This document shows positions 1-64,000 of a DNA stretch of 64,000 bases, piece after piece (position 1 is the stretch's first letter; every line of letters begins with the position of its first letter). Both the position numbers and the translations under genes were made by a program. This stretch comes from Acidobacteriota bacterium (GTDB taxonomy: Bacteria > Acidobacteriota > Vicinamibacteria > Vicinamibacterales > UBA8438): positions 1 to 64,000 of the forward strand of contig VXME01000135.1 of NCBI GenBank assembly GCA_009861545.1, given 5' to 3'. The notes under the pieces were generated by a model. The model was not told the DNA's origin and did no database searches. It worked only from the letters and a program-made list of their open reading frames with translations.

Positions 1-23
1 GAGGTCCCGGTAACCTATTGAAT

Positions 24-239
24 CTATTGGAGTAATTCCTGGGACACTACTGGGTTGATCCAGATTCTCTCGACCGGCACCTGACCGATCTGTAACTGCG
101 ACCGGTGAACTTCTCTCATGATGTCAATTCGCGAAAAGATATTGCCCGAGTGCGTCGATCCTCGGGGAATCACCTCCGAGAATACGGCAATCTGACGATC
201 TTCGCCACCCTGAATCCGCGCTACACCCCGTAGAATCAA
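24..239 (-). pseudogene. possible transposase N-terminal remnant (ISNCY-like)
   Basis: A short open frame on the minus strand encodes a peptide containing IDIMREVHRSQLQIGQVPVE followed by a stop about 15 residues later. From memory this resembles the N-terminal region of ISNCY-type transposases (MR...Q...G..PI..I...SRDELP), but no search was possible. It overlaps the 3' end of the NACHT gene in another frame and looks more protein-like than the NACHT tail there. The inferred picture is an insertion or rearrangement that left only the beginning of a transposase. It could also be an unrelated short gene or chance. Confidence 0.3.
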
Positions 240-2748
240 TCACTTGCGGGGTTTTCGACCGAACACTACATAGGTATTCGAGCGCTGGTTGGATGTAATG
301 CTGAGCCAGGGTCCTCATGTCGCCCGCGGGAAGCGCAGCCATTGCATCCTTGATTACGCTGTCCAAGTCTGTCTCGCCGATTCCGACCAAATCGAGCGCG
401 GCTCGGAGGCGCGCAGGATGGTCGGTACTGCTCTCAATGAAACTGCGCATCGCGGTGACGGTCTTGGACCTGATCGCCGTGGGCATTAGGTCCACGTATT
501 CGCGGACAACTTGCTCGAACGTCTGTGGATCCATCGATTTCAGGACGACGGTCAGCATGGTTTCAGACCTAGTCCACATAAGGCCTTCGACCGCAGCCTT
601 TTTCACCACGATGCTGTCGTCGTCAACAGCGAAAATCGCGACATCGCCATCCATGCGATGATGAAGCAGCTCCGAGACGAAATCCGCTCGCGCCTCCTCT
701 GTCCAGCCGCGCACCTCATCGCGCCACTTCTGCCCAAGCGACGAGACTCGGAGATCCGGCCACAGCCGGTACGTTTCAAGCCGCGTTTGCTGGTCGTTGT
801 CCGAGAGGAGCGGCACGATGATGTCGCTGAAGTCGTCGTGGGCGGCGGCGAGCATTGCAGCGACCGCATAGTGGCGGTAGTTGCCGTCGGGGAATGCATA
901 GACGGTGCGGAAGCGCTCGCCGACGAGGGCGCGGACCTTGTCCCAAACACCGAGGCCGCAAAGCTGCGCTAGTTCGCCGGCAAATACGAGATCGACGGCA
1001 AGGGCCATCTCCACCAACTTGGCGCCGGCGCGCGTATTCTTCTCGTTGGTTCCGCCATCATCAGCCGGCTCGGCGCAGGCTTCAGCGATCATGCGTAGTG
1101 GTTCGGCCCATGCTGGGTCGTTTACGTAGTCGACCGCGAAGCGGTCGGTTACATTGTAGTCATCTAGTAGGTTGAAGAGCTGCTCGCGAATGTCGAGCGC
1201 AGCGAAGTACTCCTGAAGTTGCTGATGCTCGAACCGAAACGCCACCTCTGGATAGTCAACACGCTCGAGAAGATGGTGACCCGCGAGCGCCGCTAGGATG
1301 GTCGGTGGTCCCACGAGGTCGATCTGCCCATTATTCGCAAGTTCGCCTGAAACGGCGGCAACCGTGGCGCAGGCATCAGCCTCGGTCAATAGCACCGCAC
1401 CGCAGCGGGTCATCTCAGTTGCAAGGGCCTTCAGATAATCCACTTGGTGGCCGAAGATCGGTGGTGCTTGCAGCGCGTTTCTATGTTCGTCGCGTTCTGC
1501 CTGCACGCCGACGACCTGGGCAAGGACACCGATTCTCGTGGAGGGAATCGCGGCATCCACCTCAAACAGTGAAGCGACTACCGAAAGAATGAACGGCGTG
1601 AGGGTCAGCTCGTCGAGGGACAGGTCCGCGTCGAGGCGGGTGAGAAGTGCAGTTCCTTGGTCGCCAAGGCGAGCTACGAGGTACGCTTTACGCTGCGCCC
1701 TGCGAAGGTGCAACAACCGCACGCGTAGTGCGCCGGGCAACGGCGGCGTCAAGTGGTGCGTGCGGGTTGCGACGATGATACCGGCGCTCGGGAAATGGCG
1801 TTCGAGTTCTCGGAGTGCTGCGTTGGCATGCGCGGAATTCGACTCCGCGATCTCGTTCCAGCCGTTCAACAAGAACAAGAGCGGTTCTGTCTGCTGCACG
1901 CGTGCAAGGTCGGTGGCCGTAAGCCCTGCAGCCAGGAAATCAGGCATCCCGGCGATGTACTCGAGAATTCCTTGGCGCGATGACGTCCAAGCCGGAAAGT
2001 CGACCAACAGGGGCGTGCCAGCGTTGCGCGGGCGTTGTGCAAGCTGTACTAACGTCGTCGTCTTTCCGCGGCCAGCGGGCCCTTCGAGAACGATGCGGCG
2101 GCTCTGGGACAGCAACTGGTCGATCTGCTCAAGCGACAGCTCGTCCGAGGATTCCGCGCCCTTCGGATCAAGCCGCACCGCCGCGAGATCGACAAGCGGC
2201 TGTCCTTGTGTTCTGCGGGCCCAAGCGCGCGTGACCGCGACTGCAGCCCCCCGAGTTCTGTCAATGACATCGGCGAGTTGCGTTCCAGAATCGACATCGA
2301 GGCGGAGGAAGCGGGGACCGAGGTCGGCGTTCTCCGGGATCATCAGCAGAGTGATGATCTCCTCGCGTCCGATGATGAGGAGCTCGAGACGGTGTTCGTG
2401 CTGAAGTTCGTTTTCCCACTTCATTCGGTCGGCGTTGCCGACTTTGCCGGCCGTCACGAAGAGGAGCTGCCTCAATTCAGGGAACTTGGTCCTTGCGGTC
2501 TGTGCGTCGGAAGAGATTTTCTTCAGCGTCGGCGTGATTGAGGCGGCGAGTCCCTTGCCGACTCCCTCCGGGGTCTGGCTCGGAGGCGCGTAGGCGTCGA
2601 GGCCGAAGTCCTTCTTTCGCTCGTGGGCAATGAGTTGGGGCCAACGCTTCTTGCCGAGTACTACCGCGAGGGCTTGAAAACGCATCCCCTCCTCATGTGA
2701 GACGAGGTCATCGAGAGCTCGTTCGATGGCGGTTCTGGAAATGGCCAC
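124..2748 (-). CDS. NACHT-like NTPase, probable anti-phage defence protein
   Basis: The 874-residue protein has an N-terminal domain (about 1-150) containing DFGLDAY, reminiscent of Mrr/PD-(D/E)XK folds but without a clear downstream E/Q-x-K. A STAND-type NTPase core follows: Walker A GPAGRGKTT at about 223-231, Walker B LLFLLNGWNEI at about 290-300, and IVATRTHHL further on. The remainder is long, helical and HEAT-like, with no membrane segments. Such NTPases often act as infection sensors; that role is inferred here. The start is GTG. It lies 27 bases downstream of the integrase on the same strand, so it looks like cargo of an integrating element. The last 35 or so residues overlap a transposase-like frame, suggesting the natural C-terminus was lost. 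Confidence 0.75.
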   Translation of the reverse strand: MAISRTAIERALDDLVSHEEGMRFQALAVVLGKKRWPQLIAHERKKDFGLDAYAPPSQTPEGVGKGLAASITPTLKKISSDAQTARTKFPELRQLLFVTAGKVGNADRMKWENELQHEHRLELLIIGREEIITLLMIPENADLGPRFLRLDVDSGTQLADVIDRTRGAAVAVTRAWARRTQGQPLVDLAAVRLDPKGAESSDELSLEQIDQLLSQSRRIVLEGPAGRGKTTTLVQLAQRPRNAGTPLLVDFPAWTSSRQGILEYIAGMPDFLAAGLTATDLARVQQTEPLLFLLNGWNEIAESNSAHANAALRELERHFPSAGIIVATRTHHLTPPLPGALRVRLLHLRRAQRKAYLVARLGDQGTALLTRLDADLSLDELTLTPFILSVVASLFEVDAAIPSTRIGVLAQVVGVQAERDEHRNALQAPPIFGHQVDYLKALATEMTRCGAVLLTEADACATVAAVSGELANNGQIDLVGPPTILAALAGHHLLERVDYPEVAFRFEHQQLQEYFAALDIREQLFNLLDDYNVTDRFAVDYVNDPAWAEPLRMIAEACAEPADDGGTNEKNTRAGAKLVEMALAVDLVFAGELAQLCGLGVWDKVRALVGERFRTVYAFPDGNYRHYAVAAMLAAAHDDFSDIIVPLLSDNDQQTRLETYRLWPDLRVSSLGQKWRDEVRGWTEEARADFVSELLHHRMDGDVAIFAVDDDSIVVKKAAVEGLMWTRSETMLTVVLKSMDPQTFEQVVREYVDLMPTAIRSKTVTAMRSFIESSTDHPARLRAALDLVGIGETDLDSVIKDAMAALPAGDMRTLAQHYIQPALEYLCSVRSKTPQVIDSTGCSADSGWRRSSDCRILGGDSPRIDALGQYLFAN

Positions 2749-2775
2749 TGGTTCCTCGCACTACCGCCGGGCAGC

Positions 2776-3912
2776 TCACTTCGTCACGTACTCCGCCCAC
2801 CGGTCCATCAGGCCACGGCGCTTGTCGAACAGGTCCGAGCGGGCGTACGAGCGCTCGACGGCACTTCCTACCTGGTGCGCCAGCGCCGCCTCGGCCACCG
2901 CATGCGGCACGCTTGTCTGCTCGCTCGCCCAGTCGCGGAACGAGGAGCGGAAGCCGTGCACCGTGCAGCGGTCGCCATAGAGTTGCTTCATGGCGGTCTT
3001 CAGCGTCGACGGGCATAGCTGTTTGCTGGCGCGTATCGGGGACGGGAAGCACAAGCCAGCCGGACTGTGCAGGCTCCTGACGCGCTCCAGCGTGTCCGTG
3101 GCGGCACGCGACAATGGCACTCTGTGCTCGCGTCCCGCCTTCATGCGCTCAGCCGATATCCGCCATTCCGCTGCCTCGAGGTCCATCTCGCTCCACCGGG
3201 CGCCGCGTGCCTCGCCTGAGCGAACGGCGGTCAGTATCGTGAACCGAAGACAGGCCTTTACGACGTCGCTCGCCCCGGAAGCGGCGATCGTGTGCATTGC
3301 GGCTCCTACCTCCTGGTAAGGCAGCGCCGCGTGGTGTTTCTGGGCGTTCCGACCGGATGGCAACGCCGCGCCGATGCCGTCGGCGACATTGAACTCCACG
3401 TACTCGCCAGCCACGGCCCACGCCAGCGCCCCACGGATCCACCCGTGCAGCTTCGACCCGGTGGCCGGCTTCTCGGCCAGGACCGGGACCAGGATGGCGA
3501 TCACGTCCGGCCGCCGGATCTGGTCGATGCGGCGGGGCATGAGGGAACCGCAGTATCTCTCCAGCGCGTTCCGCCGGTTCTTCGCCCCGTCGCCCTTCCA
3601 CGTTGCGGTCTCGGCGACCCGCTCGCACGCGGTGCGGAACGTGGGGATCCTCGACTGTCGCACGCTCGCCGTCGGGTCCCCGCCACGGCGGGCCAACTGG
3701 CGGTTGGCGAAGGCGGCCGCGCGTGCCTCGGCGAGCCCGACGTATGGATAGCCGCCGAGCCCGAGGTCGCGGCGCCTGCCGTCGACGGTCAAGCGCTGGA
3801 CCCAGTGGCGGCTTCGGCCGCCGGGCTCGACGACGATGAAGAGGGTGCCGCCGTCGCCGTGTCGTCCTGGGGGCAAGGCGGCGATCTGCTTGGCTCTGAG
3901 TCGTCCTGCCAT
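2776..3912 (-). CDS. P4-type tyrosine integrase (DUF4102 arm domain)
   Basis: This site-specific recombinase of 378 residues likely integrates and excises a genomic island. The N-terminal arm-binding domain (1-85; GLGGYPYVGLAEARAAA) is typical of P4/DUF4102 integrases. The catalytic set appears complete: R231 in TAVRSGEARG, K258, H319-x-x-R322 in HGFRSSF, H346 in LAHQ and the nucleophile Y356 in ERSYARSD. The ATG at 3912 is chosen because GGAGG sits 6 bases upstream; the frame extends further upstream without a ribosome site. The downstream NACHT gene is probably co-transcribed cargo. No intact tRNA target is visible in 3913-4049, so the attachment site could not be placed. Confidence 0.9.
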   Translation of the reverse strand: MAGRLRAKQIAALPPGRHGDGGTLFIVVEPGGRSRHWVQRLTVDGRRRDLGLGGYPYVGLAEARAAAFANRQLARRGGDPTASVRQSRIPTFRTACERVAETATWKGDGAKNRRNALERYCGSLMPRRIDQIRRPDVIAILVPVLAEKPATGSKLHGWIRGALAWAVAGEYVEFNVADGIGAALPSGRNAQKHHAALPYQEVGAAMHTIAASGASDVVKACLRFTILTAVRSGEARGARWSEMDLEAAEWRISAERMKAGREHRVPLSRAATDTLERVRSLHSPAGLCFPSPIRASKQLCPSTLKTAMKQLYGDRCTVHGFRSSFRDWASEQTSVPHAVAEAALAHQVGSAVERSYARSDLFDKRRGLMDRWAEYVTK

Positions 3913-4049
3913 GCGGATCCTCCGTCGTTGTGCATACCACGAATATACCACGATTTGATCTGGAACAGGCGGAATATGTTCGGAGGAAGGTAGACAGACC
4001 CCCACGCTATACTCAATAAAAACGGGGGATTCCGACTCTCTTCGGACGA
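3913..4049. other. intergenic stretch between integrase and PQQ dehydrogenase
   Basis: No gene is seen. On the minus strand just after the dehydrogenase stop codon there is a small stem, TCCGA-AGAGAG-TCGGA (4031-4046), followed within 8 bases by a T-rich run (TTTTTATT). This may be a weak Rho-independent terminator for the dehydrogenase. The region is also where an integrase attachment site would be expected, but no tRNA 3' end or repeat could be confirmed. Confidence 0.3.
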
Positions 4050-6188
4050 CTACGGATTACTATGGCGTTCTGGCAGCGCGAAGGCGACCAGGCGCGGGCC
4101 GCCGCCGACGGTCAGCGCGATGTACTGCCGGCCGTCGAGCAGGTAGGTCATCGGCGTGCCGATGGCCCCGCTCGGCAGGTCGACCGAGGCCAACTCCGTC
4201 CCGTCCGTCTTGTCGTAGGCGACGATCCGCGGGCCGTTGTTCGTCCCCCCGGCGGTGAGGCAGTAGATCAGCAGCGTCTTCGTCAGCAGCGGGCCGTTGC
4301 TGCCGTTGTCGCCGCCGAGCGGCGGCAGGTTCAGGTGCCGCAGCCGCGGGTGGTTGCGGTAGCGGTCGCCGTTGCCGGTCGGCACCCACCAGGCATGCTC
4401 GCCGGTGTTCAGGTCGATGGCGGTCATGCGCGAATAGGGCGGCTTGAGCAGCGGCAGCCCTTGCGGCATCTGCGGGCTGTCGCGGATGGCGCCGCGCCGG
4501 GCCAGCCGCTCGTCCTCCGGGGCGCCGTGGGTGTAGGCCACGGTCGCGCCCAGCGCCGGGTCGGGTTCGTACAGCGGGATCACCGTGGCCTGGTTGCGCG
4601 ACGGGATGTAGAGCATCCCGGTCTCGGGATCGACCGCCGCGCCGGCCCAGCCGGCCGTGCCGCCGTCGGGCGGGCGCATGATGGTGCCCCGCGTGACCCC
4701 CTCGATCGGCCGGTCGAGCGGCGTGAACAGCGGTCCGAGCCGGAAGCCCTCGACCGCTTCGATCGCCATCTGCCGGACCTCCGGCGTGAAGTCGACCAGG
4801 TCGTCGATGGTGACGCCCTGGTAGTCGAACGGGGCCGGCTTCGTCGGGAAGGGCTGCGTCGGCGACGGCACCTCACCCGGCATGTTGGTCTCCGTCGGCA
4901 CCGGACGCTCCTCGATCGGCCAGATCGGATCGCCGGTGACGCGGTCGAAGACGTAGACGAAGCCCTGCTTGCTCACCTGCGCGATCGCCTTGATCGGGCG
5001 GCCGTCCACCACGACGTCGACCAGGTTCGGATGCGTGGGGAAGTCGTAGTCCCACAGCCCGTGGTGGACCGCCTGGAAGTGCCACTCGCGCTCGCCGGTC
5101 TCCACGTCGACCGCGATCAGCGTTTCGGAGAAGAGGTTGTCGCCGAGCCGGTCGGCCCCGTAGTAGTCGTTCGTGGTCGTTCCGGTCGGCAGGTAGACGT
5201 GGCCCAGCTCGTTGTCGCCGGCCAGCATCGACCAGACGTTGGCGTTGCCCGAGTAGCGCCAGGACTGGTTCAGCCAAGTGTCGGCCCCGAACTCGTCGGC
5301 GCTGTTGGGCACGGTGTGGAAGTCCCAGGCGTGCTCGCCGGTGCGCACGTCCCAGGCCCGGACCCAGCCCGGGATCGCTTCCTTGGTGATCCGGCGGTCG
5401 GCGACGTGCGATCCGTGGATCACCCTGTCGCGGACGACGATCGGCGGCGAGTGGATCCCGTAGAGCAGGGCGTTCAGGTAGTCGCGCTCGCCGCGGTTGG
5501 CGCGCGGGACGCCGTTCATGGCGTCGACCATGCCGCTGCCGTTCGGACCGAAGTCGGCGCAGGGCTGCCCGGTCTTCGCGTCGACGCACACCAGATAGCC
5601 GTTGCCGGTGCCCCAGAAGATGCGCTCGTCGTCTTCGCCGTCGGTCCAGTAGGCGACGCCCCGCTGGCGCCACGTCCCGGTCATCGTCGTCGTGCCCTCT
5701 TCGTAGCTCTTGGGGTTGAAGACCCACAGCGTCTCGCCGGTCTCGGCGTCGACGGCGACGCCCTGCGACAGCGGCGTGTTGAAATAGAGGACGCCGCCGA
5801 CCATCAGCGGCGTGGCCTGGAACCCGGTCGGGCTCGGCAGGTGGCCGGTCCGGTAGAGGTTGGGGGTCTCCGCGACGAGCGCCTCGACCACGGCGTCGAG
5901 CGGGGCCCACCACTCGCCGCCCCCCGGCGTGGTCTTGCTGACGCGGTGGTCGACCGACGTCCACTCCCAGGCCAGCTCCAGGTCGGCGAAGTTGTCCGCG
6001 TCGATCTGATCCAGCGGCGAGTACTTCTTGCCCCCGATGTCGCCGGCGTAGCTGCGCCACTCGCCGTCGGAAGTGTCGTAGGTCTGCCACGGACCCGGAG
6101 CGCTGTCCTGCTGCGCGTGGGCGGGCGGCACTGCCCAGAGCAGGGCCGCGAGCAGGAGAACCGGCGCGAAACGCATCGACTGGCGCAT
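4050..6188 (-). CDS. secreted PQQ-dependent dehydrogenase (paralogue 1)
   Basis: A 712-residue protein with a Sec signal peptide (hydrophobic residues 8-24, cleavage near AHAQQ), so probably periplasmic. The rest is an eight-bladed quinoprotein propeller with repeated blade motifs such as SPLDQIDADNF, GETLWVFN, TGEREWHF and LNTGEHAWW. Proteins of this family oxidise alcohols or aldose sugars and pass electrons to a cytochrome or quinone; the substrate here is unknown. There is no fused cytochrome c domain (no CxxCH). It is very similar in sequence to the 705-residue paralogue at 34683-36800. A GAGG lies 8 bases before the ATG. No PQQ synthesis genes are in the window. Confidence 0.9.
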   Translation of the reverse strand: MRQSMRFAPVLLLAALLWAVPPAHAQQDSAPGPWQTYDTSDGEWRSYAGDIGGKKYSPLDQIDADNFADLELAWEWTSVDHRVSKTTPGGGEWWAPLDAVVEALVAETPNLYRTGHLPSPTGFQATPLMVGGVLYFNTPLSQGVAVDAETGETLWVFNPKSYEEGTTTMTGTWRQRGVAYWTDGEDDERIFWGTGNGYLVCVDAKTGQPCADFGPNGSGMVDAMNGVPRANRGERDYLNALLYGIHSPPIVVRDRVIHGSHVADRRITKEAIPGWVRAWDVRTGEHAWDFHTVPNSADEFGADTWLNQSWRYSGNANVWSMLAGDNELGHVYLPTGTTTNDYYGADRLGDNLFSETLIAVDVETGEREWHFQAVHHGLWDYDFPTHPNLVDVVVDGRPIKAIAQVSKQGFVYVFDRVTGDPIWPIEERPVPTETNMPGEVPSPTQPFPTKPAPFDYQGVTIDDLVDFTPEVRQMAIEAVEGFRLGPLFTPLDRPIEGVTRGTIMRPPDGGTAGWAGAAVDPETGMLYIPSRNQATVIPLYEPDPALGATVAYTHGAPEDERLARRGAIRDSPQMPQGLPLLKPPYSRMTAIDLNTGEHAWWVPTGNGDRYRNHPRLRHLNLPPLGGDNGSNGPLLTKTLLIYCLTAGGTNNGPRIVAYDKTDGTELASVDLPSGAIGTPMTYLLDGRQYIALTVGGGPRLVAFALPERHSNP

Positions 6189-6250
6189 GGTGAAACCTCT
6201 TTGCGGGCCGCGGCGTCCGCGGCGTGAACACGGTCGGGCCTTCTATGAGT

Positions 6251-6275
6251 GCAGGCAATCGTACACCGGTACAAT
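6251..6275. promoter_or_regulatory. motif shared with upstream region of the PQQ paralogue at 34.7 kb; -10-like box
   Basis: Bases 6251-6270 match 36913-36932 in 18 of 20 positions. On the minus strand the common part reads ACCGGTGTANGATTGCC. In both loci it lies upstream of a PQQ dehydrogenase (63 and 113 bases before the ATG), which suggests a common promoter or activator site. Overlapping on the plus strand, TACAAT at 6270-6275 is a -10-like hexamer placed so that transcription would start almost at the ATG of the DUF1801 gene at 6281 (possibly leaderless). Confidence 0.35.
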
Positions 6276-6280
6276 GCGCC

Positions 6281-6739
6281 ATGCCTGCTCCCGGTGCGCC
6301 GGCCGCGAGGAAGGCCGCCGCCAGGCCGACGGGCGGAAAGGTGGTCCTCCTCGCCGGCGGCAACCCCCGGATCGCGAAGGCCGACGGCGACGCCCCCGTG
6401 CAGGCCTACATCGCGGCGATGCCGGGCTGGAAGCGCGATCTCGGGCGCCGTCTCGACGAGCTCATCGTGCGCACCGTGCCCGCCGTGCGCAAGTGCGTGC
6501 GGTGGAACTCGCCCTTCTACGGCGTCGAGGGCCAAGGCTGGTTCCTGAACGTCCACGTCTTCACCCGCTACGTCAAGGTGACCTTCTTCCGCGGCGCGTC
6601 GCTGCGACCTGTGCCCCCCGGCTCCGGCAAGGACGAGAACTCGCGCTGGGTCGACATCCGCGAGGACGGCCTGGACGAGGCGCAGATGGCGACGTGGATC
6701 CGGCAGGCGGCCGCCCTGCCCGGCTGGGATTTGACGTAG
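6281..6739 (+). CDS. DUF1801 (YdhG-like) protein
   Basis: A small soluble protein of 152 residues. The conserved DUF1801 core is visible: VQAYIAAMPGWKRDLGRRLDE, then VRKCVRWNSPFYGVEG and later FLNVHVFTRYVKVTFFRG. Members are single-domain iron-chaperone-like folds of uncertain function. The ATG at 6281 is chosen because it begins close to the family core; an in-frame start at 6224 would add 19 unlikely residues. The upstream -10-like TACAAT ends only 5 bases before this ATG, suggesting a very short or absent leader. It is read toward the RiPP export operon but is separated by about 60 bases and is probably unrelated to it. Confidence 0.7.
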   Translation: MPAPGAPAARKAAARPTGGKVVLLAGGNPRIAKADGDAPVQAYIAAMPGWKRDLGRRLDELIVRTVPAVRKCVRWNSPFYGVEGQGWFLNVHVFTRYVKVTFFRGASLRPVPPGSGKDENSRWVDIREDGLDEAQMATWIRQAAALPGWDLT

Positions 6740-6798
6740 CAGGAGTAATGCCACTGTGTGAAGGGGCGGCCCAACCCGTCGACTACCAGAGGAGCGCC

Positions 6799-7707
6799 GT
6801 GTTCTTCCAGACCATGTTCCGCGAAAAGGCGCTGGCCCGACGTGCGCGGCGAGAGACCGTCGACGCCCGGCTGCAGGTCACGGCGCCCCACGAGTGGCTG
6901 TTGGTGTCGGGACTGGGCGTGGCGCTGGTCGTGCTGCTGGCCTACGGCCTGCTCGGTCGGGCGGAGCGCAGCCTCTCCATCGAGACGGTGCTGGTCCGGC
7001 CCGGGGAGCGCATCGACGTGGTGGCCAGCGTGTCCGGCGTGGTCGTCGACGTGCTTTCGGAGGTCGGCGACACGGTAACCCCTGGTCAGCCCATCGCGCG
7101 CGTGCGAACGCCGGAAGCGGAGCGATGGGGCGCCGTCCTGCGCCGCCTCCGCGAGTCGATGGAGAGCGGCGACGCCCCACAGGACATGGCGGCCAACGAG
7201 AACCTCCGCGCCCTGCTTGCCTCGGCGCGCTCCGTGACCGCGCAACGCGGCGCCGATGGCTTCATGACGGAGGACATCACGACTCCCCGGCGCGGCGAAC
7301 TGGTGACGCTCGCACTGGCGGCCGGCCAGCGCATCGCGGCCGGCGAGTTCGCGGCCCGCATTCGCGCAGCATCCGCCCGCCCCGTGGAGGCGCTGGGGTT
7401 CGTCACGCGCGAGGAGGCCATGCGTCTTGTGCCGGGCATGCACGCGCAGGTGCGTCTGGCCGTGCCAGGCACGGGCGCGCCCCAGGTCCTGCCGGCGCGC
7501 GTCGAGGATGTATCCCCCCGCGTCGTACCGCCGCCGCGGTGGCTGACCGAGTTCGGGCTCGAGCCGCCGGTGCGCTCCCATCTGTTGCGCGCCACGCTGA
7601 TGGAGCCTGACCCGCTGCAGGTCATCGACGGCGCCAGCGGCACCTTGCGCATCGTCCTGGGTCACCGTTCGTTCGCCTCCCTGCTCTTCGGGAGCGACGG
7701 CGACTGA
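6799..7707 (+). CDS. NHLM-type RiPP exporter, HlyD-like membrane fusion protein
   Basis: A 302-residue periplasmic adaptor with a single N-terminal membrane segment (about 36-55, LLVSGLGVALVVLLAYGLLG), a biotinyl-lipoyl-like half motif (VLVRPGERIDVVASVSGVVVD, then VGDTVTPGQPIARVRT) and a beta-barrel C-terminus. The short coiled coil and the FREKALARR...VDARLQVT start fit the NHLM bacteriocin secretion protein family. GTG at 6799 is preferred because GAGGAG lies 4 bases upstream; an ATG at 6748 with AGGAG at 2 bases is the alternative. Its TGA overlaps the ATG of the peptidase-transporter, showing translational coupling. It probably links the two inner-membrane ABC proteins to an outer-membrane exit. 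Confidence 0.85.
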   Translation: MFFQTMFREKALARRARRETVDARLQVTAPHEWLLVSGLGVALVVLLAYGLLGRAERSLSIETVLVRPGERIDVVASVSGVVVDVLSEVGDTVTPGQPIARVRTPEAERWGAVLRRLRESMESGDAPQDMAANENLRALLASARSVTAQRGADGFMTEDITTPRRGELVTLALAAGQRIAAGEFAARIRAASARPVEALGFVTREEAMRLVPGMHAQVRLAVPGTGAPQVLPARVEDVSPRVVPPPRWLTEFGLEPPVRSHLLRATLMEPDPLQVIDGASGTLRIVLGHRSFASLLFGSDGD

Positions 7708-9899
7708 TGGGCCTGGCGTCCGGGCGCGAACGCCGGCGACGCGTCCGCACGCCGCCGCTGCTGCAAAACGATCAGACCGAGTGCGGCGCGATCAGCCTCG
7801 GCATCGTGCTCGCGTTCTTCGGCCGCTGGGTGCCTATAGAAGAGTTGCGCGCCGCGTGCGCGGTGACTCGCGACGGCAGCAACGGCGCCGACATCTGGCG
7901 AGCCGCCAGGGAGTTCGGTCTCGAGGTCCGGGGCTGGCGCAGGGAGCCCCATCAGCTCCACCGCATGCGCATGCCGCTCATCCTGTACTGGAAGTTCAGC
8001 CATTTCCTGGTCCTGGAAGGCCATGCACGTGGCCGCTACTACGTCAACGACCCCGCCAGCGGGCGCAGGACCATCGACGCGGACGAGTTCGACGAGGCGT
8101 TCACCGGCGTGGCCCTGAGTTTCGAGCCGGGCCCGCAATTCGAGCCGGGCGGGCGTCGCCCCGGCATCGTGCGCCGCCTGTGGCCCTGGCTCCGGGACGG
8201 CAAGGCGGCCCTCGCCTTCGCGTTCACGTGCGGCTTGTTGCTGTCGTTGACGGCGCTGGCCCTTCCGCTGCTCCTCGGCGTGTTCGTCGACTACGTGTTG
8301 AGCGGCCGGGAGCCTTCCTGGGCGGCGGTGCTGATCGCCGGCGCAACTGCCGCAGGAGGGTTCGTCTACCTCCTCACCTGGCTCCGGGAACGCTGCCTGC
8401 GACTGCTCTCGGTGCGGCTCTCGATCGCGCGTGCGGACCGCTTCATCGCGCGCCTGTTCAGACTGCGCACCGAGTTCTTCACCCACCGCTACGCCGGCGA
8501 TCTGACCGCGCGGATGCAGTCCATCAGCGAGGTCGCCACGGTGGCGACCGGCCAGTTCGTCGGTGTCGTCATCGAGCTCGTCGCCAGTCTTCTGTTCGTG
8601 GTGCTCATGTTCGTCTACGACCCGCTGTTGGCCGCGGTGGTGGTCGCCCTGGGGGCGGCGAGCGCCGTTCTCACGCGAACGCTGACCCGCTCGCGGATCG
8701 ACGAGAACCGCCGGTTGCAGCGCGAAGCAGGCCACCTGCAGGCGACGGGCATGCACGGATTGCGCACCATCGACAACCTGCAGGCGGTGGCGGCCGAGAA
8801 CGACTTCTTCGTTCACTTCACCGGCTTCCAGGCCCGCGAGCTGTTGGTCCGACAGCGCTTCACGGAGCTCGGCCACGTGATTGCGGCGCTGCCGGATCTG
8901 TTCCTGATCGCCGGCAACGCCGCCGTGCTCGGCCTGGGCGGCCTGCGCGTGATGTCGGGCGACATGACCCTTGGCGCGATGATGGGCTTCTACATGTTGG
9001 CGGCGAGCTTTCTGCTGCCCATCGGGCGGTTCGTGCAGTTCGCGGACCTGTTCCAGGTGCTCGACGGCCACCTGCAGCGCCTGGACGATGTCTTCGACGC
9101 GCCCGAGGACGCCCTCCTGACAAGGCGCGGCGAGGCGCTCGCGGAAAGGCCGCCGGCTTTCGCGAGGAGGCTGCGACTGACGGGGCGGTTGGAGTTGCGG
9201 AACGTGACGTTCGGCTACAAGGCCACCGAGCGACCCCTGCTGGAGGACGTGAGCCTGGTCGTCGAACCCGGCCAGCGCGTGGCCATCGTCGGGCCGACCG
9301 GTTCGGGAAAGTCCACGCTGGCCTCGCTGGCGGCGGGCATCCATCGGCCCTGGTCCGGCGAGGTCCTGTTCGACGGTCAGCCCCTCGCCAGGGTGCCGCG
9401 CGATCTCCTGACGGACTCCGTGTCGCTCGTCGACCAGCACATCTTCCTGTTCGCCGGATCGGTGCGCGACAATCTGACCATGTGGGATCGGGAGACGCCG
9501 GATCAGGCCCTGGTGGCCGCGGCCACGGATGCCGACATCCATGCGGAGATCATCGCGCGGCCCCAGGGCTACGACGCGCCCGTGCTGGAGGGTGGGTGCA
9601 ACTTCAGCGGCGGCCAGCAGCAGCGTCTGGAACTCGCCAGGGCGCTGGTGTCGAATCCAAGCGTCCTGATTCTCGACGAGGCGACCTGTGCGCTCGACCC
9701 CCTCGCCGAACTGCGTATCGACGACGCCCTGCGCCGCCGCGGCATCACGTGCCTGATCGTCGCCCATCGCCTGAGCACCATCCGGGACAGTGATCTGATC
9801 GTGGTGCTCGACCACGGTCGCGAGGTTCAGCGCGGGACCCATCAGGAACTGATGGCGGACACGGAAGGCCTCTACCGTCAGCTCATGGAGGCCGAATAG
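7707..9899 (+). CDS. NHLM-type peptidase-containing ABC transporter (C39 peptidase/permease/ATPase)
   Basis: This 730-residue transporter should cut the leader after a double glycine and export the core peptide. The N-terminal C39 protease carries C26 (QTECGAISLG), H99 (SHFLVLEG) and D115 (VNDPASG). An ABC permease region with several membrane helices follows (about 165-450). The ATPase has Walker A GPTGSGKST at about 529, signature FSGGQQQRLEL at about 633 and Walker B LILDEAT at about 654. All catalytic residues are present. It is coupled to the upstream fusion protein and followed after 2 bases by a second ABC protein, the normal NHLM arrangement. The expected substrate is the NHLP precursor encoded at 16554-16823. 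Confidence 0.93.
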   Translation: MGLASGRERRRRVRTPPLLQNDQTECGAISLGIVLAFFGRWVPIEELRAACAVTRDGSNGADIWRAAREFGLEVRGWRREPHQLHRMRMPLILYWKFSHFLVLEGHARGRYYVNDPASGRRTIDADEFDEAFTGVALSFEPGPQFEPGGRRPGIVRRLWPWLRDGKAALAFAFTCGLLLSLTALALPLLLGVFVDYVLSGREPSWAAVLIAGATAAGGFVYLLTWLRERCLRLLSVRLSIARADRFIARLFRLRTEFFTHRYAGDLTARMQSISEVATVATGQFVGVVIELVASLLFVVLMFVYDPLLAAVVVALGAASAVLTRTLTRSRIDENRRLQREAGHLQATGMHGLRTIDNLQAVAAENDFFVHFTGFQARELLVRQRFTELGHVIAALPDLFLIAGNAAVLGLGGLRVMSGDMTLGAMMGFYMLAASFLLPIGRFVQFADLFQVLDGHLQRLDDVFDAPEDALLTRRGEALAERPPAFARRLRLTGRLELRNVTFGYKATERPLLEDVSLVVEPGQRVAIVGPTGSGKSTLASLAAGIHRPWSGEVLFDGQPLARVPRDLLTDSVSLVDQHIFLFAGSVRDNLTMWDRETPDQALVAAATDADIHAEIIARPQGYDAPVLEGGCNFSGGQQQRLELARALVSNPSVLILDEATCALDPLAELRIDDALRRRGITCLIVAHRLSTIRDSDLIVVLDHGREVQRGTHQELMADTEGLYRQLMEAE

Positions 9900-9901
9900 G
9901 T

Positions 9902-12874
9902 ATGGCGGACGCAACCGGACGGTCCGCCCCTCAAACCGACGGGCAGCGCTTGGACTCCGCTGTGGAGGTTGCCGCCAGCGGGCTCGCGGACCTCGCCCTG
10001 GCACATGGGGCGCCGTTCGCCGGAGGCGGCAATCGGCCCATTCGCCTCGACGATCCCGATGCGCTGTGGTTCGTCGCCCGCGGTTCGGTGGACGTGTTCG
10101 TGGCGCGCGAACAGGACGGCGGCGCACTGGTCGAGTTCAAGCATCTTCTGCGCGCGACGCGCGGCCGGCTGCTGTTCCAGGCGGACGAGGGTCCGAACGT
10201 AATCGTAGCCAAGGGGTTACCCGATTCCGAACTGCGGCGCGTGCCGTGCGCAGCCTTCCTCGCGGCGGACGAAGGCGGCGCCGTCGTCGATCAGGCGGAC
10301 GCCTGGATTGCCGACATCTCGGCCGCGGTGGCTCTGGACGTCACTCATCGGCAGCCGATCGACTGTTTTCTTGCCGCCGGCGTGCTGGCCGACCTGAACG
10401 CCGGCGAGGTCGTATCGACCAAGGGCGGCGTCGTGTGGATGTCGGGCAGAGAGGTCGGTCTGGCGTTTCTGGGCACGGAGGAGCCCGACCGTACCGGTTC
10501 CGGCTTCGTGCCCGTCGCGCCGGGCAGTTGGGTCAGCGTGTCCGGCCCGACCCGGCAGCGGGGCGTCTCGTCACGGGAACTGCATCGCGAGGGGCGTCTG
10601 TTGGCGGCGTTGGCCGAGTTCCATCGCCTGTCGCTGGGCGCCCACGACCTCAATCGCCGCCTGTTGCTGGCCGATGCCGTCAACCTGCGCGCCGCGCAAA
10701 CGCGGCATCGCCGGGAAAGCGAAGATGCCGCGCGCCGCAGTCTCTGCGACGTGGTCGACGCGCGCGGCGCCCGGCCGGAACAAGCAGGCGGCGCCGCGCT
10801 ACAGGAGGCGCTGGCCTTGATCGGCCGCCATGAGGGCATCCGGTTTCGGGCGCCGCGGGCGCCCCAGGTGCGCCAGGGCGCCGGCGCCGAGACCGGTCCG
10901 TCGCTGGACGGTATTCTGACCGCGTCGGGCGTGCGCGGGCGCGACGTCGCGCTCGAGGCCAGGGATCGCTGGTGGCTCGGCGACAGTGGGGCGATGCTGG
11001 CGTTTCGGCGCGAGGACGGCGCGCCAATCGCGCTGCTTCCGGGCCGGTCGGGGCGCTACCGCATGGTGGATCCGGCGTCGGGACGCGCTGAATCGGTGAA
11101 CGCCGGCCGGGCTGCGGCGCTGCACGCGAACGCCGTCTTCTTCTATCAGTCGCTGCCGGATGGTCGGGTGTCCGGCGTGGGCGCCCTGGCACGGGTCGCG
11201 TTCCACAGGTGGGGGGGTGACGTGGTCCGGTTCGCGACGGCCGGACTGCTGGCGGGCCTGGCCATGCTGGCGCCCGCCGTTCTTGTCGGCGTCTTTGCCG
11301 ATGAGGTAGCGCCGGCGGGGCGCGTGGGAACGCTGGCCTGGCTGACGGCGGGGATGGTCTTGCTGGCGCTGACGGTGGGCTTGCTCGAAGTGATCGAGGG
11401 AACGGCCTTGATGCGTCTCGAAGGCCGCGCGGCGGCTCGCCTCACCGCCGCGCTCTGGGACCGCCTGCTGGACCTGCCGGCCGTCTTTTTCCGCAACTTC
11501 ACAGCCGGCGACCTGGCGACGCGCGCCATGGCGTTCCACGATTTGCGCAATCACTTGTCGGGCGTGGTCATGGGCGCACTGTTGTCGACCGTCTTCCTGC
11601 TACCGACGTTCGTCCTGCTCTTCCTTTACGACACCGCGATGGGCTGGTTGGGGCTTGCGGGTGGCCTCGCTTCGCTGGCCTTCACCGTCACACTGGGCCT
11701 GCGTCAGGTGCCTCATCACCGGCGGTTGCTTGCGGCCGAGCGCTCGCTGGCCGGCGTACTGCTGCAGTTGATCGGCGCCGCGCGAAAGCTGCGCGCCACG
11801 GGCAAGGAGTGGACGGCGTTTACGCGGTGGGCGCAGGGCTACCGTGAACAGAAGCGCAGCGAGATGCACGTCGGCGTCCTGAACGAGCATCTGGTGGCGT
11901 TCACGGCTGCCGCGCCCCTGCTGGCCACCGCCGCGCTGTTCGCGGTGGCATACGAGAGGGGACCCGCCGCGCTGTCGGCAGGCGCCTTTCTGACCGTCTA
12001 CGCCGCATACATGGTGTTGATGTCGGCCATTGCCGCGCTCGGCCGCACCGTGTCGGACGTGGCCGCCATCGTGCCGGCCGGCGAGCAGGTCTCGCCGATC
12101 CTCGAGGCTTCGCCCCGGGGCGCTGCCGGCGAAGGACCCGCGCCCGAGCTGCGCGGCGAGGTGCGCCTGGACAACGTGAGCTTCCGCTACGCCGAGGACG
12201 GCCCGCTGGTGCTGCGCGACGTCGCCATCCACGTTCGACCCGGCGAGTTCGTGGCGCTGGTCGGCGGTACGGGCACCGGCAAGAGCACGGTGCTGCGTAT
12301 CCTCCTGGGACTCGAGAAACCCTCGTCCGGCGTGGTGTACTACGATGGTCATGATCTCGAGCGCGTCGACCTGCGCGCCGTGCGGCAGCAGGTCGGCGTG
12401 GTGGTCCAGGACGGTTCGCTGCAGCCGCGGACGGTGCGCGACAACATCATCGGCCTGGCCGCGGACCTGACGCTGGACGACGCCTGGCGTGCGGCCCGGC
12501 TCGCCGCCGTCGATGGCGACATCAGGGCGATGCCGATGGGCATGCTCACCGTCGTCACCGAGGGCTCGGCGGTGTTCTCCGGCGGGCAGATCCAGCGCAT
12601 CATGCTGGCTGCCGCACTCGTGCGCCGGCCGCGCGTGCTGCTGCTCGACGAGGCGACCAGCTTCCTCGACAACAACACCCAGGCACAGGTCATGGCGCGG
12701 ATCGAGGAACTCGCCGTCACCCGTATCGTCGTTGCGCACCGGCTGTCCACCATCCGCAAGGCGGACCGCATCTACGTGTTCGACCAGGGGCGGGTGGCGC
12801 AGCAGGGGACCTTTGCGCAACTGATCGAGACGCCGGGCGTCTTTCGCGACCTGGCGCGTCGCCAACTGGCTTGA
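9902..12874 (+). CDS. NHLM-type ABC transporter, second ATP-binding/permease protein
   Basis: A 990-residue inner-membrane protein. Instead of a peptidase it has a long N-terminal region with the family-typical DDPDALWFVARGSVDVFVA segment (about 50-70) and a further linker domain. Permease helices lie at about 430-720. The ATPase has Walker A GGTGTGKST at about 788, signature FSGGQIQRIML at about 892 and Walker B LLLDEATSFLD at about 913. In NHLM systems this protein is thought to pair with the peptidase-transporter, giving a heterodimeric exporter. It ends 43 bases before the convergent CoA-transferase gene, so the two RiPP operons meet tail to tail. Confidence 0.9.
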   Translation: MADATGRSAPQTDGQRLDSAVEVAASGLADLALAHGAPFAGGGNRPIRLDDPDALWFVARGSVDVFVAREQDGGALVEFKHLLRATRGRLLFQADEGPNVIVAKGLPDSELRRVPCAAFLAADEGGAVVDQADAWIADISAAVALDVTHRQPIDCFLAAGVLADLNAGEVVSTKGGVVWMSGREVGLAFLGTEEPDRTGSGFVPVAPGSWVSVSGPTRQRGVSSRELHREGRLLAALAEFHRLSLGAHDLNRRLLLADAVNLRAAQTRHRRESEDAARRSLCDVVDARGARPEQAGGAALQEALALIGRHEGIRFRAPRAPQVRQGAGAETGPSLDGILTASGVRGRDVALEARDRWWLGDSGAMLAFRREDGAPIALLPGRSGRYRMVDPASGRAESVNAGRAAALHANAVFFYQSLPDGRVSGVGALARVAFHRWGGDVVRFATAGLLAGLAMLAPAVLVGVFADEVAPAGRVGTLAWLTAGMVLLALTVGLLEVIEGTALMRLEGRAAARLTAALWDRLLDLPAVFFRNFTAGDLATRAMAFHDLRNHLSGVVMGALLSTVFLLPTFVLLFLYDTAMGWLGLAGGLASLAFTVTLGLRQVPHHRRLLAAERSLAGVLLQLIGAARKLRATGKEWTAFTRWAQGYREQKRSEMHVGVLNEHLVAFTAAAPLLATAALFAVAYERGPAALSAGAFLTVYAAYMVLMSAIAALGRTVSDVAAIVPAGEQVSPILEASPRGAAGEGPAPELRGEVRLDNVSFRYAEDGPLVLRDVAIHVRPGEFVALVGGTGTGKSTVLRILLGLEKPSSGVVYYDGHDLERVDLRAVRQQVGVVVQDGSLQPRTVRDNIIGLAADLTLDDAWRAARLAAVDGDIRAMPMGMLTVVTEGSAVFSGGQIQRIMLAAALVRRPRVLLLDEATSFLDNNTQAQVMARIEELAVTRIVVAHRLSTIRKADRIYVFDQGRVAQQGTFAQLIETPGVFRDLARRQLA

Positions 12875-12917
12875 GGAGGGCTCGCGGGAGCGCTTCGCGA
12901 CGGCGTCGGTCGTCTTG

Positions 12918-14132
12918 CTACCGACGAGCGGCGTCCCGGATGACGCCGGCGTCGTGCAGCGCCTCGAGTTCCGCGGTGCTCAGGTCCAGCTCCGCGTCGA
13001 GCACCTCGTCGGTGTGCTCGCCGAGGCGGGGCGGGCGCTTCATCGAGACGCACGATGCCGAAGGTCCCGGAGCGAACCCCAGCATCCGTACCTTGCCATG
13101 CACCGGCAGATTCAGTTCGTGGATGAAGCCGCGCGCGGCCAAGTGCCGGTCCCGGTGCAGATCGGCCGTGTCCAGACACGCCGAACAGGGCACGCCGGCG
13201 CCGGCGATGGTCTCCATGGCCTCGTACTTGGTGCGTTCACGGGTCCAGGCAACGATCTCCTCGCGCAGCGCGTCAGCGTTCTGCAGGCGCCAGCGCGGGC
13301 TGTAGAAGCGCGGATCGCTGCGCATGTCGGCGCGATCCATGGCCTTGCACAGGGCGTCCCAGTGGGCATCGGTGAGGGGTTGGAGGTAGACGTAGTCATT
13401 GGCGCCGAACGGTTTGCACGGATACAGGCCGGCCGGCGGCAGACCGTGTGCGTTGCCGGTGCGCGGCGCCGCCCGCGCGCCCCACCTCGAGCCGGTGAAG
13501 AAATGCGAGCGCAGGTAGTACGTCACCGCCTCCTGCATCGACAACTCGACCAACTGCCCTTCACCGGTCCGCTGCCTTTGCGCCCAGGCCGCGAGCACCG
13601 CCATCGCCGCCTGGAGGCCGGTACCCGAATCGGCCATCGTCGGACCGGGCATCAGCGGCGGCCCGGCCGCCTCGCCGTTGACGGAGAACGCCCCCGCCGC
13701 CGCTTGCGCGGTCGGATCGACGCTGTGGAAGCCGGCGTAGGGGCCGCTGCCGCCGAAACCCTTGATGCGTACGTAAATCAGGCCCGGGTGGATGGCGCCG
13801 AGCGTTTCGTAGCCGATATCGAACCGTTCGATCACGCCCGGACCGTAGTTCTCCACGAAGACATCGAACACCGGCACCAGTCGCAGCAACAACTCTCGAC
13901 CCTGCCCGCTGCCGAGGTCCACCGCCAGGCTGCGCTTGTTCGCGTTCCAGGCGCAGAAGAACGCCGAGTAGCCGCTGGAGCCGTCGCGTCCGAAGACGCG
14001 GGCCCCGTCGCCAGGGTCGGGCGGCTCGACCTTGACCACGTCCGCGCCGAACCACGCCAGGATTTGCGTACAGGATGGTCCGGCCTCGTACTGGGTCATG
14101 TCGAGGACCTTCATTCCATCCAGTGCCGGCAT
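12918..14132 (-). CDS. class III (CaiB/BaiF) CoA-transferase 1 of RiPP cluster
   Basis: A 404-residue enzyme of the class III CoA-transferase family, which moves CoA between carboxylic acids through an aspartyl-CoA intermediate. Family motifs visible: LDMTQYEAGPSCTQILAWFGADVVKVEPP at the N-terminus (nucleotide-binding half), NKRSLAVDL, ENYGPGV, and the presumed catalytic D168 in MADSGTG. The ATG at 14132 has GGAGGTG shortly upstream. It is a tandem copy of the next gene: equal length, separated by 25 bases, similar throughout. Class III enzymes are interlocked dimers and paired genes can form heterodimers (BbsE/BbsF is a known case). Occurrence inside a RiPP operon is unusual; the acceptor is unknown. 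Confidence 0.85.
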   Translation of the reverse strand: MPALDGMKVLDMTQYEAGPSCTQILAWFGADVVKVEPPDPGDGARVFGRDGSSGYSAFFCAWNANKRSLAVDLGSGQGRELLLRLVPVFDVFVENYGPGVIERFDIGYETLGAIHPGLIYVRIKGFGGSGPYAGFHSVDPTAQAAAGAFSVNGEAAGPPLMPGPTMADSGTGLQAAMAVLAAWAQRQRTGEGQLVELSMQEAVTYYLRSHFFTGSRWGARAAPRTGNAHGLPPAGLYPCKPFGANDYVYLQPLTDAHWDALCKAMDRADMRSDPRFYSPRWRLQNADALREEIVAWTRERTKYEAMETIAGAGVPCSACLDTADLHRDRHLAARGFIHELNLPVHGKVRMLGFAPGPSASCVSMKRPPRLGEHTDEVLDAELDLSTAELEALHDAGVIRDAARR

Positions 14133-14157
14133 CTCGCACCTCCGCCCGTCCATCGAG

Positions 14158-15372
14158 TCACTCGAATCGCGGCGGGCCGCCGATTGCGCCGGCGTCTCGC
14201 AGTGCATCGAGTTGCGCATCGTCCAACGCGAGCTCGGCGCCGAGCAGTTCGTCGGTGTGCTCTCCCAGGCGCGGCGGGCGCTTCACCGGTACGCGGGACC
14301 TGGACATGCGGGGCGCGAAACCCGGAACGCGCACCGTGCCGTGCACCGGCAGGTCCAGCTCCTCGATGAAACCGCGCTCGGTCAGGTGCCTGTCGCGCAG
14401 CAGTTCTGCCGTGTCCAGGCACGCGGCGCAAGGCACGCGGGCCGCGGCCAGGGTCTCCATGGCTTCGAGCTTGGTCCGCGCCCTCGTCCACGAGCTGATC
14501 TCCTCGCGCAGCGCCCGGTGATTCTGGATGCGCCAGCGCGTGCTGTAGAAACGCAGGTCGACGCGCAGCTCGGGGCGGCCCATGGCCGCGCACAGCGATT
14601 CCCAGTGCTGCTCCGTCAGCGGCATGAGATAGACATGGTCGTTGGGGCCGAACGGCTTGCAGGGATAGAGATTGCCTGGCGGCACGTCGCCGGCGTTACC
14701 GGTGCGCGGTGCCGCCCGGGCGCCCCAACGCGAGCCGATGGCGCCGCGTCCGCGCACGAAGAACGTCATGGCCTCCTGCATCGACAGGTCGATTTGTTGG
14801 CCCCGTCCGGTGCGCAGCCTCCGCACCCAGGCCGCCAACACGGCCACCGCCGCGTATACGCCGGCGCCGGCATCGCCCATCGATCCCGGCATCATCGGCG
14901 GTCCTTGCGGTTCGCCGTTGATCGAGAACGCGCCTGCCGCTGCCTGTGCGATCGGCTGCTGGACCGCGAAGCCGGCATACGGGCCGCGGTTGCCGAACCC
15001 CTTGATGCGTGCATAGATGAGCCCCGGATTGACGGCGCGCAGCACTTCGTAGTCGATGTCGAGACCCTCCATCACGCCGGGCCCGTAGTTCTCCACGAGC
15101 ACGTGGAACGTCGGCACCAGGCGCAGAAACAGTGCGCGGCCCTGGTCCTTGCGGAGGTCGATCGCCACGCTTCGCTTGTTGGCGTTCCACGCGCAGAACA
15201 AGGGGGCGTACGCCTCGTTGCGAGCCCGGTCCACGCCGCGCGCCCGGTCGCCGCGTCCGGGCATCTCGACCTTCACGACGTCGGCGCCCAGCCACGCCAA
15301 TGCCTGCGTGCACGCAGGACCGGCCTCGAACTGCGTCATGTCGAGGACCCTCATGCCGTCCAATGCAGGCAA
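14158..15372 (-). CDS. class III (CaiB/BaiF) CoA-transferase 2 of RiPP cluster
   Basis: The second 404-residue class III CoA-transferase. It shares LDMTQFEAGPACTQALAWLGADVVKVE, NKRSVAIDL, ENYGPGVMEG and LYPCKPFG with copy 1; the presumed catalytic aspartate is D167 in MGDAGAG. The frame stays open upstream to 16263, but the start is placed at TTG 15372. This aligns exactly with the MPALDGM start of copy 1, gives the same length, and has AGAGGAG about 9 bases upstream. It lies between copy 1 (25 bases) and the 334-residue protein (32 bases), so all are probably one transcript from the precursor promoter. Heterodimer formation with copy 1 is inferred. Confidence 0.83.
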   Translation of the reverse strand: MPALDGMRVLDMTQFEAGPACTQALAWLGADVVKVEMPGRGDRARGVDRARNEAYAPLFCAWNANKRSVAIDLRKDQGRALFLRLVPTFHVLVENYGPGVMEGLDIDYEVLRAVNPGLIYARIKGFGNRGPYAGFAVQQPIAQAAAGAFSINGEPQGPPMMPGSMGDAGAGVYAAVAVLAAWVRRLRTGRGQQIDLSMQEAMTFFVRGRGAIGSRWGARAAPRTGNAGDVPPGNLYPCKPFGPNDHVYLMPLTEQHWESLCAAMGRPELRVDLRFYSTRWRIQNHRALREEISSWTRARTKLEAMETLAAARVPCAACLDTAELLRDRHLTERGFIEELDLPVHGTVRVPGFAPRMSRSRVPVKRPPRLGEHTDELLGAELALDDAQLDALRDAGAIGGPPRFE

Positions 15373-15404
15373 ACTCCGCTTCTCCTCTGTCTGCCGCACC
15401 GCCG

Positions 15405-16409
15405 TCAGTTCCCGGCGGGACGGACGACCATCGCCGCGTAGGCCTTGGCGGCGACGCGGCCGTGTGCGACGACGACCTTGATGTGGTTGATGGTCTGGTG
15501 GACCCGGTAGACCCCTGCGGGGCCGATCAGCCGCGTGGAACGCGGCCACGCCCGCAGGCCCTCCGCCTTCGCAGGCACGCACCACCCCTTGTCCGCCAGC
15601 CGGTCGATCACCGGCAGCCAGCCCGCGCGGTCGATGCGAGACCACTCCACGGGACGAAACAGCTCCAGCCCCAGGCGGGGCGAGATGCCGCACGCGGTGA
15701 CATCGAGGCTGAGCACGGCCCCGGGTCGGGTGAGCTCGCTCGTGTCCCTCACTACGGACATGGCCGCGGCGGGAGGGCCCGGCCAACGCAGTCGTTCGAG
15801 CAGGCCGGGAAGCTCGGCAGTGTCGATGCGATGCACGACGAGGCGCACGGCGCGCCGCCGCGCCGGCATCACGCCCGCCTGGCCGACGTGGCTCGTGCCG
15901 GAAAGGGCCTCGCACACGCGCTCGACCTGCCGCAGCTCCGCGGCGTCGGCGCGCCAGCCGGCCGCGGCCCACAGTGCGGCGACGGTGGCTGCCGGATCGT
16001 CGTGGAGTCCCCGCGCGGCGCCTTCCGAAGGGGTGCCGGGCACGAAGAAGATGCCCGGCGGCGCCGGTTCCTCCGGCAGGACCTCCGGTACGTCGTACTC
16101 GAGGACGACGGCGCCCTCCTTGCGGGACAGAAACGAGGCGGGGTCGCCCGCCTGCCGGGCGAGACAGGCGCCGAGAGCGGCCGCGGCCGAACCGGCCGGC
16201 GCCACTTCGCCGGCGCGGATGTAGTGCGCGGCAAGGGCGGAGCCGCGGACGGGAAACACGCAAAAGTCAGCCTCGGCCGCTTCGCGGCAAAGCGCGAACT
16301 CGAAACCGAATTGCTGGTCGATCACACCGATGGGCAACCGCCCGGCCATCGCGCGAAGACGCTCATACCCCCCGCCGCTCAGCAGGGCCGGAGGGAACAC
16401 CCGCCTCAT
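15405..16409 (-). CDS. uncharacterised RiPP-cluster protein, 334 residues
   Basis: A soluble protein with no recognised catalytic motif. Notable segments are GVIDQQFGFEFALCREAAEADF near residues 27-48, VLSLDVTACGISPRLGLELF near 230, KGWCVPAKAEGLRAWP near 275 and a C-terminal TINHIKVVVAHGRVAAKAY. From memory, similar FGFE...EADF and NHIK...AKAY segments occur in unknown proteins beside NHLP/Nif11-type precursors, but this could not be checked. It lies between the precursor (145 bases) and the CoA-transferases. The start is uncertain: ATG 16409 has GGAGG only 1 base away, and the frame is open upstream to about 16503 without a good start. A leader-binding or core-handling role is conceivable, not shown. 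Confidence 0.7.
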   Translation of the reverse strand: MRRVFPPALLSGGGYERLRAMAGRLPIGVIDQQFGFEFALCREAAEADFCVFPVRGSALAAHYIRAGEVAPAGSAAAALGACLARQAGDPASFLSRKEGAVVLEYDVPEVLPEEPAPPGIFFVPGTPSEGAARGLHDDPAATVAALWAAAGWRADAAELRQVERVCEALSGTSHVGQAGVMPARRRAVRLVVHRIDTAELPGLLERLRWPGPPAAAMSVVRDTSELTRPGAVLSLDVTACGISPRLGLELFRPVEWSRIDRAGWLPVIDRLADKGWCVPAKAEGLRAWPRSTRLIGPAGVYRVHQTINHIKVVVAHGRVAAKAYAAMVVRPAGN

Positions 16410-16553
16410 GCCTCCGAGCAGGCTCCCGAAGGATGGACTGCCGTCCAGCCGCGAGCCGGCTTCGGACCTGTCGACCAGTCGCGTGTCTCCGCTTCCGATT
16501 CGCTATCCGGCGTCGTCGGCGTCAAGCGAGCGGCCGCGGCGCCGGCCAGACGG

Positions 16554-16823
16554 TCAGACGGGCGAGCACCAGCCGCCGCCGCCGGCGACGGTGCGCATGT
16601 CCTCCTCGGCGAGCGCGGCCGAAGGCGGAAGCACCAGGTGCGCGGTCGTCGCGCTGTCCTCGTGCACCTCGATGGTGAAGTCGTCCGGGATGGACAGATC
16701 CAGCTCTGCCTCCATCACCGCCTTGGGATCGGCCAGCAAACGAGCCCGGAATTCCTCGTTCTCGACCGCCTTGTTTCGCACGTAGTCGTGAAACTCCTCC
16801 ACGGTCTGAAACTCTTGAGCCAT
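16554..16823 (-). CDS. NHLP-leader RiPP precursor peptide with short core
   Basis: An 89-residue precursor. The leader is a nitrile-hydratase-like NHLP leader: EFRARLLADPKAVMEAELDL, then PDDFTIEVHEDSATTAHLVL and AEEDMRTVAGG. The double glycine at the end is the expected C39 protease site, leaving a core of only seven residues, GGWCSPV. If cutting follows the last glycine of the four, only WCSPV remains. The ATG at 16823 is chosen because AGGAGGTG lies just upstream; the longer open frame to 16970 lacks this. It is the first gene of the leftward operon containing the 334-residue protein and both CoA-transferases, and the likely cargo of the NHLM exporter at 6.8-12.9 kb. Confidence 0.88.
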   Translation of the reverse strand: MAQEFQTVEEFHDYVRNKAVENEEFRARLLADPKAVMEAELDLSIPDDFTIEVHEDSATTAHLVLPPSAALAEEDMRTVAGGGGWCSPV

Positions 16824-17115
16824 CCATCCACCTCCTGACAAGCCTCGATCTGCCAGCAGCAATGCCTCACTGTTTGTACACTGAGCCACTACAACGGCAC
16901 AAGCGCAATTGTGATTATTTGGAGATAGTATGCTATAGAACGCGATATTAACGCGACTATCCGAAGCCAATCGTTAGGCAGAGTAACATTCGACTATCTG
17001 TAGCGGGATCGTCGGAGACGCTTGGCTTGCCGCGGATGCCAACCGCCACTGCGCGGCGCCTCACCCTGTCGAGTCGATCCAGGCCCGCGGACAGGCTATA
17101 TCGCTGGTCGATGCC
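16824..17115. promoter_or_regulatory. divergent promoter region of the RiPP cluster
   Basis: This 292-base gap separates the precursor operon (leftward) from the flavoprotein operon (rightward) and is clearly richer in A and T than its surroundings between about 16870 and 17000. It includes TTGTGATTATTTGG, TAGTATGCTATAGAA and a dyad CGCG-ATATTAA-CGCG (16941-16955). No single -35/-10 pair with ideal spacing stands out. It very likely holds both promoters and any operator of the cluster. No gene is seen in it. Confidence 0.5.
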
Positions 17116-18516
17116 GTGAAGGACGCCGACGCGCCGATTAGGGCTGTGGACATTGCGCCGTTGCGTACCGCCGTCGCGTTGCGCGAAAGCGATGAAGGCC
17201 GCGAGGCGGCGAGCACCGACTTCGGTCGCATGGTCCGCAAGTTGCCCCGTGCGGTGGTGACGCCCCAATCGCCGGAGGACGTACGTCGGACCCTGGACTT
17301 CGCCCGTCACACGCGCTGCCCCGTAGCCGTTCGCGGCGCGGGTCACTCCCAGGCCGGGCAGTCGCTGACCGACGGCGGCATCCTGCTCGACCTGACCGGC
17401 CTCGACCGCATCGGCGAGATCCGGGACGGCGCGGTTCGCGTTCAGGCAGGAGCGACGTGGCGCAGGCTCGTCCGCCACGTCCAGGCCCGGGGCTATCTCC
17501 CGCCGGTACTGACGACGAGCCTGGACGTCACCGTCGGCGGCACGCTGTCCACGGGTGGCCTCGGCGCCTCTTCGCATCGTTACGGCGCGCAGACGGACAA
17601 CGTCGACGAGCTCGTCGCGGTGACCGGAGACGCCCGACAGTTGCGTTGCTCGCGAACGGAGAACCCGGCGCTGTTCGACTGCGTGCGATGCGGGCTGGGC
17701 CAGTTCGCGGTGATTACGGAGGCACGAATCCGATTGCGCAGAGCGCTGCCCGATGTGCGCACCTTCTTCCTGGCCTACGACGACATCGAAGCGCTCATGC
17801 AGGACCAGCAGCAAGTCGTTTCCGACGACCGCTTCGAGTACATCGCCTCCACTTGCCTTCCTCGCGCGATGGGGCTCGAGCGTCTGCTGGCGCGCGGGTC
17901 GCCGTTCGCGGAGAGACGCTACGTCATGAGCCTGACGACCGAGTTCGACGGCGAGTGCGACTCCGACCGGGCCCTCGCCGGCCTGCACGGCGGCCGGCTT
18001 CTGGGCGCGGAAGATGGCTCGGCCCGAGATGTGCCCTTCGGCCCGGATCGGTTGGGGCCCGGGGACCGAGCGGACCGGCGTCTGGCGCATCCGTGGATCG
18101 AGGGGATCCTTCCCTGGCGCAACGCCGGGCGCTGCGTCGCGGAAGTACTGGCCGGCCTGCCGTCAGCATTGCCGACCGACACGGCCGTGCTCCTGTGGGC
18201 GGCGCGCCGCGACCGCTTCGGCGCCCCCATGCTCGCGCTTCCCGCCGGCGAACTGCTGATGGGATTCGCCATTCTGCCCGCCGTCAAGCCGGCGGCGCTG
18301 CCACGGTTGCTGCCGGGTCTGGAGGCGGCCGGCCGGCGGTTGACGACGATGGGCGGCAAGCGCTACCTGTCCGGCTGGATCGACTACGACCACGAGCAGT
18401 GGCGCGCGCACTTCGGCGACCTGTGGCCGCGGGTCGTGGATTGCAAGGCGGCGTTCGACCCGCGCGGCATACTCGATTCGGGTTTCATCCGCTATCGGCC
18501 GGCGCAGCCGGCATGA
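17116..18516 (+). CDS. FAD-linked oxidoreductase, cytokinin-dehydrogenase-like
   Basis: A 466-residue flavoprotein with a PCMH-type FAD-binding domain: PRAVVTPQSPEDVRRTLDFA at 45-64, VRGAGHSQAGQ with H77 as the likely covalent FAD attachment site, and GGTLSTGGLGASSHRYGAQTDN around 140, a hallmark of the cytokinin dehydrogenase group. The C-terminus YDHEQWRAHFGDLWPRVVDCKAAFDP is typical of the family. Such enzymes oxidise amines, alcohols or C-N bonds with oxygen or another acceptor. The GTG start is weakly supported (no clear ribosome site). It is divergent from the RiPP precursor and followed after 21 bases by the toroid protein; a role in oxidising the Trp-Cys core or a partner substrate is only inferred. 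Confidence 0.8.
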   Translation: MKDADAPIRAVDIAPLRTAVALRESDEGREAASTDFGRMVRKLPRAVVTPQSPEDVRRTLDFARHTRCPVAVRGAGHSQAGQSLTDGGILLDLTGLDRIGEIRDGAVRVQAGATWRRLVRHVQARGYLPPVLTTSLDVTVGGTLSTGGLGASSHRYGAQTDNVDELVAVTGDARQLRCSRTENPALFDCVRCGLGQFAVITEARIRLRRALPDVRTFFLAYDDIEALMQDQQQVVSDDRFEYIASTCLPRAMGLERLLARGSPFAERRYVMSLTTEFDGECDSDRALAGLHGGRLLGAEDGSARDVPFGPDRLGPGDRADRRLAHPWIEGILPWRNAGRCVAEVLAGLPSALPTDTAVLLWAARRDRFGAPMLALPAGELLMGFAILPAVKPAALPRLLPGLEAAGRRLTTMGGKRYLSGWIDYDHEQWRAHFGDLWPRVVDCKAAFDPRGILDSGFIRYRPAQPA

Positions 18517-18537
18517 GGCAGGCTACGAGGAGACGGG

Positions 18538-19527
18538 GTGGACGAACGGTTGCGGCAAGCCGCGCGGGCGGCGGTCGAGCGCGGCCTCGACTTCCTGGAG
18601 AGCGTCGTGGCGCCGAACGGGAGCTGGCCCTGCTGGCGATACGACAATACTGGCCTCGTCGGCGCCCGGCACCGCGAGTATCCGCCCTTCGCGGCCGCGC
18701 TCGGATCCCTCGCGCTCGACGCCTGCCACCATCCCGGAGCCCGGGCACTGGTCGCGCGGACGCGCGAGTTCATCAGAAGCCGTATGCAGTACCCCGGCGT
18801 ATGGAGTTACCCGAGCCTGCCTCCGTCCGTCGACGATACGGCGATCTGTGCGCTGGCGGTGGGTCCGCACCCGTGGCTCCGCATGGGCAGCCTTTGGGGT
18901 CGGAATCTCGACGTGCTCCTGGCGCATCGCGACGGCGACGGTCGGTTCGTCCTGTGGATGCCGGGCGACGATTGGCCGCGCGGACTCGACAACGAGGTCG
19001 ACGCCGTGGTGAACGCCAACGTGCTCGCGTACATGGGAGACCACGCCGAGACGCAAGCGGCGCAGCGCTGGATCGAAGCCGTGGTCGCGGAGCGGCGCGA
19101 GGCCGACGCCTCGCCGTACTACATCGAGCCCGTGGATCTCCATTTCGCGCTGGCGCGCGCGAGCCGCTTCCGCGACGGCATCCTCGGCGAGCTGCGTCCG
19201 ACCCTGGCGAGCCGCATCCTGGAGCGCCTCGGCGCCGACGGCGGGTTCGGCGACCCCATGCGTACGGCGCAGGCGCTGTCGGCGCTCGACATGCTCGCCT
19301 TCGATCTCGACGAAGGCGTGCTGGGCGCGGTCGTCGGGAGGCTGATCGAGGCCCAACGTCGCGACGGAAGCTGGCGGCCGTGTGTGGCCTGGAAGGAACC
19401 ACCCGGATGGGCCGACTGGGTGGCGGCCAACGAGGGTCCGTTGCACGTGCTGCCGCCGCGCGGCTTCGCCTCCGAAGCGATGACCACGGCGTTCTGCATC
19501 GAAGCCATGCAGAGGTCGCTCCGATAG
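18538..19527 (+). CDS. half-size terpene-cyclase/prenyltransferase-like alpha/alpha toroid protein
   Basis: A 329-residue protein built of helical-barrel repeats like the squalene cyclase/prenyltransferase family: DFLESVVAPNGSWPCW, GVWSYPSLPPSVDDTAICALA and IEAQRRDGSW (QW-like). S97-V-D-D-T-A resembles the DxDDTA general-acid motif of class II terpene cyclases with the first Asp replaced by Ser. At half the length of squalene-hopene cyclase it may be a single-domain cyclase, a binding protein, or inactive. The start is GTG with GAGGAG 6 bases upstream. It follows the flavoprotein after 21 bases and shares its promoter. It is unclear whether it acts on the peptide or a separate lipid. Confidence 0.65.
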   Translation: MDERLRQAARAAVERGLDFLESVVAPNGSWPCWRYDNTGLVGARHREYPPFAAALGSLALDACHHPGARALVARTREFIRSRMQYPGVWSYPSLPPSVDDTAICALAVGPHPWLRMGSLWGRNLDVLLAHRDGDGRFVLWMPGDDWPRGLDNEVDAVVNANVLAYMGDHAETQAAQRWIEAVVAERREADASPYYIEPVDLHFALARASRFRDGILGELRPTLASRILERLGADGGFGDPMRTAQALSALDMLAFDLDEGVLGAVVGRLIEAQRRDGSWRPCVAWKEPPGWADWVAANEGPLHVLPPRGFASEAMTTAFCIEAMQRSLR

Positions 19528-19558
19528 AGCGTCAGCGACTCATCATCGTGGGTACGTG

Positions 19559-21997
19559 ATGTTGTGGCAGGATCTCCGGCACGCTCTTCGGCGTCTGGTG
19601 CAGGACCGGTCGCTCAGCGTCATGGCGGCGGCGGCGCTCGGGCTCGGCATCGGCGCCAACGCCACCGTCTTCGCGATCGTCCATGCCGCGTTCATCCGCG
19701 GCCTGCCGTTCGACGAGCCCGGACGGATCATCAGCGTCTCGTCACGCGACGGCGACAGCGGACAGACCGGGGGTGTCTCGCTTCGGGACTTCGATGACTA
19801 TCGGGCCGCGGCCGCCTCGTTCAGCGGACTGGCCGCCTTCACGGCCGGCGGGACCGCGAACCTGAGCGACGCCGGCCGCCCTCCCGAGCGGGTCAACGGA
19901 TCGCTGGTCACACCGAACACGTTCCGCCTGCTCGGCCAACCGGTGCTGCTCGGCCGGGACTTCCGGCCCGAGGAAGGGGAACGGGGCGCGGAGCGAACCA
20001 TCATCCTGAGCCACCACGTGTGGCAGGACCGCTACGCGGGCGATCCCGGCGTGCTCGGCCGGGTGGTGCGGGTCAACGACGAGCCGTCCATGGTCGTCGG
20101 CGTCATGCCGGAAGGGATGCGGTTCCCGCTGAACGCGGATACCTGGCAGCCTTTGCAGCCGACCGCTGCTCTGGACCGCCGCGACAACCGGGTGCTGGCG
20201 ACCGTCGGCCGGCTGGCTCCGGGCGTCGATCTCGACGCGGCGGATGCCGAGATGCGCGCGCTGGCGGGTCGGCTCCGCCAGCAGTATCCCGACACGAACG
20301 AGCACACGGACGCCGTGGTCCAGACGTTCAACGACTGGGCGAACCCCGCCAGCATCAAGCTGAGTGTCTTGACGTTGATGGGCGTGGTGGCGTTCGTTCT
20401 GCTCATCGCCTGCGCCAACGTTGCCAACCTGCTGATTGCACGCTCGGCGCAGCGGGCGCGCGAGGTGGCCATCCGGGTCGCGCAGGGCGCCACGCGGTGG
20501 CGGATCGTCCGCCAGTTGTTGACGGAGAGCCTCGCGCTCGGCGCGGCGGGCAGCGCCGCCGGCCTTGGGCTGTCGGCCGCCGGCATTCGCCTGCTGGACG
20601 TCGCCACACGCGACATCGGCAAGCCGTTCTGGATGACCTTCCACCTCGACGGCGCGGTCGTCGCGTTCCTCGCCCTCGCGTGCGTCGGCTCGAGCGTGCT
20701 CTTCGGGCTCGCGCCGGCGCTGCACGTCTCGAAGACGCCGCTCGGCGAGCTGCTGCGGGAAGGCGGGCGCACCGGCGCCGGCGGGGTGCGCGCACGCCGC
20801 CTGACCGCGGCGATGGTGGTCGTCGAGGTGGCGCTCGCGGTTGTCCTGCTGGCGGGCGCGGGCCTGATGATCCGCAGCTTTCAGGAGTTCTACTGGATCG
20901 ATCTCGGGTTCGACTCCGCTCGAGTGCTGACCGGACAAGTCACGCTGGTCGCCCGGAAGTACCCCGAACCGGCGGATCGGCTCCGGTTCGTCGAGCAGCT
21001 CCAGCGGCGCCTGGACGCGATGCCCGGGATTCGCGCAGCGAGCGTCGCCACCACTCTCCCTCTCTTCGGCGGGTTGCAGCGGTCGCTCGATATCGACGGG
21101 CGTCCGTCGTCTGACGGGGGGCTCGCACCCACCGTGACGACGCTGAGCGTCGGCGCCCGGTATCTGGAGTCGCTCGGCGTCTCGCTGTCGCGGGGGCGCG
21201 CGCTGACGCTGGAGGACGGCCGCGCCGGGGCGGAGTCGGTGGTGGTGAACGCGCGTTTCGCCGCCCGGTTCTTTCCCGGCGAGGACCCTCTCGGGCGGCG
21301 GATCCGCCTGCAGGCGCGGGACGACCCGGCCAGCCCGTGGCTGACGATCGTCGGCGTGAGCCCGAGCATTCGGCAGGCCGCCCTGCGGGAGCCCGACCCC
21401 GATCCGGTCGTCTACCTGCCTTATCGGCTCTACACCGGCAGCCCGGCCGCGCCGCAGTGGTCGCTCGCCCTGCAACTTCTGACGGCGGGCGAGCCTGCCG
21501 CGTTCGTCCCGCAGCTTCGCGCGGCGGTGCGGGGCGTCGACCCCGAACTGCCGGTGTTCGGCGCCCAGTCGATGTCGGCCCGGCTCCGGGACGTGCGCTG
21601 GACGTACCTGCTCTTCAGCGGCCTGTTCGGCATCTTTGCGGCGATCGCGCTGGTCCTCTCGGCGGTCGGGATCTACGCGGTCACGGCGTACTCGGTGACG
21701 CAACGGACGCAGGAGATCGGCATCCGCATGGCGCTCGGCGCGCCGCCCGGACAGGTGATCTGGGTCGTTCTGCGCCGCGGGCTCGCGCAGGTGGGGGCCG
21801 GGCTGATCGCGGGATCGGCCGGCGCGTTCGCGGTCGGCCGCCTGATCGAGAGCCTGCTGGTGCAGACGTCTCCCCGCGACCCCGTGACGCTGGCGATGGT
21901 GCTGGCGGTGCTGGCGGCGGCGACGGTCGTCGCCTGCGTCGGCCCGGCGCGCCGGGCGGCCGGGATCGATCCGGTGGAGGCGCTGCGGTCCGACTGA
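19559..21997 (+). CDS. ADOP-type MacB/FtsX permease (copy 1)
   Basis: An orphan ABC-type permease of about 812 residues with the acidobacterial ADOP layout: two MacB periplasmic-core plus FtsX modules in one chain and no ATPase gene nearby. Visible are the N-terminal DLRHALRRL start, AALGLGIGANATVFAIVHA as first membrane segment, VAFVLLIACANVANLLIARSAQRAREVAIRVAQGATR in the middle, and a C-terminal repeat (AVGIYAVTAYSVTQRTQEIGIRMALGA) ending in DPVEALRSD. The start is ATG 19559 or the GTG one codon earlier. Its role is unknown; ADOPs are abundant in Acidobacteriota. It lies 31 bases after the toroid gene, but membership in the RiPP cluster is doubtful. Confidence 0.85.
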   Translation: MLWQDLRHALRRLVQDRSLSVMAAAALGLGIGANATVFAIVHAAFIRGLPFDEPGRIISVSSRDGDSGQTGGVSLRDFDDYRAAAASFSGLAAFTAGGTANLSDAGRPPERVNGSLVTPNTFRLLGQPVLLGRDFRPEEGERGAERTIILSHHVWQDRYAGDPGVLGRVVRVNDEPSMVVGVMPEGMRFPLNADTWQPLQPTAALDRRDNRVLATVGRLAPGVDLDAADAEMRALAGRLRQQYPDTNEHTDAVVQTFNDWANPASIKLSVLTLMGVVAFVLLIACANVANLLIARSAQRAREVAIRVAQGATRWRIVRQLLTESLALGAAGSAAGLGLSAAGIRLLDVATRDIGKPFWMTFHLDGAVVAFLALACVGSSVLFGLAPALHVSKTPLGELLREGGRTGAGGVRARRLTAAMVVVEVALAVVLLAGAGLMIRSFQEFYWIDLGFDSARVLTGQVTLVARKYPEPADRLRFVEQLQRRLDAMPGIRAASVATTLPLFGGLQRSLDIDGRPSSDGGLAPTVTTLSVGARYLESLGVSLSRGRALTLEDGRAGAESVVVNARFAARFFPGEDPLGRRIRLQARDDPASPWLTIVGVSPSIRQAALREPDPDPVVYLPYRLYTGSPAAPQWSLALQLLTAGEPAAFVPQLRAAVRGVDPELPVFGAQSMSARLRDVRWTYLLFSGLFGIFAAIALVLSAVGIYAVTAYSVTQRTQEIGIRMALGAPPGQVIWVVLRRGLAQVGAGLIAGSAGAFAVGRLIESLLVQTSPRDPVTLAMVLAVLAAATVVACVGPARRAAGIDPVEALRSD

Positions 21998-22004
21998 AGC
22001 CGGC

Positions 22005-22021
22005 CGTGCCTCACGGGCACG
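22005..22021 (+). terminator. GC-rich hairpin after ADOP permease gene
   Basis: CGTGCC-TCACG-GGCACG forms a 6-bp stem 7 bases after the stop codon of the ADOP gene. There is no following T run, so intrinsic termination is uncertain. The rest of the gap to 22184 holds nothing recognisable. Confidence 0.3.
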
Positions 22022-22184
22022 CGGCGAGTACCCGACGCCGTCCTCGATCGACATGTCTCCGCCGCATGGCGACGTCCGAACCAACGGCGACAGGGCAACG
22101 TGGCCGGCGTCCATGTTTCTTGCGTGGCCATGAGCGATATGCCAAGCTGCCAACACGCTTGTCCATGGGAGTTCAGGAGCAAGA

Positions 22185-23255
22185 GTGGCCCCCAAGTCCG
22201 CCGCCGCGATCCCCGGCGCCCTCGATCTGCTGATCCGCAAGGCGGTCTCGCAGGAACGCTGGAGAGCGATTCTGACGCCCTACGAGAGGCCGGACAACCG
22301 TCGCAGTTTGCTGCAGCTTGCCGTCACCCTGCTCTTGTACGGCGCCGCGTGGGCCCTACTGCTCCGGAGCGTGGAGGTCGGCTACTGGGCGACCGCGACC
22401 GTCGCATTGCCTGCCGCGGGTCTGATGGTGCGGCTGATCATCATTCAGCACGACTGCAGCCACGGTTCCTACTTCACGTCGCAACGCGTGTGCAACGCCG
22501 TAGGCACCGTAGTCGCGATGCTGTCCCTCACGCCCTACGACTACTTGAAGCGGATTCACGTAGCGCACCACGCACACTCGGGCAACCTCGACAGGCGCGC
22601 CGGCGGTGACATACCCACGCTCACGGTCGCCGAGTACACCGCGCTGGGATGGTGGCGCCGGCTCGGGTACCGCCTGATTCGCAACCCGTTCGTGTTGATG
22701 GGCGTCCTGACTCCACTGCAGTTCGTCGTCGTGCATCGCTTTCCCTGGGGCATGCCGCGTTCCTGGACCCGGGAATGGCGGTCGGTATGGGGGACCAACG
22801 CCGCCCTGGCCGCGGTGCTGGTGGGCATCTGGCTTGTCGTCGGCGTCGAACGCCTGGAACAGATCCTGATAATCCAGGGCATGATCATGCTGTACGGGGG
22901 CGCGTTCGCCGGCTGGCTCACCCATACGCAGCATCAGTTCGAGGACGCCTACTGGCACCGGTTCGGCGCGTGGGACTACTTCGACGCCGGGTTGCAGGGC
23001 GCGTCCTGGCTCGCGCTCCCGAAACCGCTGCAATGGCTGACCGCCAGTATCGGTCTGCATCACGTGCACCATCTGAGTACCCGCATTCCGAACTACCGCC
23101 TGCAGCGCTGTCACGACGAGAATCCGGAACTGTGGTCCGCCCACCGAATCACGTTGCGGAACGGGTTCAAGGCGCTGAATCTGGCGCTCTGGGACGAACG
23201 GGGCGGCAAGCTGATTTCGTTCGGCGAATACCGCCGGTTGGCCCAATCGACCTGA
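22185..23255 (+). CDS. membrane fatty acid desaturase
   Basis: A 356-residue integral membrane di-iron desaturase. The three histidine clusters are all present: HDCSH at 89-93, HVAHHAH at 125-131 and HHVHH at about 290. Four or more hydrophobic segments are seen (about 45-60, 72-88, 210-230, 232-248). The arrangement fits the omega-6/delta-12 group that introduces double bonds in acyl chains, although related enzymes hydroxylate or act on carotenoids. The start is GTG with AGGAGC 4 bases upstream. It stands alone between the ADOP gene and the converging efflux operon and may supply lipid to the P450/sulfotransferase genes nearby, which is inference. Confidence 0.88.
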   Translation: MAPKSAAAIPGALDLLIRKAVSQERWRAILTPYERPDNRRSLLQLAVTLLLYGAAWALLLRSVEVGYWATATVALPAAGLMVRLIIIQHDCSHGSYFTSQRVCNAVGTVVAMLSLTPYDYLKRIHVAHHAHSGNLDRRAGGDIPTLTVAEYTALGWWRRLGYRLIRNPFVLMGVLTPLQFVVVHRFPWGMPRSWTREWRSVWGTNAALAAVLVGIWLVVGVERLEQILIIQGMIMLYGGAFAGWLTHTQHQFEDAYWHRFGAWDYFDAGLQGASWLALPKPLQWLTASIGLHHVHHLSTRIPNYRLQRCHDENPELWSAHRITLRNGFKALNLALWDERGGKLISFGEYRRLAQST

Positions 23256-23356
23256 GTACCGTCGAGCTTGCGAGCCTGGCGGTCGGCGCGAGTACCGCGG
23301 ATCGCCGAGCGGCTCGGCGTCCCGCAGCCCCGGGTGTCGGACCGGCAGATCGGCCC

Positions 23357-24598
23357 TCAGTGGTCCACTTCCGCCGCTGTCCGAACGGCCATGCCTTCGG
23401 TCGCGATCTCGATCCCGCCGACGACGAGCGGCTGGCCCGCGGTCAGAGTGCCTGTGACGTAGATGCTGTCATCGGAGCGCTGCAGGACACGAACGGGAAC
23501 GATGGTCAGCACGCCATCGCGCACTGCCCAGACTTCGTTCCCGGGCCTGAGCGCCGACCTGCGCACCTGGAAGTAGCGCTCGGGAGCGAGGCCGTCGATG
23601 CGCACTTCCACGAACTTGCCCACGAGCAGGGGCGGGCTGCGAACCTCGTCGGCGCCGGCGACCGGATCGGTTTCGGGGCGACCCGTGCGCTGTACCGGGA
23701 CGCCGCCCGCGAACGGCGTCGGCACGTGCACGACAACGTCCAGCGTTCGCGTCTGCTCGTCGAGCGCCGCCTCGACTCGATCTACGTAGCCCGCCCACGC
23801 ATGGCTCGCGTTGCCGTAGTCGGCGACGACGCGAGCGGTGACCCGCCGATCGGCATCTCCCGGCCGCAGGTCCCACAGGCCCGGGATGAGCGCCGCGTCG
23901 GCGTCGGAGAGCGGGACTACCACTTCCACCGCGTCGGCGGCAAAGAGCTGCCCCACCGGTTCGCCCGCCGTCACGAACTGCCCGACGTCCACCGACTCGG
24001 CCCGCACGACGCCGGCAAACGGGGCGCGTACGACGGTCCGGGAGAGTCCCAGCTCGGCTTCGGCCAGTGCGGTGCGATCCCGGTCCACCGCGGCTTGCGC
24101 CGCCCGCAACTGCGGTTCCCATAGCGCCAACGGGCCGGTGTCCGCGACTGGTGAATCCGCCGCCTGCCGGCGTCGGAACCGCTCGTACTGGTCGCGGGCG
24201 ATCCGCGCTTCTTCCTCGACCTTCAGCAGCTCGACCTCCTGCACGGCGACAACGGCGCGCGCCCGCTCCACTCGATGACGGTGCCCGGCGTCGTCGAGGC
24301 GGAAGAGCGCCTGGCCCGAGCCAAACCGGCCGCCGGTCTGAAAGACCGAGCTCACCCAAACGACCCGGCCGCTGATCTCGGCCGCCACGTCGATCTGCGC
24401 GCTCGGCCGCACCGTGCCGGCCCCGTGGACGGGGATTGCTCCGGCGGCGGCCGCCACGGGCTCGGTGATGGCGAAGGGAACTCGCGAGGGCGGCTCCCGG
24501 CGGGCCGGCTCGGGCCGTAGCGAGACCATGAGGTTGGCCAGGGCCAGGGAACCTGTGAGGATTGCGGCGGCGACGACGTAGCCAACCCGGCGGCTCAT
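23357..24598 (-). CDS. RND efflux membrane fusion protein
   Basis: A 413-residue periplasmic adaptor of an RND pump. It has an N-terminal membrane anchor or signal (YVVAAAILTGSLALANLMVSL), a lipoyl motif (VRPSAQIDVAAEISGRVVWVSSV ... FGSGQALFRLD), a coiled-coil hairpin (about 115-190, rich in E/R/Q), the second lipoyl half (LSRTVVRAPFAGVVRAESVDVGQFV) and a barrel domain ending in an IATEGMAV segment. GGAGGG precedes the ATG by 5 bases. It follows the outer-membrane factor by 12 bases in one operon. The matching permease is encoded 5 kb away on the other strand (29808-33011). Confidence 0.9.
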   Translation of the reverse strand: MSRRVGYVVAAAILTGSLALANLMVSLRPEPARREPPSRVPFAITEPVAAAAGAIPVHGAGTVRPSAQIDVAAEISGRVVWVSSVFQTGGRFGSGQALFRLDDAGHRHRVERARAVVAVQEVELLKVEEEARIARDQYERFRRRQAADSPVADTGPLALWEPQLRAAQAAVDRDRTALAEAELGLSRTVVRAPFAGVVRAESVDVGQFVTAGEPVGQLFAADAVEVVVPLSDADAALIPGLWDLRPGDADRRVTARVVADYGNASHAWAGYVDRVEAALDEQTRTLDVVVHVPTPFAGGVPVQRTGRPETDPVAGADEVRSPPLLVGKFVEVRIDGLAPERYFQVRRSALRPGNEVWAVRDGVLTIVPVRVLQRSDDSIYVTGTLTAGQPLVVGGIEIATEGMAVRTAAEVDH

Positions 24599-24610
24599 GG
24601 ATCCCTCCGA

Positions 24611-26143
24611 CTACTCCTCCGGATCGGAGGTCGCCATCAGCGGTGCAGGCGCGGTCTGCGGGCGGGTCCAGGAGCCGCCCAGCGCGCGGTGGACGGCGAG
24701 GCGGGCCAGGGCCAGACTGCGCGCCGAGTCCGAGAGAGCCGACTCGACGGTCAGCCGTGTGCGCAACGCGTCCAGGAAGTCGGCGTAGCCGCCCACCCCC
24801 GATTGGTACCGCTGCGATCGCAGTGCGAGGGACTCCCGCGCCTCCTCCCGCCGGGCGGACAGCAGGGCATGGCGCAGGTTCTCGCTCCGCAGCCCGGCCA
24901 GCGCCGACTCGACCTCGTTCACGGCCGTCACCACCGTGCGCCCGTACGCGGCCGCGAGCTCGTTGAAGCGGGCGTGTGCCAGAGCGACGTTGTCCGCGAG
25001 GCGATCGCCGTCGAAGACCGGCGCGAGCAAGTTCGACACCAGGTTGCCGAACCACTGCTGGACGTTGAAGAGCCCGCCGATGTCCGTTGTCTGGAGTCCT
25101 ACAGACCCGGATAGCGAAAGCGACGGCATCAGTTCCGCGCGTCGCGCCTCGATGTCGTGGGCCGCGGCTTCCAACCGGAGTCCCGCGGTCCGTACGTCCG
25201 GCCGCTGCACCAGGAGGTCCGCCGGTACGCCTGCCGGCACCGGGTCGGCGATCTGCTCAGGCGAGAGTGAATCGGGAAGCAACTCGGCCACGTCTTCCCG
25301 ATAGCCGCCCAGGAGCACGGCGAGACGGGCTTCCGCGGCGGCAAGTCCGGCATCGAGTTGCGGCAGGCGGGCCTGCGTGTCGCGCAGGTCCTGCCGCACC
25401 CGATACAGGTCCAGTGAATCGGTCAGTCCACGGTCGTAGCGGGTCTCCGCCAGGTGCTCGCGCTCCTCCAGGGTGGACACCATCTCAGCGGCGATTGCGA
25501 TCTGCCGCCGAGAGTCGACGATGTCGAAGTACGCCGTGATGGTCTCGGTCAGGACTCCGATTCGCGCCGCGTGCGCATCCGACTCCGAGGCCCTCAGATC
25601 CGCTCCCGCCGCGAGCGACGCGTGCCGGACGCGACCCCAGAAATCGAGCTCGTACGCGAAGTCCGCGTACAACGAGTACGTGGTGAGCCCTATCCGCTCG
25701 GGCCACGTGAACCCCCCGTCCGCGCCCCCGAACGCTTCGTCCAGACCCAGCTCCCCAAGTTGCGCGCCGATGCCGGCGTTGATGGGCACGTCGAAGCTGT
25801 CGGCGCCCGCGCCGGCGCGGACGACCGGCAGCACCGCAGCTTCGGTCAGGCGGGCCCGCACCCTGGCCTGTTGCACCCGGGCCACCGACTCCGCCATGTC
25901 GAAGTTGGATTCCAACACCGACCCGACGACCTCGTCGAGCACCGGATCGTTGAACGCCCGCCACCATTCCAGCGGTTCGTGGTTGCCCGACGCGGCGGTG
26001 GCAGCGAAGCTTCCGGGCAGCTCCGTGACCGGCTGGCCCGTCAGTTCCGGCAGCGCCGGCCGGGGCGCGAGCGCGCAACTGCTGCAAAGACAGGCAAGCA
26101 GAACCGGTGACAGCCGGCTCCGAAGGAGGAAGAACGGCCCCAT
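24611..26143 (-). CDS. outer-membrane efflux lipoprotein (NodT/OprM family)
   Basis: A 510-residue TolC-like channel. The start at 26143 gives a lipoprotein signal MGPFFLLRSRLSPVLLACLCSSC with a cysteine in either LLAC or CSSC as the lipid site. The repeated OEP helices are visible: WWRAFNDPVLDEVV, SYSLYADFAYELDFWG-like segments, LPQLDAGLAAAEARLAVLLG, and PVFDGDRLADNVALAHARFNELAAAYGRTVV. This would form the exit duct of the tripartite RND pump with the fusion protein 12 bases downstream. The open frame extends upstream to 26365, but those residues lack signal features and cross the operator-like region. Confidence 0.9.
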   Translation of the reverse strand: MGPFFLLRSRLSPVLLACLCSSCALAPRPALPELTGQPVTELPGSFAATAASGNHEPLEWWRAFNDPVLDEVVGSVLESNFDMAESVARVQQARVRARLTEAAVLPVVRAGAGADSFDVPINAGIGAQLGELGLDEAFGGADGGFTWPERIGLTTYSLYADFAYELDFWGRVRHASLAAGADLRASESDAHAARIGVLTETITAYFDIVDSRRQIAIAAEMVSTLEEREHLAETRYDRGLTDSLDLYRVRQDLRDTQARLPQLDAGLAAAEARLAVLLGGYREDVAELLPDSLSPEQIADPVPAGVPADLLVQRPDVRTAGLRLEAAAHDIEARRAELMPSLSLSGSVGLQTTDIGGLFNVQQWFGNLVSNLLAPVFDGDRLADNVALAHARFNELAAAYGRTVVTAVNEVESALAGLRSENLRHALLSARREEARESLALRSQRYQSGVGGYADFLDALRTRLTVESALSDSARSLALARLAVHRALGGSWTRPQTAPAPLMATSDPEE

Positions 26144-26524
26144 CGCCGAGCCGCCGCGTCTCGAGGTCGGTATCTGCAAGATGAGGCAGGGGAGTGACGA
26201 TTCCGCTGGCCGCGACTCGGGCAGCCGGTAGTGAGGCTGACGAAGACACCGGCTTTCACGAGCAACACCGCGGCAACAGACCAGCATAGCCGACCCGGTC
26301 GGGAACTGTCGCCCCTCCAAACGGAGGGAATTTGACGGCTGCGGCCCGGAATCCCGAGGAAACAAGTGGGTGGAATGTGCTCAGGCCAATCCACCTGGCG
26401 GGTAATAAATTCCCTTCGTTTGAAGGGAGATTCCGAGCCGGATGATTCCGTAGTATGTGATGCGGGTGCTTCGCGAACCAACGCTCCATGAGACTGAGCC
26501 AGGACGCTCACACCCTTGTAGAGC
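26144..26524. promoter_or_regulatory. divergent control region with paired dyads
   Basis: This 381-base gap lies between the leftward pump operon and the rightward P450 operon. It holds two inverted copies of one element: CCCTCC-AAAC-GGAGGG followed by AATTT (26313-26333), and AAATT followed by CCCTTC-GTTT-GAAGGG (26407-26427). Each copy is itself a dyad, and the 19-base arms 26315-26333 and 26407-26425 match in 17 positions as inverted repeats. This is the layout expected of operators for a dimeric repressor controlling both promoters. A -35-like TTGACG (26332-26337) abuts the first copy. No coding sequence is seen. Confidence 0.5.
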
Positions 26525-28519
26525 ATGTTGAGATTCGCCGAAGAAATCAGCCTGTTGCTGCTCGACGAAGAGCGTGGCGAGACCGTCCCTCCCAGTCTCC
26601 CGCGACACACGTTCAGCACCGTGCTCGCCGGCGCGGTATTGATGGATCTGGCCCTGGAGGAACGCATAGACACGGACCTCGAAAAGCTCGTGCTCGTCGA
26701 TCCGGCACCGCTCGAAGACGGGCTCCTCGATCCCACGCTGGCCGACATCGCGCGGGCATCCCGGACGTACGACACCGGGTACTGGATCGAGCGCACGTCC
26801 CGGCGCGCCGACGACATCCACGACGCCGCGCTCGCGAGGCTGATAGAGCGCGGCATCATCGAGGACGATGTCCCGGGGCTCTTCTTTCTGTCCTCCCGCG
26901 TAGCGCGTTCCCGCCGCTACCCGGCCATCGACGGCAAGTCCATCGATGACGTCCGCTTGCGCGTGATGCGCATACTCTTCGAGGACGACGTCCCCGACCC
27001 GCGCGACATAGCGATCATCTGTCTGGCCGACGCGTGCGGGATCTTCGAGGCGCTGCTGTCGCGCTCGGAGCAGGCCCGCACAAGGGAACGGGTGGAGCTG
27101 CTGCGACGGATGGACCTGATTGGCCGGGCGGTTACCGCGGCCATCCGGGACCACGAAGCTCCCGCGTGCCCTTCCGTCTCCGTCCGTCCGCTGGGAGAGA
27201 TACCGATCGCACGGGGATTGCCGATGGTCGGAAACGCGTTTCGGATGGCCGGCGATGTGAGCGCCTTTCTCACGGACCAGTATCTCAGGATGGGTCCCGT
27301 ATTTCGGGTGCGGGCATTCCATCGCCACTACGTGGTACTTGCCGGCCCGCAGGCCAACCTGTTCATGAACGCCGCGGGCAGGACGCATTTCCGTTCGTTC
27401 GAGGGATGGGTGGACTTCAACGCCGAATTCGGCTCGATGCGCTCGCTGATCAGCATGGATGGCGCCGATCATCTGCGTCTGCGGAAGGTGCAGGCCAGGG
27501 GTTATTCCCGCGGGCGGATCGAGAGCCGACTGGCAGAGGCAATCGGCGTCGTCCGACAGGAAATCGCCGGCTGGCCGGTGGACCGGCCCATTGCCGGCCA
27601 CTACGCGTTTCAGCGCATCGTCACCGAACAGATCTGCACCCTGATCGCCGGCGTGTCGGCCCAGGGCTACCTCGACGATCTGATTCTGTTCTTCACCGCG
27701 CTGCTGAAGGCCCGCATGACGCACCACCGCCCCGGCCTGCTGATGAGGCGCCCCCGCGTCCAACGCGCCCGCAGGCGGCTGAACGAGCTGTACCGGAAGG
27801 TGCTGGCCGACCACGAACCGGAAGGACGCGGCGGCCGGGACCCGGACATGATCGACGATCTGCTCGACCTGCACCGTACGGACCCCGTGTTCATGCCGGA
27901 AGTCGATCTCGTCATTTCGGTTCTGGGGCCCTTCTTCGCCGGGATCGATACCGCGGCGAACGTCTTGGCCTTCATGCTCTACGAGACGCTGAGGCATCCG
28001 GATCTGCGCGAGCGCATGACCGCCGAGGCGGATGCGTTCTTCGCTGCTCCGGGAGAACCGACGGCCGGGGGCCTGCGGGCGCTGGACGTCACGCACCGCG
28101 TCGCCATGGAAACGCTGCGCATGCATCCGGTCGCTCCCGCGCTGACCCGCACCGTGACCAACGCGTTCGATTTCGAAGGCTACGCGATCCCGGCCGGCAC
28201 GCGCGTCATCATCGGCAGCACGGTGCCGCACCGCCTGCCCGACTGCTTTCCGGATCCGGAGCGGTTCGACATCGAGCGCTACACGGCAGCTCGGGCGGAG
28301 CACCGCGCGCCAGGGGCGTACGCCCCCTTCGGCCTGGGAGTACACCGCTGCCTGGGCAACGGGTTTGCCGAAACGCAGATCGTGCTCACGATGGCGACCA
28401 TCCTGCACGACGTCGCGCCGGCGCTCGATCCGCCGGACTATCGCTTGAGAATCGAGCACGCACCCACTCCCCACCCGGCCGATTCGTTCCGGTTCCGTCA
28501 GAAACGCCGGCGGGAATGA
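26525..28519 (+). CDS. GPP34-like domain fused to cytochrome P450
   Basis: A 664-residue fusion. Residues 1-210 match the GPP34 (GOLPH3/Vps74) family: FAEEISLLLLDEERG, LAGAVLMDLALEERI, LARLIERGIIED and DVPDPRDIAIICLADACGIF. From about 220 a full P450 follows, with AGIDTAAN in the I helix (about 471), ETLR (about 528) and the heme loop FGLGVHRCLG (about 600-610, cysteine thiolate). GPP34 proteins bind phosphoinositide or membrane lipid in eukaryotes; the bacterial role is open. P450s insert oxygen using a ferredoxin or reductase partner, not seen here. The gene heads an operon with a sulfotransferase (70 bases) and an RND permease. Confidence 0.85.
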   Translation: MLRFAEEISLLLLDEERGETVPPSLPRHTFSTVLAGAVLMDLALEERIDTDLEKLVLVDPAPLEDGLLDPTLADIARASRTYDTGYWIERTSRRADDIHDAALARLIERGIIEDDVPGLFFLSSRVARSRRYPAIDGKSIDDVRLRVMRILFEDDVPDPRDIAIICLADACGIFEALLSRSEQARTRERVELLRRMDLIGRAVTAAIRDHEAPACPSVSVRPLGEIPIARGLPMVGNAFRMAGDVSAFLTDQYLRMGPVFRVRAFHRHYVVLAGPQANLFMNAAGRTHFRSFEGWVDFNAEFGSMRSLISMDGADHLRLRKVQARGYSRGRIESRLAEAIGVVRQEIAGWPVDRPIAGHYAFQRIVTEQICTLIAGVSAQGYLDDLILFFTALLKARMTHHRPGLLMRRPRVQRARRRLNELYRKVLADHEPEGRGGRDPDMIDDLLDLHRTDPVFMPEVDLVISVLGPFFAGIDTAANVLAFMLYETLRHPDLRERMTAEADAFFAAPGEPTAGGLRALDVTHRVAMETLRMHPVAPALTRTVTNAFDFEGYAIPAGTRVIIGSTVPHRLPDCFPDPERFDIERYTAARAEHRAPGAYAPFGLGVHRCLGNGFAETQIVLTMATILHDVAPALDPPDYRLRIEHAPTPHPADSFRFRQKRRRE

Positions 28520-28589
28520 CGTCGTTGCCGGCAGGTCCGACCGCGGGTGGGAGACCTTCGAGGATGAAGGTCGAGCGGAGATACTCGAC

Positions 28590-29711
28590 ATGACCATACA
28601 GGCCGACTCGACCCTGCGGCAGCACATGTTCGCCCTCGCGCCGCTCCGTGTCTGGTGGCGTCTGCTGCGGGAGCATGGCGGCGTGGCGCCCCGCCGCCGC
28701 GGCGCGCTGGCCCGTATTCTGCCGACCAGCCTCGGGACGCTCCCGCTGCGCCTCGCCGAGAGCGCGATCCATGGACGCCGCGTGCGGCGGACGCCCATCG
28801 AGACGCCGCCGGTGATGATCCTCGGATACGGCCGCAGCGGCACGACCCATCTGCACAACCTGCTGGTCTGCGATCCGAATCATGCCGGCGTCACCACGTA
28901 CCAGGCGATCGCGCCGGCGTGCTGCCTCGTGGGCCGCCGATTCCTCAAGCCGCTCATCGCAAGACATCTCCCCGCGAAACGGCCCATGGACAACATGGAC
29001 GTATCGCTCGACCTGCCGCAGGAGGAAGAGATCGCCATCGCCGGGCTGTCGCATCAGTCGTTCCTGCACCACCTCTCGTTCCCGCGGGCGGCCAGGCGCT
29101 GCTACGACCGGTACGCGGCGATGCAGGGCCTGACGCCGCGGGAAATCGAGCGGTGGGAACGGACCTACCTCGATGTGGCCCGCAAGGCGACGGTGATTGC
29201 CGGTGGCCGGCGCCTGGTGCTGAAGAGTCCGTCCAACCTGGCGCGCGTGCCCCACATCCTGCGCTTGTTCCCGGGGGTGAAATTCGTTCACATCGTCCGC
29301 AATCCCTACGTCGTGTACCGCTCGCTGACGCACATGTTCCGGCGGATCCTGCCGCCGAACCAGTTGCAGGAAATCGGCTGGGAGGAATTCGAGGAGCACA
29401 TCCTCTACGCGTACGAGCGGTCGATGCGCCAGTATCTTGCGGACCGGTTCCGTATCCCGCCGGGGCATCTGACCGAAGTGCGGTTCGAGGATCTGGAGAC
29501 CCGTCCCCTCCACGAGCTGCAACGCGTCTATGCGGACCTGTCCCTCCCGGACTGGGAGCGGGCCAAGGACCACTTCGCGGAGTATCTCGGGCCGCGGGCG
29601 ACGTACCGGAAGAACCGCTACGGACTCGACCAGGCCGTAATCGACCGTGTCGACGCCCGGTGGCGCTTCGCCGTCGACGCGTGGTCATACACGCCCCCGG
29701 AGACCGGGTGA
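28590..29711 (+). CDS. PAPS-dependent sulfotransferase family protein
   Basis: A 373-residue sulfotransferase. The 5'-phosphosulfate loop ILGYGRSGTTHLHNLL is at about 77-92 and the 3'-phosphate motif HIVRNPYVVYRSLTHMF at about 233-249; KSPSNLARVPHI resembles the catalytic lysine or serine region. The family moves sulfate from PAPS to hydroxyls or amines of carbohydrates or lipids; the C-terminal YLGPRATYRKNRYGLD is typical of the Sulfotransfer_3 group. Placed directly behind a P450, it could sulfate the new hydroxyl. No signal peptide is seen, so it probably acts in the cytoplasm. A GGAG lies about 9 bases before the ATG. Confidence 0.85.
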   Translation: MTIQADSTLRQHMFALAPLRVWWRLLREHGGVAPRRRGALARILPTSLGTLPLRLAESAIHGRRVRRTPIETPPVMILGYGRSGTTHLHNLLVCDPNHAGVTTYQAIAPACCLVGRRFLKPLIARHLPAKRPMDNMDVSLDLPQEEEIAIAGLSHQSFLHHLSFPRAARRCYDRYAAMQGLTPREIERWERTYLDVARKATVIAGGRRLVLKSPSNLARVPHILRLFPGVKFVHIVRNPYVVYRSLTHMFRRILPPNQLQEIGWEEFEEHILYAYERSMRQYLADRFRIPPGHLTEVRFEDLETRPLHELQRVYADLSLPDWERAKDHFAEYLGPRATYRKNRYGLDQAVIDRVDARWRFAVDAWSYTPPETG

Positions 29712-29807
29712 AGTCCACGATGCTGCGATTCGCTGGCGCTGCAGGTAGACGGAAAGAAGGTTGGTGATGGACGACACGGCGTGCGGGTCCTCGATTGGAG
29801 GGCAACA

Positions 29808-32800
29808 GTGAACGGCCAGGATGGCGCCGCGCAAGAACGGCGCGGCGCCATCGCCTACATGGCGCGGAACGGTGTCGCCGCCAACCTCCTGATGTTCTTC
29901 ATCGTCGCGGCGGGACTCCTGTCGCTGACCGGATTGGTTCAGGAAGCGTTCCCCGAGTTGTCGTTCGGCGTCATCGAGGTGACGTTGCGTTACCCCGGCG
30001 CCGGGCCGGAGGAGGTGGAGCAGTCCATCGTCGTCAAGATCGAGGAGCAGGTCGGCAATCTCGACGGCGTGCGGGAGGTCACCTCGGTGGCGGCGGAGGG
30101 GGTTGCATCCGTCATGGTCGAGCTGAAGACGGGTACCGACATGAGTCGGGCGCTCGACGATGTCGCGTCGGCGGTCAATCGCATCCAGACGTTCCCGGCG
30201 CAGGCCGAGCGTCCGGAGATCGGGGAGATGACCAATCGCCAGAGCGTCATGCGCCTGGTGCTCTACGGGGACGTCTCCGAGCGGGCCCTGAAGGAGCTGG
30301 CGTACCGCACCGAGGACGCCATCGGCGCGCTTCCCGCGGTTTCGCAGGTCGAGACGAGCGGGGTGCGGAGCTACGAGATATCGATCGAGGCGCCGCGCCG
30401 GCGGCTGCAGTCGCTGGGCCTCACGCTCGAGGACCTATCGGATGCGGTACGGCGCGGTTCGCTCGACCTCTCGGCCGGGCGTATCGAGACCCGGGACGCG
30501 CAGGTCCGCGTACGCACCACCGGGCAGCGCTACGACCAGCAGGACTTCGAGGAGCTCGCGGTCCTCAGCCGCGCCGACGGCACGCTGGTACGTTTGGGTG
30601 ACATCGCCGAGGTGCGCGACGGCTTCCGGAGCAGCGATCTGATCGTTCGCTACGACGGGCGGCCGGCGGCGTTCATCGAGGTCTACCGCGCTGCCGACGA
30701 GCAGGTGCTGGACGTGACGCGGGCCGTCGAGGAACTCCTCGACCGCGAGGTGATTCCGTCGCTTCCCGCCGGCACCGGAATCGGCATCTGGAACAACGAT
30801 GCCGAAGCCTATCGGGAAAGGCTCTCGATTCTGCTCGAGAACGGTTTCCTCGGGTTGCTGCTCGTCCTCGTGGCGCTGGCCCTGTTCCTGGAGATCCGGC
30901 TGGCGTTCTGGGTCGCCCTGGGAATCGCCGTTTCCGGCGCCGGCGCCCTGAGCGCCATGCTGGTCACCGGCGTTTCCATCAACACCATCTCGCTGTTCGC
31001 GTTCGTCCTCGCCATCGGCATCGTCGTCGACGACGCCATCGTGGTGGCGGAGAGCGTCCACCGCGAACGCATGCGGGGCACGCCGGGCGTGCCGGCCGCG
31101 ATCCGCGGAACGCGGCGCGTCAGCCGGCCCCTGATCTTCGCCGTCCTGACGTCGGTGGCCGCCTTCTCTCCGCTCCTCTTCATTCCCGGCGGGCTGGGAG
31201 AGCTGATGCGCGCGGTGCCGGTGATTCTGATCGCCATGCTGCTCACCTCGCTGGTCGAATCGCTCTTCGTCCTGCCGAACCACCTGTCCCACCTGCCCGG
31301 CCCCGGGCGGCGGCCTTCCAACGTCCTGGATCGGGCCTGCGCCCGGAGTCAGGCGCAGGTCGACAGAGGCTTGCAGCGGTTCGTGGAAGGCCCCCTGGAC
31401 CGGGGACTCGGCGTGGCGACCCGGCACCCGGCGATCGTGGTCGCGGCGGGTCTCGGCGCAATCGTCCTCAGCGTCGCTCTGGTGCCCGCGGGGATCGTCC
31501 GAGTGAACTTCGGTCAGGAGGTGGAGGGCGACATCGCGACGGCCAACCTTCGGATGCCCGAGGGCACGACTGCACGACGGACGCACGAGGTGGCGCGGGA
31601 GCTGGAGGCGGCGGGGCGGCGGGCCCTCGACCGGCTCTCGCGGGGCCGGCCCGAAGACGCGGCGCCGCTGCTGACGGGGGTCATTCTCACGGTCGGTCTG
31701 CCGCAGCGCATGGCCGAAGGCGCGATCCGGGAGGCCGGTCTCGACCCGCCGGCCAACGTCGCCACCGTGGAGTTCAAGCTGCTGGCCTCCGAACAGCGGG
31801 ATGTCGGCACCGACGCCTTTCTGCAAGCGTGGCGGGAAGAGGTCGGCCCGTTGCCGGAAGCCCGCGGTCTCGCCTTCAGCGCCGAGCTGCTCGGCCTGGG
31901 GCTGCCCATCGAGATAGCGCTGTCGCACCCGGACGCCGAACGACTGGATCAACTCGCCGACGCGGTAGTGGCGGAGCTGCGCGATCTGGAGGGCGTCTTC
32001 GGCGTGCAGGCGGATCGCGAAGCCGGCCTCCAGGAGCTCCGGCTCGAGCTGCGGCCGGAAGCGCGTACGCTCGGGCTTGCGCTCGACGGTCTCGCCCGGC
32101 AGGCGCGATCCGCCTTCTTCGGCGCCGAGGCGCTGCGGCTGCAACGGGGCCGCGAGGAGGTTCGGGTCTACGTGCGTCTTCCCGCGGAAGAGCGTGACGC
32201 CGTCGCCGACGTCGAGCGCTATCTGGTCCGCACGCCGGCCGGAGCCGCCGTGCCGCTCAGTCGCGTGGCTACGGTCAGCTCGGGGGATGCGCCGTCGTCG
32301 ATTCATCGCCGGAGCGGCCGGCGGGTCGTCATGGTCACCGCCGACGTGGACGGGGCCGCGATCACGGCCGGGGAGGTCAACGACATCCTGGCGACCACGG
32401 TCCTTCCCGCGTTGGCGGACGCCAGTTTCGGGCTCACCTATCTGTTCGGCGGCGAGCAGCAGCAACAGAGCGAGTTCCAGGGCGGCCTGCTCCGCGGCTT
32501 CGTCCTGGCCCTGCTCGTAATCTATGCGCTGCTGGCGATCCCGCTCGAATCGTACGTCAAGCCGCTGATCGTCATGGCCGCCGTCCCCTTCGGGGTGGTC
32601 GGCGCCATCCTGGGCCACCTGATCCTGGGGATCGACATGAGCTTCGCATCCACGATGGGAGCCGTGGCGCTCTGCGGCGTCGTCGTGAACGACTCTCTGG
32701 TGATGATGGACTTCATCGACCAGCGACTGCGGGAAGGGGCGCCCGCGAAGGCCGCGGTCATCGAGGGCGCCAAGGGACGTTTTCGCCCGATCTTCCTGAC

Positions 32801-33011
32801 GTCGCTGACCACCTTCCTCGGCTTTACTCCCCTCTTGCTCGAAACGGCGCCCCAGGCCCGGTTCCTGATCCCGTTCGGCGCATCCATCGGCTTCGGCGTC
32901 GCCATCGCCACCGCCATGCTGATGCTCGTCGTGCCCGCGCTGACCACCGTGTACCTCCAGGTCGCCCCGTCACCGCGACCCGCGGCCGTTCACTCGGCAA
33001 CCGCCGGGTAG
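29808..33011 (+). CDS. RND (HAE1/AcrB-type) efflux permease
   Basis: A 1067-residue inner-membrane proton-driven pump. It shows the first transmembrane segment (VAANLLMFFIVAAGLLSLTGLV), the two porter halves, and the proton-relay pair in IVVDDAIVVAE (about residues 406-408). The start is GTG 29808, which has GGAGGG 5 bases upstream; an in-frame GTG at 29781 has none. The MFP and OMF partners are in the divergent operon at 23357-26143, so the tripartite pump is split around the P450 and sulfotransferase genes. The substrate is unknown, but the context suggests an oxidised or sulfated amphiphile. Confidence 0.92.
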   Translation: MNGQDGAAQERRGAIAYMARNGVAANLLMFFIVAAGLLSLTGLVQEAFPELSFGVIEVTLRYPGAGPEEVEQSIVVKIEEQVGNLDGVREVTSVAAEGVASVMVELKTGTDMSRALDDVASAVNRIQTFPAQAERPEIGEMTNRQSVMRLVLYGDVSERALKELAYRTEDAIGALPAVSQVETSGVRSYEISIEAPRRRLQSLGLTLEDLSDAVRRGSLDLSAGRIETRDAQVRVRTTGQRYDQQDFEELAVLSRADGTLVRLGDIAEVRDGFRSSDLIVRYDGRPAAFIEVYRAADEQVLDVTRAVEELLDREVIPSLPAGTGIGIWNNDAEAYRERLSILLENGFLGLLLVLVALALFLEIRLAFWVALGIAVSGAGALSAMLVTGVSINTISLFAFVLAIGIVVDDAIVVAESVHRERMRGTPGVPAAIRGTRRVSRPLIFAVLTSVAAFSPLLFIPGGLGELMRAVPVILIAMLLTSLVESLFVLPNHLSHLPGPGRRPSNVLDRACARSQAQVDRGLQRFVEGPLDRGLGVATRHPAIVVAAGLGAIVLSVALVPAGIVRVNFGQEVEGDIATANLRMPEGTTARRTHEVARELEAAGRRALDRLSRGRPEDAAPLLTGVILTVGLPQRMAEGAIREAGLDPPANVATVEFKLLASEQRDVGTDAFLQAWREEVGPLPEARGLAFSAELLGLGLPIEIALSHPDAERLDQLADAVVAELRDLEGVFGVQADREAGLQELRLELRPEARTLGLALDGLARQARSAFFGAEALRLQRGREEVRVYVRLPAEERDAVADVERYLVRTPAGAAVPLSRVATVSSGDAPSSIHRRSGRRVVMVTADVDGAAITAGEVNDILATTVLPALADASFGLTYLFGGEQQQQSEFQGGLLRGFVLALLVIYALLAIPLESYVKPLIVMAAVPFGVVGAILGHLILGIDMSFASTMGAVALCGVVVNDSLVMMDFIDQRLREGAPAKAAVIEGAKGRFRPIFLTSLTTFLGFTPLLLETAPQARFLIPFGASIGFGVAIATAMLMLVVPALTTVYLQVAPSPRPAAVHSATAG

Positions 33012-33135
33012 GCACAGGTTCCGGGCGGGCTCGCGCGGCTTCAAGCGGCGGCATTACGCAACTCTCTTGCCAGTGACCCGACGTGTCTCCACCTGATCGC
33101 CTACGCCCTCCGTTCCGGCCGAATCGCGACTTCTT

Positions 33136-33274
33136 GTCTTGAACCTGCCAATTCTGGCAGTTGACGAAGGGGGCCATCCGCGGCACTGCGAGCGCAGTCG
33201 TGGCCCCGGTCCAGCTACCCATTCCTTGCTTTCGCGAAAGCGTGCGTTTCGTCTTGAACCTGCCAATTCTGGCA
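33136..33274 (+). promoter_or_regulatory. duplicated lux-box-like element and 14-bp palindrome upstream of LuxR-type gene
   Basis: An exact 24-base sequence occurs at 33136-33159 and again at 33251-33274 (period 115), with weaker similarity for about 30 bases beyond. Its core TGCCA-ATTC-TGGCA is a dyad. In the first copy ACCTGCCAATTCTGGCAGTT (33143-33162) has the CT-N12-AG form of Las/Rhl/Lux boxes; the second copy lacks the final AG. A perfect palindrome GCTTTCGCGAAAGC lies at 33228-33241. The whole 33012-33466 gap holds no other feature. Binding by the downstream LuxR-type protein is inferred. Confidence 0.5.
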
Positions 33275-33466
33275 TCGACTGAAGAGGTGCATCTGCGGTA
33301 CTCCTGCTACGGTCGGGTCGCTGTTCGGACGGGCCGAGCGACAGGGCAAGGGCAGGTATCGACATCTTCGATGCCGTTCGTCGCGGCGGTCCTGGCGCCC
33401 GTCGCTCTCAGGACTCTGTGCGTTGCCGGTCGGGATGCGCAGCGACTGAAGGCAGGGAGGCGCCAC

Positions 33467-34606
33467 TTGGGCCAACAGGAGCTGTACGACCGTATCCTGC
33501 AGGAGCTGTACGACGCTGCTTTCGACGAGGCCGGTTGGCCGGAAACCGCCGCCCTCATCGACGCCGCGTGCGGCATCAAGGGGAACGCCCTCATACTTGT
33601 CGAGGGGCGCTCGCCGCGGGATTCGCAACTCCATTTCGCCCGGTTCTGCTATCGGGGACAACGCCGCGCGGACCTGGAGCGGCTCTATTTCAACGAATAC
33701 TGGTCCCAGGACGAGCGCGCGCCGCGCTTGAGGAGCCTGCCCGACGGTTTGGTGATCCCTGCGAGGGATCTCTTCACCGAGACGGAGAGGAGGACGTCGG
33801 CGACCTACAACGAGGGGATGCGGCTCTCCGACACCCAGGACAGCCTCAACGTGCGTCTGAATGGGCCGGGTGGAACGCACATCGGGTGGGTGCTCGCCGA
33901 TCCCGTCGATGCGAGCGGCTGGCGGTCGGAGCGCACTCGGATGGTCGAGCGGCTTCTTTCCCACGTGCGCCAGTTCATGCGCGTCCGGCATGCGCTGGTC
34001 GAGGCGGGGGCGCTCGGGAGGTCGCTCGCGGGGCTGCTCGACGCCACCGGGGCCGGCGTCATCCACCTCGACCGGAGGGGGCGGATCGCGGCCGCGAACG
34101 ACCGCGCGGTCGAGCTTCTGCGGCAACGCGACGGGTTGATCGACGACGACGGGGTCCTGCGCGGCATCGAGCCGGCCGATGACGCCCATCTGCAACGGCT
34201 GTTGTCGCGCGCCCTGCCGCTCTTCGGCGGGCAGGGCGCCGGGGGCTCGATGACCGTCGGGAGGGTGTCCGTGTTACCGCGTCTGGTGCTGCACGTCAGC
34301 CCGGTGGGCGAGCAGGACCACCGCACGCGGCGCCTCGCCGCGCTGGTGCTGTTGGTCGACCCGGGACGTCCGCCTCGCATCGATCCGGTCCTCGTGGCCT
34401 CGGCGCTGGATCTGACGCAGGCGGAAACCTCGGTGGCGGTGATGCTGGCCACCGGATGCAGCCTCCGCGAGATTGCCGCGGCGACGCGCCGGAAGGAGAG
34501 TACCGTCCGTTGGTACCTGCGGCGGATCTTCGCCAAGCAGGGCGTTTCCCGCCAGGCGGACGTGGTGCGGCTGGTGCTGTCGGCGTCGGGCGTGCTGCCG
34601 CCGTAG
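33467..34606 (+). CDS. LuxR-family transcriptional regulator
   Basis: A 379-residue regulator. The C-terminal LuxR helix-turn-helix is clear (LTQAETSVAVMLATGCSLREIAAATRRKESTVRWYLRRIFAKQGVSRQADVVRLV). The central part resembles a PAS-like sensor (LLDATGAGVIHLDRRGRIAAANDRAVELL). The N-terminal third is not recognised as an autoinducer domain. The start is TTG 33467, preceded by GGGAGG at 7 bases; the open frame continues to 33161 but crosses repeated regulatory DNA. No luxI is in the window. It may control itself and perhaps the efflux/P450 genes to its left. Confidence 0.8.
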   Translation: MGQQELYDRILQELYDAAFDEAGWPETAALIDAACGIKGNALILVEGRSPRDSQLHFARFCYRGQRRADLERLYFNEYWSQDERAPRLRSLPDGLVIPARDLFTETERRTSATYNEGMRLSDTQDSLNVRLNGPGGTHIGWVLADPVDASGWRSERTRMVERLLSHVRQFMRVRHALVEAGALGRSLAGLLDATGAGVIHLDRRGRIAAANDRAVELLRQRDGLIDDDGVLRGIEPADDAHLQRLLSRALPLFGGQGAGGSMTVGRVSVLPRLVLHVSPVGEQDHRTRRLAALVLLVDPGRPPRIDPVLVASALDLTQAETSVAVMLATGCSLREIAAATRRKESTVRWYLRRIFAKQGVSRQADVVRLVLSASGVLPP

Positions 34607-34682
34607 CGCCGACAGCCCCCGGCATCGGCTGACCGCGATGTCCGGCGCCGCGTCGGACCCGGACGGTCAGCGTGCCCGTACC

Positions 34683-36800
34683 TCAGTCCGGCAGCGCGAA
34701 GGCGATGAGCCGCGGGCCGCCGCCCACGGTCAGCGCGATGTACTGCCGGCCGTCCAGAATGTAGGTCATCGGCGTGCCGATGGCCCCCGACGGCAGGTCC
34801 ACCGACGCCAGCTCCGCGCCGTTGGCCTTGTCGTAGGCGACCAGCCGCGGGCCCCCGTTCGAGCCGCCGGCCGTGAGGCAGTAAATCAGGAGCGACTTCG
34901 TCAACAGCGGGCCGTTGATGGCGTTGTCCCCGCCGAGCGGGGGCAGGTTCAGGTCGCGCAGCAGCGGGTGGTTGCGGTAGCGGTCGCCGTTGCCGGTCGG
35001 CACCCACCAGGCGTGCTCGCCGGTGTTCAGGTCGATGGCGGTCATCCGCGAGTAGGGCGGCTTGACCAGCGGCAGCCCCTGCGGCATCTGTGGCTCGCGG
35101 CGAATGTTGCCGCTCCGGGCCAGCCGTTCCGCCTCCGGCGCGCCGTGGGTGTAGGTGACGGTGGCGCCGAGCGCCGGGTCGGGCTGGTAGAGCGAGACCA
35201 CCGCGGTCCGGTTGCGCGACGGGACGTAGAGCATTCCGGTTTCGGGGTCGACCGCACCGCCGGACCAGCCCGCCGTGCCGCCCGGCGGCGGGCGCATGAT
35301 GGTGCCGTACGTGACGCCCTCGATCGGCCGGTCCAGCGGCGTGAACAACGGTCCGAGCCGGAAGCCCTCGACCGCCTCGATAGCCATCTGCCGGATCTGA
35401 GGGGTGAAGTCGACGAGGTCGTCGATGGTCACGCCCTGGTAGTCGAACGGGGCCGGCTTCGTCGGGAAGGGCTGCGTGGGCGACGGCACCTCGCCCGGCA
35501 TGTTCGTCTCCTGCGGCACCGGGCGTTCCTCGATCGGCCAGATCGGATCGCCGGTGACGCGGTCGAACACGTAGACGAAGCCCTGCTTGCTGACCTGCGC
35601 GATCGCCTTGATCGGGCGGCCGTCGACAGTCACGTCCACCAGGTTCGGATGGGTCGCGAAGTCGTAGTCCCACAGACCGTGGTGGACCGCCTGGAAGTGC
35701 CACTCGCGCTGCCCGGTCTCCACGTCGACGGCGATGAGCGTTTCCGAGAACAGGTTGTCGCCGAGCCGGTCGACGCCGTAGTAGTCGTTGGTCGTCGTTC
35801 CGGTCGGCAGGTAGACGTGGCCCAGCTCGTTGTCGCCGGCGAGCATCGACCAGACGTTGGCGTTGCCCGAGTAGCGCCACGACTCGTTCAGCCAGGTATC
35901 GACGCCGAACTCGTCGGCGCCGTTCGGCACGGTGTGGAAGTCCCAGGCGTGCTCGCCGGTGCGGACGTCCCAGGCGCGTACCCAGCCGGGCACCGCCTCC
36001 TTGGTGATGCGCCGGTCGGCGACGTGCGAGCCGTGGATCACCTTGTCGCGGACGACGATCGGCGGCGAGTGGATGCCGAACAGAATCGCGTTCAGGTAGT
36101 CCCGCTCCTCGCGTTCGAGCCGCGGCAGGCCGACCATCGCGTCGACCCGGCCGCCGCCGTCGGGGCCGAAGTCGGGGCACGGCTGCCCGGTCTTCGCGTC
36201 GACGCAGATGAGGTAGCCGTTGCCGGTGCCCCAGAAGATGCGCTCGTCCCCCTCGCCGTCGGTCCAGTAGGCGACGCCCCGCTGCGACCAGGGGTTGCTC
36301 ATCGTGGGCGTCCCCTCCTCGTAGGCCTTCGGGTTGTAGACCCACAGCGTCTCGCCGGTCGCCGCGTCGACCGCCACGCCCTGCGACAGCGGCGTGTTGA
36401 AGTAGAGCACCCCGCCCACCATCAGCGGCGTCGCCTGCAGGCGCGACAGGATCGGCCGGTGTCCGGTGCGGTAGAGGTCGGGGGTGTCCTCGATCAGCGT
36501 GTCGACCACGGTGTCGAGCGGGGCCGTCCACTCGCCGCCGCCCGGCGTCGATCGGCTGATGAAGTGATCGACGGTGGTCCACTCCCAGGCGATCTCCAGG
36601 TCGGCGAAGTTGCTCGCGTCGATCTGGTCGAGCGGCGAGTACTTCGTGCCGCGCACGTCGCCCGCGTAGCTCATCCATTCGCCGTCGGAGGTGTCGTAGG
36701 TCTGCCACGGCCCGGCGTCGTCTTCCTGCTGGGCGTTGACCGGGGCGGACGCGCAGAGGAGAAACACGACCATCACGGTGAGCGAGAGCGACTGGCGCAT
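34683..36800 (-). CDS. secreted PQQ-dependent dehydrogenase (paralogue 2)
   Basis: A 705-residue quinoprotein with a signal peptide (LTVMVVFLLCASAPVNAQQ) and an eight-bladed propeller, closely similar end to end to the 712-residue protein at 4050-6188, including the DTSDGEW, SPLDQIDA, LDRPIEGVT and GNGDRYRNHP segments. It lacks a cytochrome domain. It is convergent with the LuxR-type gene (76 bases) and follows a Fic gene on the same strand after 122 bases; the motif shared with paralogue 1 lies in that gap and overlaps the Fic stop codon, suggesting an own promoter. The substrate is unknown; alcohol or sugar is likely from the family. Confidence 0.9.
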   Translation of the reverse strand: MRQSLSLTVMVVFLLCASAPVNAQQEDDAGPWQTYDTSDGEWMSYAGDVRGTKYSPLDQIDASNFADLEIAWEWTTVDHFISRSTPGGGEWTAPLDTVVDTLIEDTPDLYRTGHRPILSRLQATPLMVGGVLYFNTPLSQGVAVDAATGETLWVYNPKAYEEGTPTMSNPWSQRGVAYWTDGEGDERIFWGTGNGYLICVDAKTGQPCPDFGPDGGGRVDAMVGLPRLEREERDYLNAILFGIHSPPIVVRDKVIHGSHVADRRITKEAVPGWVRAWDVRTGEHAWDFHTVPNGADEFGVDTWLNESWRYSGNANVWSMLAGDNELGHVYLPTGTTTNDYYGVDRLGDNLFSETLIAVDVETGQREWHFQAVHHGLWDYDFATHPNLVDVTVDGRPIKAIAQVSKQGFVYVFDRVTGDPIWPIEERPVPQETNMPGEVPSPTQPFPTKPAPFDYQGVTIDDLVDFTPQIRQMAIEAVEGFRLGPLFTPLDRPIEGVTYGTIMRPPPGGTAGWSGGAVDPETGMLYVPSRNRTAVVSLYQPDPALGATVTYTHGAPEAERLARSGNIRREPQMPQGLPLVKPPYSRMTAIDLNTGEHAWWVPTGNGDRYRNHPLLRDLNLPPLGGDNAINGPLLTKSLLIYCLTAGGSNGGPRLVAYDKANGAELASVDLPSGAIGTPMTYILDGRQYIALTVGGGPRLIAFALPD

Positions 36801-36912
36801 GACGTGACCTCCGTAGGTGCTCTGGAACCGGAGCTTCGGATACGCTCGGCCCCCTGGGCAGCGTCGTCTGCGTCAGCACATCCGCCGCGCAGACTCCAAG
36901 GATTGCGTTGGT

Positions 36913-36932
36913 GCCGGCAATCCTACACCGGT
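36913..36932 (-). promoter_or_regulatory. upstream motif shared by two PQQ dehydrogenase genes
   Basis: This 20-base stretch equals 6251-6270 in 18 positions. On the minus strand it contains ACCGGTGTAGGATTGCC, with TGTAGGAT as a possible -10 element. It overlaps the last codons of the Fic gene and lies 113 bases before the PQQ start. Confidence 0.35.
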
Positions 36933-38047
36933 TCCGGATCATCGGACCCCGGGGCGCCATCCGGGAGCCAGGCGGGCGCGTACCACGTGCCCCGGCCGGA
37001 GCCGTGTCGCGTCAGGCGGCCGTCCCGGGTCAACGTCCTCACGTGGTCCTTGACCGTGTTCCGGCTCGCGCCGGTTGCCGCCGCCGCGGCACGGATGGTC
37101 ACGCGCCCGTGGTCGCGGGCAAGCTGCAGAATCCGGAGCGAGAGCTCGGCCAGGTCGCCGATGGTCTGGCGCTCGCGCTCGATCTTCGAGTGCAGGTGCC
37201 GCTTCTGCCGTTGCAGCGCCGTCAGAAAGTACGCAAGCCAGGGATCCCAGTCCGGCTCGGCGGTCCGCAACGTCTTCTGGGTGCGGCGCAGAGCCAGATA
37301 GTACGCGTCCCGGCTCCGTTCGATGACGCTTTCCAAAGAGCAGTAGGGGACGTAGGCGTACCCGGCGCGCAGCAGCAACAGGGTCGTCAGAATCCGCGAC
37401 AGCCGGCCGTTTCCGTCCTGGAACGGATGGATGGCCAGGAAGGTGACGACGAAGACGGCGATGACCAGCAGCGGGTGCAGGTCGGCAGGGCGAGTCAGAC
37501 CGGTCCGTGTCCACGTGAGCAGCTCGCCGGTCAGCCGAGGTGTATCGAAAGGCGCCGCGGTTTCGAAGACGACACCCAGTCGCGTTCCGCCGGGACCGAA
37601 CGCCTCCACGTGGTTGGGGAGCGTCTTGTAGGCGCCGCGATGGCGCTCGTCCTTCTCGGAGTACTTCAGCAGGTCGCGGTGAAGCTGACGGACGTGGTTC
37701 TCGGTGAGGTCGAGCACCTCCCAGGCCGCGAAGACCGTGTTCATCGTGTCCGCGTAGCCCGCCACCTCCTGCTCGTCGCGTGTCGTGAACGACCCGACCT
37801 CGATGGCCGAGAGAAGCTGCTCGACTTCCGGGTCGCTGAGTCTCGCTCCCTCGATGCGGGTGGACGAGCCGACGCTCTCGATCGTTGCTACGTGCCGCAG
37901 GCGGGACAGCCGCTCGGGAGCAAGGCGCCCGATGGCGAGCCACGCGCCCTTGAATTCATCGATCTCGGCGATGAGCCCGAGAATCTCATGACTGACCCGC
38001 AACGACGACACGTCGGGCGGCCCATCCATTGCGCCATCCATTCTCAT
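36923..38047 (-). CDS. Fic family AMP-transferase with winged-helix C-terminus
   Basis: A 374-residue Fic protein. The catalytic loop HPFQDGNGRLSR is intact at 207-218 (H207 general base). An inhibitory motif of the (S/T)xxxE(G/N) type is seen in front of the Fic core (SSTRIEG, E66), so it is an auto-inhibited class II enzyme. The C-terminus (RVTIRAAAAATGASRNTVKDHVRTLTRDGRL) is a helix-turn-helix. Fic enzymes transfer AMP, or other nucleotide parts, to hydroxyl side chains. Starts at 38047 or 38041 are both possible. The frame is open far upstream, but those residues oppose the DUF1592 gene and were not used. Two 33-base repeats precede it. Confidence 0.87.
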   Translation of the reverse strand: MRMDGAMDGPPDVSSLRVSHEILGLIAEIDEFKGAWLAIGRLAPERLSRLRHVATIESVGSSTRIEGARLSDPEVEQLLSAIEVGSFTTRDEQEVAGYADTMNTVFAAWEVLDLTENHVRQLHRDLLKYSEKDERHRGAYKTLPNHVEAFGPGGTRLGVVFETAAPFDTPRLTGELLTWTRTGLTRPADLHPLLVIAVFVVTFLAIHPFQDGNGRLSRILTTLLLLRAGYAYVPYCSLESVIERSRDAYYLALRRTQKTLRTAEPDWDPWLAYFLTALQRQKRHLHSKIERERQTIGDLAELSLRILQLARDHGRVTIRAAAAATGASRNTVKDHVRTLTRDGRLTRHGSGRGTWYAPAWLPDGAPGSDDPEPV

Positions 38048-38099
38048 CCAATATGGAGGATGCCATGCGGCCCATCCATTTGTCCATCCGATTCCATCC
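38017..38099. repeat. two 33-base imperfect direct repeats at Fic gene start
   Basis: Bases 38017-38049 and 38067-38099 both begin GCGGCCCATCCATT and continue with further CCATCC units; their starts are exactly 50 bases apart, near five helical turns. The first copy lies over the Fic start codons, the second just upstream. They could be operators for the Fic protein's own helix-turn-helix domain. The remaining gap to the DUF1592 start (38266) shows no gene. Confidence 0.5.
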
Positions 38100-38266
38100 G
38101 GTACAGGAGCTCCAACGAGAACGCCCGGCCGCGCCGCCACGTTCCGCCAGCGCGCAGGACAACACGCTCGCGATTCGCTGTTGCCCGGCCCTGCGCCGCG
38201 GGGTACGATGCGACCGGTGGGCATGTGTCTCGATTCCGGAGCGCCCGCAAGCCCAAGGAGCATCGC

Positions 38267-40816
38267 ATGACGCGACCGGACGGCGGCACTCGGCGCGGGA
38301 CCCTCGGGTTGTCGAGCGCCGCGATGATGATGGCCGGCGCCATCGTTCTGGCGGCCGGACCGGCGGTCGAGACGTCTTCCGCCAGGCTCGGGCCCGAACC
38401 GCACCCGGCGCGTCCGGCCGCGCAGGCGCCCGCCCCGGCCGCCGAGGCCGTGTCCGGCACGCCCCGCGCGGTCCTGGACCGCTACTGCATCACCTGCCAC
38501 AACGATCGCCTGCGGACCGGCGGGTTGAGCCTGGACGCGGCCACCGTCGATGCCGCGGACCCGAGCCGCCACGCCGATGTCTTCGAAAGGGTGATCCAGA
38601 AGCTGCGGACCGGCGCGATGCCGCCGCCGGGGCGCCCGCGCCCGGACGAGGTGACCTACGACGCGGTGGCGAGCCGACTCGAGGGGGATATCGACCGCGC
38701 CGCCGCGGCGAGCCCCGACCCCGGCCGGACCAGCACCGTCCACCGGCTGAACCGGACCGAGTACCGCAACGCGATTCGCGACCTGCTCGCGCTGGATCTG
38801 GACGTGACGCCGCTGCTGCCGGGCGACGAGACTTCGGACACCGGCTTCGACAACAACGCCGACGTCCTCTCGATCTCCACCGCGCAGCTCGAGCGCTACC
38901 TCTCGGCGGCGCGCACCATCACGCGGCTGGCGACCGGGCTGCCGCCGACCGGCCCCGGATTCGAGACTTTCGACGTGCCGCTGCTGCTGCTCCAGGACGA
39001 GCGCCAGAGTGAGGACCTGCCGCTCGGCTCGCGGGGCGGGACGGCCGTTCCCTATCACTTTCCGGTCGACGGCGACTACTTGATCAAGATCGAGCTGCGG
39101 TCCAACTGGCAGGACTACATCCTCGGCATGGGCAGCGCCCACCTGCTCGACGTCCGGATCGACGGCGAGCTGGTCGAGCGGTTGACGGTCGGCGGCGAGG
39201 CCCCCGGCCGGCCCGCGCCGGTCACGTTCACCATCGCCGAGCGCGGCGACCCGGAATGGGAGGCGTACCTGCAGTCGGCGGACGAACGTCTCGAGGTGCG
39301 GGTGCCGGTGCAGGCCGGTCCGCGCACGGTGAGCGTATCGTTCGTGCGCAACGTCCGCGAGCCGGAGGGCATCCTGAAGCCGCGGCAGGCGGGCGAGGTC
39401 CTCTCGAACGACGAGGTCTACCACGGCAACGCCGCGGTCAGTGCGGTCGCCATCGGCGGTCCGTACCGCGTGACCGGGCCGGGCGACACGCCGAGCCGCA
39501 ACGCCATCTTCACCTGCCGGCCCGAGACCGCGGCGTTCGAGGACGAGCGGTCGTGCGCCACCGAGATCGTCTCGCGGCTGGCGCGGCGCGCCTACCGCCG
39601 CCCGGTGACGGCGGTAGACGTCGACACGCTGCTCGGCTTCTTCGAGAGCGGACGCGAGGACGGCGGCAGCTTCGACGCCGGCATCCAGCTCGCGTTGGAG
39701 CGGATGTTGGTGGATCCGGATTTCCTCCTGCGCATCGAGCGTGATCCGAGCGGCGCGGCGCCCGGCGCGCCCTACCGCCTGAGCGACGTGGAGGTCGCCT
39801 CGCGGCTGTCGTTCTTCCTGTGGGGCAGCATCCCGGACGACGCCTTGCTCGATGCGGCGGAGCAGGGCACGTTGACCGATCCTGCGGTGCTGGAAGCGCA
39901 GGTCCGCCGCATGCTCGCCGATCCGCGCGCGCGGTCGCTCGTCGACGACTTCGCCATGCAGTGGCTGCACCTGCGCAATCTGGAGGACGTCACCGGCGAC
40001 CCGGTGCCGTTTCCCGACTTCGACGACAACCTGGTCGAGGCGTTCCGGCAGGAGACGACGCTGTTTCTCGCCAGCACCCTGCGCGGGGACCGCAGCGTGC
40101 TCGACCTGCTCGACGCCGATTACACGTTCGTCAACGAGCGGCTCGCGCGGCACTACGGCATTCCGGGCATCTACGGGTCGCGCTTCCGGCGCGTCGGGCT
40201 GCCGGACCGCGAGCAGCGCGGCGGCCTGCTCGGCCACGGCGGCCTGCTGGCGCTGACCTCGTATCCGACCCGCACGTCGCCGGTGCTGCGCGGCAAGTGG
40301 TTGCTCGACACCATTCTCGGTGCGCCGCCGCCGTCGCCGCCGGCCGACGTGCCGGCGCTGCCGGAGCGGGGCGACGGGGGCCGCACCGCCACCGTGCGCG
40401 AGCGGCTGGAGCGCCACCGGCAGGCCCCGGCGTGCGCTACCTGTCACGCCTCCATCGATCCACCCGGCTTCGCGCTGGAGCAGTTCGACGGGTTGGGGGC
40501 TTGGCGCACGACGGACGAGTTCGGCAATCCCATCGACGCCACTGCGACCATGCCGAACGGCCGGACGGTGGCGGGGATGGCGGGCCTGCGCGGGCTGCTG
40601 CTGGAGCGGCCCGAGCGGTTCGCCGGCACGGTGACCGAGAAGCTCCTCTCCTACGCCCTCGGGCGCGGTCTGGAGCACGTCGACAGGCCGACCGTCCGCG
40701 CCGTCGTGCGGGACGCGGCGGCCGACGACTACCGCTGGTCGGCGCTCATCGCCGGCATCGTCAAGAGCCCGGCGTTCCTGATGCGGAACGCGGCGCCTGC
40801 GGACGGCGCAAACTAA
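38267..40816 (+). CDS. DUF1587/DUF1592/DUF1588/DUF1585 secreted cytochrome-like protein
   Basis: An 849-residue exported protein of the planctomycete/acidobacterial multi-DUF family. After a signal region (SAAMMMAGAIVLAAGPA) comes a c-type heme-like motif RYCITCHN (C74/C77/H78), then DUF1587 (VHRLNRTEYRNAIRDLLALD), DUF1592 (VASRLSFFLWGSIPDDALLDAAEQG), DUF1588 with a second CATCHASIDPPGFALEQFD (about 722-740), and DUF1585 (EKLLSYALGRGLEH). The function is unknown; an extracytoplasmic redox role is likely from the two CxxCH motifs. ATG 38267 has AAGGAG 6 bases upstream; the open frame continues upstream to 36908 but only by overlap with Fic. It is followed after 19 bases by its usual partner, DUF1552. 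Confidence 0.9.
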   Translation: MTRPDGGTRRGTLGLSSAAMMMAGAIVLAAGPAVETSSARLGPEPHPARPAAQAPAPAAEAVSGTPRAVLDRYCITCHNDRLRTGGLSLDAATVDAADPSRHADVFERVIQKLRTGAMPPPGRPRPDEVTYDAVASRLEGDIDRAAAASPDPGRTSTVHRLNRTEYRNAIRDLLALDLDVTPLLPGDETSDTGFDNNADVLSISTAQLERYLSAARTITRLATGLPPTGPGFETFDVPLLLLQDERQSEDLPLGSRGGTAVPYHFPVDGDYLIKIELRSNWQDYILGMGSAHLLDVRIDGELVERLTVGGEAPGRPAPVTFTIAERGDPEWEAYLQSADERLEVRVPVQAGPRTVSVSFVRNVREPEGILKPRQAGEVLSNDEVYHGNAAVSAVAIGGPYRVTGPGDTPSRNAIFTCRPETAAFEDERSCATEIVSRLARRAYRRPVTAVDVDTLLGFFESGREDGGSFDAGIQLALERMLVDPDFLLRIERDPSGAAPGAPYRLSDVEVASRLSFFLWGSIPDDALLDAAEQGTLTDPAVLEAQVRRMLADPRARSLVDDFAMQWLHLRNLEDVTGDPVPFPDFDDNLVEAFRQETTLFLASTLRGDRSVLDLLDADYTFVNERLARHYGIPGIYGSRFRRVGLPDREQRGGLLGHGGLLALTSYPTRTSPVLRGKWLLDTILGAPPPSPPADVPALPERGDGGRTATVRERLERHRQAPACATCHASIDPPGFALEQFDGLGAWRTTDEFGNPIDATATMPNGRTVAGMAGLRGLLLERPERFAGTVTEKLLSYALGRGLEHVDRPTVRAVVRDAAADDYRWSALIAGIVKSPAFLMRNAAPADGAN

Positions 40817-40835
40817 GGACATCAAGGAAGCCATC

Positions 40836-42173
40836 ATGACCATCAGCAGGAAATCACTGCCGCGCCGGACCGTTCTGCGGGGCCTCGGCGTGACGCTGGG
40901 CCTCCCGTTCCTCGATGCGATGTCTCCCGCGTTCACCGCGCTGGCGAAGACCGCGGCGAAGCCCATACACCGCTTCCAGGCCATCTACGTGCCCAACGGC
41001 ATGGCGATGCAGTACTGGACGCCGGAGAAGGAGGGCCGCGACTTCGAGCTGACGCCGATCCTGGCCCCGTTCGAGCCGTTTCGCGACCAGCTTCTCGTCG
41101 TCTCCGGGCTCCGCGCCTCGTGGGCCTACGTGCACGCCGGCGCCTCGGCGTCGTTCCTCACCGGGACACCGCGCGGCGGGGTCAACGAGACCGACGTGCT
41201 CGCCAGCACCTCGATGGACCAGATCCTCGCGCGCGAGCTGGGCAAGACCACGCAGCTCGGATCGCTCGAGGTGTCGATGGACAAGTTCGCCAACGCCGGC
41301 CAGTGCACCGCCGGCCTGAGCTGCGCCTACACCCAGACCATCTCGTGGCGCACGCCGACCCAGCCGTTGCCGATGGAGAACAACCCGCGCGCGGTATTCG
41401 AGCGGCTGTTCGGCGACAGCGGCTCGGCCGACCCGGCGGTGCGGCGGGCGCGGCGGCGGCAGAAGCAGAGCATCCTCGACTCGGTGACCGACAAGCTGAC
41501 CGACCTGAAGGTGGCGGTCGGCCCGCGCGACCGAGCGAAGCTCGACGAGTACACCGAGGCGGTCCGCGACGTCGAGCGCCGAATCCGGCTCGCCGAGCAG
41601 CAGCGCGACGTCGAGCCGTCGTTCACCGAGCAGCCGTCGGCGCCGCCGCGCGTCTTCGAGGAGCACCTGGGTCTGATGTTTGACCTGCAGTTCCTGGCGC
41701 TGCAGGCCGACCTGACGCGCGTGGTCACGTTCATGATGGGACGCGAGCAGAGCACCCGCTCGTATCCGCAGATCGGGGTGCCGGACGCGCACCATCCGCT
41801 TTCGCACCACGAGGACGATCCGGAGCGGATCGCCGTCATGTCGAAGATCAACGCGTACCACGCCAAGCTCACCGCGGACTACCTGGCGCGCCTGCGCGCG
41901 GCCGAGGACGCCGACGGGTCGCTGCTCGACAACATGACCATCCTATACGGCGCGGGCATCTCCAACAGCACCCGGCACCTGGGCGTCAACCTGCCGCTCG
42001 TTCTCCTCGGCGGCGGCGCCGGCAAGCTGAAGGGCGGCCGGCATCTCCGGTATCCGGGCGACACGTCCAACGCCGACCTGCTGATGACGCTGATGGACAA
42101 GCTCGACCTGCCGCTCGACCGGCTGGGCGACAGCACGACGAGGCTGCCGATCGACACGCTGTCGGAGGTGTGA
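40836..42173 (+). CDS. DUF1552 protein with Tat signal
   Basis: A 445-residue exported protein. The N-terminus KSLPRRTVLRGLGVTLGLPFLDAMSP is a twin-arginine signal. The body has DUF1552 features: YVPNGMAMQYWTPE, the long LADVVSGLR-type stretch (LLVVSGLRASWAYVHAGASASFLTG), SQQQSILDSVTDKLTDL-like helices and HHPLSHHEDDPERIA. Its histidine-rich segment could bind metal. It is nearly always found beside DUF1592 proteins, as here (19 bases apart), and the two probably act together outside the cytoplasm; the reaction is unknown. The next small gene begins 19 bases later and is likely in the same operon. Confidence 0.9.
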   Translation: MTISRKSLPRRTVLRGLGVTLGLPFLDAMSPAFTALAKTAAKPIHRFQAIYVPNGMAMQYWTPEKEGRDFELTPILAPFEPFRDQLLVVSGLRASWAYVHAGASASFLTGTPRGGVNETDVLASTSMDQILARELGKTTQLGSLEVSMDKFANAGQCTAGLSCAYTQTISWRTPTQPLPMENNPRAVFERLFGDSGSADPAVRRARRRQKQSILDSVTDKLTDLKVAVGPRDRAKLDEYTEAVRDVERRIRLAEQQRDVEPSFTEQPSAPPRVFEEHLGLMFDLQFLALQADLTRVVTFMMGREQSTRSYPQIGVPDAHHPLSHHEDDPERIAVMSKINAYHAKLTADYLARLRAAEDADGSLLDNMTILYGAGISNSTRHLGVNLPLVLLGGGAGKLKGGRHLRYPGDTSNADLLMTLMDKLDLPLDRLGDSTTRLPIDTLSEV

Positions 42174-42192
42174 CGCAAGACAGAGGTGTGAC

Positions 42193-42558
42193 ATGAACAG
42201 ACTGCTTCTGAGTCTGGGCGTGCTGGCGTGGCTGGGCCTGCCGTCGGCGGCGCCCGCCGCACAGACGTCGTACCGTGTTTTCGTGGCGCCGCTCGCCACC
42301 AACCAGATCAGCGACGGTCCGACCCGACACGAGTACGTCACGCTTTTCGATCAGCGCGACGAGTGCGCGGGGATCGTGCCGACCGCGCGAGAGGATCGCG
42401 CCGACTTCACGGTCTGGTTCGAGTATGAAGACGTCACGCACTCCATGCTGCTGTGGGATGCCGACGGCGACCTCGTGGGTGAGCGAGGTGGGGTTTTCCA
42501 GGGGCGCAACATCGTTGCGGACGTTTGCGACGCCATCCGGGAGCATGTAGCCGGGTAG
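42193..42558 (+). CDS. small secreted protein of unknown function
   Basis: A 121-residue protein with a clear signal peptide (LLLSLGVLAWLGLPSAAPAAQ). The mature part contains RADFTVWFEYEDVTHSMLLWD and ends NIVADVCDAIREHVAG, with two cysteines that may pair. No family is recognised. AGAGG lies 6 to 7 bases before the ATG. It is third in the DUF1592-DUF1552 operon and may be an accessory protein of that pair. Confidence 0.7.
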   Translation: MNRLLLSLGVLAWLGLPSAAPAAQTSYRVFVAPLATNQISDGPTRHEYVTLFDQRDECAGIVPTAREDRADFTVWFEYEDVTHSMLLWDADGDLVGERGGVFQGRNIVADVCDAIREHVAG

Positions 42559-42858
42559 ATTCAGGCCGGCCACGTCCAGGGCGCCCGTCCGCGTCGACGT
42601 ACCACGCCATCCGCTGCGGCGGTCCCATCTGGACGGCGTGGTTCAGGTGCCGGGGCACCACTTCGGCGTAGATCGGGTTGGCGATTGTTCGCCAGATCGT
42701 CGATGTGGGTGTCGCGGCGCAGGATCAGCCGCTCCTGCGCGTTCGAGACGTGCGGGCGGCCTCGAGACCGGTTTCTCGACCGGTTGCGCCGCAGGCGGCG
42801 CGCAGCGCGCAAGTGTTCTACACTGGCCTGGACTTCGATGCAGATGACGGGGGGCCGG
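42559..42858. other. intergenic region with possible decayed coding remnant
   Basis: No intact gene is seen. On the minus strand two adjacent frames give peptide-like text: RLILRRDTHIDDLANN (frame A, about 42685-42735) continuing one frame over as ANPIYAEVVPRHLNHAVQMG (about 42622-42685). This may be a frameshifted remnant of a lost gene. On the plus strand TACACT at 42820-42825 could be a -10 for the ankyrin gene. Confidence 0.25.
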
Positions 42859-44403
42859 ATGATTGGTCGACGATTTGCGGTCTTGTCGGGGCTGGTCGTT
42901 GCGAGTCTGACGGGCGCATCGGCGGCGGAGCGGCCGCTGGCCGACGCGGCGCAGCGCGCCGACTGGGGCGTGGTGCGCGCGCTGGTCGACGAGGGTGTTG
43001 ACGTCACCGCCCACCAGGGCGACGGCGCGACGGCGCTGCACTGGGCCGCCTATTGGGACGAGGTCGATCTGGCGGATCTGCTGATCCGCGCCGGCGCCGA
43101 CGTGGACGCGGCGAACGATCTCGGCGTGACGCCGCTGTGGGCGGCGGCCGAGAACCGCAGCGCCGCCGTGGTGCGGCGGTTGCTGGACGCGGGTGCGAAT
43201 CCCAACGCACCGCTCCTCTCCGGTGAGACCCCCTTGATGACGGCGGCCCGGGTCGGTGCGGCGGACGTGGCCCGTCAACTCCTCGAGGCCGGGGCCGACC
43301 CGGCGGCGACCGGCGGTCGCAACCAGACGGCGCTGATGTGGGCGGTGGCCCAGCGGCACCCGGACGTCGTCGCGGCGCTGCTCGACCACGGCGCGGCGGT
43401 CGATGCCCGGTCGGACGTCTGGACCGAGGTCGTCAAGACGACGCCCGAGCCGTGGAACCCGGAGTACGTCACTCAGATCCCGCAGGGCGGCTACACGCCG
43501 CTGCTGTTCGCCGCACGGGTGGGTGATCTCGCCTCGGCGAAGCTGCTCGTGGCGGCCGGCGCCGACGTGAACGACCAGCCGCCCTACGGCACGAGCGCGG
43601 CGGTCGTGGCAGCCCACAGCGGACACGGCGACGTCGCGGTTCTCCTGCTGGAGCAGGGCGCCGATCCGAACGCCGCCGACGCCGGCTACACGGCGCTCCA
43701 CGCGGCCATCCTGCACAAGGACGCGAAGCTGTCGCGTGCGCTCCTCGACCACGGCGCGGATCCGCACGCCGGAGTGCGGCGCTCCACCCCGGTCCGGCGC
43801 GACGCGGTCGATTTCTACCTGCATCCGTCCTACGTCGGCGCCACGCCGTTCTGGCTGGCGGCGCGCTTCAACGCCCCGGACATCATGCGCCTGCTTCTCG
43901 AGCGCGGCGCCGATCCGCTGGTGGTGCACTACCCCAGGTACTGGCCCGGATCGCTGTCGATCCGGGACGAGCGCGTGCAGGTGGAGGAGGGCGCCACGAC
44001 CGCGCTGATGGCCGCGGCCGGCCTGGGCGGCAGGGATCCGCTGTTCTCGGTGGACCGCCTCTCCCGCATCGCCGAGAGCGCACCGGTCCAGAGCACGCGC
44101 CGCGAGCCGGATCCGGCGCTGCGCGAGCGGATGATGCTGGAGGCGGTGACGATCGCCGTCGATCGGGAAATCGACGTCAACGTCGCCAACGCCGAGGGAA
44201 ACACCGCGCTGCACGGCGCCGCGGGCCGGGGATACGACAGCGTCGTCGAGTACCTCGTCGCGCAGGGGGCGCGTCTCGACGTCAGGAACGCCGACGGGCG
44301 GACCCCGCTGGCCCTCGCCCAGCGCGGCCGGGTCCGCGGCCGCAACGCGGCGCCGCACCACAGCACCGTCGAGTTGCTCCGCCGCCTGGGCGCCGGCGAG
44401 TAG
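42859..44403 (+). CDS. secreted ankyrin-repeat protein (paralogue 1)
   Basis: A 514-residue protein with a signal peptide (RRFAVLSGLVVASLTGASAAE) followed by about ten ankyrin repeats, for example GATALHWAAYWDEVDLADLLIRAGADVD, GVTPLWAAAENRSAAVVRRLLDAGANPN and NTALHGAAGRGYDSVVEYLVAQGA. A non-repeat insert occurs near residues 185-205 (DVWTEVVKTTPEPWNPEYV). Ankyrin stacks bind partner proteins; in Acidobacteriota such secreted forms are common and their partners unknown. ATG 42859 is used; ATGs at 42838 and 42844 are alternatives that slightly lengthen the signal. A similar protein is encoded at 57317-58930. Confidence 0.85.
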   Translation: MIGRRFAVLSGLVVASLTGASAAERPLADAAQRADWGVVRALVDEGVDVTAHQGDGATALHWAAYWDEVDLADLLIRAGADVDAANDLGVTPLWAAAENRSAAVVRRLLDAGANPNAPLLSGETPLMTAARVGAADVARQLLEAGADPAATGGRNQTALMWAVAQRHPDVVAALLDHGAAVDARSDVWTEVVKTTPEPWNPEYVTQIPQGGYTPLLFAARVGDLASAKLLVAAGADVNDQPPYGTSAAVVAAHSGHGDVAVLLLEQGADPNAADAGYTALHAAILHKDAKLSRALLDHGADPHAGVRRSTPVRRDAVDFYLHPSYVGATPFWLAARFNAPDIMRLLLERGADPLVVHYPRYWPGSLSIRDERVQVEEGATTALMAAAGLGGRDPLFSVDRLSRIAESAPVQSTRREPDPALRERMMLEAVTIAVDREIDVNVANAEGNTALHGAAGRGYDSVVEYLVAQGARLDVRNADGRTPLALAQRGRVRGRNAAPHHSTVELLRRLGAGE

Positions 44404-44563
44404 CAAGTGTTCGGCGCTTCCTCTATCGCGCCAGCCACGCCGAGACATCGGCGACTCCGGTCTGTCGTTTCGTCCGGGCGGACGATGGGCCTGCCCGCCG
44501 GTCTAGACTGACCCCAGCGAAGGCGATCCAGGTGCGCAGCCCGTGCATCCGAAGGAGAAGATC
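44404..44563 (+). promoter_or_regulatory. gap before VOC protein gene
   Basis: A 160-base gap with no gene. TAGACT at 44503-44508 is a possible -10 hexamer about 55 bases before the VOC start; no good -35 is seen. Confidence 0.2.
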
Positions 44564-45148
44564 ATGAGTGCAGCCATCGAACAGCTCGTCAGGCGCTACG
44601 AAGGCGGCGGAATGTCCCGTCGGGAGCTCGTGCTCGCCCTTTCCGCGCTGATGATGGCGCGCCCGGCGGGCGGCGCGGCGGCGCAGCAGGGCGCGGCTCC
44701 CGCGCCGATCCGCGTGCGCACCATGAATCACGTCACCCTCAGCGTCTCGGACGTGCAGCGGTCGGTGGAGTTCTACCAGCGGGTGCTCGGACTGCCGCTC
44801 GTCACCACGCAGGGAACCGAGCGCGACTGGGACGCGCCCGCGGTGCCGGTACTGGGCATCGGCGACGGCCCGCAGTTCATCGCGTTCTCGCAGGGGGACC
44901 GGCCGCACATCAACCACTACTGCCTCGGGATGGAGGGCTTCGACGCCGCCGAGATCGTCGCCCGGCTGGCCGAGCACGGCATCGAGGCGCGGGTGCGCAT
45001 GCGCGCCGATTCCGATCCGCCGGCCGAAGAGCTGATATTTCCCGACCCGGACGGCATCCCCGTGCAGATCCAGGACGTGAGCTACTGCGGCGGTTCCGGC
45101 AAGCTCGGCGACCTGTGCGATCCGGACGACCGCCCGCGCGTGCGGTGA
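44564..45148 (+). CDS. exported VOC-superfamily (glyoxalase-like) protein
   Basis: A 194-residue protein. Residues 18-42 (MSRRELVLALSALMMARPAGGAAAQ) form a twin-arginine-like signal. A single VOC domain follows: RTMNHVTLSVSDVQRSVEFYQRVLGLPLV, then HINHYCLGMEGFDAAEIVARLAEHGI and a C-terminal LIFPDPDGIPVQIQDV with the usual metal-ligand positions (H near NHV, H near INH, then E/Q). VOC enzymes act on vicinal-oxygen substrates as lyases, dioxygenases or resistance proteins; which applies here cannot be told. ATG 44564 has GAAGGAG 5 to 6 bases upstream. Confidence 0.85.
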   Translation: MSAAIEQLVRRYEGGGMSRRELVLALSALMMARPAGGAAAQQGAAPAPIRVRTMNHVTLSVSDVQRSVEFYQRVLGLPLVTTQGTERDWDAPAVPVLGIGDGPQFIAFSQGDRPHINHYCLGMEGFDAAEIVARLAEHGIEARVRMRADSDPPAEELIFPDPDGIPVQIQDVSYCGGSGKLGDLCDPDDRPRVR

Positions 45149-45155
45149 GGCGCCG

Positions 45156-45278
45156 ATGGCCGAACCGCTGAAGGAGACGGACTTGAAGGAGCTGCTGCTC
45201 GCGGCCGATGCCCGGACCGATGCGCTGACGCCGCCCCGGCAGGTTCATCGTCGTAGGGTCCCGCCGGACCTCGAGTAA
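45156..45278 (+). CDS. possible 40-residue protein
   Basis: A short open frame begins 7 bases after the VOC stop codon and encodes MAEPLKETDLKELLLAADAR followed by a basic C-terminus (QVHRRRVPPDLE). No family is recognised; the basic tail is like that of small antitoxin proteins, which is only an impression. No strong ribosome site is seen. It could be a translated small gene of the VOC operon or chance. Confidence 0.3.
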   Translation: MAEPLKETDLKELLLAADARTDALTPPRQVHRRRVPPDLE

Positions 45279-45305
45279 CGACGGTCGCTGATGGGCGGAG
45301 GTTCC

Positions 45306-46715
45306 ATGCGCGCCATGCACGACGTCCCACGACGTACCTTGGTTATCGGGTGCCTTGCCCTGATGTTCGCCGCCCCCGCCGCCGCCCAGCCGGCGGAACA
45401 GGAGCTGCACCCGGACATCCAGCTGTTCCTGGACGCCGGCGTGCCGGGCGGGCCGCGTTCCCGGGACGCGTTCGAGCAGCTCGGTGCGCAGTGGCGTGAC
45501 GCCTACGCCGGCATCGTCTGGGACCTGGCGTGGCTGCTGCGCCCGCCCGGGCAGGGGTTCGTCCACTTCTTCACGCTCATCGGCTTCCTGCAGGAGCAGA
45601 CCGGGCAGCGCTTCGGAGGCGATCTGGCGGGCTGGCAGCAGTGGATCTGGTCTCTGCCCTACGACCCGCATCCCGACCACGGCTACTTCAAGGGACAGTG
45701 GTACAGCCGGATCGACCCGCGCTTCGCGGAGTTCTTCCCGCGGGGGGTGGCGTCGCGCATCCGGCTCGACGAGATCGAGTGGGGCGGGGTGGGGGTGAAC
45801 GGCATACCGCCGCTGGAGTACCCCGCGCGGCTCGACGCCGCCGACGCGGGCTACCTGGCGGACGAGCACATCGTCTTCGGCATCGCGGTCGGCGGCGAGG
45901 CGCGCGCCTACCCGAAGCGCATCCTGGCCTGGCACGAAATGGCCCTCGACCGGCTGGGCGGCGAGGAGCTGACCATCGTCTACTGCACGTTGTGCGGGAC
46001 CGTGATCCCGTTCGGTAGCGTGGCGGACGGCCGGCACCTGACGTTCGGGACGAGCGGGCTCCTCTATCGGTCGAACAAGCTGATGTTCGATCGCGAGACG
46101 AAGAGCCTCTGGAACACGTTCGAGGGGGTCCCGGTGGTCGGCGAGCTGGTCGGGAGCGGCCTGCGACTGAGCCCGCGCGCGGTGGTGACGACCACCTGGG
46201 GCGAGTGGCGGCGCCGGCATCCGGAGACCACCGTGCTGTCGCTCGATACCGGCCACCGGCGCAACTATGCCGAGGGCGCCGCCTATCGGACCTACTTCGG
46301 CAGCGACGACCTGATGTTCGCGGTCTCGCGCCGCGACGCGCGCCTTCGGAACAAGGAGGAGGTGCTGGTCCTGCGTCTGCCGGATCCGGAACGCCCCGGC
46401 GAGCTGCTGCCGCTGGCCGTCACCGCGCGCTTCCTGTTGCGCAACCGTGTCTTCCACCACGAGTTCGCCGGCCGCAACTTGGTGATCGTCACCAGCGAGC
46501 AGGGGGCCAACCGGGTGTACGACGCGGGAGCCGTGCGCTTCGAGCGCCTCGACGACGGGCGTGCGGTAGACGCGGCCGGACGAGCCTGGCAGGTGTCCGA
46601 GGACGCGCTCGCGCGGGAGGACGACGCGGGCGTGCGTCTGGTCCGCGTCCCGGCCCAGCGCGCCTTCTGGTTCGGCTGGTACGCACAGTTTCCCGACACC
46701 GCGCTGGTCGACTGA
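45306..46715 (+). CDS. DUF3179 domain exported protein
   Basis: A 469-residue protein with a signal peptide (RRTLVIGCLALMFAAPAAAQP). The DUF3179 core is clear: VGGEARAYPKRILAWHEM, LTIVYCTLCGTVIPF (CxxC at about 228-231), LTFGTSGLLYRSNKLMFDRETKSLWN and NYAEGAAYRTYFGSDD. The function of the family is unknown; the CxxC and the periplasmic location suggest metal or redox involvement. ATG 45306 is chosen because GGAGG stands 4 to 5 bases before it; an in-frame ATG at 45291 lacks this. It ends 6 bases before the convergent broken receptor gene. Confidence 0.88.
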   Translation: MRAMHDVPRRTLVIGCLALMFAAPAAAQPAEQELHPDIQLFLDAGVPGGPRSRDAFEQLGAQWRDAYAGIVWDLAWLLRPPGQGFVHFFTLIGFLQEQTGQRFGGDLAGWQQWIWSLPYDPHPDHGYFKGQWYSRIDPRFAEFFPRGVASRIRLDEIEWGGVGVNGIPPLEYPARLDAADAGYLADEHIVFGIAVGGEARAYPKRILAWHEMALDRLGGEELTIVYCTLCGTVIPFGSVADGRHLTFGTSGLLYRSNKLMFDRETKSLWNTFEGVPVVGELVGSGLRLSPRAVVTTTWGEWRRRHPETTVLSLDTGHRRNYAEGAAYRTYFGSDDLMFAVSRRDARLRNKEEVLVLRLPDPERPGELLPLAVTARFLLRNRVFHHEFAGRNLVIVTSEQGANRVYDAGAVRFERLDDGRAVDAAGRAWQVSEDALAREDDAGVRLVRVPAQRAFWFGWYAQFPDTALVD

Positions 46716-46721
46716 AATCGA

Positions 46722-48756
46722 TCAGCCGCCGGACGCCCAGCCGTAGTTGATCCGCACGTAGAAGAACGCGCCGTTGGCGCCGAACGGCGTCTGCACGCTG
46801 AAGCGGTTGCCCTTGGCGCGGGCAATCGGATTCTCTTCCGGGTCGTTGCCGAACGCGTTCTGGCCGCCGATGGTGAGGGTGGTCGACTCGCTGATCGCGT
46901 ACGCGGCCTCGAGGTCGACCACCGCGTCGCCGTGGTAGACGTAGAGGTCCCGCGAGTCGAACCATTCGTCGTAGAGGTTGAACGCCCCCGCGTCGACCAC
47001 CGCGCCGAGCGTGGTGCTGATCGACCGTTCCGGCTGCAGCGGCTCACCGCCGCGCAGCCCGGCAACTCGTGAGGTGGACGGGATGGTGCCGTTGTTGACC
47101 AGGTCCATCAGCTCGTGGTCGTACTCGGTCGAGACGTTGAAGGCGTTCTGCTGGCCCGGGGTCGGCGCCCGGAAGCCGCTGCTCGCGCTGGCTCGCAGCG
47201 CGGCGCCGGCGGCGAGGCGCAGGCGTCCGGAGAGCCTGCCGTTCGTGGTCGTGCCGAAGTCCTCGAAGTCCTCCAGGCGCAGCGCACCGCCCAACGACCA
47301 CCCGTCGTCGCGGCCCCGCACCTCGATGTCGCCGTAGAGGGCCGTGTTGGCCCGGCTCCAGGCCCCCGCCGCGATCGGACTGAAACCGGGGAAGCCGTTC
47401 GAGCCGGCGCTGAAGCCCTGCGGCGCGTACGGGCCGATCTGCCACGACGGCTCGTCGCCCAGGCCGATCGTGAAGCGCTCGTCCCGCCACTCGGCGCCCC
47501 CGGCGAGGTGCACGCGATCGTTGACGGGAAAGCCGAGATCGACGTTGAGTCCGATCTCGTCCTGCCGGTAGAGGCCGGGATCGAACATCGTCGGCGTCGC
47601 CGGCCCGAGCGAGGCGTTGACCGTGTCGTAGATGAAGAAATCCGCTTCGCTGGAGCCGGCGCTCGCGCTTGCGTCCCACAGGATGTGCCCGGCGAGTTGG
47701 CCGCGCAGGCCGACGACCAGCGACGCGTCGAGGACGTCGCCGCCGAATTGCGGCGTGAAGCCGCCGGGGAAGCGCTCCTGGAACGAGAAGCAGTGCGGAT
47801 CCGCGAACACCTGTGCGAGGGCGGTCTGGTCGGGCCTTCCTGCCGAGACCGGCACCGCCGGGGCAGCCGGCGGATCCGTCGAGGGTGCCGTCTCGTGCAT
47901 CGAGCGCGTCGCCGATCAGCAGGCTCTGCCCCCGGTCGGCGCTGAACACCGCCGCCCGCGTGTTCGGATTGCGGAAGAAGAAACCGCTCTCCACCCGCCG
48001 GCTGGCGTAGTTGGCATGACCGTAGGCCTGCACGCCGCCGGCGAACAGGTGGCCGAAGTTGCCCCAGAGCTTGACGTTGTCGTCGATGGTGGGCGATCCC
48101 CAGATCTGGGCGGGGTCGGCCACGGCGTCGTTGCCCGCCGCGATCAGCAGCGCCGCGTCGTCCCGCTGCACGCTGCGGCTGGTCGGGGCGGTGTTGCCGT
48201 ATTCCATGCTGAGGTTGGCGAAGCCGGTCTGCCCCAGCGGCAGCCCGACGTTGCCCGCCACGGTGTAGGCGCCGCCGTCGCCCGCGCCGTAGCCCCCGGT
48301 GTGCAGCTCGAGGCTGCCGCCGCTTCGATCGTCCTTGAGCTGGAAATTCAGCACCCCGGCGATGGCGTCCGAGCCGTACTGCGCCGCCGCGCCGTCCCGC
48401 AGTACCTCGATCTGCCGCAACGCGATGGACGGGATCGCGGAGATGTCCGGGCCCTGCGCCCCGTCGGATAAGCCGTTGCCGATCCAGGTGATGACCGCGC
48501 CCCGGTACCGGCGCTTGCCGTTGACCAGCACCAGCGTGTGGTTCGGCGCGAGGCCGCGCAGGTTGGCGGGGCGAATGATCCGGGCCGCGTCGCCCACCGG
48601 CTGCGGGTTGACGTTGAAGGAGGGGACCAGCGTCCGCAACTGATCCCCGACGTCCGTGCTGCCCTGGCTGACGACGTCCTCGTAGGGGATGGTGTCTATC
48701 GGGACCTGCGACTCGGTCACCGAGCGCGGCTGCGCCCGGCTGCCGACCACGACCAC
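46722..48756 (-). pseudogene. TonB-dependent receptor, 5'-truncated and frameshifted
   Basis: The sequence encodes a plug and barrel very like the intact receptor upstream, but is broken twice. First, homology begins abruptly at VVVGSRAQPRSVTES; the codon two before it is TAG, so the signal peptide, carboxypeptidase-like domain and TonB-box region are missing. Second, the frame changes at a run of four G (47860-47863 on the plus strand): removing one base restores CPAVPVSAGRPDQTALAQV and joins the two halves into about 676 residues. The C-terminal end (FYVRINYGWASGG) is intact. It is probably non-functional, a decayed tandem duplicate; a sequencing error could explain the frameshift but not the missing start. 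Confidence 0.85.
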
Positions 48757-48850
48757 CCGCTACGGTGCGAGGCCGAGTCTCGCGATCATCCTGGTCGTTG
48801 CAGGCCGGTTCACGCTGCGTACTGCTCCGATCGCCTTCGGCCGGCGCGCG

Positions 48851-51625
48851 CTAGCCGCCCCAGCCGTAGTTGAGCCGGGCGTAGTAGTACCCGCCGCTCA
48901 GGCCCCACGGCGTGAACTGGCTGTAGGGGAGGCCGAAGATCTCGGCGAACAGGTCCATCCGATCCGAGAAGGTGTCGGCGATGTTCTGGCCGCCGACCGA
49001 CAGCGTCACGCCCTCGCCGAGCGGGATGCTGAGGTCGAGGTCGACGATGGAGCGGCCGTTCAGAAGCGGCGAGTCCGGACCGCGCACGAAGCGCGCGTCG
49101 AAGTGGTCGACCCACGAGCCGTAGTAGCTGAGGCGGCCGAGCAGGCGGACCCGCGCGAGCTGCTGGTTGAGCGCGATGCTCCAGCGCGTCTTCGGCACGC
49201 CGCGCTCGAGGCCGAGCACCTCGCCGGGGCCGAGCAGGTCGGTCTCCTTCGTCACCGCGGTGTCGGTGTAGTTGAACGTGAAGTTCAGCACGGTGTCGCC
49301 CCCGAGATCCGGCGGCGTGTAAGTGGACACGATGTCCACGCCCTGGGTGCGGGTCTCGAAGTCGTTGATGAAGAACCGGAAGAAGGCCAGCGTGCCGGCC
49401 GAGGCAATGCCCTCCGACAGCAGCAGGGCGCGCTCGTCCTCGGTGAGCGTGAAGGTCTGCGACAGGGCGAGCCGGTCGGCGACGTCGACGCGGAAGTAGT
49501 CCGCGGTCAGCGTGAACGGCCCGTTGTCGGCTACCACGCCGGCCGTCGTGTTGACCGACGTCTCCGGCTCGAGCGGCACCCCGCCCCGCAGAGTGGCGGC
49601 CAGGAAGGTGGACGGCACGTTGGCGCTGTCGACGAGCTGCAGGGTCTCGGGGTCGATGGTCGTTTGCACGTTCAGCGTGTGCTGCTGGCCCGGCGTCGGT
49701 GCCCGGAACCCGGTGCTGACCCCGCCGCGCAGGGCGACATGGGGGGTCAGTGCGTAGCGGGCCGAGATCTTGCCGTTGGTGGTGGCGCCGAACAGGTCGA
49801 AGTGTTCCAGGCGCAGCGCGCCGCCGAAGGACCACCGGTCGTCTGGTTCCCGCAGCTCGAGGTCGCCGTAGACCGCGACGTTGCTGCGGTTCCAGGCCCC
49901 GGCGGTGTAGTCGGGGAAGCCGGGGAAGCCGTTGGAGCCGGAAACGAAGCCCTGCGCCGCATACGGACCCACCTCCCACGACGGCCGCCCGCCCGCCCCG
50001 ATCGTGAACTTCTCGTCGCGCCACTCGGTGCCGGCCGCGAAGTTCACCATGTCGGAAGCGGCGTAGGAAACGTCGAAGTTGAGGTTGACCTCCTCCTGCT
50101 GGTAGAGGCCGGGGTCGAAGTCGCGCGGCGTGTCGAGGCCGAGTGAGGCGTTGACCGTGTTCTGGAAGAAGAAGTCCGATTCGTGCGAGCCGTAGCTGGC
50201 GCTGGCGTCCCAGGTCAGGCCGCTGTCGGCGATTCGCCGCAGCCCCGCCACCGCCGACAGGTCGGTGACCACGCCCCCGAACCGCGGGGTGAAGCCGCCC
50301 GGCGCGATCTCCCGAAACGAGAAGCAGTTGGGGTTGGCCGCCACCTGCGCGAGGGCCGCCTGGTCCGGCACGTTGTCGGTGACGCGCACGACGGGACAGT
50401 TGGCAGAGCCCATGCCCTGCGCGGCGAGCCGGTCGCCGATGAGCAGGGTCTCGCCGCCGTCGAGGCTGTAGATGTTGGCGCGATTGTTGGGGTTCCGGAA
50501 GTAGAACCCCTCGGTCACCCGCTTGCTGGCGTAGTTGGTGTGGCCGTAGAACTGCAGGCCGCTGCCCAGCAGGCTGCCGAAGTTGCCGAACAGCTTCAGG
50601 TCGTCCTCGATGGTCGGGTTGCCCCAGATCTGCGCCGGGTCGGCGACGTCGGTGTTGCCGGCGGCGATGAGCGCCGCCGCGTCGGCGCGCTGCACGCTGC
50701 GGTTGGTCGGATCGGCGTTGCCGTACTCCAGGCTGAGGTTGGCGAAGCCGTTGGCGCCGACCGGCAGCCCGACGTTGCCGGCCACGCTGTAGGCGTCGCC
50801 GTCGCCGGCCCGGTAGGTGCCGGTGTTCAGCTCGAAGCTGCCCCCCGTCGGGTTGTCCTTGAGCAGGAAGTTGAGCACCCCGGCGATGGCGTCCGAGCCG
50901 TACTGCGCCGAGGCGCCGTCGCGCAGCACCTCCACCTGCCGCAGGGCGATGGTCGGGATGGTCGAGATGTCCGGTCCCTGCGAGCCGTCGGTCACGCCGG
51001 CGAACCAGGCGATGACCGACGAGCGGTGGCGCCGCTTGCCGTTGACCAGCACCAGCGTGTGGTCGTGCGCGAGGTTGCGGATGCTGGCCGGCCGCACGAG
51101 GGTGGCCGCGTCGCTGATCGGATGCGTGGCGACGTTGAACGAGGGAACCAGGGTCCGCAACTGGTAGTCGAGCGTCGTGAGGCCCTGGCTGGCGACGTCC
51201 TGGAAGGGAATGGCGTCGATCGGCACCTGCGATTCGGTCACCGATCGCGGCTGCGCGCGGCTGCCGACCACGACCACGCGCTCCTCCAGCTCCACCGCCA
51301 GCTCGACGTCGAGAGTGACCGTGGCTCCGGCGCCGACCTCGACGGCGTCGCGCACGGTCTCTTGAAAGCCGGGCAGCGTGAACGTCACCGCGTAGGCGCC
51401 GGGCGGCAAGGGAATCGTGAACCGGCCGGCGCCGTCAGTGACGGCGGTTCCCGCCGGATTGCCGGCCGCGTCGCGCGCTTCCACGGTCACGCCGGGAAGA
51501 ACGAAGCCCGTCGTGTCGGTGACCGTGCCGTGGACGGCGGCGTCCTGGGAGGAAGCCGCAATGGGCACCGAGAACACGCCCAGGATCAGACAGATCCACT
51601 CAATCCTGCGGTTCCGTCGGTGCAT
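48851..51625 (-). CDS. TonB-dependent receptor with carboxypeptidase-like N-domain (copy 2)
   Basis: A 924-residue outer-membrane receptor. It has a signal peptide (CLILGVFSVPIAASSQ), a CarboxypepD-type beta-sandwich (VHGTVTDTTGFVLPGVTVEARD, about 32-100), a plug (VPIDAIPFQDVASQGLTTLDYQLRTLVPSFN to NGKRRHRSSVIAW and VLRDGASAQYGSDAIAGVLNF, about 125-240), then a 22-strand-type barrel ending in YYYARLNYGWGG. Such receptors import large nutrients using TonB energy; the ligand is unknown. The start is ATG 51625 (TTG one codon before). It is an intact member of a tandem array with the broken copy downstream and copy 3 upstream. Confidence 0.9.
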   Translation of the reverse strand: MHRRNRRIEWICLILGVFSVPIAASSQDAAVHGTVTDTTGFVLPGVTVEARDAAGNPAGTAVTDGAGRFTIPLPPGAYAVTFTLPGFQETVRDAVEVGAGATVTLDVELAVELEERVVVVGSRAQPRSVTESQVPIDAIPFQDVASQGLTTLDYQLRTLVPSFNVATHPISDAATLVRPASIRNLAHDHTLVLVNGKRRHRSSVIAWFAGVTDGSQGPDISTIPTIALRQVEVLRDGASAQYGSDAIAGVLNFLLKDNPTGGSFELNTGTYRAGDGDAYSVAGNVGLPVGANGFANLSLEYGNADPTNRSVQRADAAALIAAGNTDVADPAQIWGNPTIEDDLKLFGNFGSLLGSGLQFYGHTNYASKRVTEGFYFRNPNNRANIYSLDGGETLLIGDRLAAQGMGSANCPVVRVTDNVPDQAALAQVAANPNCFSFREIAPGGFTPRFGGVVTDLSAVAGLRRIADSGLTWDASASYGSHESDFFFQNTVNASLGLDTPRDFDPGLYQQEEVNLNFDVSYAASDMVNFAAGTEWRDEKFTIGAGGRPSWEVGPYAAQGFVSGSNGFPGFPDYTAGAWNRSNVAVYGDLELREPDDRWSFGGALRLEHFDLFGATTNGKISARYALTPHVALRGGVSTGFRAPTPGQQHTLNVQTTIDPETLQLVDSANVPSTFLAATLRGGVPLEPETSVNTTAGVVADNGPFTLTADYFRVDVADRLALSQTFTLTEDERALLLSEGIASAGTLAFFRFFINDFETRTQGVDIVSTYTPPDLGGDTVLNFTFNYTDTAVTKETDLLGPGEVLGLERGVPKTRWSIALNQQLARVRLLGRLSYYGSWVDHFDARFVRGPDSPLLNGRSIVDLDLSIPLGEGVTLSVGGQNIADTFSDRMDLFAEIFGLPYSQFTPWGLSGGYYYARLNYGWGG

Positions 51626-51723
51626 CAAGGCCCTTTCCCATGCAGCCGAAATTCGTGTCTACACTATCATTACATCGGCGTTTTCGCTAGTGGCTGCACG
51701 ATTCCGCGACGCGAAGCAGGTCT

Positions 51724-51945
51724 GACCGTTGCCGAACACCGGGTTCCGGCGGGTGTTCGGCAGTCCCTGCTCGAGCGTCGCGGTGCGGAAGTCGTCGATG
51801 ACAGAGCTCTGGAACCCGCCGCCGCGAGCCATCGCGACTGCGGACGTGGCCGGGACGACGCCCTGGTTGGCCAACTGCCCGCCGATGAACGCGGTGGTCA
51901 CGTTGAACGCGTTCTGCTGGCCGGCTGTTCGGCTGACGGCATTCC
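51724..51945 (-). pseudogene. remnant of a further TonB-dependent receptor
   Basis: One minus-strand frame reads AGQQNAFNVTTAF, then LANQGVVPATSAVAMARGGG. This corresponds to the barrel segment PGQQN-VLNVTTEF / LINNGTIPSTSPVAALRGG of the neighbouring receptors. Only about 65 residues remain and neither end continues. It is therefore a leftover of a fourth array member, similar to but distinct from the others. Confidence 0.55.
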
Positions 51946-51971
51946 GCGGTCCGAACTGCCGGAATGCCGTC
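51935..51971. terminator. 12-bp perfect hairpin in receptor array gap
   Basis: GACGGCATTCCG and CGGAATGCCGTC form a perfect 12-bp stem with a 13-base loop. No T run follows on either strand. It may be a transcript-end structure or a scar of rearrangement. Confidence 0.35.
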
Positions 51972-51995
51972 TCCGATTCAGGGCTGCGGTCGAGG

Positions 51996-52029
51996 CCCGG
52001 ACACCACGAACGTCGTCGTGGTGTCCGGG
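51996..52029 (-). terminator. 14-bp perfect hairpin just after receptor copy 3 stop
   Basis: CCCGGACACCACGA and its exact complement form a 14-bp stem with a 6-base loop, 7 bases beyond the stop codon of the receptor gene at 52037. Its position and strength fit a transcription terminator or 3' stabiliser, although there is no T run. Confidence 0.5.
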
Positions 52030-52036
52030 GGCCACC

Positions 52037-54907
52037 TCAGCCGCCCCACCCGAAGCTGACGCGGGTGTAGTAGTAGCCGCCGTTGAAGCCGAACGGCCCG
52101 AACTGGCCGTAGCGGTTGCCCACGCCGGCGACGGCGCCCGGATTCTGGTCCGGGTAGGTATTGAAGATGTTCTGCGCGCCGACCGACAGCGTGAAGTCGC
52201 TGAACGGGAATCCGACCTCCAGGTCGACCAGCGGCTTGCCGGAGTACAGCGGATACAGGTACGACATCGCGCCGCCCAACGCCGAGCGCGCGTCCTCCCG
52301 ATCCCAGTAGGAGCCGTAGTAGTGCAGCCGGGCCATCAGGGTCCAGCGGTCGGCGGAGTGGTTCATGCCCATGTTCCAGCGCATCCGCGGCAGCCCCAGG
52401 GTCAGCGCCGCGATGCGGTCCTGGTCGATGTGCTCCGCGCCGAACTCGGTCACTTCCGTGTCCGTGAAGTTGAAGACGCCGCTGAAGGTCGTCCGGGCGC
52501 CGAGCGCCAGCGGGGTCCATGTGGCGACGAGGTCGAGTCCCTGGGTGCGGGTCGAGAAGTCGTTCACGAAGAAGCGGAACGCGGCCAGGTTGCCGGCTTC
52601 GGCAATCCCGCCGGCGAGCAGCGTCGCGACCTCTTCCGGCGACAGGCTGTAGTTCCGCGTGATGGTGAGCCGGTCGGACACGTTGATCCGGAAGTAGTCG
52701 GCGGTGAACGTGAACGGACCGGTGTCGACGACCGTCCCGAGCGAGTAGTTGATCGACTGTTCCGGCTGCAGGGGCACGCCGCCCCGCAACGCCGCGACCG
52801 GCGAGGTGGACGGAATGGTGCCGTTGTTGATCAGGTCGCCCAGTTCGTAGTCGAACTCGGTCGTCACGTTCAGGACGTTCTGCTGGCCGGGGGTCGGGGC
52901 GCGGAACCCGCTGCTGACCGCGGCGCGCGCCGCGAAGATGTCGGTGAAGCCGTAGCGACCCGACAGCTTGCTGTTCATCGTGGTGCCGAAGCTGTCGTAG
53001 AAGTCCTCGATGCGGACGGCGGCGCCGAGGTTCCACTCGTTGTCGACGCCGTGAATCTCGATGTCGCCGTACCCCGCAACGTTGGCCCGGTCCCACGTGC
53101 CGGCGTTCTCGGGCCGCGTGCCGTTGTAGCCGTTGGAGGCGGAGCTGAAGCCCTGGGCGCCGAACGGGCCGATCGCCCACGACGCCGGGTCGCCTTCGCC
53201 CAGGTGGTACTGCTCGTTCCGCCACTCGAGGCCCCCGGCGACGTTGATCATGTCGCTCGCCGCGTACGACATGTCCGCGTTGAGGCTGGTCTCGGTCTGC
53301 TGCAGCAGGTTCGGCTCGAACCGGGTCGGGCTCTCCGGGCCGAGAGACGCGTTGACCGTGTCGAAGATGAAGGTCTGCACGTGGTTGCGGCCCGTGCTGC
53401 CGCTGATGTCCCAGTTGACCCCGGCCAGCGTGGTCCCGCGCACGCCGGAGACCAGCGAGTAGTCGTAGACGTCGCCGCCGAACTGCGGCGTGAAGCCGCC
53501 CGGCAGACCGTTCTGCGCGCCCAGGAACGGTTGGTGGAACGTGAAGCAGTTGGGATCGTCGCGGACCGCCGCGAAGGCGACCGGATCCGGCGTGCCGTTG
53601 GTGACGTTCACGGTCGGGCAGTTGGCCGAGCCCATGCCCTGCGCCGCCAGCACGTCGCCGACCAGCAGCGTCTCGCCGCCGTCCTCCGAGTACACGTTCC
53701 CGCGGTTGTTGGGGTTGCGGAAATAGAACCCGCCGGTCACCACCTTGCTGGCGTAGCTCGTGTGGCCGTAGAACTCCGCCTGCTCGCCCCCGCTGCCGAA
53801 ATTGGCGAACAACTTCAGGTCGTCCTCGACCAGCGGCACGCCCCAGACGCGCGACGTGTCGCGCACGTTGGTGTTGCCGCCGTTGATCACCGCCATCGTA
53901 CCGCCGTCCTGCACCGCGCGGTTGGTCGGCTGGACGCCGCCGTACTCCAGGCTGAGGTTCAGGAACCCTTCGGGGCCGAGCGGCAGACCTGCGTTGCCGG
54001 CGAACGTGTAGCTCGGCGCGCGGCCCCCGATGCCGTTGCACGAGCGGCCGACGGGGCCGCACGTCGCCGGGGTGCCGTCGTTCTGGTCGAAGTACTGGCC
54101 GCTGCGGAACTCCATGCTGCCCCCGGAGCGCGCGTTCTTCAACTCGAAATTGATGACGCCGGCGATGGCGTCGGAGCCATACTGCGCAGCCGCCCCGTCG
54201 CGCAACACCTCGACCTGCCGCAGGGCGATGGAGGGAATGGACGACAGGTCCGGTCCCTGCGCCCCGTCGGCGACGCCGTTGCCCAGCCAGGCGATGACCG
54301 CGGCGCGGTGGCGGCGCTTGCCGTTGACCAGGATCAGCGTGTGATCCGGCGCCATGTTGCGCAGGTTGGCCGGCCGCACGATGGTGGCGGCGTCGCTGAT
54401 CGGCTGCGTGTTGACGTTGAACGACGGGACGACCGTCCGCAACTGGTTGGTGAGGTCCATGTCGCCCTGGCTGGTGAAGTCCTGGGCGGTGATGACGTCG
54501 ATGGGCACCGGGGAGGCGGCGATCGACCGCGGTTCCGCGCGCGTGCCTACGACCGCCACCGTTTCCTGCAGCAGAATGTCCATCACGACGTCGACGCTGG
54601 CGGTGACGCCGGCGCCCACTTCCACGACCTGGGCGGGCGCGTCGAAGCCGGGGAGGGTGAAGATCACCTCATAGGTCCCCGGCGCCAGCCCGCTGAACGT
54701 GAACTGGCCGGCGCCGTCGGTGAAGGTGATCTCGCCGACCCCCGCCGCGTCCCGCGCTTCCACGGTGACCCCGGGCAGGACGAAACCCGTCGCGTCCGTG
54801 ACCGTGCCGCTGATCGTTCCCGAGTCCTGGGCGCCCGCAAGGCCGGGCGCGAGAAGGGTGGCGGCGAGAGCCAGCCCGATCATGGGTCTCTTCATGCCAA
54901 GTTTCAT
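52037..54907 (-). CDS. TonB-dependent receptor with carboxypeptidase-like N-domain (copy 3)
   Basis: A 956-residue outer-membrane receptor. Signal peptide: PMIGLALAATLLAPGLAGAQ. A CarboxypepD-like domain follows (ISGTVTDATGFVLPGVTVEARD), then the plug (VPIDVITAQDFTSQGDMDLTNQLRTVVPSFN, NGKRRHRAAVIAW, VLRDGAAAQYGSDAIAGVINF) and a barrel ending YYYTRVSFGWGG. It is similar over its full length to copy 2 but with a longer insert near NGIGGRAPSYT that holds two cysteines. AGGAGG lies 11 bases before the first ATG; a second in-frame ATG is four codons on. The ligand is unknown. Confidence 0.9.
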   Translation of the reverse strand: MKLGMKRPMIGLALAATLLAPGLAGAQDSGTISGTVTDATGFVLPGVTVEARDAAGVGEITFTDGAGQFTFSGLAPGTYEVIFTLPGFDAPAQVVEVGAGVTASVDVVMDILLQETVAVVGTRAEPRSIAASPVPIDVITAQDFTSQGDMDLTNQLRTVVPSFNVNTQPISDAATIVRPANLRNMAPDHTLILVNGKRRHRAAVIAWLGNGVADGAQGPDLSSIPSIALRQVEVLRDGAAAQYGSDAIAGVINFELKNARSGGSMEFRSGQYFDQNDGTPATCGPVGRSCNGIGGRAPSYTFAGNAGLPLGPEGFLNLSLEYGGVQPTNRAVQDGGTMAVINGGNTNVRDTSRVWGVPLVEDDLKLFANFGSGGEQAEFYGHTSYASKVVTGGFYFRNPNNRGNVYSEDGGETLLVGDVLAAQGMGSANCPTVNVTNGTPDPVAFAAVRDDPNCFTFHQPFLGAQNGLPGGFTPQFGGDVYDYSLVSGVRGTTLAGVNWDISGSTGRNHVQTFIFDTVNASLGPESPTRFEPNLLQQTETSLNADMSYAASDMINVAGGLEWRNEQYHLGEGDPASWAIGPFGAQGFSSASNGYNGTRPENAGTWDRANVAGYGDIEIHGVDNEWNLGAAVRIEDFYDSFGTTMNSKLSGRYGFTDIFAARAAVSSGFRAPTPGQQNVLNVTTEFDYELGDLINNGTIPSTSPVAALRGGVPLQPEQSINYSLGTVVDTGPFTFTADYFRINVSDRLTITRNYSLSPEEVATLLAGGIAEAGNLAAFRFFVNDFSTRTQGLDLVATWTPLALGARTTFSGVFNFTDTEVTEFGAEHIDQDRIAALTLGLPRMRWNMGMNHSADRWTLMARLHYYGSYWDREDARSALGGAMSYLYPLYSGKPLVDLEVGFPFSDFTLSVGAQNIFNTYPDQNPGAVAGVGNRYGQFGPFGFNGGYYYTRVSFGWGG

Positions 54908-55303
54908 TTTGCTTCCTACCTCCTGAGTGGCCCCGGTGGGAATACGGCCGGATTGATTCCACCCCTCGGCAACTCCCAGTGACAGGTGGACGACGTGCGA
55001 GAACGGTTCCCCGCCCCACGGGGCAGGCCAAGCGCTTCACCCAGCAAGCGAGTATAACGTGCCAGCACGATTTCGCCAAGGGGATTTTGCGCCACAAGGC
55101 ATTGTACCCCAATAAAGTGGGCACGGAAAACCATGGCTACAACATGTAGTGCTCGATGGAGCCCGTAATCTCTTCCCACGGCACCATCCCCGGCCAACCC
55201 GCTGGCCGGACGCCAGCGGGTTCGGCCGCATCGGCAGCAGCCACATGGGCCGACCCGCTGCGCCGACGCCTGGACGGCCGCATGGCTTGAAGCCGGGTGC
55301 CGA
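54908..55303 (-). promoter_or_regulatory. upstream region of receptor copy 3 with a candidate promoter
   Basis: No gene is seen in this 396-base gap. On the minus strand TTTCCG (55124-55129) and TACAAT (55101-55106) are 17 bases apart, a plausible promoter giving a leader of about 190 bases. The leader holds no riboswitch fold that I can recognise. Confidence 0.35.
55198..55224 (-). terminator. 11-bp hairpin after third PQQ dehydrogenase gene
   Basis: AACCCGCTGGC and GCCAGCGGGTT form a perfect 11-bp stem with a 5-base loop (CGGAC), about 80 bases beyond the stop codon of the gene at 55304. It has no strong T run, so termination may need Rho. Confidence 0.4.
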
Positions 55304-57295
55304 CTACCTGTCCGGCAGCGCGAACACCACCAGTCGCTCGTTCCCGCGCGGCTCGCCGGTAGCCGGCGCCGAGACGTTGGCCGCGACGTACTGCCGGCCG
55401 TCGTTTCCCGCGTAGGTGATCGGCACCGCCTCGACGTTGTAGTCGAACGCGGCGGACCACAGCTCCTCGCCGGTGCGCGAGTCGAACGCTCGGAAACGGC
55501 GGTCGACGGTGGCGCCGATGAACACGAGGCCGCCGGCGGTGACGATGGGGCCGCCGACGTTGCGGCTGCCGACGCGCCGCCTGCCTTCGGGCAGGAGCTC
55601 GTCGATGCCCAGCGGCACCTCCCACGCGATCTCGCCGGTGGCGGCCTCGACCGCGACCAGGCGGGCCCAGGGCGGCTTGAAGCAGGGGAGCGCGCCGAGC
55701 CGCTCGCCGTCGGCGTCGAAGATCGGGGCCTCGAACGGCGGACCGGCTTCGCGGACGAAGGCCACCTGGTCGTCGGTGTCCGAGGGGTACAGCTCGTTCT
55801 CCGTCATCCAGCCGCTGATCGGCTGGTCCTTCGAGTTGACGAAGATGTAGCCGAGCTCGGGATCGTAGGCGGTGCCGTTCCAGTTCACGCCGCCGCCGGT
55901 GCCCGGGAACACGAGCGACGGCGGGGTGCCCTCCTGCCGGTAGCGGATGGGCGTATAGGGCCCGTCGTTGTAGTAGCCGATCGTGTCCCACAACTCGCGG
56001 CAGGCGGCCGCGTGCTCGGGCGTGGTGTCGTCGGCGGTGACGACGTCGTCGGGACCGATGCTCACCCGCGACACCGCGGGCGGCGCGAGCGGAAACGGCT
56101 GGGTCGGCGAGTACTGCTCGCCGGGCACGTCGCCGGCGGGCACCGGCCGCTCCTCCACCCCGTGGACGGGCTCGCCGGTCACGCGGTTGAGGATGAACAT
56201 CCAGCCCGACTTGCCGACCTGCGCGAGGGCGGGGATGACCTCGCCGTCGCGCTCGATGTCCATCAGGCCGGGCGACGGCGGCAGGTTGTAGTCCCACAGC
56301 TCACGGTGGATGTTCTGGAAGTACCACGCGAGCTCGCCGCTGCGGATGTCGATGGCGATGGTCGAGTTCGCGAAGAGGTTGTCGCCGGGGCGGTCGCCGC
56401 CGTAGAAGTTCGACCCCGGGCTGCTCACCGGCATGTAGACGAGGCCCCGCTCCTCGTCGACGGTGAGCGTGAACGCCCACACGTTGTTCCCGATGCGGTC
56501 GCGCCAGCTCTGGTTGCCCCAGGTCTCGCTGCCGAAGTCGCTCTCGGTGGGCAGGGTCGGGAATTCCCAGCGCAGGGCGCCGGTCGTCGCGTCGAGGGCC
56601 CGCGGCCAGGCCCGGGTCGGCTCCCCCCCGCCCCTGGGCTGGTTCAGATGGGGCGCGATGTGCCGCTGGCCGGGGCCGAAGGCGCTCGAGCCCAGGATCA
56701 GGGTGTCGTCGTAGACCACCGGCACCCCGGTGTAGGGGATGCGCACCGCGGCCTCGCCTCCGTCGCCGAACGCGGGATCGCGCTCGCCCGTCGCCGCGTT
56801 CAGGGCGATGACCTTCGACAGGCTGGTGAAGTAGATGCGGGCCTCGTGGGCGTCGGTGGCCGGCCCGTAGGCGACGCCGCGGAACGATGCGAGCCCTTCG
56901 CGCAGCTCGTGCCGCCAGATCTCCTCCCCGGTCTCCGGCCGCAGGGCCACCACCCGATTGCCCGACGCGAGGTACATCACGCCGTCGACCACGATCGGCG
57001 TCACCTGCTGGAAGAGCTCGGCCGGGCTCGGTCCCTCGATGAACCCGTCCTCGGGATGGAACCGGTACGACCAGACCTCCTCGAGCGACGCGACGTTCGA
57101 CGTGTCGATCTCATCGAGGGGCGAATAGCGCGTTCCTGCGAGGTCCCGGTTGTAGGTTGGCCAGTCGGCGGCGGCGCTGCGCTCCTGGGCCGGGGCCGAT
57201 GTCGACGCCAGCGCCATCGCGACCAGTGTCGCGGCCACCCGGAAGGTGCGGCGCGATCGTCCCGTGGAAGCGCGGATTCCGGTGCTGAATCGCAT
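55304..57295 (-). CDS. secreted PQQ-dependent dehydrogenase (third, divergent type)
   Basis: A 663-residue quinoprotein with a signal peptide (VAATLVAMALASTSAPAQ) and propeller blades (TRYSPLDEIDTSNVASLEEVW, RPETGEEIWRHE, IRSGELAWYFQ, SRTGEELWSAAFDY). It is much less like the other two than they are to each other and is closer to glucose-dehydrogenase-like soluble members. A cysteine (LPCFKPPW) lies before the last blades. It lacks a cytochrome domain. Its ATG is 21 bases after the stop codon of the ankyrin gene, so the two are likely co-transcribed. Confidence 0.88.
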   Translation of the reverse strand: MRFSTGIRASTGRSRRTFRVAATLVAMALASTSAPAQERSAAADWPTYNRDLAGTRYSPLDEIDTSNVASLEEVWSYRFHPEDGFIEGPSPAELFQQVTPIVVDGVMYLASGNRVVALRPETGEEIWRHELREGLASFRGVAYGPATDAHEARIYFTSLSKVIALNAATGERDPAFGDGGEAAVRIPYTGVPVVYDDTLILGSSAFGPGQRHIAPHLNQPRGGGEPTRAWPRALDATTGALRWEFPTLPTESDFGSETWGNQSWRDRIGNNVWAFTLTVDEERGLVYMPVSSPGSNFYGGDRPGDNLFANSTIAIDIRSGELAWYFQNIHRELWDYNLPPSPGLMDIERDGEVIPALAQVGKSGWMFILNRVTGEPVHGVEERPVPAGDVPGEQYSPTQPFPLAPPAVSRVSIGPDDVVTADDTTPEHAAACRELWDTIGYYNDGPYTPIRYRQEGTPPSLVFPGTGGGVNWNGTAYDPELGYIFVNSKDQPISGWMTENELYPSDTDDQVAFVREAGPPFEAPIFDADGERLGALPCFKPPWARLVAVEAATGEIAWEVPLGIDELLPEGRRRVGSRNVGGPIVTAGGLVFIGATVDRRFRAFDSRTGEELWSAAFDYNVEAVPITYAGNDGRQYVAANVSAPATGEPRGNERLVVFALPDR

Positions 57296-57316
57296 GGGGC
57301 TGATCTCCTCTCCCGG

Positions 57317-58930
57317 TCAGGGCTGATCGTTCGCGCCGGCGGCCGGTACGTCGCGCAGGCGTTCCTGGACGGTTCCGGGGATGCCGAGCTGCGTGTCGGC
57401 GCCGAGCTCCGCGAGCAGCGCGGCGGTCTCCGGCCAGCTCTGGAACTGGAACGACTGCTTCGAGCCTTCCGCCATCCGATAGGCGGTCCGTCCGCGGAAG
57501 TCCCGCGCGTCGATGTCGGCCCCCTGCGCCACCAGGTACTCCACGACTTCGTTCAGTCCGCGGAAAGCGGCGCCGTGGAGCGCCGTGAAGTCGGCTTCGT
57601 TCACCGCGTCGACGTCGGCGCCGGCCTCGAGCAGCACCCGTACCGCTTCCTCGGCGCTCGGGGATCGGACCCCGCGCGGCTGCCGCGGCGTGTAGGTCGA
57701 GCGCCCGAGACCGGCCGCGGCCATGAACGGGGTCGTGCCGTCGTGCGTCGTCAGATGCTGATCCGCGCCGGCGTCCAGCAGGGCGTGCAGGATCGCCGTG
57801 TTGCTCGACGTGCGGGTCTCGCCGGCGCCGAACGTCCCGCCCGCGCCGTTCATGTCGAAGGCCGCGACCCACAGCGGCGTGGCGCCGCGCAGGTCGCCGG
57901 TGCCGCAGGCGAAGGGTTCGAACGCCCCCTTCCGAGGGTAGCCGATATAGCTCATGAGCATGGCCGACGCCGTGATCCGCGCGTTCGGATCGGCGCCCCG
58001 GGCGAGCAGCGCCTCGACGACGGGCAGCCGGCGGTCGGCCGCGAGCCGCGAGCGGCTGCGCCGGGAATAGAGCCGGTTCCCCCCGTGCCGGGCGTACCAT
58101 TCGCGCAGCCAGGTGCCGACGCCGCCCGCCGCCGCGTGCAGCGCGCGCACGCCGTTCATCTCGCCCTCGGGGTCGGCGCCTTCCTCCAGCAGGAACAGTG
58201 CGAACGCGTCCCGACCGCTCACGATCGAGAAGGGCAGGACGTGCGTGCCGTCGGCGCTCGGCGCGTTGACGTCGACGCCGGCGGCGATCAACGCGCGGGC
58301 GGTGTCGACATCGCCGTTGCGCGCCGCGAACATCAGCGGCGTGAAGCCCTTGACGGTCGATGCGGCGGGGTTCGCGCCGGCGTCGAGCAGCAGGCGCACG
58401 ATCTCCGGATGCGGCTCCGACACCGCCCACATCAGCGCCGTGCTCCCGGTCTCGGTGACGGCCGCGTCGACGTCCGCGCCGCCGGCGATGAGCGCGCGGA
58501 CGACATCGGGGTTCCCGGTGCGGGCCGCGGTCATCAGGGGTGCGAGTCCGCTCTCCTGTGCCGCGTTCACGTTCGCGCCCGCGTCGAGCAGCGTCTCGAC
58601 CATGGCGGCGCTCGCGTTCTCGGCCGCGCGTTCGAGCGCCGTCACCCCGTGGTCGTCGGCCCGGTTCACGTCCGCGCCCGCGTCGAGCAGGCGCTCCACC
58701 AGCGCCACGTCGTCCCAGTGGGCGGCCCACAGAAGCGCTGTCGCACCGTCCGCCCGCGCCGCGTCGACGTCCGCGCCTCCGGCGAGAAGCGCGTGCACGG
58801 CATCCCGATCCTGATTGGCCGCGGCGGTGACGAGCCGGAAGTCCTGTCCCGCCGCCGCGTCGGCGCCGGTTACCGACGACGCGAGCAGGAAGGCGAGGCA
58901 GATCCGCATGGCCCGAGTCGTCGTCGTCAT
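57317..58930 (-). CDS. secreted ankyrin-repeat protein (paralogue 2)
   Basis: A 537-residue protein with a signal peptide (MRICLAFLLASSVTGADAAAG) and about ten ankyrin repeats (GATALLWAAHWDDVALVERLLDAGADVN, STALMWAVSEPHPEIVRLLLDAGANP, DFTALHGAAFRGLNEVVEYLVAQGA). It shares with the protein at 42859-44403 the first-repeat pattern and a degenerate mid-region without repeat spacing. The start is set at ATG 58930 with GGAAG near it; GTG 58948 and ATG 58909 are alternatives. It is first in an operon with the PQQ dehydrogenase, suggesting it assists or tethers that enzyme outside the cytoplasm (inference). Confidence 0.85.
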   Translation of the reverse strand: MTTTTRAMRICLAFLLASSVTGADAAAGQDFRLVTAAANQDRDAVHALLAGGADVDAARADGATALLWAAHWDDVALVERLLDAGADVNRADDHGVTALERAAENASAAMVETLLDAGANVNAAQESGLAPLMTAARTGNPDVVRALIAGGADVDAAVTETGSTALMWAVSEPHPEIVRLLLDAGANPAASTVKGFTPLMFAARNGDVDTARALIAAGVDVNAPSADGTHVLPFSIVSGRDAFALFLLEEGADPEGEMNGVRALHAAAGGVGTWLREWYARHGGNRLYSRRSRSRLAADRRLPVVEALLARGADPNARITASAMLMSYIGYPRKGAFEPFACGTGDLRGATPLWVAAFDMNGAGGTFGAGETRTSSNTAILHALLDAGADQHLTTHDGTTPFMAAAGLGRSTYTPRQPRGVRSPSAEEAVRVLLEAGADVDAVNEADFTALHGAAFRGLNEVVEYLVAQGADIDARDFRGRTAYRMAEGSKQSFQFQSWPETAALLAELGADTQLGIPGTVQERLRDVPAAGANDQP

Positions 58931-59012
58931 GGCTTCCACTATATGCACGCCCGGTTCGTGCGTCTACCGTCGTGTTCTCCGCGCGGGTTGGAGGCGTTGC
59001 GGGAACGGACGC

Positions 59013-59729
59013 CTACACCACGATGCCCAGATCGGCGAGCGCGGCGTCGAAGACGGCGGGCCAACCGCGGTTCGCCAGGGGGCTGGCCGGACTCGGGTGC
59101 GGGGCGGCTCCGCACCGCGCGTCGTACTTCTCGGCGACCGGGCGGGCCCGCTCGGCCGCGAACCGCCCGATGCCGACCACGACGTCGGGCCGCAGGTGGG
59201 ACAGGGCGCCCGCGAGCGCCTCGTCGCATGCCGCGAACAGGTGCTCGCGCGCGTCACGGGGACGGAGCTTGTCGGGCGTCACGTTGCGGCCGCCGTCGTC
59301 CAGGAAGCACAACGGGCAGTAGTTCCAGACGAACGCGCGCCGGAAGAACCGCTCCGGGCTGCCGAAGCGTTCCCGCGCCCAACCCCACAGCCGGGCGCCG
59401 CTCACCTCGCCGCGGCCGATTCCGAAGCCGAGAACCGGTCGCCGCGGGTGCTCGTCGGCCGGCCGCTCCACCGGCGCCTCGATGCCGAGCCAGTCGCGCA
59501 CCATCGCGACGTCGCCGAACGGCACCCCGGTCTGCGCCATCCCGAACGGGCCCGGGTTCATGCCGACGAAGAGGATCTCCGGCTGCCCGCGGCCGTAGCG
59601 CTCCAGGTAGAGGCGGTGCGGCGCCCAGGCGTAGTCGAGGGGGGCGTATACGTGCATGACCGGCTCGGCGAACCGCAGGCCGCGGGTCCGTTCCCGCAGC
59701 CGCTCGGTGACCGGCACGAGGTTCGACAT
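59013..59729 (-). CDS. SMUG1-like single-strand-selective uracil-DNA glycosylase
   Basis: A 238-residue DNA repair enzyme of the SMUG1 branch of uracil glycosylases. The catalytic loop is ILFVGMNPGPFGMAQTGVPFG (GMNPG at 56-60, with N58 in the water-activating position) and the uracil/DNA-intercalating loop is HPSPASPLANRGW near 211-223. NYCPLCF in the middle is typical. The enzyme removes uracil and oxidised pyrimidines in base excision repair. It stands alone, leftward, with 151 bases to the divergent ADOP gene. Confidence 0.88.
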   Translation of the reverse strand: MSNLVPVTERLRERTRGLRFAEPVMHVYAPLDYAWAPHRLYLERYGRGQPEILFVGMNPGPFGMAQTGVPFGDVAMVRDWLGIEAPVERPADEHPRRPVLGFGIGRGEVSGARLWGWARERFGSPERFFRRAFVWNYCPLCFLDDGGRNVTPDKLRPRDAREHLFAACDEALAGALSHLRPDVVVGIGRFAAERARPVAEKYDARCGAAPHPSPASPLANRGWPAVFDAALADLGIVV

Positions 59730-59881
59730 GGCGAGACACTACAGCACGTTGGCGCCGGATGCCGGCGGGGTCTCGATCGCGGTGTCGAGGATCGTGCCCC
59801 GAGAAGCACCCGAGCGGATTTGTCGCCGTGGGCCGCGCCGTCGTCGGTAGGTGAGGGCTCCTATACTGGAAGGGAGGCCGA
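59730..59881 (+). promoter_or_regulatory. region between glycosylase and ADOP genes
   Basis: No gene is seen. TATACT at 59862-59867 is a good -10 hexamer, but it lies only 15 bases before the ADOP ATG and overlaps the approach to its ribosome site (GGGAGG at 59872-59877). If used, the leader would be about 8 bases; it may be coincidental. Confidence 0.3.
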
Positions 59882-62338
59882 ATGACCCTGTACGCACAGC
59901 TTCGTCTCTTCTGCCGTCGCGCGTCGGCGCACCCCGGCTTCGCGCTCCTCTCGCTGGCGACGCTGGCGGTCGGGGTCGGCGCCAACGTCGCCATCTTCGC
60001 CATCGTCAACGCGGTGCTGCTGCGCCCACTGCCGATCCCGGACTCCGAACGGCTGGTGATTCTCCGCCACGCCGCGCCGGGCCTCGCCCTGCTCGACGAG
60101 CTGCCGATGTCGGACGCGCTCCACTTCCTGTACGCGGACGAGACCAGGACCCTGGAGAGCGTGGCGGCGTACCGCGACGAACAGGTGAGCTTTACCGGCC
60201 CCGAGAACCCGCAACGCGTGGAGGCATCGAGCGTCACGGCGTCGTTCTTCGAGGTGCTGCGGACGCCGCCGCGTCTCGGCCGCTCGTTCACCCCCGAGGA
60301 AGATCGGCCGGGCGCCGCCCCGGTGATCGTGCTGAGCGACGACCTCTGGCGCACGCGGTTCGGCGCCGAGCCGGGGGTGGTGGGGCGGGTCGTCGACCTC
60401 GACGGAGAGAGCGTGGAGGTGGTCGGGGTCATGCCGCCGGGATTCTCCTTCTCGCAGCAGGAGATCGACCTGTGGCGGCCGCTCCGCCTGGACCGGGAGA
60501 ACGTCCAGCTCGGCGCCTTCGGGATCAACGGCGTCGCGCGCATCGCCGACGGTTCCACGCTGGGGCAGGTGCGGGCCGAGCTGGACGCGATGCTGTCGAA
60601 CCTGGTCGAGATCTTCCCCGACGAGGGCGCCGCGCCGATTCTGGCGAACGCGGGATTCCGGCCGCTGATCGACCGCGCCCGCGAGGTGGTGGTCGGCGAC
60701 ATCGAGGCGACGCTGTGGATCCTGCTCGGCGCCGTCGGGTTCCTGCTGCTCATCGCGTGCGCCAATGTCGCCAACCTGTTCCTCGTGCGGTCCGAGGAGC
60801 GGCACGGTGAGGTCGCGATTCGCGCCGCCCTGGGCGAGAGCCGCGGACGGCTGGCCGGATCCGTCCTCTTCGAGAGTCTCGCGTTCGGCGTGGCGGGCGG
60901 ACTTCTCGCGCTGCCGCTGGCGCAGCTGGCGGTGCGCCTGCTGGTCCGCTTCGGCCCGCGGGAGCTGCCGCGCCTGGACGAGATCTCGATCGACGGGGCC
61001 GTGCTGCTGTTCGGACTCGCCGTGTCGGCGGTGGCGGGACTGCTGTTCGGACTCCTGCCGGCCCTGCGGGCAAGCGCGGTGGCGGCGGCCGGCCACATGA
61101 CGGCCGGCGCGCGCGGCGCGACGGTCGGGCGCGAGCGGCAGATCGCGCGGCGCGGACTCGTCGTGCTGCAGGTTGCGCTGGCGCTGACCCTGCTCGTCGG
61201 GTCCGGACTGGCGGTGCGCTCGTTCCAACGGCTGGCGGCGGTCGATCCGGGGTTCGATCCGGTCGACGTGCTGGCGTTCGGCCTGGCGCTTTCGGCGCGC
61301 GACTACGAGACGGCGGACGCCCGCCTCAATTTCCACCGACAGGTGGTCGACCGCCTGCGCGGCCTGCCCGGCGCGGTCGATGCCTCGGCGGCGACGACCG
61401 TGCCCCTGAGCGGCGAGTTGTCCGGCTCGGGTCACACCATCGAGGGCCGTCCGCTGTCGGATGGCGAGGTGCCGCCCGTGTTCATGATCAAGCGGGTGGC
61501 GCCCGGCTACTTCGACGCGCTCCGTATCGGGCTGGTCGAGGGGCGGGTGTTCGACCGGCTGGACGGTGAGCGGGAGGCCCAGGTCGTCATCGTGTCGCGG
61601 TCGCTGGCGCGCACGCACTGGCCGGGAGAGAGCGCGTTGGGCAAGGGGATTCGGCTCGGCGGCCCGCCCGACGAGGAAGGCGAGGAATGGTCCCGCGTCG
61701 TCGGCGTGGTGGCCGACGTGCACGAGATCAACCTGCACGAAGCGCCGCCGGAGATGGCGTACTACCCGCTGCCGGGGTTGATGCGCGGAGAAGGGGTGCC
61801 TGCCGCGATGCGCTACGTGATTCGCGGGCCGAACGCGGCGGCACTGTCGGGTGCGGTCCGGGAGGTGGTGCGCGGGCTCGACCCCACCCTGCCGATCGCC
61901 GAGATCGAGACGCTGGAGACGCTGGTCGGGCGGGCGCGCGGCACGCGGGCGTTCGTCATGACCCTGCTCGCGGTTTCCGCGGCGCTCGCGCTGCTCCTCG
62001 GCTCGGTCGGACTCTACGGGGTGGTCTCCTACATGGTCGCGCAGCGCCGGCGCGAGATCGCCATCCGCATGGCGGTGGGGGCGCAGGTGGCGGCCGTGCA
62101 CCGGCTGGTGCTGACCGAAGCGGGCGCGCTCGCGCTGGTCGGGGCGGCCCTCGGCGTGGGCTCGGCGGTCGCGCTGACCCGCCGGCTGCAGGCGTTGCTG
62201 TTCGAAACGAGTCCGCTCGACCCCTTCGTCTTCGCCGCCGTCTCGACGCTGCTGGTCGGGGTCTGCCTGCTGGCGAGCTGGCTGCCCGCGCGGCGCGCGG
62301 CGCGTCTCGATCCCGTCACGGCGCTACGCGCGGAGTAG
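59882..62338 (+). CDS. ADOP-type MacB/FtsX permease (copy 2)
   Basis: An 818-residue orphan permease with the same two-module ADOP plan as the gene at 19559. Features are LATLAVGVGANVAIFAIVNAVLLRPLPIPD, LGAVGFLLLIACANVANLFLVRSEERHGEVAIRAALGESRGRL, SVGLYGVVSYMVAQRRREIAIRMAVGA and the C-terminal LDPVTALRAE. It has two periplasmic MacB-core domains and about eight membrane helices. No ATPase is encoded next to it. GGGAGG precedes the ATG by 4 bases. The oligopeptidase gene starts 12 bases after its stop codon, so the two are likely co-transcribed. Confidence 0.88.
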   Translation: MTLYAQLRLFCRRASAHPGFALLSLATLAVGVGANVAIFAIVNAVLLRPLPIPDSERLVILRHAAPGLALLDELPMSDALHFLYADETRTLESVAAYRDEQVSFTGPENPQRVEASSVTASFFEVLRTPPRLGRSFTPEEDRPGAAPVIVLSDDLWRTRFGAEPGVVGRVVDLDGESVEVVGVMPPGFSFSQQEIDLWRPLRLDRENVQLGAFGINGVARIADGSTLGQVRAELDAMLSNLVEIFPDEGAAPILANAGFRPLIDRAREVVVGDIEATLWILLGAVGFLLLIACANVANLFLVRSEERHGEVAIRAALGESRGRLAGSVLFESLAFGVAGGLLALPLAQLAVRLLVRFGPRELPRLDEISIDGAVLLFGLAVSAVAGLLFGLLPALRASAVAAAGHMTAGARGATVGRERQIARRGLVVLQVALALTLLVGSGLAVRSFQRLAAVDPGFDPVDVLAFGLALSARDYETADARLNFHRQVVDRLRGLPGAVDASAATTVPLSGELSGSGHTIEGRPLSDGEVPPVFMIKRVAPGYFDALRIGLVEGRVFDRLDGEREAQVVIVSRSLARTHWPGESALGKGIRLGGPPDEEGEEWSRVVGVVADVHEINLHEAPPEMAYYPLPGLMRGEGVPAAMRYVIRGPNAAALSGAVREVVRGLDPTLPIAEIETLETLVGRARGTRAFVMTLLAVSAALALLLGSVGLYGVVSYMVAQRRREIAIRMAVGAQVAAVHRLVLTEAGALALVGAALGVGSAVALTRRLQALLFETSPLDPFVFAAVSTLLVGVCLLASWLPARRAARLDPVTALRAE

Positions 62339-62350
62339 AGACAGCAACCG

Positions 62351-64000
62351 ATGCCGCCTCCCCGCGCCCCGCAGCGCCCGCACCGCCACGAGAAGCACGG
62401 CGATGTCCGCGGCGACGACTACTACTGGCTGCGCGAGCGCGACAACCCCGCGGTGCGGGAATACCTGGAAGCGGAGAACGCCTACGTCCGGGAAGCGATG
62501 GCGGGCACGGCCGGCTTCGAGCAACGGCTGTTCGAGGAGATCAAGGGGCGCATCGAGCAGACGGACATGTCGGCGCCGTACCGCGAGAACGGACATCGGT
62601 ACTACCGCCGGTACGAGGAGGGCCGAGAGTACGAGATCCACTGCCGCCGGCCGTTTCCGGGCAGCGGCAAGGCGGATGCCCCGGCGGACCGCGAGCAGGT
62701 GATCCTGGACGTCAACCGGGTGGCCGCGGGGCACGCGTTCTGCCAGGTGGCGTCCCGCCCGGTCAGTCCCAGTGCGCATCTGCTTGCCTATGCCGTGGAT
62801 ACCGTCGGGCGGAGGCAGTACACGATCCGCGTGCGCGACCTCGCCACGGGAGAGGATCTGCCGGACGTTGTCGCCGACGTCACCTCCAACATCGCCTGGG
62901 CGGCCGACAGCAAGGCGTTGTTCTACGCGAGGCACGATCCGACCACGTTGCGCCCGTACCAGATCCTGCGGCATCGGCTCGGCGACGATCCGTCCGACGA
63001 CAGGCTCGTCCACGAGGAGACCGACGACACGTTCTCGTGCGGGGTCTGGCTGAGCCGGTCCAGGCGCTACGTCCTGATCGGGTCGTTCCAGACCCTGACC
63101 ACCGAGTTCCGCTATCTCGACGCCACGAACCCCGGCGCGTCGCCGAGGGTCCTGCTCCCCCGGGAACGGGGGCACGAGTACGACATCGACCACTACCGGG
63201 GACGTTTCTACATCCGGTCGAACGGCGGCGCCCGCAACTTCCGGCTGCTGGAGGCGGACGACGAGGCGCCGGCGCGGGACGCCTGGCGAGAGCTGATCCC
63301 CCACCGGGACGACGTGCTGATCACGGGGTTCGAGCTCTTTCGCGACCACCTGGTGGTGGCCGAGCGGCACGCCGGGCTCACGCGGCTCCGCGTGCGGCGG
63401 TGGGACGGGCCCGAGCACCACATCGCGTTCGACGAGGCGGCCTGCGCGGTCTCGATCGGCACGAACCGCGAGCCGGAGACGACCACGCTCCGCTTCCACT
63501 ACAGCTCGCTGACCACGCCGCCCTCGGTCTACGACTACGACATGGATACCCGCGCGCGCACGCTGCTCAAGCGCGAGAAGGTCCTGGGCGACTTCGACCC
63601 CGGGCGCTACGAGACGGAGCGGCTGCTCGCGACCGCGCCGGACGGGGTGCGCGTGCCGATCTCGCTGGTCCGCCGAAAGCGGGAGACCTCCGGCAGCGGC
63701 GCCACGGCCGACGCCGGTCCGGCGCCGCTGCTCCTCTACGGCTACGGCGCCTACGGCATCAGCATGGAGCCGACGTTCCGCTCGGCGCGCCTGAGCCTGC
63801 TGGATCGCGGGTTCACCTACGCCATCGCCCACGTCCGCGGCGGAGAGGAGCTCGGCCGCCGGTGGTACGACGACGGCAAGCTGCGGAAGAAGAAGAACTC
63901 CTTCACCGACTTCATCGCCTGCGCCGAGCACCTCGTCGCGGCCGGGTGCACGGCGCCCGGGCGGCTCTTCGCCATGGGCGGCAGCGCCGGCGGTCTGCTG
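62351..64000 (+). CDS. ptrB: oligopeptidase B-like S9 serine peptidase (3' end outside window)
   Basis: The first 550 residues of an S9 family peptidase. The propeller half begins YYWLRERDNPAVREYLEAENAYV and contains DMSAPYRENGHRYYRRYEEGREYEIHCRR, as in oligopeptidase B. The hydrolase half starts with PLLLYGYGAYGISMEPTFRSARLSLLDRGFTYAIAHVRGGEELGRRWY, and the nucleophile serine is S545 in MGGSAGG, five residues before the window end. The Asp and His of the triad lie beyond. These enzymes cut short peptides after basic residues. No signal peptide is seen, so it is cytoplasmic or unconventional. It follows the ADOP gene by 12 bases. Confidence 0.9.
   Translation, partial: MPPPRAPQRPHRHEKHGDVRGDDYYWLRERDNPAVREYLEAENAYVREAMAGTAGFEQRLFEEIKGRIEQTDMSAPYRENGHRYYRRYEEGREYEIHCRRPFPGSGKADAPADREQVILDVNRVAAGHAFCQVASRPVSPSAHLLAYAVDTVGRRQYTIRVRDLATGEDLPDVVADVTSNIAWAADSKALFYARHDPTTLRPYQILRHRLGDDPSDDRLVHEETDDTFSCGVWLSRSRRYVLIGSFQTLTTEFRYLDATNPGASPRVLLPRERGHEYDIDHYRGRFYIRSNGGARNFRLLEADDEAPARDAWRELIPHRDDVLITGFELFRDHLVVAERHAGLTRLRVRRWDGPEHHIAFDEAACAVSIGTNREPETTTLRFHYSSLTTPPSVYDYDMDTRARTLLKREKVLGDFDPGRYETERLLATAPDGVRVPISLVRRKRETSGSGATADAGPAPLLLYGYGAYGISMEPTFRSARLSLLDRGFTYAIAHVRGGEELGRRWYDDGKLRKKKNSFTDFIACAEHLVAAGCTAPGRLFAMGGSAGGLL

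Follow-up and report, generated by a model that had tools for sequence, protein, structure and literature searches.

What processes the peptide encoded at this locus, and what are two class III CoA-transferases doing in its operon? The locus lies in a stretch of 64,000 nucleotides of Acidobacteriota DNA, here called the window, from a genome of 174 contigs and 6.35 Mb. An initial annotation, made from the sequence alone, described a complete NHLM export set, an NHLP-leader precursor, and a pair of CaiB/BaiF paralogues as the apparent tailoring enzymes. Taking the evidence together, we think the locus probably encodes a proteusin-type RiPP pathway in which Trp is isoprenylated, the product leaves through the NHLM system, and the CoA-transferase pair contributes a specialized step.

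Profile searches bore out the export set and the leader. The NHLM ABC1 protein, combining C39 peptidase, permease and ATPase (7707..9899, plus strand; TIGR03796, NHLM_micro_ABC1, 870.6 bits, cut-off 853.3; PF03412, Peptidase_C39), and the NHLM ABC2 permease/ATPase (9902..12874, plus strand; TIGR03797, 724.6 bits, cut-off 709.4) both exceed their cut-offs, while the HlyD-type NHLM adaptor subunit (6799..7707, plus strand) is a weak match at 50.9 bits against a TIGR03794 cut-off of 156.2 and is therefore divergent. The 89-aa precursor (16554..16823, minus strand) scores 61.1 bits with TIGR03793 (cut-off 50.9), has a good ribosome-binding site, and ends in VAGGGGWCSPV, with the core GGWCSPV following a double Gly. 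Its minus-strand operon runs from the precursor through a 334-aa protein to CoA-transferases 1 and 2 with intergenic gaps of 144, 32, and 25 bases in that order, placing the pair in the precursor's own operon, as had been claimed. Immediately upstream, genes for an FAD oxidase and a class II terpene cyclase occupy the opposite (plus) strand. The reported absence of other common RiPP enzymes also held, as Pfam and NCBIfam profile searches found no LanM, LanB, YcaO, or radical SAM gene in the precursor/CoA-transferase locus. Neither a YcaO nor a Trp brominase, both typical of srp clusters, occurs in the 6-23 kb region of the window, no Rfam family was detected in the 6-24 kb region, Foldseek comparisons with viral models returned nothing significant, and promoter and terminator scans gave results no better than shuffles.

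The two CoA-transferases (copy 1, 14158..15372, minus strand, TTG start; copy 2, 12918..14132, minus strand) are Frc-like proteins of 404 aa that are 67% identical to each other and match PF02515 (CoA_transf_3) at 345.6 and 346.6 bits, respectively. The catalytic Asp assigned to them in the initial annotation (D167 in copy 1) is kept in all eight aligned pair members and in the outgroups. At a stringent cut, 4 of the 193 class genomes carry the pair, each time in the operon of an NHLP precursor with a WCSPV core and nowhere else in those 193 genomes. The copies form two orthologous clades across these four genomes and three genera (tree support, 100/99 and 100/100), and WCSPV is invariant in all four clusters; a pattern search of the whole phylum for the GWCSPV end hit the window and, apart from it, a single chance match without an NHLP frame. 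Because the pair accompanies one particular core, it points to a product-specific step. In samples of the phylum (396 genomes), 19 genomes, one of them the window's own, passed E 1e-90 for relatives of the pair, and no paired copies were seen outside the four related genomes. The closest outside relatives are single copies from 14 genomes of one other genus, scoring about 520 bits versus 836-844 for the window's own copies. None of these closest relatives elsewhere in the phylum is paired, so the initial annotation's own condition for rejecting its idea, a pair equally common without an NHLP precursor, does not tell against it. A literature search found no paper joining RiPPs with CaiB or an NHLP leader with a CoA-transferase, in line with the earlier remark that no RiPP class is known for such a pair. 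The pair, then, is a genuine RiPP partner, seemingly unreported.

What these enzymes activate is a guess. Our best guess is a carboxylate, either of the peptide (the C-terminal Val or a carboxyl produced by oxidation) or of a small acid used on it. More specifically, the pair might form a peptidyl-CoA thioester on a WCSPV core with prenylated Trp, at its C-terminal Val or on an oxidized carboxyl of the isoprenoid, a proposal that we hold tentatively, as possible rather than probable. Counting against our reading, no acyltransferase or thioesterase able to use an acyl-CoA lies near the pair, and within the phylum samples paired copies are confined to the four related genomes. Class III CoA-transferases normally move CoA between small acids, and lipidation of NHLP peptides by acyl groups is known from the selidamides. 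By analogy with acylated proteusins, the pair might instead make or recycle an acyl-CoA that ends up on the peptide, without activating the peptide itself. We find this somewhat unlikely, given that no GNAT or other acyltransferase is present among the annotated genes of the four clusters and that the WCSPV core has no Lys or Orn to receive an acyl group.

A second alternative arises from the ancestry of the pair. The nearest solved relatives, YfdW and Frc, are formyl-CoA:oxalate CoA-transferases sharing its fold and catalytic Asp, and an oxalyl-CoA decarboxylase (Oxc) adjoins the closest outside relatives in all three inspected loci (567.1 and 567.0 bits in two, cut-off 557; 555.9, just below, in the third), so the lineage of the pair is Frc-like. 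Oxalate- or formate-type enzymes could simply be hitch-hiking in the operon, with no role on the peptide. This is unlikely, as no Oxc gene is present in the window locus, the window copies reach 300 and 308 bits where the Frc equivalog model requires 504, and the glycine loop GGGGQ of Frc is replaced in them by AGDVPPG and AHGLPPA. Unlike Frc and YfdW, the window copies also stand in tandem in a RiPP operon, and both have been kept as separate orthologues adjoining the WCSPV core in four genomes. Activation of a carboxylate, on the peptide or on a small acid used on it, is still the role we would tentatively assign to the pair.

The prenylation step of our reading belongs to the gene between the precursor and the pair. 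This gene (15405..16409, minus strand) encodes the 334-aa protein, a putative ABBA-fold peptide (Trp) prenyltransferase whose real start may be slightly upstream of the annotated one. The protein has no Pfam or NCBIfam match, its 26 relatives have no credible Pfam match (PatF and other catalogued ABBA families included), and a comparison with PDB sequences gave chance matches only, none to a prenyltransferase; at the sequence level, these searches link it to no characterized prenyltransferase. In an AlphaFold model built from the alignment of 26 relatives (pLDDT 90.7, pTM 0.90), helix pairs alternate with strand pairs, and the top 45 Foldseek matches in the PDB are all ABBA-fold aromatic prenyltransferases, among them CloQ (E 5.6e-5), FgaPT2 (TM 0.61), CymD, AnaPT, DMATS1, and TleC. 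After this result, the candidate identities HopA1-like lyase, SpaB_C, and PatF were dropped. Residues E37, D48, E104, D106, R184, K281, H309, K311, K322, and Y324 are invariant in the 26 relatives, a combination of charged and polar residues such as would be expected at a diphosphate-binding site.

Of the 193 class genomes, 21 encode relatives of the 334-aa protein, as do 11 of the 396 genomes sampled from the phylum. Scanning a genome collection with a six-row alignment of the family returned only known Acidobacteria/Vicinamibacteria relatives; the nearest named relatives of the window's genome in that collection are metagenome-assembled genomes of these groups. Elsewhere, the family is found with NHLP precursors and NHLM genes and adjoins YcaO (loci L046-L055), LanM (L061, L062, L119, and L121), PhyH and JmjC oxygenases (L041-L043 and L057), a Trp halogenase (L046, L048, and others), or an FAD oxidase (L038 and L039). 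It is also naturally fused to a terpene-cyclase-like part, which follows the prenyltransferase in L122 and L125 and precedes it in L118.

The cores next to this family carry a second signal. Trp is present in 24 of 27 distinct cores adjoining a 334-aa family gene versus 0 of 8 distinct cores without one (Fisher, 7e-6), values of this test being guides rather than exact probabilities because the sequences are related. The counts were made by hand, and "without" means that the fetched stretch holds no gene of the family. Placing in the "without" group four cores of L159 that end in Trp and have no prenyltransferase gene in their fetched stretch gives 9e-4, and grouping the cores into families by eye gives 0.003. 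Both groups omit L158 and L163, which repeat cores already counted and have a prenyltransferase elsewhere in their assemblies. The three cores that adjoin the family and lack Trp count against Trp prenylation. Given the ABBA fold, the terpene cyclases fused or LanM and YcaO adjacent, and the Trp bias of the cores, prenylation of Trp is nonetheless most likely, and the family probably comprises leader-guided peptide prenyltransferases, as yet unnamed and outside current Pfam models.

Some other enzyme, or a scaffold, built on the ABBA fold would agree with the lack of sequence similarity to known members and with the moderate TM-scores, which mostly range from 0.47 to 0.61. Such a protein is at odds with the class II terpene cyclases that are fused to the family or adjoin it, with the Trp bias, and with the conserved charged residues, and we consider it decidedly unlikely. 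A prenyltransferase acting on the core Trp remains our reading of this gene.

One of the enzymes just upstream fits isoprenoid chemistry as well. A 329-aa protein (18538..19527, plus strand) resembles monodomain class II terpene cyclases in profile searches (drimenol synthase, 3e-19; squalene-hopene cyclase; MstE) and in Foldseek comparisons of its AlphaFold model (pLDDT 90.6; drimenol synthase, E 1.3e-12; MstE, 1.5e-9). Two points count against this part of the reading. The window protein reads SVDDTA in place of DxDD, with the first Asp replaced by Ser, and a cyclase is missing from L036 and L037, two of the four clusters that carry the pair. Cyclization is therefore not essential to the CoA-transferase variant. 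The FAD-linked oxidase (17116..18516, plus strand; 466 aa; FAD_binding_4/cytokinin-dehydrogenase-like; PF01565, 119.6 bits; PF09265, 41.3 bits) has a FAD4-type counterpart in every pair-bearing cluster (4/4).

The initial proposal, in which tailoring falls mainly or solely to the CoA-transferases and these define a RiPP class through carboxyl activation or supply of an unusual acyl-CoA, draws on the strict operon linkage, the conservation of the pair with an NHLP precursor, and the kept Asp, but it is very unlikely given that the intervening ABBA-fold enzyme is common to many other NHLP clusters and that pair-less relatives retain precursor, prenyltransferase, and export. Its view of the pair as part of the RiPP operon stands; its view of the pair as the sole tailoring system does not, because a predicted prenyltransferase separates the precursor from the pair and genes for a cyclase and an FAD oxidase are found just upstream. 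Two genes that it had not recognized as modification genes, those for the 334-aa and 329-aa proteins, encode isoprenoid-chemistry enzymes by fold.

Several known systems help place the pathway. NctPC, as outlined in a review (Hubrich et al. 2024, cited in PMC13290415), unites an ABBA prenyltransferase and an MstE-like cyclase in one protein and puts geranylgeranyl on Trp. The window has the elements of that outline, namely an ABBA fold (by prediction and Foldseek), an MstE-like cyclase, and a core Trp in a ribosomal peptide. By the same outline it differs in encoding prenyltransferase and cyclase separately, the two being fused in the relatives L118, L122, and L125, in adding the CoA-transferase pair and the FAD oxidase, and in its WCSPV core. 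MppC from the mpp cluster (MppE/MppC/MppM) of Moorena producens, which we compared by description, is likewise a leader-dependent ABBA prenyltransferase acting on Trp (PMC12715784), in a cluster with a terpene synthase gene (PMC11791876) and a 7-residue core; unlike the window, mpp has a Nif11-type leader, a LanM lanthionine ring, a halogenase, and arginases, and no CoA-transferase.

The srp clusters of sponge symbionts (SrpE core -LCCCW, SrpC YcaO, SrpI brominase; PMC10286304) correspond to our YcaO/halogenase loci L046-L055, with the core GLCCCW. They share with the window an NHLP precursor, NHLM export, and homologues of the 334-aa protein and the cyclase, but have a YcaO and a brominase instead of CoA-transferases and FAD oxidase, and their Trp is C-terminal. 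In these loci, the ABBA-fold homologue adjoins the YcaO gene; the srp papers that we searched make no mention of a prenyltransferase or prenyl step. Cyclase-like proteins of the srp type carry an NHLP-like domain at the N terminus (L049:5652-6953, L048:4803-6101, L053:13441-14751, and others), as if the enzyme bore its own leader mimic. PalQ prenylates Trp of PalX, whose precursor has an NHLP leader (PMC10853753), and PalQ/PalX and ComQ/ComX resemble the window in pairing a short peptide with a prenylated Trp; their prenyltransferases have the isoprenoid-synthase fold rather than ABBA, and no NHLM set or CoA-transferases are described for them.

Judged by its architecture, the predicted pathway is that of an isoprenoid-modified RiPP in which the CoA-transferase pair is the new part. 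Most likely, the backbone of its chemistry is prenylation of Trp, accompanied or not by polyene cyclization, of the kind published for MppC and, in outline, for NctPC. Export set, leader, folds, operon, Trp link, and conservation of the pair are the parts supported by tests, and from them we infer the prenylation itself, its donor, the order of the steps, and the entire role of the CoA-transferases. The 334-aa enzyme would use the leader to place the core Trp (the W of WCSPV) and transfer an isoprenyl group onto it. The monodomain cyclase of the window and of its closest relative may then cyclize the attached chain, and the FAD oxidase may oxidize the product. The C39 domain of ABC1 would cleave behind the double Gly, and the NHLM system would export a peptide of 6-8 residues.

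We know of no earlier CoA-thioester step in RiPP maturation, and a peptidyl-CoA, if true, would be the first; it could lead, for example, to a Cys thiolactone or another ring. With one precursor, one prenyltransferase, and two CoA-transferases, the locus offers a small, testable case for asking if ribosomal peptides undergo CoA-thioester chemistry. The work also adds a family of probable peptide prenyltransferases, found in Acidobacteriota in the company of NHLP precursors and class II cyclases as well as LanM and YcaO.

Other observations concern the surroundings of these genes. The window's genome (G000) holds two further clusters with an NHLP precursor and an ABBA-fold gene, one with PhyH/JmjC oxygenases (C124, L041) and one with LanM (C150, L062). 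In L124 (8564-10522), a relative of the 334-aa protein adjoins a LanM-like gene and carries a fused segment whose CxxxCxxC motif suggests a radical SAM domain. Tandem arrays of at least four NHLP precursors whose short cores end in Trp or contain it are found at L159:9056-10654 and L039:5287-6577. Between the precursor and prenyltransferase genes of L037 (10905-11100; GGAGCTTGCGCC ... GGCGCAAGCTCC) and L036 (10455-10700) lies a long inverted repeat, perhaps an attenuator or processing hairpin. Farther along the window, a GPP34 domain and a cytochrome P450 share a single plus-strand frame (26525-28519), with a sulfotransferase (28590-29711) and an RND pump following it.

Follow-up and report, generated by a model that had tools for sequence, protein, structure and literature searches.

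The window, meaning the whole stretch of DNA analysed here, corresponds to the initial 64 kb of contig C135 from a genome of 6.35 Mb (G000). It contains a short precursor peptide gene surrounded by exporter and candidate modification genes, which are arranged as follows.

6748..7707, plus strand: HlyD-like membrane fusion protein of the NHLM exporter (HlyD_3, 1.2e-07 in a longer frame; also found next to ABC1/ABC2 in the orthologous clusters)
7707..9899, plus strand: NHLM exporter subunit 1, C39 double-glycine peptidase and ABC transporter (TIGR03796, 870.6 bits, cut-off 853.3; Peptidase_C39, 4.7e-29)
9902..12874, plus strand: NHLM exporter subunit 2, ABC transporter (TIGR03797, 724.6 bits, cut-off 709.4)
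12918..14132, minus strand: CaiB/BaiF class III CoA-transferase, copy b, starting at 14132 or 14219 (PF02515, 2.8e-103; Asp at residue 168)
14158..15354, minus strand: CaiB/BaiF class III CoA-transferase, copy a (PF02515, 9e-101; Asp at residue 161; formyl-CoA transferases in the PDB)
15405..16409, minus strand: P334, 334 residues, predicted ABBA-fold peptide/indole prenyltransferase, the next gene after the precursor (AlphaFold2 model, Foldseek, VIA-align)
16554..16823, minus strand: precursor peptide gene, 89 residues (translation, TIGR03793 match, orthologues)
16578-16823, minus strand: leader of the precursor, followed by the GGWCSPV codons (16557-16577, with WCSPV at 16557-16571) and the stop codon (16554-16556)
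17116..18516, plus strand: FAD-linked oxidase, cytokinin-dehydrogenase-like (FAD_binding_4, 1e-34; Cytokin-bind, 1.6e-10; PDB 6yaq, 6.5e-45)
18538..19527, plus strand: single-domain class II terpene cyclase-like protein with the motif PPSVDDTA, Asp at residue 99 (PDB profile match; AlphaFold2 pLDDT 87.9; VIA-align)
19559..21997, plus strand: MacB/FtsX-type permease directly after the cyclase, membership uncertain (position conserved in G404 only)
22185..23255, plus strand: fatty-acid-desaturase-like protein, role uncertain (PF00487, 4.1e-26; near the cluster in all four genomes)

Both TIGR03796 and TIGR03797 scored above cut-off, which identifies an NHLM-type C39 peptidase/ABC exporter pair, and no LanM domain was found among the window proteins scanned with Pfam. 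Relatives of P334 are encoded in 11 of 28 genomes of the family, the genome of the window counted. Three clusters are clearly orthologous, with P334 identities of 84% (G404), 71% (G418), and 68% (G403), and they lie in metagenome-assembled genomes of Vicinamibacteria/Acidobacteria. The order precursor, P334, and two CaiB-type CoA-transferases is retained together with the exporters in all four genomes, and the P334 and CoA-transferase proteins are 68–92% identical over the four clusters. On the G404 contig, the sequence beyond the desaturase gave no match to further window genes, and the P450, sulfotransferase, and efflux genes of the window therefore probably lie outside the pathway. One of the ORFs in the window (26525-28519, plus strand) fuses a GPP34 (Golgi phosphoprotein 3) domain to a cytochrome P450 and was not found beside the G404 cluster. 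At the start of the contig, adjoining the cluster region, a NACHT-domain protein and a phage-type integrase are encoded (124-3912, minus strand).

The precursor ORF is preceded by a ribosome-binding-like sequence, AGGAGGT, at 16830-16836. Its 89-residue product (MAQEF...AEEDMRTVAGG, then GGWCSPV) reads MAQEF...AEEDMRTVAGGGGWCSPV up to the stop codon, and it scored 61.1 bits against the NHLP leader family TIGR03793 (cut-off 50.9). The last position of the profile corresponds to residue 82, and thus seven residues are left. The gene that the original prediction had described as a precursor with an extremely short core is therefore present as proposed; it lies on the minus strand, and its leader ends in AGG. 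The orthologous precursors end in AGG-KNGWCSPV (G404), AGG-NWCSPV (G418), and AGG-HWCSPV (G403), so that the conserved WC(S/T)P(V/I) ending anticipated for a true core is found as WCSPV in all four clusters, and the long cores that would have marked a truncation do not occur in the orthologues. The codons of WCSPV carry synonymous changes only (Ser TCG/TCC/TCT, Pro CCC/CCG), and the stop codons of the four genes are TGA, TGA, TAG, and TAG. Because the three orthologous clusters share the leader, the gene order, and the WCSPV-stop ending, the precursor is neither a chance ORF nor a truncation. The original prediction gave the core as GGWCSPV, of which the Gly-Gly part did not hold: the spacer between AGG and Trp varies in both length and residues (GG, KNG, N, and H), and the conserved core is thus WCSPV with the di-glycine as spacer. 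No second NHLP precursor, the other candidate for the real substrate, was found in the 64-kb window. Judged from these sequences, the ultrashort WCSPV is a true core. The mature peptide probably has just five to eight residues.

P334 and its relatives gave nothing meaningful by sequence in Pfam, NCBIfam, or the PDB, and none of the curated Pfam and NCBIfam families, ABBA included, matched P334 at E ≤ 1. An AlphaFold2 model was built from an 18-row alignment, which took in 18 of the 21 search matches and set aside the fusion proteins L027 and L030 as well as the fragment L058; its mean pLDDT was 88.3 and its pTM 0.89. At E ≤ 0.001, Foldseek gave 17 matches in the PDB, each an aromatic prenyltransferase, with CloQ at the top (1.8e-5) and CymD, DMATS1, EpzP, AtaPT, FgaPT2, AnaPT, and TleC among the further matches. 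The top VIA-align row was MpnD, an indole prenyltransferase (Z 16.5, rmsd 4.3, 287 aligned residues, 12% identity), and all 50 rows listed were aromatic or indole prenyltransferases. Enzymes of the isoprenoid-synthase fold (trans-IDS, PalQ/ComQ-type) did not appear among the structural rows listed, which does not in itself exclude that fold. We take each of these structural matches (CloQ, CymD, MpnD, and the others) to be an ABBA enzyme. Six columns are invariant across the 18 members, namely E37, R189, K281, K311, K322, and Y324, and we infer that they serve the usual base and diphosphate-binding roles. No characterised prenyltransferase resembles P334 detectably in sequence; the assignment rests on the predicted fold. 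P334 is most likely a cryptic ABBA prenyltransferase, with prenyl transfer predicted from the modelled fold.

The P334 family extends beyond Acidobacteriota to cyanobacteria as well as to one spirochaete, one deltaproteobacterium, and one Azospirillum. P334 itself matched neither plasmids nor viral contigs, and two distant relatives did match four plasmids. A search of 297 genomes for PF11991 (Trp_DMAT) gave no match, and as its controls were also silent, it says nothing on this family. On a contig labelled Spirochaetia (L079, 9567-11023), a precursor with the core FSWAGVGREPWEL directly precedes a P334 protein 51% identical to that of the window, which suggests horizontal transfer or a mislabelled bin.

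The cores encoded beside P334 are rich in Trp. Among the NHLP precursors with an identifiable tail in P334 loci, 23 of 24 contain Trp, or 17 of 18 after collapsing orthologues, in a count that omits L025 (a 64-residue leader without a core), the decayed precursors L051 and L052, and the cyanobacterial and Azospirillum cores, which would contribute Trp and non-Trp cases alike. Trp is present in 2 of 12 control NHLP precursors without a neighbouring P334 (2 of 9 collapsed; Fisher p = 3e-4), the controls having been drawn from the same phylum sample and restricted to precursors with a GG end. The control loci span about 3 kb or less and come from genomes without a P334 match, save G368, which has matches on other contigs. 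Of the nine residues counted, only Trp is so associated; in the distinct P334-associated cores, Cys occurs in 8 of 18, Tyr in 5, and Ser in 11. Tails are 5–28 residues long beside P334 and 14–34 in the controls. Examples are NYETW, HKGHDGPSW, GKHGGTTMPW, MFDGWGNDW, and LCCCW; Trp is the last residue in 7 of the 18 distinct cores and is internal in WCSPV. A YcaO cluster (L057) contains the one Trp-less NHLP core beside P334, LCCCG. The Nif11/NHLP cores near a P334 homologue on a Nostoc plasmid also have no Trp, and the cores shown near the Pseudanabaena and Azospirillum homologues end in Trp.

Several further precursors were observed at P334 loci. On a plasmid of Azospirillum sp. B510 (L124, 996-10086), eight NHLP leader-like ORF matches, two of them overlapping, lie beside a P334-family gene, and the two tails shown end in RKW and KPW. 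The genome of the window has a second NHLP cluster on contig C124 (L012, 7839-18698), which holds paralogues of P334 and of the cyclase and also encodes a JmjC-type cupin and a PhyH oxygenase; the tail of its precursor, SAASWANDRGEDDNDRWNNAPQWWDANDYDE, is identical in G402 and G403. Decayed additional precursor copies ending in GGSHW (L051) and GGMVPWD (L052) lie near intact precursors and suggest turnover of short Trp cores.

P334 could be a general peptide prenyltransferase that merely sits with Trp-containing cores and prenylates another site, such as the Cys thiol within WCSPV, the end of the peptide, or a heterocycle. The Cys adjoins the Trp and CSPV forms a C-terminal four-residue Cys motif, the L057 relative lies beside a core with Cys and no Trp, and the ABBA enzymes of cyanobactin pathways act on several residue types. 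We consider prenylation at another site unlikely, however, given the difference between Cys and Trp in the distinct cores (8 against 17 of 18), the many indole/Trp prenyltransferases among the structural neighbours of P334, and the fact that two characterised ABBA-fold peptide enzymes in similar settings, MppC (PMC12715784) and, as reviewed, NctPC (PMC13290415), modify Trp.

The product of 18538-19527 is predicted, from profile and model, to be a single-domain class II terpene cyclase of the MstE/drimenol-synthase type. Searched against the PDB, a 10-row profile gave E-values of 2.4e-18 for squalene-hopene cyclase, 3.3e-17 for drimenol synthase, and 7.1e-6 for MstE, and the model has the alpha/alpha-barrel cyclase fold, with AsDMS (Z 32.4, rmsd 2.3) and MstE (Z 29.0) as VIA-align matches. 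D99 and T101 are invariant in the 10 members aligned. D99 aligns with D333 of AsDMS, so that the catalytic Asp of the DxD(D/T) motif is present, and a PDB chain of the D333N variant (9m7d) has Asn at exactly this position of the profile; in the window cyclase, Ser takes the place of the first Asp of DxDD. Eight homologues were found in 7 of 11 genomes searched, and all eight adjoin a P334 gene. In G179, a genome of the same phylum, a 761-residue ORF (L030, 7594-9879, minus strand) joins a P334 domain (residues 71-416) to a cyclase-like domain (437-756). Because the expected substrate of such a cyclase is an isoprenyl chain, its pairing or fusion with P334 favours the prenyltransferase reading. 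Among the WCSPV clusters, the cyclase was found in those of the window and G404, and not in G418 (99% complete) nor at the WCSPV locus of G403; G418 therefore probably makes an uncyclised version. Another P334-cyclase fusion (L027, 8734-11043) has a seemingly reversed domain order relative to L030. In two YcaO clusters, an NHLP-leader-like domain forms the N terminus of a terpene-cyclase-like protein (L023, 12956-14263, minus strand; L056, 4890-6191, plus strand).

The best PDB matches of the FAD-linked oxidase are cytokinin dehydrogenases. A flavoenzyme is present in all four WCSPV clusters, in G418 and G403 as another subtype (33–34% identical), and homologues recur in eight P334 loci. The two CoA-transferases are 67% identical and both have a catalytic-type Asp (161 in copy a, 168 in copy b), which we take to be the catalytic residue. 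The pair is present in all four WCSPV clusters, and no CoA-transferase was found in the other P334 loci covered by the profile search. We know of no class III CoA-transferase that acts on a RiPP, and a literature search linking CoA-transferase, RiPP, NHLP, prenyltransferase, and Acidobacteria found nothing. The CoA-transferases, the flavoenzyme, and the cyclase might be unrelated catabolic neighbours of a RiPP made by P334 alone, in line with the resemblance of the CoA-transferases to catabolic formyl/oxalate-type enzymes and with G418, where the cyclase is missing and the flavoenzyme is just 34% identical. Such a coincidence is improbable in view of the gene order and the 68–92% identities kept over four clusters, the P334 gene beside every one of the eight cyclase homologues, and the eight P334 loci with flavoenzyme homologues.

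It is also conceivable that P334 is an ABBA-fold peptide-binding or scaffold protein and that the pathway yields a pentapeptide oxidised to a Trp-Cys cross-link, such as a tryptathionine-like bridge formed by the flavoenzyme. This would fit the adjacent and invariant Trp and Cys, the flavoenzyme in all four clusters (though of two subtypes), and the lack of a characterised P334 homologue detectable by sequence, but it is made very unlikely by the invariant basic and Tyr columns across distant P334 members and by the class II terpene cyclases, enzymes expected to act on an isoprenyl chain, that are repeatedly paired with or fused to P334. A CaaX-like reading, with CSPV as the CaaX box for the alpha/alpha-barrel protein, was rejected, as the best matches of that protein are terpene cyclases, with Rab geranylgeranyltransferase (1ltx) far down the list at rank 41, and as the paralogous precursor on C124 has no Cys. 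Crocagin biosynthesis, which we take to involve short Trp cores and the proteins CgnB/CgnE, came to mind since several P334-associated cores end in Trp, and was dropped on the ABBA-type model of P334 and the absence of a PDB sequence match. CgnB/CgnE are reported to have apparently evolved from Zn aminopeptidases (PMC10070186).

Among the closest known systems is NctPC, in which a prenyltransferase of the ABBA fold and an MstE-like cyclase are reported to be fused, and which geranylgeranylates Trp and cyclises the chain (PMC13290415); terpenoid RiPPs of this type are credited there to Hubrich et al. By that account and the models, both systems combine an ABBA-fold peptide prenyltransferase of low similarity to known ones with an MstE-like cyclase in a RiPP cluster. 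The NctPC domains are fused whereas the window has two genes, a fused form of that kind occurring in L030 of G179 only, and the window differs from the NctPC described by its WCSPV core, its two CoA-transferases, and its cytokinin-dehydrogenase-like flavoenzyme. In the mpp cluster from Moorena, the ABBA enzyme MppC geranylates a single Trp in a lanthipeptide precursor and requires its folded, Nif11-like leader, which was likened to NHLPs (PMC12715784). MppC and, by prediction, P334 are ABBA-type peptide enzymes with a leader precursor and a Trp target, but the substrate of MppC is a lanthionine-ring core made by LanM, a domain not seen among the window proteins scanned. In the Paenibacillus system PalQ/PalX, the C-terminal Trp of the core DNVRRFFW is prenylated on an NHLP-leader precursor (PMC10853753). 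The precursor of that system and the window precursor have an NHLP leader and a very short Trp core in common, while PalQ is described as related to isoprene synthases and as preferring a C-terminal Trp, in contrast to the ABBA-fold model of P334 and the internal Trp of WCSPV. The window cyclase shares the class II cyclase domain fold and the catalytic Asp with MstE and AsDMS, whose PDB ligands are farnesyl or geranylgeranyl dihydroxybenzoate and farnesyl pyrophosphate; the substrate proposed here is instead a peptide-borne chain.

We propose that the cluster is probably a RiPP pathway for an ultrashort, isoprenoid-modified peptide that is prenylated on Trp and, in this genome, terpene-cyclised, with the individual steps predicted. 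P334, with the NHLP leader bound, would attach an isoprenyl chain to the Trp, the sole aromatic residue of WCSPV, and the class II cyclase would protonate and cyclise that chain; the Trp prenylation and cyclisation steps are drawn from fold and association. The cytokinin-dehydrogenase-like flavoenzyme may then oxidise the prenylated indole or the peptide, and the CoA-transferases may act in one of two ways, by making a CoA thioester (of the C-terminal Val, for instance) or by providing an acyl-CoA. Finally, as the protein family supports, the C39 peptidase of the NHLM exporter would cleave after AGG for export of the product, with the 1–3 non-conserved residues before Trp either retained or trimmed. 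The original prediction was right about a true core with a conserved ending and had not considered a terpene route. In place of the di-glycine cap, acylation, or thiol modification that it suggested, the neighbouring genes point to Trp prenylation and terpene cyclisation, and C-terminal activation, which it had also named, may occur in view of the two CoA-transferases.

Several observations stand against the proposed Trp prenylation and cyclisation. There are the Trp-less cores of L057 and near the Nostoc homologue, the Trp of WCSPV is internal, the cyclase was not found in G418 or at the WCSPV locus of G403, and the first Asp of the DxDD motif is replaced by Ser; furthermore, prenylation implies no role for a CoA-transferase. 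A more elaborate product, a five-residue meroterpenoid, is a quite unlikely extension, in which prenylation at C3 of Trp and cyclisation would yield an indolenine captured by the adjacent Cys thiol, and the CoA-transferases would activate the C-terminal Val by thioester formation with CoA, in preparation for release, transfer, or ring closure.

A literature search returned no title or abstract opening that describes the WCSPV cluster type. Terpenoid RiPPs are already a known kind, and Trp prenylation and cyclisation are chemistry reported for systems such as NctPC, MppC, and PalQ. Against this background, the cluster is new in having so tiny a core, in splitting the enzymes, in its prenyltransferase family without annotation, and in its pair of CoA-transferases. 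The P334 family, by its modelled ABBA fold presumably peptide-prenylating, is invisible to the Pfam and NCBIfam models searched, and it is joined to cores of 5–28 residues that nearly always contain Trp. The CoA-transferase pair is an unexplained and possibly new RiPP step. Because one core occurs with (G000, G404) and without (G418) a terpene cyclase, the WCSPV clusters form a natural experiment, and if the proposed pathway is true, they would represent a very small platform for isoprenoid attachment and cyclisation on a ribosomal peptide.
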